Below are positions 1-64,000 of a stretch of DNA of 64,000 bases, one piece after another. A program made the position numbers and the translations under genes. Location: assembly GCA_032622095.1 (NCBI GenBank), contig CP136061.1, positions 16,864,440 to 16,928,439 on the forward strand, written 5' to 3'. A model generated the notes under the pieces. It searched no databases, had not been told where the DNA came from, and worked only from the letters and a program-made list of their open reading frames with translations. Position 1 is the stretch's first letter, and each line of letters opens with the position of its first letter. Source of the stretch: Siphonodentalium dalli (lineage: Eukaryota > Mollusca > Scaphopoda > Gadilida > Siphonodentaliidae).

Positions 1-323
1 GTCTTATCGGTGGCACATTATGTCGACTATGACCATGTGGCATAAGTGTCGTCATTCTGAAGGTGATTTATGTGGATATGTCACACGTATAATGGCGCAC
101 ATTATATAGACTTGTATGGGTCACATACACTGTGGAACATTAAATGCCATACTTCTGAGAGGGCTCTTTGTTCATATATCAGACGTGTGAGGGTCATCTT
201 ACGTGTGACACATATGTTTATTGATGAAATATAACTATAGGCTTTTCTTCAAGCCAGTCTTTAATAGGACGTTTATGACCAACACTGAGTCATAAACGTC
301 ACAATTCTGAAGGAGATCTTTAA

Positions 324-800
324 AGGTACTCGATCCGTAAAGAGGGTCCCCATCTCAACAGATTCCAACAACAACAATCCGATCAGATGGTCCTATATTA
401 CTATTTCTTTGGCTTTGGGGGTAAAAAATATTTGATTCGAGTCGAGGAACCCATCAAACAAAGCTCAGTTAGATATTGATTTTTGAAATTTGTTAATTTC
501 TCGAGATGAGTACTAATAATTGACGTCAATTTTGAAACCTGCTCGATATGATTACACCAAAACTCTATTCAAACAGACAAGGATGGATAACTCTAAAATC
601 AAGTGGTAATAATCACGCAATTTTGACTACGTACTGGGCCAGAAAGAATTCCCCGATAATGAAAAATAATAGATTTCTAAAATCGATATCTAACAAATCT
701 GAGTTTTGATGGGTGGACTTCCTCGACTCGAATCAAATATTTTTGACCCCCGAAGCCATTGAAATAGTAATTGAGATGAGTTTTATCGGATTGAGTACCT
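324..800. mobile_element. piggyBac-like non-autonomous element, TTAA target site
   Basis: The element is bounded by TTAA at 320-323 and 801-804. Its ends are inverted: AGGTACTCGATCCG on the left against CGGATTGAGTACCT on the right. Long subterminal inverted similarity follows (GATTCGAGTCGAGGAA near 430 and its complement near 720-740). It carries no open reading frame of note. TTAA duplication is the hallmark of piggyBac transposition, so this is read as a MITE mobilised in trans. A related copy is at 59705-60134. Confidence 0.65.
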
Positions 801-942
801 TTAATTCTTTGTGCATGTCATACATGTAACGCAGATCTTACGGGCGACACATAGGAATAGCTACACTGACACACGTCACACTTCCAACGGTTCTCTTTGT
901 GCATGTCACACGTGTAAGGGCGATCTTACATGTGACACATAT

Positions 943-1400
943 GTGACCCGCCATATCAAATTCAGTCGTAAGTCGGGATTTTTTTTACCCTGTGCCAATG
1001 CATTCTCTTATATATGCGAGTCGACCATAGGTCGCCTCGCATATATAAGAGAATGCATTGGCCTAACAATTTTTTATCATTTTTTTTAAATAAATGTTTG
1101 TTACAATTTTTAGGACATAAAATAAAAAACATCCATTACCCTGCAGGGAGCCCCACACATATATAGAAGCATATAGAAGAGTGTCGTCTGCTCATGTTTG
1201 TCTGGGGCTCTGTATGGGTGAAATTATAAAATTGTTAAAGAATACAATAAAACATTATTAAAATTGTAAAAAAATGTTAGGCCATTGCATTCTCTTATAT
1301 ATGCGAGGCGACCTATGGTCGACTCGCATATATAAGAGAATGCATTGGCACAGGGCAAAACAATTCCCGACTTACGACTGGATTTGATATGGCGGGTCAC
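943..1400. mobile_element. 458-bp element with two terminal hairpins (copy 1)
   Basis: Outer inverted ends start GTGACCCGCCATATCAAAT and end with the complement. Inside each end is CCCTGTGCC followed by a self-complementary hairpin of about 69 nt (994-1062 on the left; about 1281-1348 on the right). Each hairpin has a 27-bp stem, one mismatch, 5 more pairs and a 3-nt loop. The two hairpins are reverse complements of each other. The core (about 1135-1250) resembles the ~118-bp repeat at 3887-4250. A near-identical copy of the same length lies at 10860-11317. The target-site duplication is unclear: ATAT/CATATG-like flanks are palindromic here. Confidence 0.7.
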
Positions 1401-2047
1401 ATATGTCGACGTGAATGGGCGATGTACACTGTGGGATACATGTTAAACTTCTGAATGTGTTCTTTTTGCATGTCACACGTGTAAGGGTGATCTTACTGGT
1501 GGCACATTATTTCGACTATGAGTGATTGACACTATGAGTGATTGACTGACAATTCTGATGGCGATATGTGAAAATCTCACACATGTATGGGCCACATATA
1601 GTATAGTCGTGATAAGTGATCTATGCGCTATATATCACATGAAACCCCTATAATATCATTGAAAATCCATTACATATTTTCTTATCTGTCACTAGTGGCA
1701 CCGTGCTAGTACATTGCAGTGCGGATTAATACTATTCAGAAAAGCCACACTTGCCATCAATACCATACATTGAAACATGATTGTTTCTGATCATTAAAGT
1801 GCAATTATTGTCCAACTTAGTTGCACTAGCGAAAATAAACACAAAAACAAAGAGACAAATTGGGGAACTCTATGTTTCGTCGCACGGTAGAGCGCGCAAT
1901 ACAGTCGTATACGGTTGTGAAGCGTCTCAGCCAACGCCGTGCATGTATGTATTTTACATGCATTTTTCAGATTCTTTTAAAGGTGTTGATTTGTTAAAAA
2001 AGTATAAAGCTCAATTTTTTTCATGTGATATACAAGATCTTCGACTC

Positions 2048-2169
2048 GTTATGTTGGGATATAAGATTTTATGAAACTCGTTTGATGAATTTGATTCACA
2101 ACTCGTCTACACTGGTTGTGAATCAAATTTATCAAACACGTTTCATAAAATCTTATATCCCAACATAAC
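2048..2169. mobile_element. Fold-back palindrome with ~55-bp arms
   Basis: The left arm 2048-2102 and right arm 2115-2169 are nearly perfect reverse complements around a ~12-bp spacer; the arms begin GTTATGTTGGGATATAAG. CTCG is present on both outer sides and could be a short target duplication. The structure fits a palindromic MITE. It would form a long hairpin if transcribed. Confidence 0.65.
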
Positions 2170-2616
2170 TCGTTGGGGATCCTCTATATATCACATGGAC
2201 AATCTTGTCGGGACACATATGCTGCGACTTGTATGGGAGACCTACAATGGCATAAATATCACACTTCTAAAGATATGTGCATGTCACAATTGTAAGGGCA
2301 ATGTTACCTGTGGCACATATGCCGATTTGTATGGGCCACCTACACTGTTAAATAATTGTCACATTTCTGCAATTAAAATATGTGCATGTCACACATGTAA
2401 GGTCGATCTTACTGGTGGCACTTTTGCCGACATATGGGTGATCAATACTGTGACATTTACACTGTGATAAGGACATACATTGTAATTGTCACATTTCTGA
2501 AGGTGATCTATGTGCATATGTCACACTTGTGATCATACCGGTGGAACATGTTTCGAGGGTAGGGGGCGACCTACACGGTGTCATAATTAAATTGTAACAC
2601 TGCTGAAGATGATCTG

Positions 2617-2800
2617 TGTTCATGTCACATGTGTAAGGATGATCTGTGTTCATGTCACATGCGTAAGGATGATCTGTGTTCATGGCAAATGCATAAGGAT
2701 GATCTGTTCATGTCGCATGCGTAAGGATGATCTCTGTTCATGTCACATGCGTAAGGATGATCTATGTTCATGTCACGTGCGTAAGGATGATCTTACCATA
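2617..2800. repeat. 30-bp minisatellite, about six copies
   Basis: The unit AAGGATGATCTGTGTTCATG + TCACATGCGT is repeated about six times with small changes. It appears to have been amplified from one sub-segment of the surrounding degenerate satellite, since the same words occur singly nearby. Confidence 0.8.
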
Positions 2801-2999
2801 TGTCGACTTGAAGGGGCCACCAAAAGTATGATCATGATATGCGAAAATATTGGTTAACAGGGAAGAAATTGGCAAAGAAGCGATTTTGTGTCATTGGATG
2901 CAGGAGAATCTTCAGTATAACATCCAAATTAAAAATTTCACAAAATAAGTATATGTCCACACAGCTTATTGACTTAGCTGTATGAGAGGCAAGCTTGGG

Positions 3000-3870
3000 A
3001 ATAGGGTGTCTGACGTTTGCAAAATTCGGTCCTACAAATGGTGAATTTAGTCATGCTAGCCCATACAGTGGACTAGCATAACCAAATTCACCCTCTGGGG
3101 ACCTCATTCTGTTTGGGCTTCATATTCTGTAAAGTATCTATAGTCTCAAATTAACATCGTTTTTAGTTACTTTTTTCCATTCTGATCAGTTTCTATATCC
3201 CCTAATTTGCAGAAGATTAAATGCATGATTGATGTGACTAAAATATATCTTTAATGCCTCCAAAATGGGAGAGTAGAACAAAAACATGCACATAAAGAAA
3301 ACAAAAACATGCACATAAACAAGACAATTCAATTAAAATGCACATCATGTGCTGAAAAACAGAGAAAAACATACAACACACATAAAAATAGATTTGACTA
3401 GAATGTTGAATTAGGCTTTGCCATCGATAAAATCAGTTTCCAGACAAACGTGATTACAGCGGGGAACGAAGCTGAAGACTCATATAAAACGAGATTCTCC
3501 TCATCATCCCTCCACATAATACGCATTTTCTTCTGGAATCGGATCACATCCCATTCAAAATTTACACCATACTATATGTTAAAGGGGGACTGTAGCCTAA
3601 ATCCGGCCATTGATGGGACAATCTCCTTTTATACGCAACAGAATATATGCAACAAATGAATGAATTTGAGCCATGGATGAGTGCAAAATACAATCATTTA
3701 CTGTATGAACAATACAAACAACATAATCATTATAATGAAAATTAATTTGAACCCATAGCAGGCTGGTTAATTTGGCGATGCTAGCCCGCTGTGCATGATT
3801 GTGTCACTAAATTCACCCTCTGGTGACCTCATTCTGCAAATGTCAGACACACTAAATTCAAGTGAACTAA
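3000..3870. mobile_element. Hairpin-ended MITE (GAGGTCCCC family), long copy
   Basis: The left end (about 3012-3113) carries a hairpin built from GGTGAATTTAGT...GCTAGCCC and its complement, ending GGGGACCTCATTCTG. The right end (about 3781-3862) carries a matching half ending with CTGCAAATGTCAGACAC. This is one of at least eight copies of the family (see 15463, 19032, 19563, 22360 and 43640). The interior has no recognisable gene; a short frame at 3450-3659 has no known domain. Confidence 0.55.
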
Positions 3871-3886
3871 CTCACAATGATGGAAG

Positions 3887-4250
3887 CATGCACTACAGTG
3901 TTGTCAGCTCCAGCCAATGTGGGGCTCTCTACGGGTTCAGACACTATGAGAGGGAGCTTCATTTGTGTGGTAATGTTTTATAGGTAACCCACAGGGAGCC
4001 TCACACAGATGGAAACATGCACTACAGTGTCGTCTGCTCCAACCTGTGGGGTTCTCTACGGGTTCAGACACTATGAGAGGGAGCTTCATTTGTGTGGTAA
4101 TGTTTTACAGGTAACCCACAGGGAGCCTCACACAGATATAAGCATGCACTACAGAGTGTTGTCTGCTCCAGTCTATGTGGGGCTCACTATGGGTTTCACA
4201 CAGAGAGGGAGCTCAATTGTGTGGTAATGTTTAGTTAAAGTTTTAAGTAC
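3887..4250. repeat. ~118-bp tandem repeat, three units
   Basis: Three units contain CACACAGATGGAAACATGCA, a TCTGCTCCA word, GTTCAGACACTATGAGAGG and TTTGTGTGGTAATGTTTTA. About 1.7 units of the same repeat occur in the opposite orientation at 11350-11545. Frames through it look like by-products of the repetition. Confidence 0.75.
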
Positions 4251-4254
4251 ATAA

Positions 4255-4734
4255 CCCTTTCAGTGCCAGGTCCGATTTTTGTATCAACCCATATACCCTG
4301 TGCCAATGCATTCTCTTATATATGCGAGTCGACCATAGGTCGCCTCGCATATATAAGAGAATGCATTGGCCTAACAATTTTTCATCATTTGTTATTATTT
4401 TTTACAATGTTTTACAATTTTAATAATTTTTTCTTATATTCTTTAACTGACTTATTTTGTAGGTTTAGTGCCAGGGAATCTTACGTTTTCCATGGGCATC
4501 AAAATTATTACTATGATTATTTGGTGATAGTTTTGAGTTATAACATACCCCTAAGGTTTTATCCAGTTTGTTTTTAAAGTCGCTATAGCATGCTTAAGCA
4601 TACCCAAAAATAATTTTAACCCAAAAATCTAAAAACAACAAAGACAAAAAAATGTAGTTTTTTTTATTATTTTAGGGCCGATTTTACAGACCGTAAATTA
4701 GGGCCGATGAGATCGGCATCTGGTACTGAAAGGG
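4255..4734. mobile_element. piggyBac-like element, TIR CCCTTTCAGT, with matching empty site
   Basis: Inverted ends are CCCTTTCAGTGCCAG on the left and the complement of CCCTTTCAGTACCAG on the right. TTAA follows at 4735-4738 and ATAA precedes at 4251-4254. The flanking sequence is continuous in the inverted copy at 11322-11360, where the uninterrupted TTAA is at 11344-11347. That locus is the empty site, which fixes the element's limits. A single hairpin cassette (4303-4374) of the CCCTGTGCC type lies inside. No transposase is encoded. Confidence 0.75.
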
Positions 4735-4851
4735 TTAAATAAAAAAACATCTTGCCCCACAGTATGATATATTAGTGAAGAATAAATCAGCCATAAATAT
4801 TTCACCCAATGAACGGAAAGGTTTATGTTCAGTCTGGTCAACTCAAGCAGG

Positions 4852-5275
4852 AGGACCCCACCCCCTGGAATACGGAATACCACTTAACACAGAGGGTGGA
4901 ATACGGAATACCAGTTAACACAGAGGGTGGAATACGGAATACCAGTTAACAGCCATATACAGTTCAAGGACTAATGATGTCACGGAAAATTTATTTTCCG
5001 GATAAATTTTCTAGTGCCGTACGAACGCCGGTCATCCCGCAGTGTCCATGTCTAAAATGATCTAAAATGACGATGATCGACAATCTGTATGTCAAACCGT
5101 GAATTTATTGTGACAAAAAACGCATTTATATTATTATTATGATCATTTTTGGAAGGTCGGCGTACGAATACCGGTATTTTTGGAATGCCGAATACCTCCT
5201 AACAGAGGGGCCGGAATACGGCGTACCTCATAACAGGGCATGGAATACGGCGTACGAAAAGGGGGGTGGGGGCCT
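4852..5275. mobile_element. hAT-like MITE, copy 1, 8-bp target duplication
   Basis: The 424-bp element starts AGGACCCCACCCCCTGGAAT and ends with ...GGGGGGTGGGGGCCT. It is flanked by a perfect 8-bp duplication CAAGCAGG (4844-4851 and 5276-5283). It contains repeated GGAATACGGAATACC words near its left end. An 8-bp duplication is the known signature of hAT-type transposition; the family assignment beyond that is inference. A second copy is at 50535-50905 in the same orientation. Confidence 0.8.
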
Positions 5276-5807
5276 CAAGCAGGGAGCAATCAACTGGAAA
5301 TAGGCCACAGTATTAAAATATATAGGATGGTCCATTTATCAATGCAATTGTCCATTAATAAATCAAGATACATGGCATAAACATTAAATTCTAATATATA
5401 GAAAATTATTAATGGATGACTGACTTTCGAATTGAAATTAACTATGAATTCTGTTGAATCAAGAAAAATAAACATCCCTTCCATCTTCAGATAATTATAT
5501 CATGGACATATAAAAAGTACTTAAGAAAATAGTCTACTTTACAGAGTTAGCGGTACCTGAAAACAGTGAAATTTTACATAAGTTTCATGCCATAAAAGAT
5601 AAGTAAATGAGATTATATATTCAATGTTTGATGGCACTTAAATATTGTGACACAATAATCGTTTGTACCAAATTTCTAAAACGAAATTCCAAACAGATTT
5701 TGAGAAAATCCCATTTTTTTAAATATGAATTTTTGGAAAAGCATGCATCTGGCCCTTATTGCAAGCAACACTGCGTACTAGTATATAAATCAACTAGTTC
5801 AGTACTA

Positions 5808-6173
5808 GGCCAAAGAAAAAATATGTGGTTTTGGTTTCTCTACCGACCCTATTTTAAACCCCCCAACCCTAAAAGTTTTTTTTATGGTTTTAATGAAAAT
5901 CTGTTGAAGTTTTCCTCAAAATATTTCATAAAACACAAAAAACACATTTCAGCATCTCAGAATAGTGTAAAAGTATTGTGTAATATTAAAATTTATACAA
6001 AATAATCAAAAGTAGTTTATGTCAATCTTGGAGAGTAAAATACGCACATGAAAAGTAATAAGAACATGTCAAAATACAAAAATTAATTAAAAAAATAAAA
6101 TTTCAAGCCTACCTACCGACCCTATTTTTTTCGGTGTGTAACCCAAACCAGACATTTAATTTTCTTTGGCCCT
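5808..6173. mobile_element. MITE with GGCCAAAGAAAA inverted ends
   Basis: The left end GGCCAAAGAAAAAATATG plus GGTTTTGGTTT is matched in reverse near 6130-6173, and CTACCGACCCTATTT recurs in both subterminal regions. TA lies outside both ends. It resembles the smaller element at 47336-47573 in its GGCCAAA ends. An open frame at 5607-6005 overlaps it and has no recognisable domain. Confidence 0.55.
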
Positions 6174-6205
6174 ATATCCATAACGAGTACCTTACTCATA
6201 TTTAA

Positions 6206-6656
6206 CCCTTTACCCAACAAACCGGCCAAACACACCCAAATAAAGCTTCAACAGCCTAAAATATCTTCGGTCTGTCTCAATAACACCATACAAATATGGA
6301 TATCATTGGAACCGGTTCATTGACCACATTGTGATGGTTACAGTTATGCCCTGTGCCAATGCATTCTCTTATATATTCGAGTCGACCATAGGTCGCCTCG
6401 CATATATAAGAGAATGCATTGGCCTAAAAACAATTTATTTTTTTTAACACTTTTTACCATTTTTTCTTACATTCTTTAACAATTTTATAATATTTTTCTT
6501 ACATTTTTTATAATATTTTTCTACATTCTTTGACAATTTTATCATTTTTAATATGTGTTAAGCCAATGCATTCTCTTATATATGCGAGGCGAATTATGGT
6601 CGACTCGCATATATAAGAGAATGCATTGGCACAGGGCCGTTCTGTTGGGTAAAGGG
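6206..6656. mobile_element. piggyBac-like element, TIR CCCTTTACCCAACA, carrying a hairpin pair
   Basis: The element is bounded by TTAA (6202-6205) and TTCA (6657-6660). Its inverted ends are CCCTTTACCCAACA and TGTTGGGTAAAGGG. A complete hairpin-pair cassette occupies 6349-6636. It begins CCCTGTGCC, has one hairpin at about 6355-6423 and the second at about 6564-6630, and ends GGCACAGGG. The two hairpins are in mirror orientation with an AT-rich spacer rich in CTTACATT and TTTAACAATTTT words. Confidence 0.65.
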
Positions 6657-6689
6657 TTCAATCCATGCAGTACTATTTTAAAACTGAGC

Positions 6690-7094
6690 GAAAAATAGTG
6701 CGACTCCTGGGTATATACCAAACCACAGGTGAAATCTGAGGGCTATAAAAATAGTGCGACTCCTGGGTATATACCAAACCACAGGTGAAATCTGAGGGCT
6801 ATGTTAATAGTGCGACTCCTGGGTATATACCAAACCACAGGTGAAATCTGAGGGCTATGTTAATAGTGCGACTCCTGGGTATATACCAAACCACAGGTGA
6901 AATTTGAGGGCTATAAAAATAGTGCGACTCCTGGGTATATACCAAACCACAGGTGAAATCTGAGGGCTATAAAAATAGTGCGACTCCTGGGTATATACCA
7001 AACCACAGGTGAAATCTGAGGGCTATAAAAATAGTGCGACTCCTGGGTATATACATGTACCAAACCACAGGTGAAATCTGAGGGCTATGTTAAT
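6690..7094. repeat. ~56-bp minisatellite, seven copies
   Basis: Seven near-identical units contain ATAGTGCGACTCCTGGGTAT, ACCAAACCACAGG and AAATCTGAGGGCTAT. The last unit has a small CATGTA insertion. No coding potential is evident. Confidence 0.85.
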
Positions 7095-7846
7095 TAGTTA
7101 CAGACATTATGAAAAGTTGGACTGAATAGAAAATAATATTCACGTGACCAATATGCGGGCATGAAATCTGGACACCATCATTCATACATGTATGTAAATC
7201 ATGGCAAAATCTTCAATGTTGCAATGCTTATTAGAAATACATATTTTCCAGTATGTAGGGACACAAAAACACGTCTGAAAGTCTGGAGTGACACCATGGT
7301 ATGGTAATATAGTTTGGTCTCAGCTAAATAGGTCAACCCAACTATTTGAAATACATGCAGCCAAACATTGATATTCTCTCAAGTCAGCTGCCTACGCGGT
7401 TGTTGCTTTCAAGACTTAAAATCGATCATTGGTGAGAATAAATTTATATTATTATCCATCCCTTAACTAACACCATTTCCAATTGGGCAAAAGCCACCAC
7501 GTGATAGTCCAGGAAAAAGTCATATTGTACTCCCGAATGTCATACTGGACTCCCAAGTGTGCAATATCACTTTTTTATTGGAACTCCGTGACGTCACTTG
7601 AATTAACTATTGCGAAATGAATCGGTGAAATTGCGATGCATGCTCAACACAGGTGGATTTAGCAGACGTTTCACTTCTGCATTGAGTTTTTTTTTCATTT
7701 CTGTGTTTACTATTCCAAATCATGCTTTCTGATGAACAAATACAGGCTTTTATAGACTATTAAGTGCCGACAAATACCAAAAATAACCACAAAAGTTATA
7801 TTCCTAAAATTTGGATAAACATACAGACGGATAATAAAAATGTCAT

Positions 7847-8008
7847 TATACAATGTTGTGTACAGTAAGAGTTTTTCTTGTACTCGTCCAGGTTGTGATG
7901 AAAAGTCATATTTGACTCGACACTGCATGTCGTCCAATATGACTTTTCATGACAACCTGGACTTGTACAAGAAAAGCACATACATGTACTGTACACAACA
8001 TTGTATAA
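7847..8008. mobile_element. Fold-back palindrome with ~75-bp arms
   Basis: The left arm (7847-7921) and right arm (7930-8008) are imperfect reverse complements. They share TACAATGTTGTGTACAGTA, TTCTTGTAC, CCAGGTTGT and GAAAAGTCATAT in opposite order. Minus-strand frames over it arise from the palindrome and are not gene candidates. Confidence 0.65.
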
Positions 8009-8326
8009 TAACTTTATAGCATTTCTACCTGTTTATACAGCGAATCAGCTGTTTTTATGAGAATATAACTGAGAATCAAGATTATGATTCTCATCGATTT
8101 TAAGCCCTGGCTTTCCTTCTTTCAAGTTGATTATTTGAACCATATAACCCACCCATCTTAACAAAATGTCAATGTGGCTATAATTTACTAGATGTACATT
8201 TTTGCCATGTAAATGTACATGTACCTTCAGGAACGAGTAAGAACTGAAACTATCACCAAATATAAGTCTTTTACGAAATATAAATTTGACAGTTTTGAAT
8301 TCATGCAGCACAAGGCACGAAATTAA

Positions 8327-9351
8327 AGGCCCACTTGATTTTTGAATGCCCAGATAACATTATACACAATATATTCCATATTATATACCATTTGGAAGAG
8401 GAGCCAAAAATACATATATCCCCACCAGAATACGGCACAGTTGTGGCCTAGGAGTGTCCACCACGTGATAGAGATTCTCAGATTCATTCCAAGACTTCCC
8501 CTGTTGTCAACCCAGAATGCATCAAAATTCAAACTAAGAGATAGTTATTCCTCTTCCATTGTGAATAATAGACTTTACAGTACAGTCCGGATCAAAATTA
8601 AGCAGAGAACACACCTCGGTACCTAGACGAAAACAACATGTTTCCAGTTTATTCGACCGGATCAGTTAATACAATGTTTTGGAGTTTCCTCAGAGGACCC
8701 TCTTTCAAGTTTCAATGGTATATACATGTAATATGGAATATGTTGGAATATGTTGTATACAAGAGGTACGCTGTCGCGTGGCATTTGCCCCCGACCGTAG
8801 CAATTCGGATTAAGCATGGACGAAACTGCGGATATCCGAGGAGGTCTATATGACTCCAAAAGAAGTTTGTACTAGAAATTCCGGAAACCCAAAAACAAGC
8901 GATCCAGAAACCCAAAAACAAGCAAAAATTCAAATTTTCTAAGTTGAAAAAAGGGCCATAACTGTGGCAAAAATCATCAGATCTTACCCAATTTCGCACT
9001 TGACATGTACGGAATTTGCAATGGTACCACCAAAGCTCATGCTATCATCTGGAAACCCCAAAAAACAAGAGAAAAATAGAATTTTCTAAGTCAAATAAGG
9101 GCCATAACTCTGGTGAAAATGGGTGGACGAAACCCGCGCTATGCATGTAGCTGTTCCCCCATGCTCTATCACCATACCAAATATCAGCTAAATCTGCTCA
9201 GCGGTTGCTGAACAATAATGCAAAATGTTTGTACAGACGGACGTACGGACGGAGACGTCGACTATATACCCGCCGACTTCAAGTCGGGGGCATAATAATG
9301 TGGTCTGGGGGGGGGGGGTGGGGGGGGGGGGGTAGAAAATTAAGTGGGCCT
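8327..9351. mobile_element. ~1.0-kb TTAA-flanked element, TIR AGGCCCACTT
   Basis: TTAA flanks both ends (8323-8326 and 9352-9355), next to inverted AGGCCCACTT ... AAGTGGGCCT. The interior includes a dispersed repeat with GGGCCATAACT words (about 8900-9295) that ends in GACGGACG runs and a PyGACTTCAAGTCGG hairpin, then a long G-run near the right end. No transposase fragment was recognised, so it is non-autonomous or badly decayed. Confidence 0.6.
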
Positions 9352-9609
9352 TTAAATATGAGTAAGGTAGAATGTTATCACAGTACAATGATTAAAAAGA
9401 GTAACATAAAAGAAAATAACAATAAAAAAACTGAGACTCTTCCCCTTTTTATGAATTTTTTCACCAACGGACGTATAATACTACTACATCGGCTACTTAT
9501 TCCCAGTTACTTATTCATTATTTGGAAACATTAAATTTCGACAAAATAAACAATGAAGTTAAATGACCCACCCCAAATTTTCACAGAAAAGAAAAAAAAC
9601 GCATCGCTG

Positions 9610-10004
9610 TAGCCTGTGTGGTGGCCACAGGATGCAGCAAAAGTGGCACAGAGGAGCAACAGGGTCTTGTCCTGTCCCATCCCGGTTAGTTCGGGTCACG
9701 GTACGTTCAGGTTAGGTTTATAAAAGGTCAAGGTAAGGATTGGGACTGACAAACTCTATGCACATCGTCCCGGTTAGCTAGGGTCCCAGTAAGTTCAGGT
9801 TAGGTTTATAAATATAAAAGGTCAGGGTAATGATTAGGATTGACAAAATCTATGCACACCATCCCGGTTAGCAAGGGTCCCAGTAAGTTCAGGTTAGGTT
9901 TATAAAAGGTCATGGTAAGGATTAGGACTGACAAAATCTATGCACAACACGAAAACACTGATGGGTGCCACTTTCACTGCCTCCTGTGATGGCCGCACAG
10001 GCTA
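9610..10004. mobile_element. MITE with ~39-bp inverted ends around a ~90-bp tandem repeat
   Basis: Left end TAGCCTGTGTGGTGGCCAC and a following AAAGTGGCA are mirrored at 9966-10004. Between them, three units of about 90 bp repeat CCCGGTTAG, AAGTTCAGGTTAGGTTTATA and ACTGACAAA. Telomere-like AGGTTAGG words are part of this unit only and are not arrayed. Confidence 0.55.
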
Positions 10005-10289
10005 GAGTGGTGCATTGTCGGCTTTCCTAGGATAACTTGGTGTGAGCCACCTTACTGCACTGTTTATTTGGTCCAAATCGGCCCAAAAATACCAACACTC
10101 TAATGGATGCCACTCTCGCCGGTTCCCATAGCTGCCATTTACATTTCGGTGAGCCACACCTCGGCCTGCATGGTCAAAATCAAATGTTTCCGAATAAGAA
10201 ATAAGGAACTTGGAATAAGGAATAAGGAACTTGGAATAAGTAGCCAATGTAACCGTAGTTGAATACTACGTTATAAACAAAGACTTGAA

Positions 10290-10510
10290 TATTGACAAAC
10301 ATGAGCAGACAACACTCTTATATATGCTTCTATATATGTGTGGGGCTCCCTGCAGGGTAATGGATGTTTTTTTATTTTATGTCCTAAAAATTGTAAGAAA
10401 CATTTATTTAACAAAAATGATAAAAAATTGTTAGGCCAATGCATTCTCTTATATATGCGAGGTGACCTATGGTCGACTCGCATATATAAGAGAATGCATT
10501 GGCACAGGGT
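10290..10510. mobile_element. Truncated copy of the 458-bp hairpin element, reverse orientation
   Basis: The core matches the 458-bp elements (CCCTGCAGGG, ACACATATATAG reversed) and ends in one right-type hairpin at about 10438-10505 followed by GGCACAGGG. It abuts the 3' flank of the broken BTB exon at 10552-10665. The other half is missing. Confidence 0.6.
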
Positions 10511-10551
10511 AAAAAAAGGTCCCAATATGTTGCGTTTTCCATCGCAATTGT

Positions 10552-10665
10552 TCACTTTGTCGCCTTGTAAGGACCTCCTTTGTCGGCACATTTTTGGCAG
10601 CAAGTCCTTTAACTTGTTTAAATGGTTTTTGTCTGACAGTTCAAACACACCCATCGACTCGCCAC
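10552..10665 (-). pseudogene. Broken copy of BTB gene exon 2 with internal deletion
   Basis: On the minus strand a TTTTTCAG acceptor precedes codons for GESMGVFELSD, homologous to the start of exon 2 of genes A and B. The sequence jumps after LKDL to the family's C-terminal tail (DKGGPYK), which is in another frame and ends in TGA at 10554-10552. About 330 nt present in intact exons are missing. The 3' flank still matches that of gene B (GAACAATTGCG and AAAACGCAACAT against the 52960-52985 region). It is a decayed exon duplicate and could act only as a pseudo-exon. Confidence 0.8.
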
Positions 10666-10859
10666 CTGAAAAAGTATTTATAATCATGATTTTATACATG
10701 GTATCACAAAGAAGGTGTCATTTGAACGCTCATTTTTTCAAGTACGTTTCATTTAGAACATCCATATCCTGTCAAGCTAATCTGATTTGAACACATCAAG
10801 ATAGACAAGTGTAGCATTTTCTTTGTCAAGAGCCACATCCGCGGGCTTTGAGCACATTT

Positions 10860-11317
10860 GTGACCCGCCATATCAAATCCAGTCATAAGTCGGGATTTTT
10901 TTTACCCTGTGCCAATGCATTCTCTTATATATGCGAGTCGACCATAGGTCGCCTCGCATATATAAGAGAATGCATTGGCCTAACAATTTTTTATAACTTG
11001 TTTCAAATAAATGTTTCTTAAAATTTTTAGGACATAAAATAAAAAACATCCATTACCCTGCAGGGAGCCCCACACATATATAGAAGCATATAGAAGAGTG
11101 TCGTCTGCTCATGTTTGTCTGGGACTCTGTATGGGTGAAATTATAAAATTGTTAAAGAATACAAGAAAAAATTAATAAAATTGTAAAAAATTGTTAGGCC
11201 AATGCATTCTCTTATATATGCGAGGCGACCTATGGTCGACTCGCATATATAAGAGAATGCATTGGCACAGGGTAAAAAAAATCCCGACTTACGACTGGAT
11301 TTGATATGGCGGGTCAC
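10860..11317. mobile_element. 458-bp element with two terminal hairpins (copy 2)
   Basis: Same length and layout as 943-1400: outer GTGACCCGCCATATCAAATC ends, left hairpin at about 10912-10980, right hairpin at about 11199-11266, and the same core with CCCTGCAGGGAGCCCCACAC. The near-identity suggests recent movement or duplication. A third GGCGGGTCACA end-like word occurs at 11547-11557. No protein is encoded. Confidence 0.7.
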
Positions 11318-11321
11318 ATAT

Positions 11322-11545
11322 ATGGGGCAAGATGTTTTTTTATTTAATGTACTTAAAACTTTAACTAAACATTACCACACAATTGAAGCTCCCTCTCTGT
11401 GTGAAACCCATAGTGAGCCCCACATAGACTGGAGCAGACGACACTCTGTAGTGCATGCTTATATCTGTGTGAGGCTCCCTGTGGGTTACCTGTAAAACAT
11501 TACCACACAAATGAAGCTCCCTCTCATAGTGTCTGAACCCGTAGA
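11322..11545. repeat. Inverted partial copy of the 3.9-4.8 kb region
   Basis: This stretch is the reverse complement of about 4020-4254 joined directly to about 4735-4757. It lacks the element at 4255-4734 and keeps an intact TTAA at 11344-11347, so it serves as the empty site. It lies between the 458-bp element and gene A exon 2. Confidence 0.75.
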
Positions 11546-11578
11546 GGGCGGGTCACATTGTTGCACCAACTTACCAGT

Positions 11579-12021
11579 CTAGGGCTGAATGACACTGAGT
11601 GATTCTGTCTTTGGCGGCTTGTAAGGACCTCCTTTGTCGCCATTTTTAGTGGCAACAGACAGCAGCCTGATCTTCATCTCCGAACTAATCAGAAGGAATG
11701 GCTCGCTTTCCAATGTGATGTATCTATCTACGATTGAGTTAGTGGCCGCATTAAGTAGTTCTTGTTCATTGAATTTTTCTGCGAGTGACAACACTTGGTA
11801 AGCGAATATTTCTGACTCAGGCTCGAGAACTCTAAAGTTTGTATACTCTTTCGATCGACCTGCTTGGCCATTATTGAAATTGCCAAAGACGTTGTTGCGA
11901 TATATTCTATTTTCTCTCAGCCCAGTTGTTACTAATTTCTGCAAGCATTTACTAGACAGGTCCTTCAGCTCGTCTATCTGGTATTCATCTGATAGCTCAA
12001 ACACGCCCATCGCATCGCCAC
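11579..12021 (-). CDS. BTB-BACK-like protein gene A, exon 2 (3' coding exon)
   Basis: This exon encodes the second half of the BTB fold and a BACK-like tail. The acceptor CTTTTGCAG at 12030-12022 is followed by two bases that complete an Arg codon begun in exon 1 (33147-32784). Then come GDAMGVFELSDEYQ and LKDLSSKCLQKL, the usual last BTB helices, and later EPFLLISSEMKIRLLS, which resembles the BACK helix pair. The stop is at 11581-11579. Joined to exon 1 it gives 268 residues, matching gene B's 269. No Kelch or other C-terminal repeats follow. BTB proteins commonly dimerise or act as cullin-3 adaptors; which applies here cannot be seen. The link to exon 1 spans about 20.8 kb and is inferred from frame, homology and strand. 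A weak AATAAA is present at 11344-11339. Confidence 0.75.
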
Positions 12022-12059
12022 CTGCAAAAGTATTGAATATAATGATGTTACGTGAAAGG

Positions 12060-12298
12060 ACCTTTCATGACGAGAGCTATGCTGGTGCAACATTAAAGAC
12101 CCTGTGCCAGTACATTCTCTTATATATGCAAGTCTCCCATAGGGAGACTCCCGTATATAAGAGAATGCACTGGCTTATAAGATCAATGTAAATATTGTTA
12201 GGCCAATGCATTCTCTTATATATGTGAGACTCTCATATATAAAAGAATGCATTGGCCCAGGGTTCGCAAAATTTCAGGAAGTTCCAGTCATGGACTAG
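12060..12298. mobile_element. TTAA-type hairpin element next to the gene A acceptor
   Basis: The right end is TTAA (12299-12302) next to the complement of CCATGACTGGAACTTCCTGA. The left end is CCTTTCATGACGAGAG. These match the two ends of 32477-32756 in reverse orientation. Inside, CCCTGTGCC introduces a hairpin at about 12105-12174 and a shorter one at about 12204-12258. The left TTAA is not clear. The element ends about 38 nt upstream of the exon 2 acceptor in the direction of transcription. Confidence 0.65.
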
Positions 12299-12314
12299 TT
12301 AACTCGTCTAACTA

Positions 12315-12355
12315 TTATTCATCAGACAGTTCAAACACGCCCATCGCATCGCTAC
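12315..12355 (-). pseudogene. Short exon-2 fragment with intact acceptor and early stop
   Basis: A CTTTTGCAG acceptor on the minus strand is followed by codons for SDAMGVFELSDE and then TAA. The homology ends there, so only the first 13 or so codons of exon 2 survive. It lies upstream of gene A exon 2 in the direction of transcription. If spliced to exon 1 (phase fits) it would yield a truncated BTB protein lacking the last helices and the BACK-like tail. It is most likely a decayed duplicate. Confidence 0.7.
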
Positions 12356-12389
12356 CTGCAAAAGTATTTATAATCATGATTATAAACAA

Positions 12390-12900
12390 GACAGTCAATG
12401 ACTGTGGGTCGCTCACCAGACTGTAAAGACTGAGAAGATTGGGACTCTGATGACTACCGGTACAACAGTCAGTACTTGACAAAATCACTTAAGACAAGTA
12501 CCGTAGTTATAAACATGGACATAGCTGGAGGTTCTCAGATGAGCAGGGCTCTTCACCTTGAACTTTCTAATTGCACACCACTGACAAATCTCCAACCTCT
12601 CACCTTTTAAAGAAGACAACCATACCACAGTACTAAGTTCACCAAAATCCTTTTGCACATCCCTCTTAGGTTGGATTTTACAATTGGTACCAGTACTTCA
12701 AGCTCTCAAACTTTTGAAAATTACCAACCTGACACCCCCATAAAGTTAAAATGTGTGCCAATTCTGTCCAACAGTTTAACCTGAAGTAGGAACATATGGT
12801 CTGTTGATTTAAAAAACATACTGGTTGGAAAATCTACCAAACTGTGAGAACAATTCTAACCTATTTTTGGTGTGAACATCTAATCTACAACTAATGTTAG
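12390..12900. repeat. Dispersed repeat (AACAAGACAGTCAATGACTG family), copy 1
   Basis: It starts with AACAAGACAGTCAATGACTG and GGTCGCTCACCAGACTG, and later contains CTTGAA/CTTTCTAATTGCACACC words. Homologous pieces occur at 17805-17925 and 40440-40920. The family is unidentified and no protein is encoded. Confidence 0.55.
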
Positions 12901-13109
12901 TGTAAACATATTTTATTCCAATCATAATAACATATATACATTTGACAAAGTGTTGACAATAAAACAGAATAGGATAAATGATTGTTGGATTGGAAAAGGG
13001 ATTAAACAACAAGCCCAAGGGCTTTTGTTAAGTTTGCTCCCTTTTTTTTTCTCGCGCCCACTCTTCATTAAGTGTAGAGGGGGGTCAGACGGGAAGGAAT
13101 GGAAATATA

Positions 13110-13222
13110 ATAATAATAATAATAATAATAATAGTAATGATGATGTTATGATAGACAGGAAGATATACACATATATATATATATATATATATACATATAT
13201 ATACATATACATACACACATAT

Positions 13223-13259
<37 letters not shown>

Positions 13260-13355
13260 CACACACATACATACACATATATACATATACATATATATAG
13301 AGAGAGAGAGAGAAAGAGTGAAAGAAGACGGAAAGGGAGAGAGAGAGAGAGAGAA
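13110..13355. repeat. Compound microsatellite (AAT)n, (AT)n/(AC)n, (AG)n
   Basis: An AAT run at 13112-13132 is followed by AT and ACATAT runs to about 13298 and AG runs to 13353. Frames over it on both strands encode low-complexity peptides and are not genes. It sits just beyond the 3' side of the LINE fragment. Confidence 0.9.
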
Positions 13356-13544
13356 AATGAGACTGTCTGGGTAAAGTGATGATGTAATTCAGTTGCAGCT
13401 GATTGGTTACAATGCTGTACATATACTATTGTTTGTGTCATTGCTACGCCCGTCGCCGTGAGATGTCAGACGATCTGGGGGGGTAAGTTTCGCGCTTAGC
13501 AGTAACTCCATGCTTGACACGAAGTGTGTGTACCTATCATATCC

Positions 13545-14597
13545 TTATGAAAATCGCTTTGTTTTCAAAATATATCTTTGGACCGCGTCAAATATTTTAA
13601 TATTATCACGATGACTGAGTTCCTGTGATCCGCACAAAAGAGTATGTTCTGATAAAATAACATTCGGTATGGCGCATATAAGTTCAGTCCTTTGTCCATT
13701 GTATTCAGGACATTCCAATAAGAAGTGATGTGCTGTTTCTATTTTTCCACAATGACAGAGAGGGGACGTTTTAATGTGATTACTCAATAAGTCAGAGTTC
13801 AAACTACTGCATTTTAATCTTAAGCGAGAGTGGAGTATATGTGATCTGCGACACTTATTGCGGTAGTAGTAGGTTGGGGGGCGCCGTGTGCTTGTGTTTA
13901 GTGATTTTTTGAAGTCATCAATTGTATTACAATTGCGTATCGTGTCAGGCAGAGAGTTCCACTCACTTATAGCAGATGGCAAAAATGAATTCATGTAATA
14001 GTTGTACGAGATATCGGGTGGCAACCTTATGTGCTCAAAACGGAAGTTATAACCGGTATCGTAAGAATCAACTGGGCGTACGAGATTTCTCAGTATAGAT
14101 GGTGCTGTTCCTTTGATCATTTGAAAAAATTGGCAGAGTTTGTGTTTTCTCCGTCGCGATGATAGTAGTTCCCAGCCTGTATCCAGTAGGAGGTTCGAGG
14201 TCTTTATTTGCGCTAATTGTTGACCCTGTTACAATTCTAGCCATCTCGTATTGAACTTTCTCTATGTCTGATGATAAGAAATCGGGAATGTTGTCCCATA
14301 CAGGTGAGGCATACTCCAGTAAGGGACGTATAAAAGAAAAATATACTTTTTCCAGTGTTGATCTGCTTGCTTGATATCTTAGTTTTCGTACCAAATGCAC
14401 TCGTATCCAGGCTTTAACCAGTAATGAGCGAATATGGATCTCCCAGCTGCCTTCGTTATCAAAAATGAGTCCAAGATGTGTGTGGGTGTCAACTTCGTTC
14501 ACTATTGTATCACCCAATGCCAAGGGTGGGTGTAATACGGGTGTATCTTTTCGAGAAACCAGGAGATTCTGTCTTCAGCGGATTAAATTTGACAAGA
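13545..14597 (-). pseudogene. LINE (non-LTR retrotransposon) ORF2 C-terminal remnant
   Basis: Minus-strand frames encode the region after the reverse transcriptase core: KTES, then HTHLGLIFDNEGSW, then SFIRPLLEYASPVWD, then in a second frame RRRKHKLCQFFQMIKGTAPS, SEWNSLPDTIRNCNTIDDFK and a CHCG...HH...C knuckle ending near PEYNGQR. Frameshifts are visible near 14572 and near 14190. The 5' part with the catalytic reverse transcriptase and endonuclease is absent, as in typical 5'-truncated LINE insertions. The clade was not assigned. The stop at 13545 is followed by about 100 nt of possible 3' UTR. Confidence 0.85.
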
Positions 14598-14931
14598 CAA
14601 CTAATGTTGTATCAGGCATGCAATTTTCAACTGTTTAAATTTTGATTAAAGTAGGGGGTCAAAACTCCACACTCCCTCCCCATTGCCCCCACCCAGGCTG
14701 CCTAGAAATCAATATTATTATACCAGTACCAAACAGCATAGAGGAGAGTTAATCTCTTATCGCTGCCACTATTAGAACAAATGTGAATCCCCATCTATGA
14801 GATCCATTCACCTAGTAATATCAATATACCCCCCAATATTCAATACGGTATACCCCCCAATTATTTTTTTTGATTTGATTTCACCTGGATAAGTGGTGGT
14901 TAAGAAAATAATATTGGAACAGCCAAGCCTG

Positions 14932-15045
14932 TATTTAGTGTGTCTGACCTTTGCAGAATGAGGTCCCCAAATAGTGAATTTAATGACACTATTCCGCAAG
15001 GTGGGCTAGCATCACTGAATTCACCCTCTGGGGGCCTCTTTTCCT
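14932..15045. mobile_element. GAGGTCCCC hairpin MITE, left end only
   Basis: The word AAGCCTGTATTTAGTGTG leads into CAGAATGAGGTCCCC and a hairpin around GGTGGGCTAGC, ending in CACCCTCTGGGGGCCTC. It is then replaced by the dispersed GACGGA-tailed repeat. It is a partial copy. Confidence 0.55.
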
Positions 15046-15380
15046 AAAAATGACCCCATTTGAACAAATCTGAACCAAGGTCACTCAAGGCCCTTCCATA
15101 CCAAATATAAGCTATATAGGCCCAATGGTTCTTGACTCAATCTTGAGAAGAAATTGTTTTAAGAATTACTATTGGAGGGAAAGAGTTATGGCCCTGGCTT
15201 CACACCTATTTGATCTGATGAACTCATTTGAACAAATCTGATTGTGAGTCACCTAGGGAACATGCACAACAAAATATATGAACACATTCGGTCTTTAATA
15301 TGGAGAAGAAAACAATTGTTGATAGACGGATGGATAGACATCCCAAAAGACAGACGGATAGAAGGACCACCTGACAGACA
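15046..15380. repeat. Dispersed GACGGA-tailed repeat, copy 1
   Basis: It contains ATTTGAACAAATCTGAA, CATACCAAATATAAGC, AAGAATTACTAT and GAGTTATGGCCCTGG, then GAGTCACCTAGGGAACAT and a run of GACGGATGGATAGA-like words. The same order is found at 16970, 17945, 18590, 20740 and 42600. This is a high-copy SINE/MITE-like family of unknown class. Confidence 0.6.
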
Positions 15381-15462
15381 GAAGACAAATTCAATCCAAT
15401 ATACCCCCGAATTTTTCTTCACCTGGATAAGTGGTGGTTAAGAAAATAATATGAAACAGCCA

Positions 15463-15900
15463 AGCCTGAATTTAATGTGTCTGACATTTGCAGAATGAGG
15501 TCCCCAAAAGGTGATTTAATGACATAATTACGCAAGGTGGGCTAGCATCACCGAATTCACCCTCAGTCTGATTAGGCCTCAACTGCCATGGGAAACCTAG
15601 AAACAGATTGTAGTTCTACAGTTGAAGTTGGTGATGCACACCCATTGAGCACCTCAATTATGCATTTTATCTTCTGCAAATTAGGGGACATAGAAACTGA
15701 ACAGAAGGGAAAAGTAAAAAATATAACTAAAACAAAATTTCAATTTGATACTCAAGATACTTCCCAGAATATGAGGCCTAAGCAGAATGAGGTCCCTGGA
15801 GGGTGTATTTGGTGATGCTAGCCTGCTGTATGGGGTAGCAACTCTAAATTCACCCTCTGGGAACCTCATTCTGCAAATGTCAGATTCAGGCTTGGGAACA
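15463..15900. mobile_element. GAGGTCCCC hairpin MITE, complete copy
   Basis: Inverted outer ends are CAAGCCTGAATTTAATGTGT and the complement of ...CAGATTCAGGCTTGGGA. Each end has a hairpin with GGTGAATTT...GCTAGC. The interior has AGTTGAAGTTGGTGATGCA and a TTTATCTTCTGCAAATTAGG word shared with the copies at 19032 and 19563. Short open frames here are not conserved between copies. Confidence 0.65.
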
Positions 15901-15959
15901 GAATTTTGTTTTAATTTGATAATAACAACAAGCACCATGCAGTGCTAGTGCAGAACTTT

Positions 15960-16730
15960 GTTTACACAACCTGTCCAATAACATTCTAATCTCTAACAGT
16001 GTTTACACAAACCTGTCCAATAACATTCTAATCTCTAACAGTGTTTACACAACCTGTCCAATAACATTCTAATCTCTAACAGTGTTTACACAAACCTGTC
16101 CAATAACATTCTAATCTCTAATCTGTCATTCTAATCTCAATTAATGACCTGACTGTCTGTCTGAATAACATTCTAATCTCTAACAGTGTTTACACAAACC
16201 TGTCCAATAACATTCTAATCTCTAACAGTGTTTAAACAAACCTGTCCAATAACATTCTAATCTCTAACAGTGTTTACACAAACCTGTCCAATAACATTCT
16301 AATCTCTAACAGTGTTTACACAAACCTGTCCAATAACATTCTAATCTCTAACAGTGTTTACACAAACCTGTCCAATAACATTCTAATCTCTAACAGTGTT
16401 TAAACAAACCTGTCCAATAACATTCTAATCTCTAACAGTGTTTACACAAACCTGTCCAATAACATTCTAATCTCTAACAGTGTTTACACAAACCTGTCCA
16501 ATAACATTCTAATCTCTAACAGTGTTTACACAAACCTGTCCAATAACATTCTAATCTCTAACAGTGTTTACACAAACCTGTCCAATAACATTCTAATCTC
16601 TAACAGTGTTTACACAAACCTGTCCAATAACATTCTAATCTCTAACAGTGTTTACACAAACCTGTCCAATAACATTCTAATCTCTAACAGTGTTTACACA
16701 AACCTGTCCAATAACATTCTAATCTCTAAT
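15960..16730. repeat. 42-bp minisatellite, about 18 copies in two blocks
   Basis: The unit joins ACAGTGTTTACACAAACCTG and TCCAATAACATTCTAATCTC. The blocks 15960-16125 and 16166-16730 are separated and followed by the same edge sequence, AATCTGTCATT + CTCAATTAATGACCTGACT. That duplication of the edge suggests a segmental copy of array plus flank. Confidence 0.9.
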
Positions 16731-16969
16731 CTGTCATTATAATCTCAATTAATGACCTGACTCTGTCTGAAGCTACCTGACTGAGTTCTCTGGCAGATAT
16801 AATAACTGGTGAGAGGTAAGTTGTAATATGATATGGGGTGCAGGGGCTGTTGATTGGGGGCAGGGTGGGGGCCTGCATCATGTGGGGGGGGGGGTTGATT
16901 GAAAGATTAAAGTTTCATAACTCTAAGGATGTTATAATGGTGTTAGTTTTTCAAATTTTATAACATGTT

Positions 16970-17345
16970 TTTTTTGGGAGTTATGTCATTGGCTCCGCCA
17001 ATGATTCGACAGAATGACCTCATTTAAACAAATCGGAACCACAGTTGCCCAAGGACCCTTTGTACCAAATATGAACCCATTCGGCCCAATGAAATTTGAG
17101 AAGAAGTCGTTGTAAGAATTACTATGGTGGGAAAGACTATGGTCCTATCTTCGCAACTATTTCACCAGGTGACCTCATTTGAACAAATCTGAATGTGATT
17201 CACCTAGGGAACATCCACACCAAATATGAACCCATTCGGTCTTACAGTTCTAGAGGAGAAGATGCTTCTTGACGGACAGACGGACGGGTGGATGGCTAGA
17301 TGGACGCCGGATGAGGAGTGATGACTATAGCTCCACCGGAGATTA
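16970..17345. repeat. Dispersed GACGGA-tailed repeat, copy 2
   Basis: Same word order as 15046-15380, ending in GACGGACGGGTGG, a GAGGAGTGATGACTATAG word and CTCCACCGGAG. It directly precedes the 72-bp tandem array. Confidence 0.6.
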
Positions 17346-17346
17346 A

Positions 17347-17660
17347 AAAGTGCATAATTCAGATAATAAGTTTAATCCTTTCTATACCATAGCATTATTG
17401 ATGAGTAGTTATAGGAAATGTTCTGATAATTCAGATAATAAGTTTAATCCTTTCTATACCAAAGCATCATTGATGAGTAGTTATAGGAAATGTTCTGATA
17501 ATTCAGATAATAAGTTTAACCCTTTCTATACCAAAGCAACATTGATGAGTAGTTATAGGAAATGTTCTGATAATTCAGATAATAAGTTTAATCCTTTCTA
17601 TACCAAAGCACCATTGATGAGTAGTTATAGGAAATGTTCTGATAATTCAGATAATAAGTT
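17347..17660. repeat. 72-bp minisatellite, about 4.4 copies
   Basis: The unit contains AATTCAGATAATAAGTTTAA, CCTTTCTATACCAAAGCA and GATGAGTAGTTATAGGAAAT. Because 72 is divisible by three, one frame stays open and encodes a 24-residue repeat (NSDNKFNPFYTKA...). No start context or splice signals support expression. Confidence 0.85.
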
Positions 17661-17804
17661 TATCATTTTCGGCTTGGTCTTAGTAAACATTTTCCAAAGT
17701 ATATAATTTACGCCTCCTAATGTTATCAAGCTATGCTGACAATCAAACATAAAAAATATTATAGTGTAGACTTTACTGTAGCAGTATAATGTTTGCAAAC
17801 TATA

Positions 17805-17925
17805 CTAACAAGACAGTCAATGACTGTGGGGTCGCTCACCAGACTGCAAAGACTGATAAGACTGGGACTCTGGAGACCACAACAGTCAGAACTTTTCATA
17901 ATCACTTTAAAAGAAGTAGATATCT
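17805..17925. repeat. Dispersed repeat (AACAAGACAGTCAATGACTG family), copy 2
   Basis: It matches the first ~110 bp of 12390-12900: AACAAGACAGTCAATGACTG, GGTCGCTCACCAGACTG and TGGGACTCTG. No gene content. Confidence 0.6.
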
Positions 17926-17944
17926 AAAGAGTTAAATCTAAAAC

Positions 17945-18475
17945 AAAACATTTTGAGTTATGTCCCTGGCCCCGCCCATATTTGACCCAGTGACCTGATT
18001 TGAACAAATCTGAACCCCAGTCACCCAAGGATCCTTCATACCAAATATGAACCCATATAGCTTGATGGTATTTGAGAAGAAGTCACTTTAAGAATACTAT
18101 GGAGGGAAAGAGTTATGGCCCCTGGCTTCGCAACTATTTCAAGTGAACTCATTTGAACAAATCTGAATGTGAGTCACCTAGGGAACATCCACACCAAATA
18201 TGAAACCATTCGGTCTTATTGTTCTGAAGATGTTTAAAAGAATTACTATGGTGGGAAAGAGTTATGGCCCTGGCTTCGCAACTATTTGACCCAGTGACCG
18301 CATTTGAACAAATCTGAATGAGAATCACCTAGGGAACATCCACACCAAATATGAACCCATTTGGTCTTATGGTTCCAGAGGAGAAGATGTTCAAATAATT
18401 GTTGTCGGACGGATGGACGGACAGACGATGGACGGACGAGGAGTGATGACTATAGCTCCACCGGAGCACAGGTAG
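17945..18475. repeat. Dispersed GACGGA-tailed repeat, copies 3 and 4 in tandem
   Basis: Two overlapping partial copies repeat AAATATGAACCCAT, GGAAAGAGTTATGGCCC and GAGTCACCTAGGGAACATC. The end is GGACGGATGGACGGACAG with GAGTGATGACTATAGCTCC. Confidence 0.6.
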
Positions 18476-18589
18476 GGTGGCTGGTTGATAATTAAATCTC
18501 TTATCTCTGCCCCTATTTGAACAAACGTGAATCCCCATCTATGAGATCCATTCATTTGGTAATTTCAGACATTAGATTTTAAGAGTTGA

Positions 18590-18950
18590 ACTGAACTGAT
18601 TTTCCTAAAATGACCCCAAATCTGAAAAAATCTAAACCCCAGTCACCGAAGGACCATCCATACCAAACATAATCTAAATAGTCCAGATGGTTCTTGAGAA
18701 GAAATTGTTTTAAGAATTACTATGGAAGGAAAGAGTTATGGCCCTGACTTCTCACATATTTGAACTGATGAACTCATTTGAACAAATCTGAATGTGAGTC
18801 ACCTGGGGGACATCCACACCTAAATATATAAACCCATTTGGTCTTTAATATGTATCCGGAGAAGAAAACAATTGATGGACGGATAGAGACATAATGACAG
18901 ATGGATGGATGGGAGAACAGTCTGACATAGAGACTGACAAATTAAATCCA
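18590..18950. repeat. Dispersed GACGGA-tailed repeat, copy 5
   Basis: It has the same internal words as 15046-15380 (CCAAACATAATC, AAGAATTACTATGGA, GAGTTATGGCCCTGAC) and a decayed GATGGACGGATAGAG tail. Followed by a complete hairpin MITE. Confidence 0.55.
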
Positions 18951-19031
18951 ATATACCCCCCCAAGTTTTCTTTGCAAAATCAGGGTATAATGAGTTCAAC
19001 TGGATACTGGTGGTTAAGAACATAATATTCG

Positions 19032-19455
19032 AACAGACAAGCCTGAACATAGTGTCTGACATTTGCAGAATGAGGTCCCCAAATGGTGAATTTAATGACA
19101 CAATCCTGCAATGTGGGCTAGCATCACCAAATTCACCCTCTGGGGACCTCATTCTGTGTAGGCCTCAACTGCTATGGGAGACATAGCATTAGATTGAAGT
19201 TCTCCAGTTAAAGTTGGTGATGTGCACCCATTGGGCACCTCAATTATGCATTTTATATTCACAAATTATATAGAAACTAAACAGAAGGGCTAAAGTAAGT
19301 AAAAATGTCAATTTAAGTGCCTATATACTTCCCAGAAGATGAGGCCTAAGCAGAATGAGGACCCTGGCTAGTGTATTTGGTGATGCTAGACTGCTGTGCA
19401 GGGTAGCATAACTAAATTCACCCTCTGGGGACCTCATTCTGCAAATGCCAGATAG
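19032..19455. mobile_element. GAGGTCCCC hairpin MITE, complete copy
   Basis: The left end has CAAGCCTGAA...GTCTGACATTTGCAGAA and a hairpin to CTGGGGACCTCATTCTG near 19155. The right end near 19350-19455 has TAGTGTATTTGGTGATGCTA and ends CTCATTCTGCAAATGCCAG. The interior is shared with 15463-15900. Confidence 0.6.
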
Positions 19456-19562
19456 AAGACAAATTTAATCCAATATATACCCCCCCCCCCCCATTTTTCT
19501 TTGAATATTAGTCGTATGATTTCATCTGGATAAGTGGTGATTAAAACAATAATATGAAATGG

Positions 19563-20000
19563 CCAAACCTGAATTTAGTATGTCTGACATTTGCAGAATT
19601 AGGTCCCAAAAAATGTGGATTTAATGACAATATTCTGTAAGGCAGGCTAGCATCACCAAATTCATCCTCAATCTGATTAGGCCTCAATGGCCAATAAAAC
19701 CAAGGAACAGATTGAAGTCCTACAGTTGAAGTTGGTGATACACACCCATTGAGCACCTCAATTATGCATTTTATCTTCTGCAAATTAGGGGGACATTGAA
19801 ACTGAACAGGTGGAAAAAGTGACTAAATCAAACTGTCAATTTGATACTTAGGATACTTCCCAGAAGATGAGGACTAAGCAGAATTAGGTCACTGGCGGGT
19901 GTATTTGGTGATGCTAGCATGCTGTATGGGGTAGCAACACTAAATTCACCATCTGGTGACCTCACTATGTAAATGTCAGACACACTATTTCCAGACTTGA
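19563..20000. mobile_element. GAGGTCCCC hairpin MITE, complete copy
   Basis: The left end is CAAACCTGAATTTAGTATG + TCTGACATTTGCAGAATTA, and the right end is GTCAGACACACTATTTCCAG. The interior repeats AGTTGAAGTTGGTGATACA and TTTATCTTCTGCAAATTAGG. Together with 19032 and 15463 it defines a ~430-bp consensus. Confidence 0.6.
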
Positions 20001-20384
20001 AGAAATCAAAGCCATTCACAGTATCATTGAATGTCAGTCATCACCTAACAATGGAAGCACCAGTTTGATGTTAAATTGCTAAAGATATGTTTAGATTAGA
20101 ATAATACATGTCATCTGGCCAGTTTATATAATTAATGACCTGTACCTTTACAGATATATATGCCTCTGTGGTGAGAAGAGGTATTAAATTGAGAGGTGAT
20201 ATGGCTTGGAAGGGATGTTGGTTGATGGCAGGGTTGGGCCTGGGCCATGTGGGATGGGGTGGGTTGGGGAGGGTGGAATGTTTCCATAATTTCATTAAAG
20301 AGTAAAGTTTCATAACTCTGCAGATGTTATATATAATGGTGTCACTTTTTTTCAAATTTTAAAACATGTTTTAAAAATTATTGT

Positions 20385-20525
20385 CCCAGAAGATGAGGGC
20401 TAAGCAGAATAAGGTAATTGAGGGTGTATTTGGTGATGCTAGCCTGCTGTATGGGGTAGCAACACTAAATTCACCATCTGGGGACTTCATTCTGCAAATG
20501 TCAGACACACTATGTCCAGGCTTGG
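20385..20525. mobile_element. GAGGTCCCC hairpin MITE, right end only
   Basis: AAGATGAGGGCTAAGCAGAAT, then GTGTATTTGGTGATGCTAGC and its partner, ending TCTGCAAATGTCAGACACAC. The left half is absent. Confidence 0.5.
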
Positions 20526-20739
20526 AGAAATGAACAATGGACTATTCCTTGTAGACTCTGGTAGAATAGTTGTTTAGCTAATGTCATGTCTTGTAATGAC
20601 AGATGGTAAACTGGTCTGAAGCAAGCAGTCTGAAGCAAGAGTATCGGGTGACCACACTATGATAAATTGGCTTTTTCAATAACACAGGCTTCAGTGTTCT
20701 CTTAAAAATTAATAGTGCATAGCAAAGAGGTGTGAATTA

Positions 20740-21590
20740 TAAAGGGCCATAACTCTGTTAAAATATATCGGATCAAACCCATATTTTAACTTGATCTGTA
20801 TATAAGTGTCAAAAATTCATATACCAAATTTGGTGTTGATCAGATGAAAAATGTTTGAGTAATCCTGTCTTGGATGAATTCTATATCAAAACAAGAGTGG
20901 AAGGGGTTAAATAAACAATACCAAAATCCATACAGATGAAGAACATGCTAAGAAAAATCTAGGTAAGAAATATGAGGCTGTGATGTGTCCTAAACAAAAA
21001 TTAAAGGTCAAAATGCAAAAATTTAATTTTTTGTTTTTAAAGTTATTTCCCTGGCTCTGCCCCTATTTGACCCAGTGACCCCATTTGAACAAATCTGAAC
21101 CCCAGTCACCCAAGGTATCTCTGTACCAAATATAAGCTAAATCGGCCAAATATATTTTTAGAAGAAGTCATTGTAAGAATTACTATGAGTTATGGCCCTG
21201 GTTTCTCAACTAATTGACCGGGTGACCTCATTTGAACCAATCTGAACACCAGTGACCCAAGGACCCTCCATACCAAATATTAGCTAAATCGGCCCAATGG
21301 TTCTGAACAAGAAGTCGTTGTAAGAATTACTATGGAGGAATAGAGTTATGGCACTGGCTTCGCAACTATTTGACCCAGTGACCTCATTTGAACAAATCTG
21401 AATGAGAGTCACCTAGGGAACATCCACACCAACTATGAACCAATTCGTTATGATGGTTTCAGAGGAGAAGCTGTTTAAAAAAAAGTTTGATGGACGGACG
21501 GACAGACGGACGGACGGACAGACGGACGGACGACGGACGAGGAGTGATGACTATAGCTCCACCGGAGACTTCGTCTCAGGTGAGCTAAAA
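20740..21590. repeat. Dispersed GACGGA-tailed repeats, two types joined
   Basis: The first part (20740-20960) has GGGCCATAACTCTGTTAAAA and ATACCAAATTTGGTGTTGAT, like 30720-31050. From about 21040, two copies of the TTTGAACAAATCTGAA type follow, ending in an ACGG run (about 21490-21540), GAGGAGTGATGACTATAG, ACTTCGTCTCAGGTGAGC and TAAAAA. The last words are the complete 3' end of this family. Confidence 0.6.
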
Positions 21591-22359
21591 AACACTTATA
21601 AAGAGCGTTCCATTTGCATATGCATTTTATATACACTTATCTCTATACAATTCATATTATATTTGGGTCATTTTTTCAGTTTAATCCCTTCATACACTAA
21701 TGAAATTCGGGGTCCAGCCCTTTATATGTAACAGTCCTCAATTCATAATGTTGTTACCCCTTATTAATTGTAAGCGCATTACAATTCGTACAATTATGTA
21801 CGATATCAACATAGCTGTGTTACACCACTAAATTTATCATCTGGCAGTACAGCCAATGCATAAGCATACACTTTTGTTTACAATTAAGAATTTTTCCCGG
21901 TAGTACAATCAGGAAAGTCTATGTGTACGTTTTTACAATAATTCGTGTATAGTATCATGTTTGTGTATATTGCTTGGTGTGTGGCCCTAGCTCGTGATAT
22001 TTCTATCCCTATGATTTAAACTTTCTGAACGGTTTTACTGGTACGCTGCCGTTCTATGCTTATTCTATATTTATTTTGACATTCAAAATTGTCCGTGTGG
22101 CGCTTCGGAATGTGTACTTAGGGTTATTACGCACCTTTGTCCATGTTACCGAAGACAGGTTTACCCCTGTACTCTACGGTGTTCCCAGCCCCCCTGGATC
22201 TCTATATTGTTACAACAATATACATGTAGCACATATATGCCCAATACCAGATAGGCCCCAAGCACTTCACATTATTACCCCAGCTGTTGAGTAAAGCCGA
22301 GTCTTATGCCTGCTGCCATTTTACAGGCACTTCTCTAGAGTGGCTTACCAAGTCTTGAA

Positions 22360-22600
22360 ATATGGTGTCTGTCATTTGCAGAATGAGTTCCCCAGAGGGT
22401 GAATTTAGTGATGCCACCCCGCATAGCGGGCTAGCATCACAAATTCACCTCTGGGAACCTCATTCTGCTGAGGTGTAAGCAGAATGATTTCCCCAGAGGG
22501 TGAATTTGGTGATGCTAGCCTGCTATGCGGGGTAGCATCACTAAATTCACCCTCTGGGGAACTCATTCTGCAAATGACAGACACCCTATTTCAAGGCTTG
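22360..22600. mobile_element. GAGGTCCCC hairpin MITE, two hairpins back to back
   Basis: Two near-complete hairpins follow each other. The first (about 22377-22470) and second (about 22475-22575) each join CCCAGAGGGTGAATTT to its complement through GCTAGC-containing arms. The ends are GTCTGTCATTTGCAGAATGA and its complement. The normal ~300-bp interior is missing, so this is a minimal, nearly fully palindromic derivative. Confidence 0.65.
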
Positions 22601-22604
22601 TGGT

Positions 22605-22818
22605 TTACGCTTACCCAACAACCAGGCCCCTATAACTCTTCTAGGTATGATGAAGCGAGCACAGTACAAGTGACCTTGCCCAAGGGTCATAACCTGGCAC
22701 GAGATTTGAAACCGCGTGTGGCTCTACAGCTACAGATGATAGACTACCGGTTGGTGCGAACTCAAGCTGGTGCGTTAACACCATTACAATTCCGAGACTC
22801 TAACCACTGGGCTACCAC
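22605..22818 (-). mobile_element. tRNA-derived SINE
   Basis: On the minus strand GGTAGCCCAGTGGTTAGAG gives a good RNA polymerase III A box (TAGCCCAGTGG). A GTTCGCACC word about 45 nt on, and a GGTTTCAAATCTC word further on, are B-box candidates. The body has TTGGGCAAGGTCACTTGTAC, a word common in tRNA-derived SINE bodies. It does not fold as a functional tRNA. It is wedged between a hairpin MITE and the 45-bp array. Confidence 0.6.
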
Positions 22819-22904
22819 TTCCACAAAAGTGTAGCATTTTCTTAGTCAAGAGCCACATGCACGGCTTGTATAAAGCTGCCCAACATATCAGTAAGTAGTA
22901 AGTA

Positions 22905-24167
22905 AAAGGTGTGATAAGCCCACTGGATATCACAATGATTCAGTGTGTAAAAGGTGTGATAAGCCCACTGGATATCACAATGATTCAGTTTGTAAAAGGT
23001 GTGATAAGCCCACTGGATATCACAATGATTCAGTTTGTAAAAGGTGTGATAAGCCCACTGGATATCACAATGATTCAGTTTGTAAAAGGTGTGATAAGCC
23101 CACTGGATATCACAATGATTCAGAGTGTATAAGGTGTGATAAGCCCACTGGATATCACAATGATTCAGTTTGTAAAAGGTGTGATAAGCCCACTGGATAT
23201 CACAATGATTCAGAGTGTATAAGGTGTGATAAGCCCACTGGATATCACAATGATTAAGTGTGTAAAAGGTGTGATAAGCCCACTGGATATCACAATGATT
23301 CAGTGTGTAAAAGGTGTGATAAGCCCACTGGATATCACAATGATTCAGTGTGTAAAAGGTGTGATAAGCCCACTGGATATCACAATGATTCAGTGAGTAA
23401 AAGGTGTGATAAGCCCACTGGATATCACAATGATTCACTGTGTAAAAGGTGTGATAAGCCCACTGGATATCACAATGATTCAGTGTGTAAAAGGTGTGAT
23501 AAGCCCACTGGATATCACAATGATTCAGTGTGTAAAAGGTGTGATAAGCCCACTGGATATCACAATGATTCAGTGTGTAAAAGGTGTGATAAGCCCACTG
23601 GATATCACAATGATTCAGTGTGTAAAAGGTGTGATAAGCCCACTGGATATCACAATGATTCAGAGTGTGTAAATGGTGTGATAAGCCCACTGGATATCAC
23701 AATGATTCAGTGTGTAAAAGGTGTGATAAGCCCACTGGATATCACAATGATTCAGTGTGTAAAAGGTGTGATAAACCCACTGGATATCACAATGATTCAG
23801 TGTGTAAAAGGTGTGATAAGCCCACTGGATATCACAATGATTCAGAGTGTGTAAAAGGTGTGATAAGCCCACTGGATATCACAATGATTCAGTGTGTAAA
23901 AGGTGTGATAAGCCCACTGGATATCACAATGATTCAGTGTGTAAAAGGTGTGATAAGCCCACTGGATATCACACTGATTCAGTGTGTAAAAGGTGTGATA
24001 AGCCCACTGGATATCACAATGATTCAGTGTGTAAAAGGTGTGATAAACCCACTGGATATCACAATGACTCAGTGTGTAAAAGGTGTGATAAGCCCACTGG
24101 ATATCACAATGATTCAGTGTGTAAAAGGTGTGATAAGCCCACTGGATATCACAATGATTAAGTGTGT
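22905..24167. repeat. 45-bp satellite, about 28 copies
   Basis: The unit joins AAAGGTGTGATAAGCCCACT and GGATATCACAATGATTCAGT plus GTGTA. Copies differ at only a few positions. As 45 is divisible by three, long frames stay open on both strands: plus-strand KRCDKPTGYHNDSVC repeats and a minus-strand frame of 282 codons. Neither has an upstream coding start with plausible signals or an intron structure, and the frames break wherever a unit has an indel, so it is treated as non-coding. Confidence 0.9.
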
Positions 24168-24329
24168 AAACTAGTACTCGAGGATTTCCATATTTCCAAT
24201 TTATGCTACGACTTTCTTACGATTTTCCAATATGTTAGGCTATGTAGTATTTTGACTGTGGTACCTTCGCAAAAAATACATTTTCACATACTAAATTATC
24301 ATATGTGCAAGCAAATATCTCGACTGATT

Positions 24330-24398
24330 CAAGTATATATCTCGATTGATTGCTAAAGGTATAAATCTCGATTGATTGCTAAAGGTATAAATCCAATA
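24330..24398. repeat. Outlying block of the 26/17-bp satellite
   Basis: Two to three 26-bp modules (TATAAATCTCGATTGATTGC + TAAAGG) and one 17-bp module stand about 1.1 kb before the main array. They are either a relic of a longer array split by insertion or a seed block. Confidence 0.8.
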
Positions 24399-24404
24399 AA
24401 TATA

Positions 24405-24563
24405 GGTTATCACCACCATGTGTGTTTCTGAGATCCGTATTCAAGTCGAGCTGCCTTCTCTGGGCAGTCTATCGGCGAGTCCGTAGGACGAGTCGATAGA
24501 CAGCCCAGAGAAGGCAGCGAGACTTGAATACGGATCTCGGAAACACACAGGGTGATGATAACC
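24405..24563. mobile_element. Large palindrome with ~70-bp arms
   Basis: GGTTATCACCACCATGTGTG and GTGTTTCTGAGATCCGTAT are mirrored by CGGATCTCGGAAACACAC and GTGATGATAACC. The arms extend through CTGCCTTCTCTGGGC and GTCTATCG to a centre at GTCCGTAGGAC. It sits at the edge between the small satellite block and unique DNA, which suggests an insertion. The centre looks slightly like a hammerhead stem II, but the required core bases are absent. Confidence 0.7.
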
Positions 24564-25475
24564 AATTTATCTTACAATTCGTCCCATAAAAATGCAATAA
24601 AACTCAATTTAAAACAGGAACTATTTTATTACGCGCAACACACAACGTACACAATTCTCAGCACGCGACGTTGTGATAAGTCAAATTCTGAGAAATTCAC
24701 ATCACTATTCAAATTCACTTTGGCTGGAATCCGATTCAATGAAGAGGCGACGATATTTTCGTTTCATATGTTCGACATAATTGTCACTTTTAACAGGATA
24801 ATTGTATTATTTTATGGTGCAATCTCCTTGGATAGTGATAGTGTTGGCGAGATGCATTGCCGGAGATGACTGTCCATTCAGAGTTTTGGTGAATTTTGAA
24901 CTTTCCGACACTTCGACAATCGAGTTCTGACTCGCACTAAAATAACCCATTTAGAGGAAATGCAATAAATCACGGACATTTCGTAAGTATTCTGTTTTAT
25001 ATCCTTAACATAAGATAAAATTAATTTGATTTTCCCTTCTGTATTTTATCGAATAAAAATGCGTTCAGTAGCTTTTGATCAAGACCGTACTGAATTACGG
25101 GGAATTCCCTACTTCGCTAAAATAGAAATTGTCAAAATAGTCCGTATTCGTGCGCGCTGTAAACAATGTGTAAACTTCGTTCCTTTTTCGATTTCCAAAC
25201 ATTTTTGGGTGGTTATTTTGAGCCCTGTCTCCACATTTTGTCAACTTTATTGAACTAATTATTGATTATTTTACATTCGTAGCACACGAGTATATTATTT
25301 TACGACTTTTAGTTGGTTATTTAGACGTTTTGTTTTGAAAACAAGCCAGTTGTCGAAACGCACGTGCACCAGCTGTTGCCATCGAAGATATCCTTGTTGC
25401 CATCCAGGATACAAGATCGGAAACTGCCTAGTCGTTTTCGCGTGTATTTGATGAAATATAGCTACAATGTAAGAT
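24564..25475. other. AT-rich stretch without recognised gene
   Basis: No domain, tRNA or repeat was recognised. Short plus-strand frames (24552-24869, 25026-25253) encode peptides with no known motif. It separates the two blocks of the 26/17-bp satellite and may be inserted DNA. Confidence 0.4.
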
Positions 25476-28400
25476 AAAAGTATATATCTCGATTGATTGC
25501 AAAAGGTATAAATCCAATAAAAGTATATATCTCGAATGATTGCTAAAGGTATATATCTCGATTGATTGCTAAAGGTATAAATTCAATAAAAGTATATATC
25601 TCGATTGATTGCTAAAGGTATATATCTCGATTGATTGCTAAAGGTATACATCCAATAAAAGTATATATCTCGATTGATTGCTAAAGGTATAAATCTCGAT
25701 TGATTGCTAAAGGTATAAATCTCGATTGATTGCTAAAGGTATAAATCCAATAAAAGTATATATCTCGATTGATTGCTAAAGGTATAAATCTCGATTGATT
25801 GCTAAAGGTATAAATCTCGATTGATTGCTAAAGGTATAAATCCAATAAAAGTATATATCTCGATTGATTGCTAAAGGTATAAATCCAATAAAAGTATATA
25901 TCTCGATTGATTGCTAAAGGTATAAATCCAATAAAAGTATATATCTCGATTGATTGCTAAAGGTATAAATCTCGATTGATTGCTAAAGGTATAAATCTCG
26001 ATTGATTGCTAAAGGTATAAATCCAATAAAGGTATATATCTCGATTGATTGCTAAAGGTATAAATCCAATAAAAGTATATATCTCGATTGATTGCTAAAG
26101 GTATAAATCCAATAAAAGTATATATCTCGAATGATTGCTAAAGGTATATATCTCGATTGATTGCTAAAGGTATAAATCCAATAAAAGTATATATCTCGAT
26201 TGATTGCTAAAGGTATAAATCTCGATTGATTGCTAAAGGTATAAATCTCGATTGATTGCTAAAGGTATAAATCCAATAAAATTATATATCTCGATTGATT
26301 GCTAAAGGTATAAATCCAATAAAAGTAATTATCTCGATTGATTGCTAAAGGTATAAATCCAATAAAAGTATATATCTCGAATGATTGCTAAAGGTATATA
26401 TCTCGATTGATTGCTAAAGGTATAAATCCAATAAAAGTATATATCTCGATTGATTGCTAAAGGTATAAATCCAATAAAAGTATATATCTCGAATGATTGC
26501 TAAAGGTATATATCTCGATTGATTGCTAAAGGTATAAATCCAATAAAAGTATATATCTCGATATATTGCTAAAGGTATAAATCTCGACTGATTGCTAAAG
26601 GTATAAATCCAATAAAAGTATATATCTCGATTGATTGCTAAAGGTATAAATCTCGATTGATTGCTAAAGGTATAAATCTCGATTGATTGCTAAAGGTATA
26701 AATCCAATAAAAGTATATATCTCGATTGATTGCTAAAGGTATAAATCTCGATTGATTGCTAAAGGTATAAATCTCGATTGATTGCTAAAGGTATAAATCC
26801 AATAAAAGTATATATCTCGATTGATTGCTAAAGGTATAAATCCAATAAAAGTATATATCTCGACTGATTGCTAAAGGTATAAATCTCGATTGATTGCTAA
26901 AGGTATAAATCTCGAATGATTGCTAAAGGTATATATCTCGAATGATTGCTAAAGGTATAAATCCAATAAAAGTATATATCTCGAATGATTGCTAAAGGTA
27001 TAAATCTTGAATGATTGCAAAAGGTATAAATCCAATAAAAGTATATATCTCGAATGATTGCTAAAGGTATAAATCTCGAATGATTGCTAAAGGTATAAAT
27101 CCAATAAAAGTATATATCTCGACTGATTGCTAAAGGTATAAATCTCGATTGATTGCTAAAGGTATAAATCTCGATTCATTGCTAAAGGTATAAATCCAAT
27201 AAAAGTATATATCTCGATTGATTGCTAAAGGTATAAATCTTGAATGATTGCAAAAGGTATAAATCCAATAAAAGTATATATCTCGAATGATTGCTAAAGG
27301 TATAAATCTCGAATGATTGCTAAAGGTATAAATCCAATAAAAGTATATATCTCGACTGATTGCTAAAGGTATAAATCTCGATTGATTGCTAAAGGTATAA
27401 ATCTCGATTCATTGCTAAAGGTATAAATCCAATAAAAGTATATATCTCGATTGATTGCTAAAGGTATAAATCTCGATTGATTGCTAAAGGTATAAATCTC
27501 GATTGATTGCTAAAGGTATAAATCCAATAAAAGTATATATCTCGATTGATTGCTAAAGGTATAAATCTCGATTGATTGCTAAAGGTATAAATCTCGATTG
27601 ATTGCTAAAGGTATAAATCCAATAAAAGTATATATCTCGATTGATTGCTAAAGGTATAAATCCAATAAAAGTATATATCTCGACTGATTGCTAAAGGTAT
27701 AAATCTCGATTGATTGCTAAAGGTATAAATCTCGAATGATTGCTAAGGGTATATATCTCGAATGATTGCTAAAGGTATAAATCCAATAAAAGTATATATC
27801 TCGAATGATTGCTAAAGGTATAAATCTTGAATGATTGCTAAAGGTATAAATCCAATAAAAGTATATATCTCGAATGATTGCTAAAGGTATAAATCTCGAA
27901 TGATTGCTAAAGGTATAAATCCAATAAAAGTATATATCTCGACTGATTGCTAAAGGTATAAATCTCGATTGATTGCTAAAGGTATATATCTTGAATGATT
28001 GCTAAAGGTATAAATCCAATAAAAGTATATATCTCGAATGATTGCTAAAGGTATAAATCTCGAATGATTGCTAAAGGTATAAATCCAATAAAAGTATATA
28101 TCTCGAATGATTGCTAAAGGTATAAATCTCGAATGATTGCTAAAGGTATAAATCCAATAAAAGTATATATCTCGACTGATTGCTAAAGGTATAAATCTCG
28201 ATTGATTGCTAAAGGTATAAATCTCGATTCATTGCTAAAGGTATAAATCCAATAAAAGTACTAGTAATTATCTCGATTGATTGCTAAAGGTATAAATCCA
28301 ATAAAAGTATATATCTCGAATGATTGCTAAAGGTATAAATCTCGAATGATTGCTAAAGGTATAAATCCAATAAAAGTATATATCTCGAATGATTGCTAAA

Positions 28401-30712
28401 GGTATAAATCTCGAATGATTGCTAAAGGTATAAATCCAATAAAAGTATATATCTCGACTGATTGCTAAAGGTATAAATCTCGATTGATTGCTAAAGGTAT
28501 AAATCTCGATTCATTGCTAAAGGTATAAATCCAATAAAAGTATATATCTCGATTGATTGCTAAAGGTATCAATCTCGATTGATTGCTAAAGGTATAAATC
28601 TCGATTCATTGCTAAAGGTATATATCTCGAATGATTGCTAAAGGTATAAATCCAATAAAAGTATATATCTCGATTGATTGCTAAAGGTATAAATCTCGAT
28701 TGATTGCTAAAGGTATAAATCTCGATTCATTGCTAAAGGTATATATCTCGATTGATTGCTAAAGGTATAAATCCAATAAAAGTATATATCTCGATTGATT
28801 GCTAAAGGTATAAATCTCGATTGATTGCTAAAGGTATAAATCTCGATTCATTGCTAATGGTATAAATCCAATAAAAGTATATATCTCGACTGATTGCTAA
28901 AGGTATAAATCTCGATTGATTGCTAAAGGTATAAATCTCGATTCATTGCTAAAGGTATAAATCTCGATTGATTGCTAAAGGTATAAATCCAATAAAAGTA
29001 TATATCTCGAATGATTGCTAAAGGTATAAATCCAATAAAAGTATATATCTCGAATGATTGCTAAAGGTATAAATCTTGAATGATTGCAAAAGGTATAAAT
29101 CCAATAAAAGTATATATCTCAATTGATTGCTAAAGGTATATATCTCGATTGATTGCTAAAGGTATAAATCCAATAAAAGTATATATCTCGAATGATTGCT
29201 AAAGGTATATATCTCGATTGATTGCTAAAGGTATAAATCCAATAAAAGTATATATCTCGATTGATTGCTAAAGGTATATATCTCGATTGATTGCTAAAGG
29301 TATAAATCCAATAAAAGTATATATCTCGATTGATTGCTAAAGGTATAAATCTCGATTGATTGCTAAAGGTATAAATCTCGATTGATTGCTAAAGGTATAA
29401 ATCTCGATTGATTGCTAAAGGTATAAATCTTGATTGATTGCTAAAGGTATAAATCTCGATTGATTGCTAAAGGTATAAATCTCGATTGATTGCTAAAGGT
29501 ATAAATCCAATAATAGTATATATCTCGATTGATTGCTAAAGGTATAAATCCAATAAAAGTATATATCTCGACTGATTGCTAAAGGTATAAATCTCGATTG
29601 ATTGCTAAAGGTATAAATCTCGATTCATTGCTAAAGGTATAAATCTCGATTGGTTGCTAAAGGTATAAATCCAATAAAAGTATATATCTCGATTGATTGC
29701 TAAAGGTATAAATCTCGATTGATTGCTAAAGGTATAAATCTCGATTCATTGCTAAAGGTATAAATCTCGATTGATTGCTAAAGGTATAAATCCAATAAAA
29801 GTATATATCTCGATTGATTGCTAAAGGTATAAATCCAATAAAAGTATATATCTCGAATGATTGCTAAAGGTATAAATCTCGAATGATTGCTAAAGGTATA
29901 TATCTCGAATGATTGCTAAAGGTATATATCTCGAATGATTGCTAAAGGTATAAATCTCGAATGATTGCTAAAGGTATATATCTCGAATGATTGCTAGAGG
30001 TATAAATCCAATAAAAGTATATATCTCGAATGATTGCTAAAGGTATAAATCTCGAATGATTGCTAAAGGTATAAATCCAATAAAAGTATATATCTCGAAT
30101 GATTGCTAAAGGTATAAATCTCGAATGATTGCTAAAGGTATAAATCCAATAAAAGTATATATCTCGACTGATTGCTAAAGGTATAAATCTCGATTGATTG
30201 CTAAAGGTATAAATCTCGATTCATTGCTAAAGGTATAAATCTCGATTGATTGCTAAAGGTATAAATCCAATAAAAGTATATATCTCGATTGATTGCTAAA
30301 GGTATAAATCCAATAAAAGTATATATCTCGAATGATTGCTAAAGGTATAAATCTCGAATGATTGCTAAAGGTATATATCTCGAATGATTGCTAAAGGTAT
30401 ATATCTCGAATGATTGCTAAAGGTATAAATCCAATAAAAGTATATATCTCGAATGATTGCTAAAGGTATATATCTCGAATGATTGCTAAAGGTATAAATC
30501 CAATAAAAGTATATATCTCGAATGATTGCTAAAGGTATAAATCTCGAATGATTGCTAAAGGTATAAATCTCGAATGATTGCTAAAGGTATAAATCCAATA
30601 AAAGTATATATCTCGTTTGATTGCTAAAGGTATATATCTCGATTGATTGCTAAAGGTATATATCTCGATTGATTGCTAAAGGTATATATCCAATAAATAT
30701 CTCGATTGATTG
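25476..30712. repeat. ~5.2-kb satellite with 26-bp and 17-bp modules in higher-order units
   Basis: Module A is TATAAATCTCGATTGATTGC + TAAAGG (26 bp). Module B is TATAAATCCAATAAAAG (17 bp). They combine as A-B (43 bp), A-A-B (69 bp) and A-A-A-B (95 bp). The A module directly after a B nearly always begins TATATATC, and later A modules begin TATAAATC, so the higher-order register is marked. A modules also carry variants GATTGATT, GAATGATT, GACTGATT and GATTCATT. In-frame stops are frequent, so the array is non-coding. It would lie inside the intron of gene A. Confidence 0.95.
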
Positions 30713-30719
30713 CTAAAGG

Positions 30720-31050
30720 CATTTTGGGCTCTGAAACTCGCATACCAAATTTGGTTCCGATCAGATAAAAATTGTTTGAGTTATGACAGCATGCGTGAAT
30801 TCGAAGTCGAAAAAAAGCCATAACTCCGTAAAAAAAACTCGGATCAAACCCATATTCGAACTCGATCTGTATTTCGGTCTGAGAAACTCATATACAAAAT
30901 TTAGTTCCGATCGGATAGAAAATATTTGAGTTATCGCACCATGCGTATAGTGTCTACGGACAGACAGACAGACAGACGGACGGATGGACGCACAACGAGT
31001 GGTCAATCCAGACGTCGACATTATGTTTACCATACTATGGTATGGGTAAA
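30720..31050. repeat. Dispersed repeat with ACAG/ACGG tail
   Basis: ATACCAAATTTGGTTCCGAT and CAGATAAAAATTGTTTGAGT occur twice with variation, followed by GACAGACAGACAGACGGACG and CATACTATGGTATGGGTAA (a short palindrome). It is related to 20740-20960. It directly follows the satellite. Confidence 0.6.
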
Positions 31051-32365
31051 CATAAAAACTAAAATTTCCCCCATTGTTCATGTGTGATGATCCTTTCATT
31101 TTGAAGTACCGGTTTCTTTGGCGAGGCCAACATCAATCATTTCAGTTCTAATTAAAATTACTATGTATTACAAATAGCAGCATTACAGAGTCTATCGGAA
31201 ATAGAGGGGAATTCCATTATCACCAAAAAACATTAAGTCATGCAGTGTAAACTAATCACAACATTTATCACTAAAGCGATGAAGCCAATCAGGTGATTGT
31301 CGGAATTTCGCGACTCCACAATTTCTCACCAATTATTAAAAAACTAAGTATAGCTAAAAACAGCGTAATGAATTTCCTGCCACATTGCTAGTTTCACAGA
31401 TTTGGAGATTACGACAAATAATTTTTTTAAAAGATGCGTCTATGAAGAGTCAGCAATTGGCCAATAATAGGGGCCTACCTTGCAATGAGAATATAACTAA
31501 AGTGATGTGAAATTACCGCTGAGGTGATCCCAAGGGAATAACAAAGAATCAAGTTATTTTCATAAATTTGATATTCAAATAGTCAGAAAACAGAGTCATT
31601 GTTATATATGAATTACACACAGTGACTATTATTGTCATAATAATTAATACATTTGTGCGTAATTCAACCGTTGTGTTCTCTGTGTCGATGTGGTTGGAAT
31701 TTTCGACAATCGTTCATTACTATATTCTTCCAATGGGAATAGTGTTTGGATACTAACTGATTGGTTTTATTCAATTTTATTCAAGTCCACAATATGCCTT
31801 TTGAAATGATGAAATGATGAAATGATGGCAAAAAGTCAAGAACTGCAATATCTACCAAGGTTTTTGTAAACTGTAAAATGAGTATGATTAAACAATAAAA
31901 AAAATTGGATAATAGATATGAAATTGTACAGTAATTGTCAACCCTATAGAAACTACAGGCATGCTGCATGGTACGGTGATTACTTCTCCAGCAATGACCT
32001 GTTCAGCTTATTTGTTGTAACTAAACTCAGATTCAGCACTCCTCATTGCACTGTTGAATTTCCTTTCCTATTCTGATTGCAGTACATGTAAATGATAACA
32101 GAGTAACTCTACAATATACTCTGCCATCTAAACTACTCGTGCTGTCTGATGTCTATCTCGATAGATGGTGTGATTATGTCCTCAAGTCACCAAAGAGCAA
32201 ACGCGATTGATAATATACTGAAGTTTTCAGCTAAAACTTACTAGATTTATCAGTAAATATTTAAGCACTCGTCTACATATCCAGATATCACACATTGGAA
32301 CTCACATGGACCTAAGTATATGCATACATTACATGGTCGCTATATCTCTATGTGAGTAATGCTCA
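31051..32365. other. AT-rich stretch without recognised gene
   Basis: No protein domain, RNA gene or clear element ends were recognised on either strand. On the gene A model it is intronic. Confidence 0.4.
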
Positions 32366-32441
32366 AGGTAAGTACATGTAATTAAGTTAAGTACATGTAA
32401 TTAAGGTAAGTACATGCAATTAAGGTAAGTACATGTAATAC
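32366..32441. repeat. 19-bp minisatellite, four copies
   Basis: The unit AAGGTAAGTACATGTAATT is repeated four times with single changes. Each unit contains a plus-strand splice-donor-like GGTAAGTA word, but gene A is on the other strand. Confidence 0.8.
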
Positions 32442-32476
32442 TAATTACTATTGACTAATCAGAGATGAATGATTAA

Positions 32477-32756
32477 GCCTTCCATGACTGGAGCTTCCTG
32501 ACATTTTACGAAAACCCTGTGCCAATACATTCTCTTATATATGCATGCGAGTCTCCCATAGGCATTTTTCTTACATTCTTTAACAACTTTTGTCATTTTT
32601 TATCATTTTTTCTTACATTCTATAACTATTTTTAAAAAAAATTCTTATATTCTTTAACAATTTTATAATTTTTATAAGGGAGACTCGCATATATAAGAGA
32701 ATGCACTGGCACAGGATCTTTAATTCTGCACCAGCGCATCTCCCGTCATGAAAAGG
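32477..32756. mobile_element. TTAA-type hairpin element next to the gene A donor
   Basis: TTAA flanks it at 32473-32476 and 32757-32760. The ends are GCCTTCCATGACTGGAGC and the complement of CCTTTTCATGACGGGAG. Subterminal arms are CCCTGTGCCAATACATTCTC and its complement GCACTGGCACAGG. The inner hairpin arms are lost, so the element now folds as one large hairpin (arms about 32514-32562 and 32676-32716). It begins about 23 nt after the exon 1 donor of gene A in the direction of transcription. The copy at 12060-12298 lies in reverse orientation. Confidence 0.7.
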
Positions 32757-32783
32757 TTAAGTTTAAAAAAAAAACGAACTTAC

Positions 32784-33147
32784 GTGTAAGGCTGTCAATA
32801 GCATCCCGTCGGATGGAATGATGAATGAAATCTAACATTATTTTAATTGTTTCATATTTCTTTCCTGGTAGATCAACCGCGGCTTTATGCTTCTCCATGA
32901 AGTCACCATCAAACATCTTCTGGAATACAGGTGACGCGCATGATAGGATGGCTCTGCTGGTATGCACACGTTTGTCCTCTACTCGGAGAGATACGTCACA
33001 TAATGTTTCAGAGAGTAGCCAGATGCGTTCGACGCCGCATTCGTCATCGTCTAGTTTAGTCTCAGACACCGAGTCGCCTTTGTGATTGAGTTTTGTTTTC
33101 TTTTTTGGACTTTCTCCGTCATCGTTACGAATCTTACGATTACCCAT
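32784..33147 (-). CDS. BTB-BACK-like protein gene A, exon 1 (5' coding exon)
   Basis: It encodes residues 1-121. The first part is basic and acidic, with PKKKTKL (14-20) as a possible nuclear localisation signal. The BTB core starts about residue 50: CDVSLRVEDKRVHTSRAILS, then SPVFQKMFDGDF and LDFIHHSIRRDAIDSLT. The start ATG at 33147 was chosen because a TTTTTTCAG acceptor lies 3 nt upstream, as in gene B, so an untranslated exon probably precedes it. The exon ends ACAC|GTAAGT at 32784, leaving a phase-1 junction that matches the exon 2 acceptor at 12021. An ATG 15 nt upstream lies in intron-like sequence and was rejected. No promoter could be assigned. Confidence 0.8.
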
Positions 33148-33199
33148 CTTCTGAAAAAACAAAAAATCAAAGCATAATAAATAACTTTACAGTATTTGA

Positions 33200-33615
33200 G
33201 AAAAAACATATATAGATGTATTCACAACTTCATGATTCGATCCAAATCACGATTTGTGCCTGATGATTTGATGCATATCGCGATGCAGCTACTCTGAATT
33301 ATGACATTGGCTGCTTCCAAGTTTTTTCAGTAATACAGACTGACCGCCGGTCAGGGGAGTTTTACACAGCATATCTTATCATGTCTTATCAATAAAACTT
33401 ATTCACAATATTTACTTCACACCTGAATTTGATAAGAAACATATTCAACGAGTGTTTTCAAATCATTTTATGGAAAAATTCTAAGTTGCGATAATTTAAA
33501 AATACAGAATCGAATCGGCAAGGAAACTGATCATGAATCGAATCGAGAATCGGAAATTGTGATGTATCGAAATCACGATGAATCTTTATGACCCTATACA
33601 TGTAGATGTATGTGA
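33200..33615. repeat. Possible inverted-end element with ATTCGAT-rich ends
   Basis: TCATGATTCGATCCAAATCA near 33230 and GATCATGAATCGAATCGAG near 33530 are roughly inverted. CGATATG/CACGATG words recur. Limits and target duplication are unclear. Confidence 0.3.
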
Positions 33616-33743
33616 AATTATATTTACAAGCGATCAGGCAAAATACATACAAGAAACACAAACCAATTCTCGCCCTGTATTCGGTCTATACAATGCAACG
33701 GAGTCGGTTTAATATGTCCTGCTTAAAAAATGGCTAAAACATA

Positions 33744-33956
33744 CAGTAATGCCCAAAATAATCGACTCCTTAACCACAGCAGAATTATGGGTAATTTTTC
33801 TGGATTTAGTTGGAAATATGGCTTGTTGCCATTCATCGGAAATCTTTCAGTGATGGCTTTCCGATGAATGGCAACAAGCCATATTTCCGACTAAATCCTG
33901 AAAAATTACTAATAATTCTGCTGTGGTTAAGGAGTCGATTATTTAGGGCATTACTG
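33744..33956. mobile_element. Palindromic Tc1/mariner-type MITE, TA target site
   Basis: TA flanks both ends (33742-33743 and 33957-33958). The inverted ends are CAGTAATGCCC and GGGCATTACTG. Arms of about 95 bp, including ATCGACTCCTTAACCACAGC and GGCTTGTTGCCATTCATCGG, leave only a ~12-bp centre. TA duplication and CAGT ends are characteristic of Tc1/mariner derivatives. It would form a very stable hairpin if transcribed. Confidence 0.8.
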
Positions 33957-34195
33957 TATAATGATTAATCCTTAAAATAAAAAAATGTGAGACATCTGAT
34001 TTTAAACACATATTGTTCACTTATAATTTCTAGTGTTTTTGTTAGAAGACCTGTCTTCAATCAGTAGCTGTATGGCTGTAATGTTCTAAACATAGTAGAA
34101 TGTATGTCCCCGTTCGTGGAAGTGAGAAACAATATGCATGTATATTTCTTATAGTGATAATTATGTCACTAAAACTGACTGGATGAAAATTATTA

Positions 34196-34830
34196 TCTTA
34201 ATATATAAATGCGAATGTCTGTGTGTGTATGTGTGTTCCCTATACACTTTGTGGTTTCTCGACCGATCGCTCGAAATTTGGTATCTAGGCGTTACTTGAC
34301 CCGGGGAAGGACATGGACTGGGTACTGTTTGCGCCAGACGTCGCGTTTTCATGTTACGGGATCATTTTAATCCGTAACCATGTATTCATTATTATCGTGA
34401 CGTCATAGTTAAACATTCAGTACAGAGGGCAATTACGCCGCTTCCGCTCATAAGTCAATTCGTTCAGCAACACATTAGCGGACATAATTAATTGCTCTTG
34501 CACTTTTTCGTCTATTTAGTAATGCCGCCGGAAAAAAAAGAAACTTAGCTCGCATTTCACAAAAACCTAGGCGGAATCGGGCGACCAGACAGCGGGAAAC
34601 CCCAGAGCAGCAGCGTAATAGTGTTTTTTTACATTTTCGGCAACTTTTATTCGAATTATCGTTACTCAACTGAATGACATGTGTTTTAAATACACCATAG
34701 GAGTTCACCTTCTGTCAAATGTATTTTAAAATAAACACGCTGGTGGATTTGTGTGTTCTTACATGAAGTAGCCTATGTTTATTTGTTAAATCTCTATTTT
34801 TCCCCGAGCATCGCCGGGTCCATCCTCTAG
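34196..34830 (+). mobile_element. Non-autonomous Helitron with decayed coding start
   Basis: The 5' end starts TCTTAATATATAAATGCGAA + TGTCTGTGTG. The 3' end has a CCCGAGCATCGCCGGG hairpin, then TCCATCCTCTAG, and is flanked by A on the left and T on the right. These are the terminal rules of Helitrons (5' TC, 3' hairpin plus CTAG-type end, insertion between A and T). Inside, at 34522-34620, one frame begins MPPEKKE and another continues LARISQKPRRNRATRQRETP, similar to the basic N-terminus of Helitron Rep-helicase proteins, broken by a frameshift. The Rep and helicase domains are absent, so it relies on another element's proteins. Confidence 0.75.
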
Positions 34831-36214
34831 TGTTATATATATACCACTAAGTTAATATAGAGTGTAAATTGACCCTGATATGGCCCGATTTTTTTTTTAT
34901 TTAAATGGTTTTTTTTTTATTAAATTTTTTTTTCCATTTGAAAAAATTAGTTTTTTCACACATTTGATAGTTTGATCCTGAAATGGTCACAAAAATTATT
35001 TTTGAAATTTTGAGATTTAAATTTTGTTTTTTATTTAATTAAGAGAATTGAAGTAATCCATTTTGGTGATAAAATCCTTAATGGCCAGACCAGTTCAGTC
35101 GCATCGTATGTTGAAGAATAAATCTTGAATAATGCCTGTATATCCTCAGAAAGTGCATTGAGTATCCCCCGCAATGTTCATATAATTCTTACAAATCTAT
35201 TTCCATAGTAATACCGAGCTTATATAATCATAATAACTAATGCCGGCCAGTTTTAGTATTCTCAAAGTAATGGATAATGACACTAAAGAGTCCAAATCTG
35301 TTGACAGTAGAGTTCAACTTGCACATTGGATAGTGTTATCCATTACAATCAATGGAGTGATAAGGAACAATGGAAAGCTCTCATCTAGAGGTAACCCCGA
35401 AAATCCATATGAAGTTTGGTGACGATCGCATGAGGGATGTGGTCTGTGGGGTGTGCCAATGGATTTAGTGATGTAAAGAGTAAAATCCAAGATGGCTGTC
35501 AGTGGCCATGTTTTTCATTGAAAATTGTTCAAATTCAACAGCTCCCATTATTATGTGGTAGAGCTGAGACTGGGGCCAAGATGGGAAATGTAGTTTCCCT
35601 CCCCAGTGGCCCCCACTGTCAAAACCTATGAGAATACAAATCTATAATAATATATTTAATTATTATATTTTAATCAAGTTGAATATTACATGGACAGTGA
35701 TTCCCAGGACTGTGCTTTTATTAACTTTTATTACCAGGGGGTCTGCTAATTTTTTCAGAACACTAGGCAGGTGTGGGTGGGTTGTTCAGCAGCCCGGCTT
35801 ACACATTTTTCCTGGGCTTGTAAATTTTTTCCTAGTCATTTTTCTTCAAAATAATGGGACAGAAGGTTTTAAGAATGCTTCTATTATGTAATAGGTATGA
35901 ACTTAACTCTTGGTATGGGGGGGTTGAGTTCATCATCAGTTAATAATGAGGGATCAGTTAATAATGAGTTAATCAAGGATCTATCAATGCACATTGACAT
36001 AGAAAGGCTCAGATTTAAATAGTTCTATTAAAAATCATTTATTTAACCTTACATGTATATAAATGAAAACATAATACAATAAATTAATTGATTCTTCAAA
36101 TAAATGTAAACTCTTCACTGAACTCTTCAAATAAAAATGGACTATTACAAAAACCATAATAAAATAAAACAAAGGTGTTAAAACAAACTTTGACCGATTT
36201 CAACGATATGTGGT
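34831..36214. other. Mostly non-coding, with poly-T and a dispersed 'CCAAGATGGC' repeat
   Basis: T-rich low-complexity sequence fills 34885-35040. At about 35390-35520 a dispersed repeat reads CATATGAAGTTTGGTGACGA and AATCCAAGATGGCTGTCAG. It is the reverse of the copies at 36215-36660. No supported gene. Confidence 0.45.
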
Positions 36215-36660
36215 AAATGGGTCAAGGATCACCTCTAGATGGGAGCTGTCAAATTTGAATGATTTTTTATGAAAAATATGGCCGCTGGCAGTCATCTTGG
36301 ATTTTACTCTTTGCATCACTAAATCCTTTAACACACCCTGCAGAGCTTATCCCTCATCCGATCATCACCAACCTTAATATGAATGTTCGGTGTGACCTCT
36401 CAATGGGTGCCTACCATTTTTTCCCATAATTTTTTTTTTTTTTTAAATGGCTGCAAGCAGCCATCTTGGATTTTACTCTGTGTATGACCAAATCATTTAG
36501 CACACCTTACAGGTCACATTTCTCATCCAATCATCACCAAACTTCATATGGATCTTTGAAGTGACCTCTAGATGGGAGCCTCCATTTATTTTCCCAATTT
36601 TTTTTTAAACAAACATGGCCACAAGCAGCCATCTTGGATTTCAAATGTCAATCCATCAGG
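36215..36660. repeat. Dispersed 'CCATCTTGGATTTTA' repeat, three tandem-like units
   Basis: Units contain GACCTCTAGATGGGAG, a T-rich stretch, then GGCCGCTGGCAGTCATCTTG and GATTTTACTCT, and CATCCAATCATCACCAAACT. Three units run in a row with about 150-bp spacing. An inverted copy is near 35390-35520. Confidence 0.6.
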
Positions 36661-38061
36661 CATCAGCATACCCTACAGCCCACATTTATTGGAGAATTGT
36701 TTTGAAACTTTACAGTCTTGTTGGTAAATAAAAAGTAGGAATGCTTCTATAATCATGATACGGAACATTGATAAAATAAGATCAGGAAAACTGAGTAAAA
36801 TAGACTTAATAGTCATTTGAAGCAGTTTGGAGGGGGTGGGTCCCACAGGTGCTTGTAACAATTTTTTTTATATATAATATTAACACTCAAGGTTGATCAC
36901 TCTGGGGTTGATATTGAGTAGCCATTGTTGACGTGGCCGTGTAGGAGTTAATGTGCATCGATTTTGTTCGGATAAATGGCAAAATGTTTGATGACTTACG
37001 TTAACAGATTAATATGCGAATTGTGCAACCTTGTTCCCTCTCTTCTAGAATTTGACAATACATGTATTTGGTATTAATAACTGTTTTCAACGACAAAACA
37101 TTGGAGATTGATCGGGGATTCATCTGCATTCCATCCGGAGACCGCAGTGAATTTATTCATGTTCACCGATTGACGGATCTATTTGTGGATTATTTGCGGG
37201 CAATTTGAACTTATTTCCGGGATACAACTTTAGATGAAGTGCTCGCTGTCCCTGTTGATCCAAGGCGACAAACAGCTCTCCCACTTGCGTTGAGGTCGTA
37301 ATACCATTTGTTGAGGCAAGTGGATTTACCTGTGCCCACCTATCCAGTAAGCAACACATTGTATTTTGTCATAACGGTGGCGTCCATTTTTGATAACAAA
37401 CAGCATGCCTTCTTATTTATAAACAAAAGTCAGGTGACATTCGGAAAAAAATAAAGAACTATTTTTTCAATTCGCCAATCAGCTGACAGCTACAATTCAC
37501 TGTTATCATTCCGGAAAAAATATTGTCTAGTCACTTATATAAAATCATCTAATGTATCAAATACAATTTTTTTTATTGGAATAAGGAAATAAGCAACATA
37601 TGAAGTGATCACCACATATTATCCTGTTTGTACATGTAAATTATTGTACATTTAGCCGTTTACCCGAATTAAATCGGTGCAGATTAACCCCCCTCGGCCA
37701 AACCAAATTTGAATTTAGCCGACGTGGGAGACATACATGTACCTTCCATTTTATATAAAGTAATAAAATATTTGTTACAGGTACCTGTGGGTGGGTCCCT
37801 ATCCCAGAATCAGAAAAAATAAAAATTAGGGGGTGGTGGGTACCCAGAGGGCTGAAAAAATGAATCCCGGACATTTCCCCACCCACCCTTGAAATGGCAA
37901 AGCGGACATTTACCCACCCGGACATTTACCCACCGGACATTTCCCCCACTTAGTCAATATCAAAGCGGACATTTCCTCACCTTTGACTGTTACTATGGGT
38001 GTGTGGTATTGACTATTACTATGAGTGTGTGTTAAAATCAGATTTATTTCAATGAACGAAA

Positions 38062-38400
38062 TTATATACACGGAACAGCAATAACAACAAAATGGTAACG
38101 ATACATAACAAAACACTTAATCTTTCTTAACTCTAATGGAATGGCCAACAATGTCAACACTGGAATCTGCTTGATACTGCTGGGTTCATTGGACGTGTTC
38201 CCTCTTTTTAACCATCTGACGGCCCTCTTAACAGTCTCGGTTTTGTCAGCTGCCACACGTACTGGTAGTGGATACTCTGCTAACTTGTCTTTCACTATTT
38301 GGACAGTCTTTCCTCGGTTGCAGACGACTGCTTGTTTGATGTCAATACAGGCTTTCATGGCATCAATAGGCATCATGGCAATGTTGCGTGCTGCTGATAA
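38062..38400 (-). CDS. Unrecognised exon-like frame within inverted-array segment
   Basis: The frame reads LSAARNIAMMPIDAMKACID, then CNRGKTVQIVKDKLAEYPLP, then KTETVKRAVRWLKRG, and ends after a hydrophobic tail. I do not recognise the family. Composition (few low-complexity tracts, alternating charge and hydrophobic residues) is more protein-like than other frames nearby. A possible 5' partner at 38769-38709 ends GACGAG|GTAAGT in phase 0, which fits an AG acceptor at 38402-38401, but the polypyrimidine tract is poor. It could be a domesticated or decayed transposon protein, or chance. Confidence 0.3.
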   Translation of the reverse strand, partial: LSAARNIAMMPIDAMKACIDIKQAVVCNRGKTVQIVKDKLAEYPLPVRVAADKTETVKRAVRWLKRGNTSNEPSSIKQIPVLTLLAIPLELRKIKCFVMYRYHFVVIAVPCI

Positions 38401-38708
38401 CTGTTTTTACCTAACGAACAAAAATATTACAATTATTCACTATATACATGTATATACAGTACACATTCATTATTTGAGTATTTACCAATGAATGTGTTAA
38501 TCGAGATCATTATTTCTGTTCTTAAAATTAAATTCTCTTTATAAAATGGAAATTAATGATGAACGCTCTTTATTTCTGTTCTTCAGAAAAATATCAAATT
38601 AAAAGCTCTTTATGGAAATTTGCGTCAAAACACTCTACACTCTCAAATCTTCAGAAAATGATCAGCAAAATGAGCAAATGAATTAACATCATGGAAATTG
38701 GGACTTAC

Positions 38709-38769
38709 CTCGTCATCAGTTGTGACACACCCCTTGCATGTGAGAGTTCGTCGATCGCTGTGAACACTC
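38709..38769 (-). CDS. Possible short upstream exon (TLTCKGCVTTDDE)
   Basis: The minus-strand frame reads SVHSDRRTLTCKGCVTTDDE with a CxxC pair and ends at a strong donor (GAG|GTAAGTCC). It is closed upstream by TAA, so it needs an acceptor near AATAAG. Joining to 38400 keeps the frame across a ~308-nt intron. The evidence is only the donor and the frame. Confidence 0.22.
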
Positions 38770-39245
38770 CCATCTTATTGACGATTAATAAGTTCCATGA
38801 TTGGAAGTGAAGATATGATTCCATGATAACTTTGCTAAGGTTATATATATAGGCTGTCTAAAGTTAACTCACTAGAATTCATACTGTGATCATAATTGTC
38901 ACAACATTGTTTCAACTGCGTTGATGTCCCAAAATATCGTCAAAACACTCTTTCATGTTTGTAAAAACACGCTTTCATGTTTGACAAAACATTACATCGG
39001 TTGAGGTGAGATCGCTTGAGATGGCCTCACTGACAAGGCTTCACAGGGCAACAGTAAAAACATTCTTTGATGTCAGCGAATTTATTAGCAGGGTGGGTAA
39101 AATGTCTGCTTTGCCATTTTACCGGAGTGTGGGGAAATGTCCGGTGGGTAAATGTCCGGGTGGGTAAATGTCCGGTGGGTGATTGTCCGGGTGGGGAAAT
39201 GTCCGCTTTTGAAAGTGGGGAAATGTCCGGTGGGGAAATGTCCGG

Positions 39246-40439
39246 TTACCGAAAAAATAAAAAAGCATCTAGTGTCCGTAAATACTTTCCTGACACCCCA
39301 CAGCTTTCAATGGAATTTTCCCTCCCCCCTGCACTATTAGTATTATTTGGGCCTGCACTTATATTTGGAGCCCGAGAGTATATTATCAGCAATACCATTT
39401 ATACCTATATTTATTGAAATGAACCACAGAAGTGTCAGTTATAGATTCAGGACCCTCAGTAAGCATGAAACGTCGGTGCGACCATAATTTGTCACTTGTA
39501 AATTTGATTGTAGCTGGCAGAACTTTTTGTGACACACAGCAAAAAGTTTTCACCTGGGTATATACAAGTCGAAGAAAAACGTGGTCATCAATAATAGGGA
39601 CCATTACAGGACGTTATAGAGCGATCGAGATACGTTATGTCACGTAAAATAGAAAGTTACGGTTATGTAAATGTTTGAGCCTTTTCTGAATCCCTGCCAT
39701 AATTATGTCATATTCGATAGGAGATGGGTCATGACTAAAAAAAAAATTCCAGGCTAACTTTTTGGGACCCACCCCCTAATAAAAACGAAATCCCAGGGTT
39801 TTTAATTGCACCCTTGAAATTGTAACACTCAACCCGGATAAAGTGTACCGGGAGTAAATATCCCAGGTGAAAACCATCTGGTAACAACCATGACCAGTCG
39901 ATCTATTTCTTTATAGCAATAACTATTTAGCAAATTTCAAATATTAATACAACCCAAAACAACAGAATGGTAGTAACAAGGTCGGAAGAAAAATCATTAA
40001 AAAAAAAATCAAACTGAAGCTAAAATGGAATCAATTTTTTGTTTTTTGTTTTATATACGGTAAATTGTGCACATTATACATATATCAATTAGCACATGTC
40101 ATTTTCTCATCCCAAAGGAGACTAGTACATCAGAGTTTGAATGAAAATGCCCTAGTAGGCCTATAGCCCAGTGTACAGATGTGTGCTTTGGTTTGAATAC
40201 AGAATACCCGCGGTTACAGTCAGCTGCACACGGGTATACACATGTACGAGTAGTTCTTTGCTTATGATGCAGTCATTTCAGAACAAAATAGTATGGTACT
40301 AAACTTCCAGTTGAATATGTGACACCGGTGGCCCCCTACCCAACGTTTGTCAAAAGTATCAAGAGCTTGGCATTTCAAAACTATCATGCTCGACTCAGCA
40401 TGTACTTTACACCCTACATGATTTTACAGTACGCATTTA
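39246..40439. other. No supported gene; dispersed repeat at 39495-39650
   Basis: At 39495-39650 the words GGCAGAACTTTTTGTGAC, AGAAAAACGTGGTCATCAAT and GACCATTACAGGACG match 52555-52680 in the same orientation, so a ~130-bp dispersed repeat is present. The rest shows no recognisable gene or RNA. Confidence 0.45.
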
Positions 40440-40920
40440 GAAAAACAAGACAGTCAATTACTGTGGGGTCGCTCAACAGACTGGAAAGATGGAGAAGAAT
40501 GGGACTCTGAATACTATATACAATAGTCAGTACTTGTCAAATCACTTTAAAACGAATTAGGTCTTTGTTGAACGGTGGATATGGAGGTGTCCACCTTGAA
40601 ATGTCTAGCTGCACACCCATCCCTCCCAATAGATCATTGCCCAAGTGTTACGTCCCAACTGGACCAAACTAAATTACAACTAGTACTTAAATATCTCCAA
40701 ATGTTGGAAATTTATCAAAACCTTAATGATAATACCGGTATATATATATCAAAATTACTACATGTAACATAGGAATCTATATACAAGTACCAAACATGAA
40801 TTCATAACATGGACAGGGTGGGTGCGGGAGTGTTAAATCTCCTATCTCTGCCCCTATTTGAACCAAATGTAAATCCCAATCTATGAGATCCATTGAACAA
40901 GTAATTTCAAATGGTATATT
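40440..40920. repeat. Dispersed repeat (AACAAGACAGTCAATGACTG family), copy 3
   Basis: It repeats AACAAGACAGTCAATTACTG, GGTCGCTCAACAGACTGG, AGTCAGTACTTGTCAAATC and later CACCTTGAAATGTCTAGCTG in the same order as 12390-12900. The longest shared segment of this unknown family is therefore about 500 bp. Confidence 0.55.
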
Positions 40921-41059
40921 ATAGAAGTTGGAGTGAGTTCATTTTCATTGAAATAAGTTACAAAATTACGCGATTGGCGGATTCCTTCGTAGCCCCGCCC
41001 ATCGCTGTCAACCGCGCTCGTCAAACCACCTTGTATGTAGCAGCTGTTTTGAAGGTATG

Positions 41060-41620
41060 ATTTGTGGGCATCACTTGTGGGTAGTTTGTAAGTAGTACTA
41101 CCCACTTTGGGTCGCGTCGTATAAAAGAGCCGACGCTACCTACAGTGGGTACACTCTAGATAAGTCAAGATTAACGGTCATTCTGTCGCGTAGTTAAGTT
41201 CGGTCGATGTGAAAAAGTAGTAACGTCCCGGACCTGTTTACCGACTTTTGATGTACTTTTACTGACTTAATTGATTTATTAAGACCCATAACGGACATTC
41301 ATTGTCAAGATTTGTGGGGTTTGGAGTGTCACCCCTGTCATTGGCTAACTTGGTTAAGACTTTTGGCGAATTGCCTAATAGTCATTTGTGGTCAATTAAA
41401 GTTGACTCTGCCATATTTTGGCGTTTGTTTAGCTAGTTGAAGGCTAACTTGGAGACATTTCTTGTCATAGAAACATACACAAGACCCATAGCGGCCTATC
41501 TTTATGATAGCTGATGTAGTTCTACTTATGCTGTGATCATTCTTAATAAATAATACCGTTTTGTAACGGATTTGTCTGTCCTAATTTGGCTATCCACGGG
41601 CTCAAGTAAAAGAGATCCCC
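41060..41620 (+). mobile_element. Possible solo LTR with TATA box and AATAAA
   Basis: GTCGTATAAAAGAGCC near 41115-41130 is a strong TATA-type promoter, and AATAAA is found at 41546-41551, followed by CCGTTTTGTAACGG. The spacing of promoter, about 420 nt of transcript and a poly(A) signal fits an LTR (U3-R-U5). No second copy, primer-binding site or gag/pol was recognised. The short frame at 41572-41832 has no known motif. It could equally be a host promoter. Confidence 0.3.
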
Positions 41621-42263
41621 AAGGGTTAGGGCCTTCACGTCCAGAATACAGCCAAGATACACAGAGCATACAAGAATCACAGAATCAAGATAGAGATATA
41701 CAGATCGAAAGATCAGATTTAATTATTTGTAACGGCGAGTTGGAGGCAAAACAAGCCACTCTACAACAAGCTACATATTATATCAGACCCCCCTTCCACG
41801 TTACAAAAGTCTATATAAACATAATATTGTAACACTTGCCTGTACAACTGCATAGAACACATCGCGTGGGAATGATGAATCTAATTTAAATTGAAATGAA
41901 TGACACGCATAAACATTATCTGTTATTTGTTATCAAACGCTTTCAGATAAGGTAAGATCTCACTTCATACACATGAGACATTAGAGAGAATGGCAGGCAG
42001 ACAAGCTTTATATTGTTAGTGACAGAGATATAATAGTGTGGCATTAGGAGTGTGAAAGAACAACATTTGTAACAGAGGTACATGTACTGACTTTGACCCT
42101 TCAATTGGCAAGGGTTACAATCTAGATATGGCAAGAAACGTGGCCAACAGAAAATACACCGGCATTTTTGTCCCAGTGATAAGTCCTGGGACAAGCCGAG
42201 ACAGGCGAGACAGTATAGTTATCCTGCGCTGAGATTCCATTTCAGAAACATATGACCGATACA

Positions 42264-42491
42264 GACCGAGACAAACACATTTCTAATGTTTTTACATTAA
42301 AAATAATAGCTATCTTTGATATTTCCTGTCCCAGTAGAAAGGTCTGGGACAGACCGAGACAGAATAATTTTGAAGAGGATCTTATTTGGGAACCATGGGA
42401 CAAACTGATATGACTGGAACAGACCGAGACAAACACATTTCTAATATTTTCATATTAAATATATTATTTATCTTTGATATTTCCTGTCCCA
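42264..42491. repeat. Direct repeat of ~73 bp
   Basis: CAGACCGAGACAAACACATT, then TCTAAT, then TATCTTTGATATTTCCTGTC and CCAG occur at 42264-42338 and 42421-42491. GGGACAGACCGAGACAG words also occur between them. Origin unknown. Confidence 0.6.
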
Positions 42492-42599
42492 GGAGTAAAA
42501 AACATCTAAACAATAATAAAAAAAACTAAAAATTTAAAATGGGAATATAATTTTTTTAATGTGTGTGTTTTTTTGGTTTTTTTTGGGTTAAATTTGGCA

Positions 42600-42995
42600 A
42601 GGAGTTCAATCTGAATATATGTTTTAGTTATGTCCCTGTTCCGCCCACATTTGAACCAATGGCATTATTTAAACAAATCTGAACCCCAGTCACACAAGGA
42701 CCCTTCATACCAAATATGAACCAATTCGACCCGATGGTACATGAGAAGAAGTCGTTTTAAGAATTACTATGGAGGGAAAGTTATGGACCTGGCTTCGCAA
42801 CTATTTGACTTGGTGACCTCATTTTAACAAATCTGAATGTGAGTCACCTAGGGAACATCCACACCAAATATGGACATATTCGGTCTTCTGGTTCTGGAGA
42901 TGTTTAAAGAATTGTTGATGGACGGGTGGGTGGATAGACGGGACGACGGATGAGGAGTGAGGACTATAGATCCACCAGACTTCGTCTCAGGTCAG
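42600..42995. repeat. Dispersed GACGGA-tailed repeat, copy
   Basis: It shows GAACCCCAGTCACACAAGGA, CATACCAAATATGAACCAAT, GAATGTGAGTCACCTAGGGA and the 3' end GAGGAGTGAGGACTATAG, ACTTCGTCTCAGGT. It is a member of the family at 15046-21590. Confidence 0.6.
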
Positions 42996-43012
42996 GGGGG
43001 GATTTCTTTCCA

Positions 43013-43468
43013 TGGCACGTATGCCGGGGTGGGTGGGTGGTCGATGGGACCAATAAACAATTTTTTCCGCAAATAATTGTTTTTTTTCTGCAAGTCTTTT
43101 GACTGTTTTTGGAATGAGTTTGGCTTAAAACATCTTAGAATAACAGAAATGATGTAATTCTAACTGCTAAACTGACTGCAGGCAGTTATCGTGTTGTATT
43201 TTGTTGCAAATTTTGAAATCCAAGATGGCCGCTGGTAGCCATGTTTTTTTTGGCCGAATGACCTCAAAATGACTCGTTCCTATTTACATGTCAATGTTAA
43301 CATCCATGACAAATAGTATGGACAGAAATTCATATACAGCTGTTTACAGTGAGTTTCCCACCGCAAATCTCTGTTTTAGTGTTAAAGGGGGTAGGTGTCA
43401 AAAAATAACCGAAAACGGAGAAAAAAAATTGGACGCGGGAGGGGGGGGGGGGGGGGGGGGGGGGGTCC
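43013..43468. mobile_element. GGCACGTATG element, plus-orientation copy
   Basis: It begins TGGCACGTATGCCGGGGTGG and includes AAATCCAAGATGGCCGC, TGACCTCAAAATGACTCGTT, GATGTTAACATCC-like and CAGCTGTTTACAGTGA words. It ends in a G-run at 43440-43466. The same sequence is found in reverse at 57380-57772. Confidence 0.6.
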
Positions 43469-43639
43469 CAACAAGTAAGTAAAAGTAAAAAGTAAAAAAA
43501 AACAGCCTACGTGCCTGAACAAAAATTCCGACCCCCCCCCCCCCCGCTCAAGTGAGCTAAAACTGTCCAGTTTAAAGAGGCCCTGTCGCGTGTGACACAA
43601 TAAACCCACCGATACGTTTTCCATACACACAAACAAGTC

Positions 43640-44015
43640 TGAAAATAGCGTGTCTGTCATTTGCAGAATGAGGTCCCCAGAGGGTGAATTTAGTGACGCT
43701 ATCCCGCAAAGATTATGGATTTTATCTTCTGCAAATTAAAGGATATAGAAACTTCCCAGAAGGGAAAACGTAACTAAACACAATATTAATTTGATACTAT
43801 AGATACTTCCCAGAAGGGAAAACGTAACTAAACACAATATTAATTTGATACTATAGATACTTCCCAGCAGGGAAAACGTAACTAAACACAATATTAATTT
43901 GATACTATAGATACTTCCCAGAAGATGAGGCCCAAGAAGAATGATAGAAGATAGCATCACTAAATTCACCCTCTGGGGACCTCATTCTGCAAATGACAGC
44001 CACGCTATTTGCAGG
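43640..44015. mobile_element. GAGGTCCCC hairpin MITE with internal 55-bp repeat
   Basis: The left end is GTCTGTCATTTGCAGAATGA + GGTCCCCAGAGGG, and the right end is GGACCTCATTCTGCAAATGA. Between them (43737-43925) a 55-bp unit (CTTCCCAGAAGGGAAAACGT, AACTAAACACAATATTAATT) is repeated three times. The tandem is an expansion of the family interior. Confidence 0.65.
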
Positions 44016-44225
44016 GTTGCACACAAATAATTAGAGTGGACTCAGGAGCCCATTACATTGAGGTTTTTTGTTGTCATAATATTATATTGACTTTCCAAAA
44101 AAACGGACGTTTTGATACATTTCTGATCAAAATCATACATGTCGTATTTGTCTGTCAAGTTAATGAGAATATCGAATATTCGGAAATCAAATATCCTCTA
44201 AATGCATTACTCAGGTGTAATTGGA

Positions 44226-44640
44226 ACGACGCAAATAACGTTTTATGACATCATCAATAACAATAACGACGCAAATACCGTTTTAGGACATCATCCATAA
44301 CAATGATATACTCACAGAACAGCCATGGATACCTTCACGGAGAACACCACCCATAATAATAATACACTCACAGAACAGCCATGGATACCTTCACGGAGAA
44401 TACCACCCATAATAATAATAATACACTCACAGAACAGCCATGGATACCTTCATGGGGGACACCACCCATAATAATAATAATAATACACTCACAGAACAGC
44501 CATGGATACCTTCACGGAGAACACCACCCATAATAATAATACACCCACAGAACATCCATGGATACCTTCATGGAGGACACCACCCATAACAATAATAATA
44601 CACTCACAGAACAGCCATGGATACCTTCACGGAGAAGATT
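44226..44640. repeat. ~68-bp minisatellite with (AAT)n, about six copies
   Basis: Each unit joins ACTCACAGAACAGCCATGGA, TACCTTCACGGAGAACACCA and CCCATAATAATAAT with a variable AAT run. Each minus-strand unit contains GGCTGTTCT|GTGAGTG, a donor-like word, so an exon end may have been amplified. The array lies about 220 nt downstream of the exon at 45154-44861. Confidence 0.8.
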
Positions 44641-44860
44641 GTTATATACGTGATACTCGTCGGAAATGACTAACATAAGGAAATTTTTTCACCAAATTCT
44701 TTTTTGTTTTATCATTTATTTATTACCATCCAGACGTTTATAATCAGAGGGGAGAAGACGTATAAAATATGCGTGTTGTCCGATCCCCTCTAATTCATTC
44801 ATCCATGTTACATGTATATGTGATGGTATTTGAAAATAATAAATATAAGGATTAACTCAC

Positions 44861-45154
44861 CTCGTATGTTTGATCACTAGCCACGAAACTTTGTGATGAA
44901 GTTGACAGGAGCTGGTTCCCCGACATTGGTTGAACAGTTATGGAATAGTCATCATTGTCATTGCCAAAATCTATCGTCAAATCATTGTCATTGCCAGAAT
45001 CTAACGTCAAACTTGAAGAATCTCTCGCATTATGACAATCCAAGTGTCTGTTTTTCCAGCGAAATAGGGTTGACCTCGGAATGGGTCTGTTTTCTTCACA
45101 CAGATATTTCTTATATGGCCCTCTTTTTTGGGATTTGTTCCGTTTTCCGTCCAT
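44861..45154 (-). CDS. N-terminal exon of a putative DNA-binding protein
   Basis: The frame starts MDGKRNKSQKRGPYKKYLCE, then IPRSTLFRWKNRHLD, then an acidic Ser/Asp/Asn-rich segment with a repeated DSGNDNDLT/DFGNDND motif, and ends at GAG|GTGAGT (44861), phase 0. The basic RGPYKKYL and STLFRWK parts look like a helix-turn-helix of the kind found in transposase-derived or pipsqueak-like proteins; this is an inference from pattern only. No following exon could be identified in the window on the minus strand, so the gene is incomplete. The ATG at 45154 is the first after upstream stops. It could be a transposon-derived fragment. Confidence 0.45.
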
Positions 45155-45212
45155 TTCAAAATAATCTTATAGAATTAATTATTATAACTTTGATTAACAA
45201 ACAAACTAACTG

Positions 45213-45280
45213 AAGCGGCGCGTAAGAGCAATGAAGCGGCACGTAAGAGCAATGAAGCGGCACGTAAGAGCAATGAAAGA
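45213..45280. repeat. 21-bp minisatellite, three copies
   Basis: GAAGCGGCACGTAAGAGCAA is repeated three times just upstream (5') of the exon at 45154-44861, so it could be in its promoter or 5' UTR. Confidence 0.75.
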
Positions 45281-45409
45281 GAAACTCGTCAGAAATTATA
45301 TATTGATGATATCGCTGAAGGGTCGCCGGGATATACCTTTAATCTGGTTACTGATAAAATTAAACACCAGCGATGTGACTAAATAGACCTGCTATAGCTC
45401 AAGAACAAA

Positions 45410-45588
45410 TTCACCCGGTAAACAGATCCGGTAAACAGACCCGGTAAACAGATCTGTGTAAACAGTTGACCCGGTAAACAGATCTGTGTAAACAGTTGAC
45501 CCGGTAAACAGATCTGTGTAAACAGTTGACCCGGTAAACAGATCTGTGTAAACAGTTGACCCGGTAAACAGATCTGTGTAAACAGTTG
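45410..45588. repeat. 30-bp minisatellite, about five to six copies
   Basis: GATCTGTGTAAACAGTTGAC + CCGGTAAACA is repeated about five times, with two shorter lead units. Each contains a GTAAACA forkhead-like word, but repetition alone does not show a regulatory role. Confidence 0.85.
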
Positions 45589-47335
45589 ATGATTGTCCTA
45601 CATTATATGAACCCCAATCTGATGTTAGTACTCGACAGCTATCACAAATCCTTGGTCAGCAGCATTTGATATTGCTTGCGCCTTCAACATGGCTCTGATC
45701 ATCGGTGAATCTGCAATAGATTAAGGCAATATATACCCGACGATTATCTCCGGCGATAGAGCTTGTTTGTGGTTCTGGCTCATCATTTTATTGTGGCAAT
45801 TATGACAGTCATCAAACATAGCACTCGGCTACACCTTGTTGCCATGGGTGGGTCTTTTATGGGTAGTAATATATATATATAATCAGTGCTACGAGCGGGA
45901 TGTCTATACTTTCTGCAAACGGGTAATTCTATGCCTTGCATGCTCTGGTCAATCACAGTGCTGTCCGATGGATGTACCGCTATCAATGCGAGAGGATGGT
46001 AGCAAATGTTTTGTCTAGCTTGGTACATATAACTCACGGAGGGTGATAACTATTTTAGACACAAGAGTCCTCATACTTACGCTATCATATTGGACGCTAT
46101 GCGTATATATTATATGTTGTCTGTCCATTGCACGATTTCATTGGCGATACCACCAGCCACTAAGTCTTTGCAACACATTATTTGAATTCGTCGTATTATT
46201 AGCGCATGTATACGACATTTTTATGGAAAGCGACAACAGTTGATATGTCATAGGACAGCCGACAAGACTTCGCTATCAAAATGCGAAGTGGGTTTTGATA
46301 TCAATCGGGAAGGTGTCAACTTACCCCCACCGTTGCTAGAATTCATATCGTGTAAATCAACAGAATTTCATATTTTATCTCTTTGGTCAGAAATATCGCC
46401 AACATCGTATTGAAATCCACTGTCACGATATGAGGTTGGTAATTTATTTTCAGTTTCAGGATCGGCTGTTCAAGAATTTCATCATATAATCTATGTAGTC
46501 CATGCACGTTACTCCAACAGCATGCAAACCACTTATAGCACCCACAATTCTCACCAGAACCACACTTCTCCGCGGAGACATTATAGGGCTACAACCGTCA
46601 TTCAACTGTTTGGGTAGATCAGCAAATAAAGACAGGACGTCCGAAATCTGGGTGTCTGGGTTCAGGACGTCAGCGATCTGGATGTCAGGATGTCACTGGG
46701 TGTCTGTGTTCAGAACGTCAGCGATCAGGGTGTCAGCGATCTGGGTGTCTGTGTTCAGGACGTCAGCGATCTGGGTGTCAGGGTGTCAGCGATCTGAATG
46801 TCTGGGTTCAGGACGTCAGCGACCTGGGTTTCTGGGTTCTGTTTTCTACATCACATTTCTCACCACAGTACATGCAGACAATCAGTTGTGAAATTAAAAG
46901 TTCCCAACATACCTTCGCGAACGTAAGATTTGTTCAATGTGTTTTGTATATGCCATTTCCATATACTTTGCTCGCCGTTATTACACCTTTGGCGTGTGTC
47001 AAAAGGAATTCTGTCATATCTGGGCGGGTATTCACCAACTGAGTTTATATATAGTCCAGGTAGATTTCACAGGGCGATGACCAACGTGAAGATGTATGTG
47101 GTCATCGATGCATGGGAAGACATCGCCGCAGCATATAATTATTCAATCAAGAGATTTGATCGCGCCCATAGATTGACCAGTGAAGGTTAGATGGACACGT
47201 TGGATTTTTCAGCAATGAAAAATCGAAGCAACGCTACCCATGTACCGGTAAATGAACGCCTAAATTGGTCTTGAACTAATAAATTTAATAGTAGTTGCCA
47301 GATCAAGTATTGGGTGATGTGACTGACGTAACCGT
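45589..47335. other. No supported gene; GGACGTCAGCGATCTGG minisatellite at 46640-46830
   Basis: A ~38-bp degenerate unit (GTGTCTGGGTTCAGGACGTC, AGCGATCTGGGTGTC) is repeated about five times at 46640-46830. The plus-strand frame across it is a by-product. Nothing else was recognised. Confidence 0.5.
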
Positions 47336-47573
47336 TAGGCCAAAAAAAATTACCTGTGTTTAGGGTTTCCCTTCTTACCCTAGAAAGTGGTGCCTATCCA
47401 AAACTTTCATTGGACTGCAGACACAGATTATTTTTTTTCTCAGTGGGAAGGGTATCAAAATGTATCTTACCCATTTTCAAACCCATCCTATAAAAAAGAA
47501 ATTACCTACCTACCTACCCTAATTATTTTGGACCATGTAACCCTAAACACAGGTATTATTTTTTTTGGCCTTA
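47336..47573. mobile_element. MITE with TAGGCCAAAAAAAATTACCT ends
   Basis: Inverted ends of about 31 bp include CCTGTGTTTAGGGTT on both sides, next to TA. The 238-bp element has ACCTACCTACCTACCCT inside. It is similar in its end motif to 5808-6173. Confidence 0.65.
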
Positions 47574-50460
<2,887 letters not shown>

Positions 50461-50534
50461 TAATAACACCATCGATACATGTCAAACACATACTTATGGT
50501 CGATGTGAATAGAAAGACCGTATTCAACAAAATG

Positions 50535-50905
50535 AGGGCACCCACCCCCACCCCCCTGGAATACGGAATACCACTTAACACAGAGGGTGGAATACGGAAT
50601 ACCAGTTAACAGCCATATGGAATTTTGCGGATAAAGTTTCTATTGCCGTACGAACGCCGGTCATCACACAGTGTCCACGTCTAAAATGACGATGATCGAC
50701 GATCTGTATGTCAAACCGTGAATTTATTTTGACAAAAATTGCATTTATATTATTATTATGATCATTTTTTGAAAGGTGTCGAAGGTCGGCGTACGAATAC
50801 CGGTATTTTTGGAATACCGTATACCTCCTAACAGAGGGGCCGAAATACAGCGTACCTCATAACAGGGCATGGAATACGGCGTACGAAAGGGGGGGGTGGG
50901 GGCCT
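50535..50905. mobile_element. hAT-like MITE, copy 2
   Basis: It starts AGGGCACCCACCCCC and ends GGGGGGTGGGGGCCT. The flanks are ACAAAATG and CCAAAATA, six of eight bases alike, consistent with a mutated 8-bp duplication. The interior (GGAATACGGAATACC words, a CATCGTCATTTTAGAC-like region, CGGCGTACG) matches 4852-5275, with about 50 bp missing. Confidence 0.7.
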
Positions 50906-51237
50906 CCAAAATAGCAGCTATGTGTACATATATCAGGAAGAACATTTTCATTGTGAAATATGGTGAAATATTTGTCGAAAATATCGGTGTCTCAGAGACA
51001 TAAGATGCAACTGTACAAACACGAGATGATTTTTCCGAAATAAGGATAAAACAATATAATATACCTAGCTAGTAGCTACACATTTCACACACATATGATC
51101 GATGCCATTAGGAAGAGAACGATACATTTCTGTAACAAACTGTTTGATTTTTGAAATCTCGGATAAGAATGCTTTTGTAAATTCACAAACTGATTCTACA
51201 AAATATGGATAAAACGATATAAAACAGTGATTTTATT

Positions 51238-51600
51238 AAAGAGGTCTATCTCTTTGTTACAATGTAAACATGTGTTATATAGTTAGCGGGGTATAAAGAT
51301 GGTCTATCTCTTTGTTACAATGTAAACATGTGTTATATAGTTACCTGGGTATAAAGACGGTCTATCTCTTTGTTACAATGTAAACATGTGTTATATAGTT
51401 ACCGGGGTATAAAGATGGTCTATCTCTTTGTAAACATGTGTTATATAGTTACCGGGGTATAAAGATGGTCTATCTCTTTGTAAACATGTGTTATATACCG
51501 GTAGTTACCGGGGTATAAAGATGGTCTATCTCTTTGTAAACATGTGTTATATAGTTACCGGGGTATAAAGATGGTCTATCTCTTTATAAACATGTGTTCT
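51238..51600. repeat. ~48-60 bp minisatellite, seven copies
   Basis: GGTCTATCTCTTTG, then an optional TTACAATG, then TAAACATGTGTTATATAGTT and ACCGGGGTATAAAGAT are repeated. The first three units are long (about 60 bp), and later units lack one TTACAATG, showing two unit lengths in one array. Confidence 0.85.
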
Positions 51601-51768
51601 ATAGTTATTAATATTAACTTTTTTGATATTATTGTGAGGAACAGTGTTCTTCAAGAAGCAAAATCTTGTTTTTGTGTACCATGGGTCCAATAATTGCTTA
51701 TTTTGGCCATTTTTGCATAAAATTTTCATTTTTATTGCATAGAATCAAGTAGATCATGCCATGAATCT

Positions 51769-52263
51769 CTACTCTGGCTAACGCCCGTGGAGATCATATT
51801 TCTCCAGTACAAAACCTGCCAGGGAACTTTTTTTAATTTTGACAGGGAACCTTATAAAGTCGATAAAATAACTCAGGGAAAATATTTCTTAGTTATTATC
51901 TGTTCCTTAATATTTCTTAGTTATTATCTGTTCCTTAATAATGTTCTTCACTGTAGGTGAAATTTCCAACTCAAAATTGCATGTTTTCTATGACTTTTGT
52001 GAGCCTATATCGCAATAAACATTGAATTAATTACCCATGAAAAATTCCATAATTGTGAGGGACGCAAAAAAAAATCGCTCAGTCACTTAAATCGTGAAAT
52101 TTTGAGTTGGAACCTTCACACACAGTGAAGTACATTATTAAGGAACAGATCATAACTAAGAAATATATTCCGTGTTATTTTTTTCGACCGTCAGAACTTC
52201 AAAAAGTTCCAAGGTTTTGTACTGATGGAATATGATCTCTACGTGCGTATAGCTAAGAGTACA
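51769..52263. mobile_element. Long inverted-repeat element, ~200-bp arms
   Basis: Left GAGATCATATTTCTCCAGTA, CAAAACCT, GTTCCTTAATAATGTTCTTC and TTCCAACTCAAAATT are mirrored in the right half up to 52263. The centre is about 51980-52050. A 30-bp direct duplication (TATTTCTTAGTTATTATCTG) lies in the left arm only. The structure is a fold-back element without coding content. Confidence 0.6.
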
Positions 52264-52554
52264 TGTATAAGAGCAATCGCCACCCCATGACAATTATGTA
52301 ACAAAAACGTAAAGCCCAATATAAACTCAACACAGACATGTACAAATTGTGTATGTCTTGTGACACCCCCGCCCCCCTTATTCCTGCATCAATCACCATA
52401 CACACATATCACTGAAATTTTCAGTTAACCCATAAAAGGCTGAAATAACAAAGCAGGACGCGCGCAAGTTTCATGATACAGAAAAGAATATATACAACTG
52501 CGGTGTAATAAAACAGATAAAACGGCACCTATATAACACTTGTAAAGTAGAGAT

Positions 52555-52690
52555 TGTAATGACAGAACTTTTTTTGTAACGCACAGCACGTGCACATAGT
52601 CGCAGAAAAACGCGGTCATCAATATTAGAGACCATTACAGAACGCTATTGAGCGAGATACATTATGTAAAGGTATCCGAATAAAGTACAT
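52555..52690. repeat. Dispersed repeat shared with 39495-39650
   Basis: CAGAACTTTTTTTGTAAC, AGAAAAACGCGGTCATCAAT and GACCATTACAGAACGCTAT match the other copy in the same orientation. Confidence 0.6.
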
Positions 52691-52983
52691 TGTTCCCAAT
52701 TGGTTTCATATGTGGGACAAAGTTCAAAACCAGATGGTACTTGGTATTTGGTTTTGATCAAACTGGGGTTTTAATGCAACCGTTCAAGCACTGGAATCAT
52801 GTGATTGAGTGTTATGTAACAACAATTCATTTAATAATATTTTATTATTATTATCAATGCACATTTTTCATCAATGGACGAATAATTGCCACGATCTTAC
52901 ATGTTACAAACAAAGGCTTGCAAACGAATGGTCCCCCTACATGTATGTTGAGTTAGAAATGTTGCGTTTTCTAACGCAATTCT

Positions 52984-53393
52984 TCACTTTTTTTCCTTCA
53001 GTGTGTAAGGTCCTCCTTTGTTCGCCTTTCTAACCGCAGCAGACAGCAGACTAATCTTCATATTCGGAGTTAGCAAACGAAATGGCTCGCTGTTCAATTT
53101 GATGTACCTGCGTTCGATCGAGCTAATGGCCGCGCGAAGTAGTTGTTGGTCATTCATGTTTTCTGCGAGGGACAATACTTGGTATGCGAATCTTTCTGAC
53201 TCAGGCTCGAGAGCTATACGCGTTTCCGCAGAGCCACCCACTGTATAGTTAAATAAAATCCCACCACAGCTGTAAAAAACCTCATCGTTCAGCCCAGTTG
53301 TTACCAATTTAAGCAGGCATTTACGTGAAAGGTCCTTCAACTCATCTAACTGGTATTCATCCGACAGCTCAAACACGCCAATCGCATCGTCAC
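52984..53393 (-). CDS. BTB-BACK-like protein gene B, exon 2 (3' coding exon)
   Basis: The acceptor ACTTTTGCAG at 53394 is followed by two bases completing the split Arg codon, then DDAIGVFELSDEYQLDELKD, the last BTB helices, and RYIKLNSEPFRLLTPNMKIS in a BACK-like region. It stops at 52984 after KGGPYTLKEKK. It is clearly homologous to exon 2 of gene A over its length. With exon 1 (57300-56901) it makes 269 residues, across a ~3.5-kb intron. A TTTATT (AATAAA on the minus strand) at 52841-52846 is a candidate poly(A) signal about 140 nt downstream. No frame breaks were seen, so the gene looks intact. Confidence 0.85.
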
Positions 53394-53600
53394 CTGCAAA
53401 AGTATTTAAAATCGTGATTTTACACATTGTAAACCAAAGAATGAATCATTTAAAATCGTGATTTTACACATTGTATACCAAAGAATGAAATCATTTAAAA
53501 TCGTGATTTACACATTGTATACCAAAGAATGTATAATTTAAAATCGTGATTTACACATTGTAAACCAAAGAATGAATCATTTAAAATCGCGCGTTTACAC
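53394..53600. repeat. ~43-bp tandem repeat at the gene B acceptor
   Basis: About five units of AAAATCGTGATTTACACATT + GTATACCAAAGAATG follow the exon 2 acceptor on its intron side. The first unit contains the sequence just upstream of the acceptor, so intron-end sequence was amplified. The acceptor itself was not duplicated. Confidence 0.8.
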
Positions 53601-55014
53601 ATGATTACCATCTCAACTTTCATTAAGGTGTATCCATAGTTTCAGATCAATTGTACGAACAAGAAGTGATACCAGCTAATAACACGCACTGTGTAAATAA
53701 AATGCAAGTACATTATAATACATGTAATACAAGGGAAAGAGGGCATGAATATTAGTCTTATGTATAGATTAAAGTATGATATGTTCTCTATTGGAGCAGT
53801 TCAGAAATGATTTAAGTCTACATTGGTCCTATTTGTCTATTATTTTCAATGGAAAGGGAATAACTCTATATCTTAGTTTGAATTGTGTCGCATTATGTGA
53901 GCGAGAAAGTGGGGGGGGGGGGGGGGGGGGGTGATTCTATGATTTCAGCTATTTTCAATTACTCTATGTGTACCTTCTGAGACACAGACGTTCCAAATGG
54001 TGATGAAATATAGTATTTTTATCATATTTTATGTCATAGATTGTTATTAAAACCGTATCTCAAGGCACTATAAAAATAATCGGTGACTCGAAAATTAAAT
54101 TGACCTTTAAGTCCAAAATGGAAACAACTCTGCAAGGTCGACTCCAATCAATCTCATATTGCGGGTACATAGGCTCCCATGTTGGTTAATGTATTGTACA
54201 TGTATGTAATGGTAATACAGCAGGATTTACCAGAGTATAACGTAAGTGGGGTACACCATGCCTTTACTTGGAATTTACAGGGTATCTCATTTTTTTTTTG
54301 GACTTTACGTGGCATTTACTAGAGTATACCATTGTCTACCTGACTTTACCATATTTTACCTGAGTATAGCCATGTAACACCAGAGCAATTTTACACGGAC
54401 ATGAGCGATAACTCTATTTCACAATAACACAGTTCTCAGCTGAGGTGTTTTCTCTTTTGTGACAATAAAATCATATTTTGTTCGTCAATCAGTGAAAATA
54501 ATCGTACTCGGCGTCATGCTCAAAGGTTATAAGAATGGGACAAGAATATTCTTATAAATAAGTGGGCTAAATCCAAAAGAGTTTAACATCTTATACAATC
54601 GCATGTGTGATTCATATAGCCTCCAATATGTTACCTCAAATGTTAAAGCTTCTGAAAGCGTACATGGTAAATTACCGTGGTATAATTACTCTGGTAGAAT
54701 TATTCTAGTAGAACCACCACATACATACTTACATTCCGGTAAAATACCTTGGTGAAATACATGGGTGCAATGGGAAATTTTTACCAAAGTAAATACATGA
54801 GTGATTCTACATGTGTGCGTGTAATGTGGTGACCATTCACTAGATGAATTTTACCGGAGTAAAATGATCTGTTCCAATCACACTGGTAAAATAGCCGGGT
54901 GTTTTCATCATGGTTTACCATAGTGTTTTTATAAAGGTGGTGGACTTTCCTTATATATGGAACTGAACTGATGCGTAGCCACGCGCATATATTGTCGACA
55001 GCAGCGGGTTAAAC
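53601..55014. other. Intron of gene B; no gene, poly-G run and TTTACC words
   Basis: A G-run of about 20 lies at 53911-53930. At 54210-54380 and 54650-54920 many short words such as TTTACCAGAGTATA and GGTAAAATACC recur in loose inverted form. No protein or RNA gene was recognised. Confidence 0.45.
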
Positions 55015-55720
55015 ATTGTGTGCATTTATATACGCAAGCTCCGTTCTGGCTAAACCATTTCCACGTGACACGTCTGTTACCCACATCGCGAGCTCGTTCA
55101 GCGTATTACATTTCCACGTGGCACGTCTGTTAAAATTACCCACATTGCGAGCTCCGTTATGCCTAAACCATTTCCGTGTGACACATTTGTTACCCACATT
55201 GCGAGCTCCATTCTGCCAAAACCATTTCCATGTCCGAAAAAGTGGGTCGAATCCCAGTTTTCGCTCTGCTCGGTCGGGAAAATGTCGAAAACTGTTACAT
55301 ATTAAAAAATGGCCACCTGGGCCGAACTTTTTGGGCGGAAAAGTTTTTGGGTCGAGTCCCAAAAAGTGGGTCAAATAGAAATTCCCGCTCTGCTCTGTCA
55401 GGAAAATTTGCGGAAATGTGGCAAATGACCATGGCAACGTCTTAAGTAGAGCGAGACAAAATTTCCTGTAAAAAAAAATTTTGGAAAAAAGTTCAAAAAT
55501 GCACGAAATTAGGCAAAGTCCGAAAATGAACGGAAATTGGCCGAAACAAGTGCGGGGTCATAAATGGCCACCTCGGCCAAAACTTTTAGGCCGAAAAAAA
55601 TTTGGGTCGAGTCCGAAAAAGTGGGTCCAATCCCAGTTTTCGCTCTGCTCGGTCGGGAAAAATTTCGGAAAATGTGGCAAACTGTCACATATTAAAAAAT
55701 TACCCACATTGTGAGCGCTG
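55015..55720. repeat. Two interleaved short repeats in the gene B intron
   Basis: A ~57-bp unit (CCACATTGCGAGCTCCGTTC, CTAAACCATTTCC, TGACAC) is repeated four times in 55020-55240. A second unit (GTCCGAAAAAGTGGGTC, CCCAGTTTTCGCTCTGCTCG, GTCGGGAAAA, TGGCCACCTGGGCCGAACTT) is repeated about three times to 55720. The frames at 55009-55445 on both strands follow from these repeats. Confidence 0.65.
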
Positions 55721-56900
55721 TGTGAACAACCTATGCCACAGCAAGCCTACTTAATTCTATAGATAACCTACTCATGCAGAAATGTTTCTCGTAGCTTAAT
55801 GCCTATTCGTTTATAAGAGATGACCCTTTGCATTACGGTAAAAACACACTATAACCACATGCGTGTGATACAGTTTCAGTCAACTATTGCACTAAATTAC
55901 TTTATTGAAGTTCAACGAAGAATTATTTGGAGACAAGGGTGTTAATGGACAATATTAGATCGATGGGGGTTAAATCGATGGGGCATATCTGAGTGATTGG
56001 CGATGTAGTTCACGCGTTGATTGATATTGATTCGATTCAGCACAAGTTTCTCGATTGTTCTAAAGTGTGCTTGAACGCAAACAAGATTTTAGCGCTCATT
56101 CTACGTTCAGCTTCTAATGTGCACGGTTGGCCCACCCACCCACCAAATTTAGTAACGTAGATAATTATTATCATCAATACATATGAGAATATAGACCGCA
56201 AAGGTTCGTTTCATTGTATGATACATGTTTATAGTATGACAGGTCTTTTGTGATTATTTAATGATACCAATATATATGATGTGCACAGTTTATGTGAAGC
56301 AAATCGTTAACCCGACTTTCTAGATTAAAACTTCGTTTATATAATTCGTAGTTGTTATTCTATAAATCATTTATGTTTGATCGAGTGAAACGAGTTAAAA
56401 CATAATATAACGTATACCCGAACCACGTATACGTGTGATATAGAATTGATCCACTGCAAAATCACGGTATATAATTATATTCACTGCCTTAATCTCTACA
56501 TCATAGCGCATTTTCACATCAATTTATGCACAAACCAGATATGTTTGTGGGTTGTTATTTTGTTTTGTAATACATGTACTGTATTTACTGTAATGTCCCC
56601 ATTTACGTTCTTTCTCTTAATTATATATCTTGCTTATTCACTTTATTTTTTCCATTTACTTTCTTTCTCTTAATTTATATATTGCTTATTCTATATACAT
56701 ACTGTAATATGTGCAGGCGTGCATGAAACGAACCATGTAAATATAAATCTGTACATTGGCCAATAAAACATCATTTGGATGGAATTTAGTATCGGTTTCT
56801 TCATTGGCAACACCGTTTCTACTACATTATGATAAATATATATATATTTTAAATAAATAATAGACTAACACAATCATGCATAGCAATCTAGCGAACTTAC
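55721..56900. other. Intron of gene B, AT-rich, no recognised feature
   Basis: No element ends, RNA gene or domain were recognised on either strand. Confidence 0.4.
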
Positions 56901-57300
56901 GTGTAAGACTGTCGATATCATCCCGCCGGATGGACTGATGAATGAAATCTAACATTATTTTAATTGTATCATATTTCTTTCCTGGCAGATCAATCTCATC
57001 TTTCTGCATCTCGATGAAGTCACCATCAAACATTTTCAGGAACACAGCTGACGCACATGCCAGGATGGCTCTGCTTGTATGCACACGTTTGTCCTCTACT
57101 CGGAGAGACACATCACAGAATGTTTTAGAGATGAGCCAGATGTCTTCGATTGTCTGTTTGTCATCGCATTCATCGTCGTTTGTCTGTTTGTCATCGCATT
57201 CATCGTCATCTCGTTCAGTCCCAGACATCGAGTCACCTTCTGTATCGAGTTTGATTTTCTTTTGTGGAACACTTTCTTCCTCTCCGTTACGATCGGCCAT
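56901..57300 (-). CDS. BTB-BACK-like protein gene B, exon 1 (5' coding exon)
   Basis: The ATG at 57300 directly follows a TTTTCCTGCAG acceptor, so an untranslated exon precedes it and the longer frame upstream is not coding. It encodes MADRNGEEES, PQKKIKL (possible nuclear localisation signal), an acidic tract with a tandem 10-residue DDECDDKQTN-type duplication (about residues 32-50), and the BTB core from residue 61: TFCDVSLRVEDKRVHTSRAI, FLKMFDGDFIE and MLDFIHQSIRRDDIDSLT. It ends ACAC|GTAAGT at 56901 (phase 1), the same site as in gene A. The BTB core is strongly conserved with gene A, while the N-terminal tract differs, suggesting constraint on the fold. Confidence 0.85.
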
Positions 57301-57379
57301 CTGCAGGAAAAGTAAATCAAAGCATAATAGAGAAGTGTAAATGACGCATAGTACAGGAGGGGGGGGGGGGGGGGGGGTC

Positions 57380-57772
57380 GGCACGTATGGCATTTTTTCC
57401 CTTTCGATCATTGTTTGTACCCACCCACCCCCACCGCCAAATTGTTTTCCGTTTTCGGCAGTTTTTTCCGACCATTTTTTGACACCCACCCCCCTTTTAA
57501 CACTAAAACAGAGATTTGCGGGGGGGGAAATTCACTGTAAACAGCTGTATAAGAATTTATGTGCATACTATTTATCATGGATGTTAACATGGACATGTAA
57601 ATAGGAATGAGTCATTTTGAGGTCATTCGGCCAAAAAAACATGGCTGCCAGCGGCCATCTTGGATTTCAAAATTTGCAACAAAATACAAACACGATAACT
57701 GTGTTTTTTAGTTGCGGAAAAAATTGCTTGTTGGTGGCGTTGACCACCCACCCACCCCGGCATACGTATGGC
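57380..57772. mobile_element. GGCACGTATG element, reverse-orientation copy
   Basis: Inverted ends are GGCACGTATGGCA and the complement of CCATACGTATGCC. A G-run lies just outside (57359-57377). The interior is the reverse of 43013-43468 (GACATGTAAATAGGAATGAG, TGGATTTCAAAATTTG). It lies 80 nt upstream of gene B exon 1, probably in the 5' intron or promoter. Confidence 0.65.
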
Positions 57773-57889
57773 TGAATTGGTCATTGTCGCATGAACCATG
57801 GCATCGTGCAAAAAGACACACGTGATCTCTCAAACATGCAAACAATCGTTCGTCTGTGACAGTCAAACTCAACGCAGAAGGAATAACCA

Positions 57890-58003
57890 TTTAAATTCCG
57901 TTCGTCTGTGACAGTCAAACTCAACGCAGAAGGAATAACCATTTAAATTCCGTTCGTCTGTGACAGTCAAACTCAACGCAGAAGGAATAACCATTTAAAT
58001 TCC
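57890..58003. repeat. ~53-bp minisatellite, three copies
   Basis: TTCGTCTGTGACAGTCAAAC + TCAACGCAGAAGGAATAACC + ATTTAAATTCCG is repeated; the first unit begins at about 57848. Confidence 0.8.
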
Positions 58004-58330
58004 GCTGAAATTTCGTTCTAAAATCACAAACAAATAATCATTGTAATAATCTGCGACTAATTTAAAATAGATCTTTTTTATGATACTTTGATATGCTGTG
58101 TGAGTCAGTGTGACATTTTCTAACTGTTTTCAGGTTCACATATAGTTAGATTAAATTAAATTTTAATTGGAAATACCCATGATCAGTGTGTTGGTGGACT
58201 GCTTGGTGAACTTTCAGCACCATAAATCTATAAAATGGCTTTGTTGATGTCAAATGATCCAATATTCCCAAGTGGTCAATACATGTCAGATTGTGACCAA
58301 CAAAACTTGAAAATATAAGGGTAACATTAT

Positions 58331-58481
58331 ACAGTTGTCGCCCGCTGTCGAGGGAGACATTGAGATTTGTCACCCGCTCGAGAACGGAATGTCTCCCGAG
58401 GAGCGCAGCTCCGAGGGAGACATTCCGTTCTCGAGCGGGTGACAAATCTCAATGACTCCCGAGAAAAAGGGCAACAACTGT
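58331..58481. mobile_element. 151-bp near-perfect palindrome, ACAGTTGTCGCCC ends
   Basis: The arms share ACAGTTGT(C/T)GCCC, GTCACCCGCTCGAGAACG and GGAATGTCTCCC, and meet at GAGCGCAGCTC. The sequence TTGTCGCCCGGCAC and TGTCTCCCGGCTCAGCGGGC at 61453-61517 is related. Overlapping frames on both strands (MSPARERNVS on each) exist only because of the palindrome. Confidence 0.7.
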
Positions 58482-58826
58482 TTTGTTATCCGATTATACC
58501 ACAGTACAAAATCCTTGCCATCCAAACGCACGATGTTGCACTGAGTCACGAGTGCTTTCTTTCCCGATTATGTATATTTTCAGTAACTATATACTTATCG
58601 TCCTATAGGATTTCTGTTCCATAAACGACATTCAAGCCGTTAAGCGTTTGATAATCAGCGTTTATTTACGATCATTTTGGTGGTTAAATCGTCAATATCG
58701 GTCCATGCAATGTAAACCAATAAGCCATATAGGTATGATATCGCCTTCTGCAATGTGGCATATTCAATGTCGTCTTGTGTGCAGAATTTACCCGCGATGT
58801 TCATTTCATAACGGTCTTCCCCGAAC

Positions 58827-60945
58827 CAGGGCCTGGAACCTACGTCACCGGAAGGGTAACCCTATATCAAAATAACTGTAAATAAAGTTCGACTCGCTAC
58901 TTCGACATCGTTTTTTAAATAAATACAATCGATTTCGATGTAGTATGATAAGCAAAGGAGCTATGCCACCTGCAAATCTCGACAAATACAGAAACCGAAA
59001 ATCGGAAAGAATTGCTTATAATGATAATTTCGCGTCCGCAATTCAAAATCGCGTCCGATTTCCTATTTTCGTGCAGGTGTTAACGCCAACATTTCATGTT
59101 CTCCGCGCCCTAAACTCATTTTAAAACCGTATACATTGAGTTTCGGGATATTATATATGCTAAAATTTGAATCAATAACACAAAATTTACTTTCCCGTGG
59201 TTTGTTTGTAAATTTCTTAAGACACATAGAATTTTTATGAATTTGTCTATTAATGGTAACGTCCACATCGCGTTAACGCTCACATAATATTGGCCTGTTT
59301 CTATAGTCTCCGAGTCGTAGAATATGGTAACCAGATTTTCATTACTTGAAAGTATTTTGAGTACGAAGTAATGTTATGGATGGCAGATTAGCCGGAATGC
59401 GAAAATCCAAATTGTTGTTGTAGAATAATTTGTGTAGTTTTCAAACAAATGTATCAAATAAATGTTAAATTATATGTATAACACTCACATATACTCATAC
59501 ATTTAAGTTATGGTATAGTCACCACTCAGTAAGTGGCTTGAGTTTACGCCCCGTATCAATATAATTGTATACACGATCATTAGTGCCAGGCGTTGCCCAA
59601 TCCACGTACTATCCGTGAAATAATTTGATTACGTCTTGTACACGGAAAATTCGTGACTTATTTTATGGCTCCAGTCATAAATTAAATATGTATCAAATTA
59701 TTAAGGCACTCAATCCGATTATGCACCCCTCAATTACTATTTATTTGGCTTCGGGGGTAAATAATATTTTATTCGAGTCGAGGAACCCACCAATCAAACC
59801 TCAGAATGGTCAGATATCGATTTTTTAAATCTATTATTTTTCACCACCTGGAATATTTTGTGGCCCATTAAAAGTCGACGAGAAGACTGCCTCGGACCAA
59901 ATTTGCGGATGAAGATGGTTAACTCGAAAATCAAGTAGCTTTTTGTCAGATATTTGACAAACCGACAAAATGTTGATAAATAACAGGTTTAGGCCAATTT
60001 TATACTATATTTGACTATGGTTAGCATTAGTTTTGGTTATTTAACCGATTCTGATAACTGAAGCGGGCATTTCAAAAAATATTTGTTATTGGAATCTGAT
60101 GATATGGGGGACCATCGATTCGGATTGATTAGCTTTAACTTTGATTTTAGGATAACCTATTAACCTGATCGTTTACAGAATACATCTTCGACTCAAATTA
60201 CTTATTTGTTTATATAATATTAGATTATAGATATTAGATTGTTGTTATTATCGGGAGTTTATTGAAAATGGCGTACAGTACCCCTTAATTAGTTTTAAGT
60301 TGTTCTATTTACTTATCAAATATCAACGAGCGAGTATGAATGGTTGCCGGCAAAACAAATTTCAATAATAATTAAACACATGTGAATTTAATGCTTCCAT
60401 AGCAATAATATAATTCTTCCCTCGCTAAGATCCCCCGATGATTCCCGACCATCAATCGGTGCTAATAAAGATCCCCCGAAGATTCCCGCCAACATCCCCC
60501 GGAAACAGTCGAACGGGACTCGGTTGGCTAGGTAGCGGGGTAACGTCGCAAGAGCTATACTCTGACCTTCACCCCAAATTGGCATTCACGTTATATTCAA
60601 CTAATTGACGGATCAAATGTTGATTATATGTAGGCGTTACCATTTATGTCACAATTCCAGTTTTAAAAGCCAATGTAGGCGTTACCATTTCAAAATTCTG
60701 AAACATGCCTCGAAAATTGGTGACGGAAACCACCTGAACGCGATAATCTTTACAACCGTTACATATATATCTCGGTATAGATGACTGTGAGCTAGCAAAC
60801 AATGTTTTACAGCTCATAAGCAATGATTGTTTAGTGGTTTATGTACATAGTTTGCAAAAACGATAAATACTCACTTCGAGTCGCACCGAGCAGCCGCCAT
60901 TTTTCGGTGAAAAACTTTTTTTTATGACGTAGGTTCCAGGCCCTG
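58827..60945. mobile_element. ~2.1-kb element with 21-bp inverted ends CAGGGCCTGGAACC
   Basis: CAGGGCCTGGAACCTACGTC + A at 58827-58847 is exactly mirrored at 60925-60945. CAGGG ends recall hAT elements, but no 8-bp duplication is visible, so the class is open. A smaller TTAA element (59705-60134) is nested inside. No transposase domain was recognised in the interior. Confidence 0.5.
59705..60134. mobile_element. piggyBac-like element, relative of 324-800
   Basis: TTAA flanks it at 59701-59704 and 60135-60138. The ends are GGCACTCAATCCGA and the complement of AGCTAATCAATCCGAA. The left interior TTGGCTTCGGGGGTAAATAA and TTCGAGTCGAGGAACCCA matches the element at 324-800. Confidence 0.55.
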
Positions 60946-61885
60946 AACGCTATTGGGAAGTTGTCGATTTCATTAATGTACATTCATATGTGTCAGTGCT
61001 CCCAAGTACATGGCGATCCTCACACAAAATACTTCTATGATCACATTGCAGACATCGCGGAGCGGTCTGATATCATGGATAAGCGTACAGTACCATTCAT
61101 TCGCGACAAACGTATGCATTTTTACGTTGTCCTCCAGCAAACATTTATAACCAACCAACCTCAAGGGATCCTCTCTTTCAATCTTGCACGATAATGTCGA
61201 CATGAACATATTGAATCGCCGAGTTGTTTCGATGTAAAAAGTACAAAACAACGCTTGTCCGATAAAAGTATCAACTTAACAGTTCGAATATTAGTGTTCG
61301 CTAAATATATGCAAATTAGCAAACACCACAACTGGTGTGTTTTGCGAATCCGTGGGGTATATAAGATCTATGATTTTAGTACGTCGCAGTGATGTGAAAT
61401 AGATGAGTTACGGCAGTGTGTGTTTGGAGATATTCTTGCAATATAACATCAGGCGGGCGACAAAAACAATGTCTCCCGGCTCAGCGGGCGACAGTGTGAT
61501 TTGTCGCCCGGCACGTGACAGGACATGGGCCAATCAGAAGGGTGGAAAATAGGGATGAGGGTAACCAAACTTGCTGAATGCTGATATAAGCCCAAGTTGC
61601 CTGGAAATGATATGGGGTACATTTCTTTCACCTTTCATATGCTTCAGAACCAACCAGACAGCCCCCATTTTAGGCATACTTTTTTTTAAATTCTCCCCGG
61701 GGGAAACCCCCGTACCCCCAATACTCACGAGGGGGTACCCCCCCTCACAAACTCACCCCTTCGGTCCCCAAATTAGCCTAATCTAAAGGCATGTGTGTGA
61801 CATTTTGCAGATATGGGAGATCTTGTGCCTTTTTGAACGAAACCATGCGACACAGACCAATTCAGCCATAGTATAAGCGAGATCA
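60946..61885. other. No supported gene
   Basis: Apart from the GCGGGCGACA and TGTCGCCCGG words at 61453-61517, shared with the palindrome at 58331, nothing was recognised. Short frames (60961-61194, 60973-61251) have no domain. Confidence 0.4.
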
Positions 61886-62093
61886 CTTAGTCGCGGCCGT
61901 ATTGGATACTTCCAGCTCTTTCATAGATTCATCTAGCCCCGGTTCCGTGGTCAAAGTTCTGGGAGTAGAATTCCAGATATGGAACTTTTGAATATGCATG
62001 ACTTCCATATATGGAAATGTACTCCGGAACTTTGACTGTAGCACTAAAACCACGGAACCGGTCCTGGTGGATCCGATATGGCCGCGAGTTAGT
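61886..62093. mobile_element. Palindromic element with ~90-bp arms
   Basis: TAGTCGCGGCCGTATTGGAT is mirrored by ATCCGATATGGCCGCGA. GGTTCCGTGGT, CAAAGTTC and CCAGATATGGAA recur in reverse in the right half. It abuts the 60-bp minisatellite at 62100. Confidence 0.6.
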
Positions 62094-62099
62094 GACAGG

Positions 62100-62560
62100 G
62101 CGCAGTATGCAGTTCCAGTCTGTGTTAACATGCACTCCGATTCACAATGATAATGTCAGAGTCTATCGTATTCCCAGTATGTGTTAACATGCACTCCGAT
62201 TCACAATGATAATGTCAGAGTCTATTGTATTCCCAGTATGTGTTAACATACACTCCGATTCATAATGATACTATCAGAGTCTATTGTATTCCCAGTATGT
62301 GTTAACATACACTCCGATTCATAATGATACTATCAGAGTCTATCGTATTCCCAGTATGTGTTAACATACACTCCGATTCATAATGATACTATCAGAGTCT
62401 ATTGTATTCCCAGTATGTGTTAACATACACTCCGATTCATAATGATACTATCAGAGTCTATTGTATTCCCAGTATGTGTTAACATACACGCATATTCATA
62501 CTGACACAGAGTCTAATGTATACCCATGCAGTCTGTGTTAACATAGCTCAGTTTCATACT
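62100..62560. repeat. ~60-bp minisatellite, about eight copies
   Basis: The unit joins TATTCCCAGTATGTGTTAAC, ATACACTCCGATTCATAATG and ATACTATCAGAGTCTA. First units have CATGCACTCC and ACAATGATAATG variants, and the last ones are more degenerate. Confidence 0.85.
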
Positions 62561-62891
62561 GATATACTGTTTGATTTAAACATATTTTATTGTATACCAA
62601 TTGTATACATGGGGATTGGGATACAAGTTTTGTCAACTTATATAGTGACGTCCCTCTCCCACACAAAAGGTATAACATAACATTTAAACAAGATGACAGG
62701 ATGAAATTTGTGAATATTTAAGCAGGGAAACAGATGTGAATATTTGTACAGAGTGTGCTATGAGTGGAGTTTTATTGTGTCCAGTTTTACCCTCAGGTTG
62801 TCATAAGTTGTGTCTAAAAAGGCCGGGCATTTAAATGTTTAATTGTTTTCAAAGATAGGTTGACATAACAGAGAAAAATATATGATCGAAA

Positions 62892-63400
62892 TTACCCAAA
62901 ACGTTTAGTTGCAGTAATGTAGGACTGTGTAATATGAATTAGCAATATATTTCTTCTGTGGTCATTTTCAGAGATTCCACAGAGAAGATGCTTAATATTT
63001 TCTATATGAAAGTTATTTGTTTCAAGTTTGTGGTAAAATATTCTCCTCTGGTTGGTGAACAATGGACAGTGGGAGAAAAAATGACTAGCATCCTCCTTCG
63101 GGAAACCACATTGACAGTTAGGACTATCAGCTATGTGATTACTTTGCATGTCACTCTTTAAGTCGCTACAATAGTTTCGGAGTTTACAATGGTTCACACT
63201 AACCTACCAATGGTCTGTTCTATAAAGTGGATAGGGTTTTGGAGCAGGGGCGATTATGTTTAGGTGAGTTTTAAAATCGGATATATTTTCAGAATCTATG
63301 ACAAACGAAGGGAGCTTATTCCACTCATGGGTTGTGTTTAGGGAGAATGAGTTCCTATAATGTGCGATAGTGTTTATATGCGGGTCTGTAAATGTAACTT
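62892..63400 (-). pseudogene. LINE ORF2 C-terminal remnant, second copy
   Basis: The minus-strand frame reads HYRNSFSLNTTHEWNKLPSF, VIDSENISDFKTHLN, then a TAG stop near 63206, then NHCKLRNYCSDLKSDM and CQCGFPKEDASHFFSHCPLF, ending KRFG near 62892. The layout (WNKLP block, then a CxCG...H...HC knuckle) matches the LINE remnant at 13545-14597, but the sequence is of a different subfamily. It is truncated at the 5' side. Confidence 0.8.
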
Positions 63401-64000
63401 AGACTGTCAGTGTTCTTGTTCACAAACTAGTTAATATCAACAGTAATATCAATTCACTCGATATAATTATGTTCGATAATTTCATTTAAAGTTTCAAAGC
63501 ATCGTCTATTAGAGCATATTTATGTACACAATTCATGGTTATTGAGCACACTACTCGCGGGAATAACTAATATATGACAGACGAAAATAAATTCCAACTC
63601 GTGGGTCTCGTAATTGTCATACAGGAGGTCCGTTCCCTACACTGTGCTGGCCTGACAGGAGTTCCGTCCCCTACAATGTTCTGGCCTGACCACTGCCATC
63701 ACGTACACATGTGAGTAAATATCTCCTTGTGTTATAGTTAAGACATTTGTGGGTTGCTATTGAGAAACCGAACTGAACACATTAATTTGGAAATTGGCAA
63801 GATAAATTAGAATAAATATGAGTTGAAATATCCATTAAAAAAATAGAATGCATCATTTACATTGCACAGTTCTTCCAATTTCTTGATGAAATATGACTAG
63901 ACCCAATGGTGATTTTTTTAGAAATGTTATACCGCGTTCTGTAAAATCGATTTTTTTAATGATCGGAAGGGGTGGAGACCCCATGCATGTCATATTTCAT
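63401..64000. other. No supported gene
   Basis: A short direct repeat (GGTCCGTTCCCTACACTGTG and GTTCCGTCCCCTACAATGTT near 63625-63685) is the only structure seen. Confidence 0.4.

Follow-up and report, generated by a model that had tools for sequence, protein, structure and literature searches.

Two inverted copies of an abundant TTAA-flanked hairpin element close to both ends of a long BTB gene intron in Siphonodentalium dalli are probably independent insertions

Two related hairpin elements, A and B, lie in opposite orientations close to the two splice sites of a long intron of a BTB gene in the window, i.e. the whole 64,000-nucleotide stretch of Siphonodentalium dalli DNA that was analyzed here. 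We consider it probable, at about 80%, that they stem from separate insertion events of an abundant piggyBac/TTAA-type MITE and are able to pair but have no evolved role. In such a scenario, A would have inserted at a TTAA 23 bases into an old phase-1 intron, and the TTAA used by B would have lain within a dead tandem copy of exon 2, so that B came to be 38 bases upstream of the functional exon 2. Each copy would then fold on itself in the pre-mRNA, the intron would presumably be removed by the ordinary spliceosome, and pairing of A with B across 20 kb would be energetically possible, with no role evolved for it.

The BTB gene (gene 1) and its paralogue within the same window (gene 2) are both encoded by the minus strand:

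32784–33147, minus strand: coding part of exon 1 of gene 1 (open frame; Pfam BTB match of 58.6 bits, profile positions 7–74 of 110; paralogues)
11582–12021, minus strand: coding part of exon 2 of gene 1, with the stop codon at 11579–11581 (paralogy and Pfam)
12022–32783, minus strand: putative phase-1 intron of gene 1, 20,762 nt (homology of the exon join)
56902–57291, minus strand: matched part of exon 1 of gene 2 (homology and Pfam)
53005–53388, minus strand: matched part of exon 2 of gene 2 (homology)

The link between exons 1 and 2 of gene 1, assumed in the original prediction, is supported by homology and not by RNA. Joining the exons raised the Pfam BTB match from 58.6 bits for exon 1 alone to 70.5 bits (profile positions 7–107), and in gene 2 the corresponding increase was from 55.1 to 61.1 bits. 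Both exons of gene 1 are open and in phase, with exon 1 followed by a GTAAGT donor (32783–32778, phase 1). A search of the genome (2,226,750,531 bases in nine contigs) retrieved seven matches to exon 1 and eight to exon 2, and at five loci besides gene 1, the two exons occur in this order on the same strand, separated by a phase-1 intron. These five introns, the GT-AG sites of which were placed from the sequence, measure 3,507 (gene 2), 5,157, 3,757, 4,147, and 5,849 nt. At C8:179.9 Mb and C8:178.98 Mb, the acceptor can be placed at two positions 3 nt apart that leave the phase unchanged, and since these two loci resemble the products of a recent duplication, the five cannot be counted as entirely independent. 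The count does not include a remote exon-1 match on C9 (E 2.0e-4) or the exon-2 matches at C1:15.92 Mb and C8:13.08 Mb, for which no exon 1 was present among the matches.

Since the exon order and the phase-1 intron recur in the paralogues, the 20,762-nt intron, given earlier as approximately 20.8 kb, is very probably real. It is a length outlier, about 3.5–5.9 times as long as the five paralogous introns, and harbors tandem arrays at 15959–16729, 22902–24170, and 25475–30690, which together make up about 7.3 kb. As the paralogues have an intron at the same place, the intron is, on this comparison, older than its element insertions, which rules out its creation by an introner-like mechanism.

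The two elements and their flanks are as follows:

32477–32756, minus strand: element A, a TTAA-flanked hairpin MITE with its left end towards the donor (sequence, BLAST, fold, and alignment)
32757–32760, minus strand: TTAA on the donor side of A (sequence)
32473–32476, minus strand: TTAA on the far side of A (sequence)
12060–12298, plus strand: element B, of the same family as A, with two core hairpins and in the opposite orientation (sequence, BLAST, fold, and alignment)
12299–12302, minus strand: TTAA at the right end of B (sequence; register with the exon-2 copy at 10.66 kb)

Their positions near the splice sites were confirmed as originally described. Counting from the first intron base (32783), the TTAA of A comes after 23 intron bases and A itself after 27, and 38 intron bases (12022–12059, acceptor AG counted) separate B from exon 2. 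At the left end of B, no TTAA is present. The kinship and the inverted arrangement of the elements, which belong to one TTAA-type hairpin family, were likewise borne out by BLAST, which found 69/79 identical positions between the left arms and 66/80 between the right arms in opposite orientation. Complementarity between A and B does exist, as had been claimed, but it is not confined to roughly 60 nt and involves both arms. The window contains 22 arms of the hairpin core, 16 of which lie outside A and B and had been missed before, and the core is common to elements with other ends (e.g. 936–1406 and 10853–11324).

To describe the family, we used a left-end pattern, for which 100 places were listed, all of them perfect matches, and read the first 20 other than A. 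Four of these lie in 37-bp arrays of the left end (which hold 74 of 90 pattern hits), and 16 are dispersed, though the flanks are similar within the couples L011/L012 and L024/L025, so these may represent duplicates among the 16. Among these dispersed relatives, selected as perfect matches to A's left-end 24-mer, a TTAA abuts the left end in 14 of 16; 10 of 16 showed a right end no more than 900 nt away, and TTAA follows it in all 10. In one relative (L014), the right end is merely 57 nt away. The consensus left end reads TTAACCCTTTCATGACGGGAG, and eight of the 10 right ends found read AGGGTTAA; A itself starts with CCTT on the left, and its right end, read inwards, is an imperfect copy, GCCTT. 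Elements of the piggyBac/TTAA MITE type are defined (PMC2872659) by a TTAA duplication and terminal inverted repeats starting with CC[C/T]T. The present family shares these features: TTAA target-site duplications flank A on both sides and are represented on one side of B only, the consensus ends form terminal inverted repeats starting with CC[C/T]T, and the elements are short (239–280 bp), non-coding, and present in high copy number, with no coding capacity seen in them. The best reading of these sequence features is that A and B are copies of a piggyBac/TTAA-type MITE. The core pattern gave 0 matches in each of the viral and other genome contig collections searched, which may lack records close to the genome of the window.

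The surroundings of B bear on how it came to lie so close to exon 2. Two exon-2 copies are relevant here:

12303–12355, minus strand: dead duplicate of the start of exon 2 with in-frame TAA and TAG, a decoy (sequence, homology, and fold)
10514–10663, minus strand: further degenerate exon-2 copy, downstream (tblastn E 3.58e-06)

The dead duplicate comprises the 53 nt after a decoy acceptor AG (12356–12357, minus strand), which had been overlooked and has the same ACTTTTGCAG/GT context as the true acceptor; it ends at the TTAA at 12299–12302, where B starts, and thus directly precedes B in the transcript. The 10.66-kb copy has an uninterrupted TTAA at the matching place, which suggests that B inserted into a dead tandem duplicate of exon 2. 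As the remainder of this dead copy and the TTAA on B's other side are missing, we infer a later deletion; the insertion of B is half documented, by a TTAA on one side only. A tandem exon-2 fragment also occurs elsewhere in the genome, at C1:15.92 Mb (L037).

The presence of a decoy raises the question of whether exon 1 is joined to 12356 instead, yielding a truncated BTB protein, or whether gene 1 is a decaying copy. Such a wrong or partial join would agree with the decoy's splice context and its coming first in the transcript, with the excessive length of the intron, and with the high dN/dS values relative to gene 2 obtained by YN00 (0.82 and 0.70). We nevertheless regard it as rather improbable, as both exons are open and in phase, the NG86 estimates are lower (0.38 and 0.49), joining the exons lifts the BTB match, and the acceptor tail of the decoy is more paired than that of the true acceptor in the predicted local fold. 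Constraint on gene 1 is weakly shown by these comparisons, because the NG86 and YN00 values differ.

The capacity of A and B to pair, proposed in the original prediction, was supported by folding. Predicted energies were −102.4 kcal/mol for A alone, −111.5 for B alone, and −280.4 for both together, i.e. a pairing gain of −66.5 kcal/mol, against which closing the 20.2-kb loop would cost about 14.7 kcal/mol by extrapolation. When the first 300 nt of the gene 1 intron were combined with the last 300, the duplex energy was −242.3 kcal/mol (cofold gain −62.2), compared with a mean of −78.6 kcal/mol (sd 7.8, lowest −91.8) when the same first segment was combined with 40 random internal tiles. No comparable partner for A emerged from the others tried: five other elements of the window gave gains of 0 to −4.1 kcal/mol in both orientations, so that core-sharing elements with other ends provided almost none, and B in the wrong orientation gave −20.2. 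In each of the five paralogous introns, the end duplex fell inside the range of its own controls; the cofold gains were −5.1, −24.9, −6.9, −5.6, and −14.0 kcal/mol. The intron at C8:7.28 Mb was considered as a second one bearing such a pair (duplex −124.4, gain −24.9) and was rejected, its duplex lying inside the control range (lowest −132.1) and resulting at least in part from poly-C and poly-G runs.

These energies are what speaks for a functional bridge, in which A–B pairing would bring the donor and the true acceptor to about 65 nt from each other and loop out the decoy at 12356. Both arms are complementary, the modeled gain exceeds the extrapolated loop cost, strong gain within the window is specific to A with B in its present orientation, and the decoy sits inside the loop. 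At equilibrium, pairing is thus possible in the model. It must, however, compete with the strong self-hairpins predicted for both A and B, which the earlier description lacked, and A is transcribed about 20 kb before B, so self-folding should win kinetically. Furthermore, a more general bridge may be at hand, as the 5′ splice site is reported in human cells to stay tethered to pol II (PMC8316553).

If pairing were maintained by selection, its traces would be expected in the sequences of the two elements and in the paralogous introns. Aligned with 17 relatives over 94 columns, the two elements deviate from the consensus at 8 positions (A) and 12 positions (B), with one departure shared and 20 private in all; the consensus leans to A, as most rows were picked by their match to A, and part of B's 12 may reflect subfamily differences. 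Over the first 80 alignment columns, A and B agree at 62/76 positions, which equals the median of 136 relative pairs (0.816) and is reached by 81 of them; over all columns, the value of 74/94 is reached by 49 of the 136. Since this likeness is at or near the middle of the distribution, A–B complementarity would be what any two family members show. Not one of the five paralogous introns had an element at both of its ends in a BLAST search with E up to 1e-5: the one at C8:50 Mb carries an element some 0.9 kb past the donor, at C8:7.28 Mb family elements lie downstream of exon 2, and the 3,507-nt intron of gene 2 gave no family match at the same threshold. Hence, neither the likeness of the elements, nor their shared changes, nor recurrence of the pair revealed pairing maintained by selection, which, with the caveat that the paralogous introns are themselves deduced from sequence, weighs against the bridge.

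Other histories of the pair were also considered. A and B are no fresh duplicate pair, given that their likeness to each other is exceeded by that of 10 of the 17 relatives to A and of 8 of the 17 to B. They do not represent the terminal repeats of one 20.7-kb composite either, as A is bordered by its own TTAA at each end, no TTAA adjoins B on its outer flank, and the intron, shared with the paralogues, is older. By eye, A and B follow different subfamilies in the alignment.

The family is highly abundant. Allowing up to two mismatches, the core arm occurs 535,407 times genome-wide (reversed-pattern control, 3), i.e. one arm per 4.2 kb and one two-armed hairpin per about 8.3 kb. The left end with up to three mismatches was found 37,872 times including arrays (control 0), a count from which B, with four left-end mismatches, is excluded, and the left end plus core, matched exactly, 9,502 times (control 0). 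Among the 100 copies listed, 18 of 99 neighbor pairs, A–B included, are inverted and within 25 kb, and nine of these 18 have the A–B arrangement. In a uniform-insertion model, the chance of a core hairpin lying within 100 nt of both intron ends is about 1.4e-4, equivalent to about 29 cases per 200,000 introns, an assumed figure; this number refers to hairpins near both ends and not to strong pairs, and the core is partly in arrays. For inverted elements of the left-end type within 40–100 nt of both ends, the probability is about 1.5e-8 to 3.6e-6 per intron, or 0.003 to 0.7 cases expected per the same assumed 200,000 introns, where the copy counts are lower bounds, partly include arrays, or, for the upper value of 60,000, are assumed. 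These low odds count against pure chance and favor the bridge, given that uniform insertion would rarely place this type so near both splice sites; the model is crude, and the A–B placement was picked after the fact.

On balance, the "transposon-made intron bridge" of the original prediction is not supported, considering the 535,407 arms, the ordinary A–B likeness, one shared versus 20 private departures, and the absence of the pair from all five paralogous introns; its alternative, two chance insertions of a common element, fits the core abundance, the likeness, the paralogues, and the TTAA that B adjoins within the dead exon-2 copy better. The bridge is possible by geometry and modeled energy, though we judge it very unlikely. 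If it were true, transposons would be rescuing the splicing of a gene stretched by other repeats. At a density of roughly one hairpin per 8 kb, some introns should by chance have hairpins of the family near both splice sites, and for this reason a bridge needs RNA or comparative evidence. More speculative still is the idea that A and B by accident form a decoy-exclusion device that loops out the 20 kb together with the acceptor of the dead copy and keeps the BTB gene working; though we give it very little credence, it would mean that the gene survives both an exon duplication and an overlong intron.

Among the titles and abstract openings searched, none described an intron whose two splice sites are bridged by transposon copies in this way. 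The CMITEs of Acropora corals have TTAA flanks, CC[C/T]T-type ends, a conserved inner region common to families with different ends, and tandem arrays (PMC2872659); they are about 100 bp long, of which the inner region makes up 75 bp, and about 1,600 copies are estimated in A. millepora. The elements described here are similar in their TTAA flanks, in the style of ends such as CCCTTTCCCGTCC and CCCTTTCACTGCCA, in the presence of arrays, and in the layout of an inner region behind different ends. They differ in length (239–280 bp) and in the number of core arms (535,407), and their tandem arrays repeat the left end rather than whole elements. With a core so frequent behind different ends, the family illustrates strongly how an inner module can be conserved among MITEs.

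Complementary sequences near both splice sites that could join them are also a feature of zebrafish (AC)m-(GT)n introns (Lin et al. 2016), for which splicing without U2AF2 is reported (PMC9198270, PMC9024468). These constitute an intron class with simple repeats, whereas here the complementary sequences are transposon arms instead of AC/GT repeats, the pairing is predicted, and the arrangement is limited to one intron and occurs in 0/5 paralogues. In the nonconventional introns of euglenids (PMC4770533) and the stwintrons of fungi (PMC9024468), a predicted structure likewise joins the intron ends, but it is reported to be formed by the intron's own ends, in contrast to the later insertions into an old GT-AG intron seen here; in stwintrons, this symmetry is described as dispensable for distal splice-site use (PMC9024468). 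In human introns, conserved pairings over long distances are reported to be located close to splice sites, where they tend to obstruct inactive ones (PMC8052449).

Human Alus provide the nearest model for an effect of neutral origin, in which A–B double-stranded RNA would form part of the time and be edited or make the choice of exon 2 leaky. Inverted Alus within one intron are described as pairing, being edited, and moving a downstream exon from constitutive to alternative (PMC2533698); A and B similarly share an intron, belong to an abundant transposon family, and lie in inverted orientation, and their predicted pairing strength is ample. The analogy is weakened by distance, as Alu pairs lie within 2,000 nt, with edited ones 682 bp apart on average (PMC2533698), and by the local hairpins competing with A–B pairing, which makes such an effect unlikely, albeit worth bearing in mind. 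With one hairpin element every few kilobases, the family would in any case be a large potential source of intronic double-stranded RNA. Whereas Alus pair over about 2 kb (PMC2533698), A and B adjoin the two splice sites themselves, 20 kb apart.

The near-perfect hairpin core of the MITE (GCCAATGCATTCTCTTATATA...) is common to elements with differing ends, and a pattern count allowing up to 2 mismatches returned 535,407 core arms in the 2.23-Gb genome. Twenty-two of these arms lie in the window, between 994 and 32710, and the same core is contained in both arms of the two fold-back elements listed first among the following window features.

936-1406 and 10853-11324: pair of fold-back elements, 96% identical, with ends GTGACCCGCC
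13545-14574, minus strand: two overlapping open frames
22902-24170: 45-bp minisatellite within the long intron of the BTB gene; each of its strands contains long open frames

At four loci (L009, L010, L026, and L028) that match the left end of element A, the copy of the MITE next to the donor, this left end has formed a 37-bp tandem satellite. Among the matches listed for contig C1 of the same genome, core arms at about 735 to 876 kb are spaced by about 14.6 kb and then by about 11.2 kb, a regularity that looks as if it came from long tandem repeats.

At the donor of the long intron, TAAGTT is complementary to the AACTTA immediately ahead of element A (window 32757-32783). The predicted local fold leaves the donor bases 28 to 79% unpaired.

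At another locus carrying exon 2 of the BTB gene family (L037, C1:15.919 Mb), an exon-2 copy (locus positions 1501-1878) is followed by a tandem exon-2 fragment (2140-2232), which indicates that partial duplication of this exon is recurrent in the family. The overlapping minus-strand frames at 13545-14574 gave no Pfam match at E 0.01; by their look they may be the end of a non-LTR retroelement.
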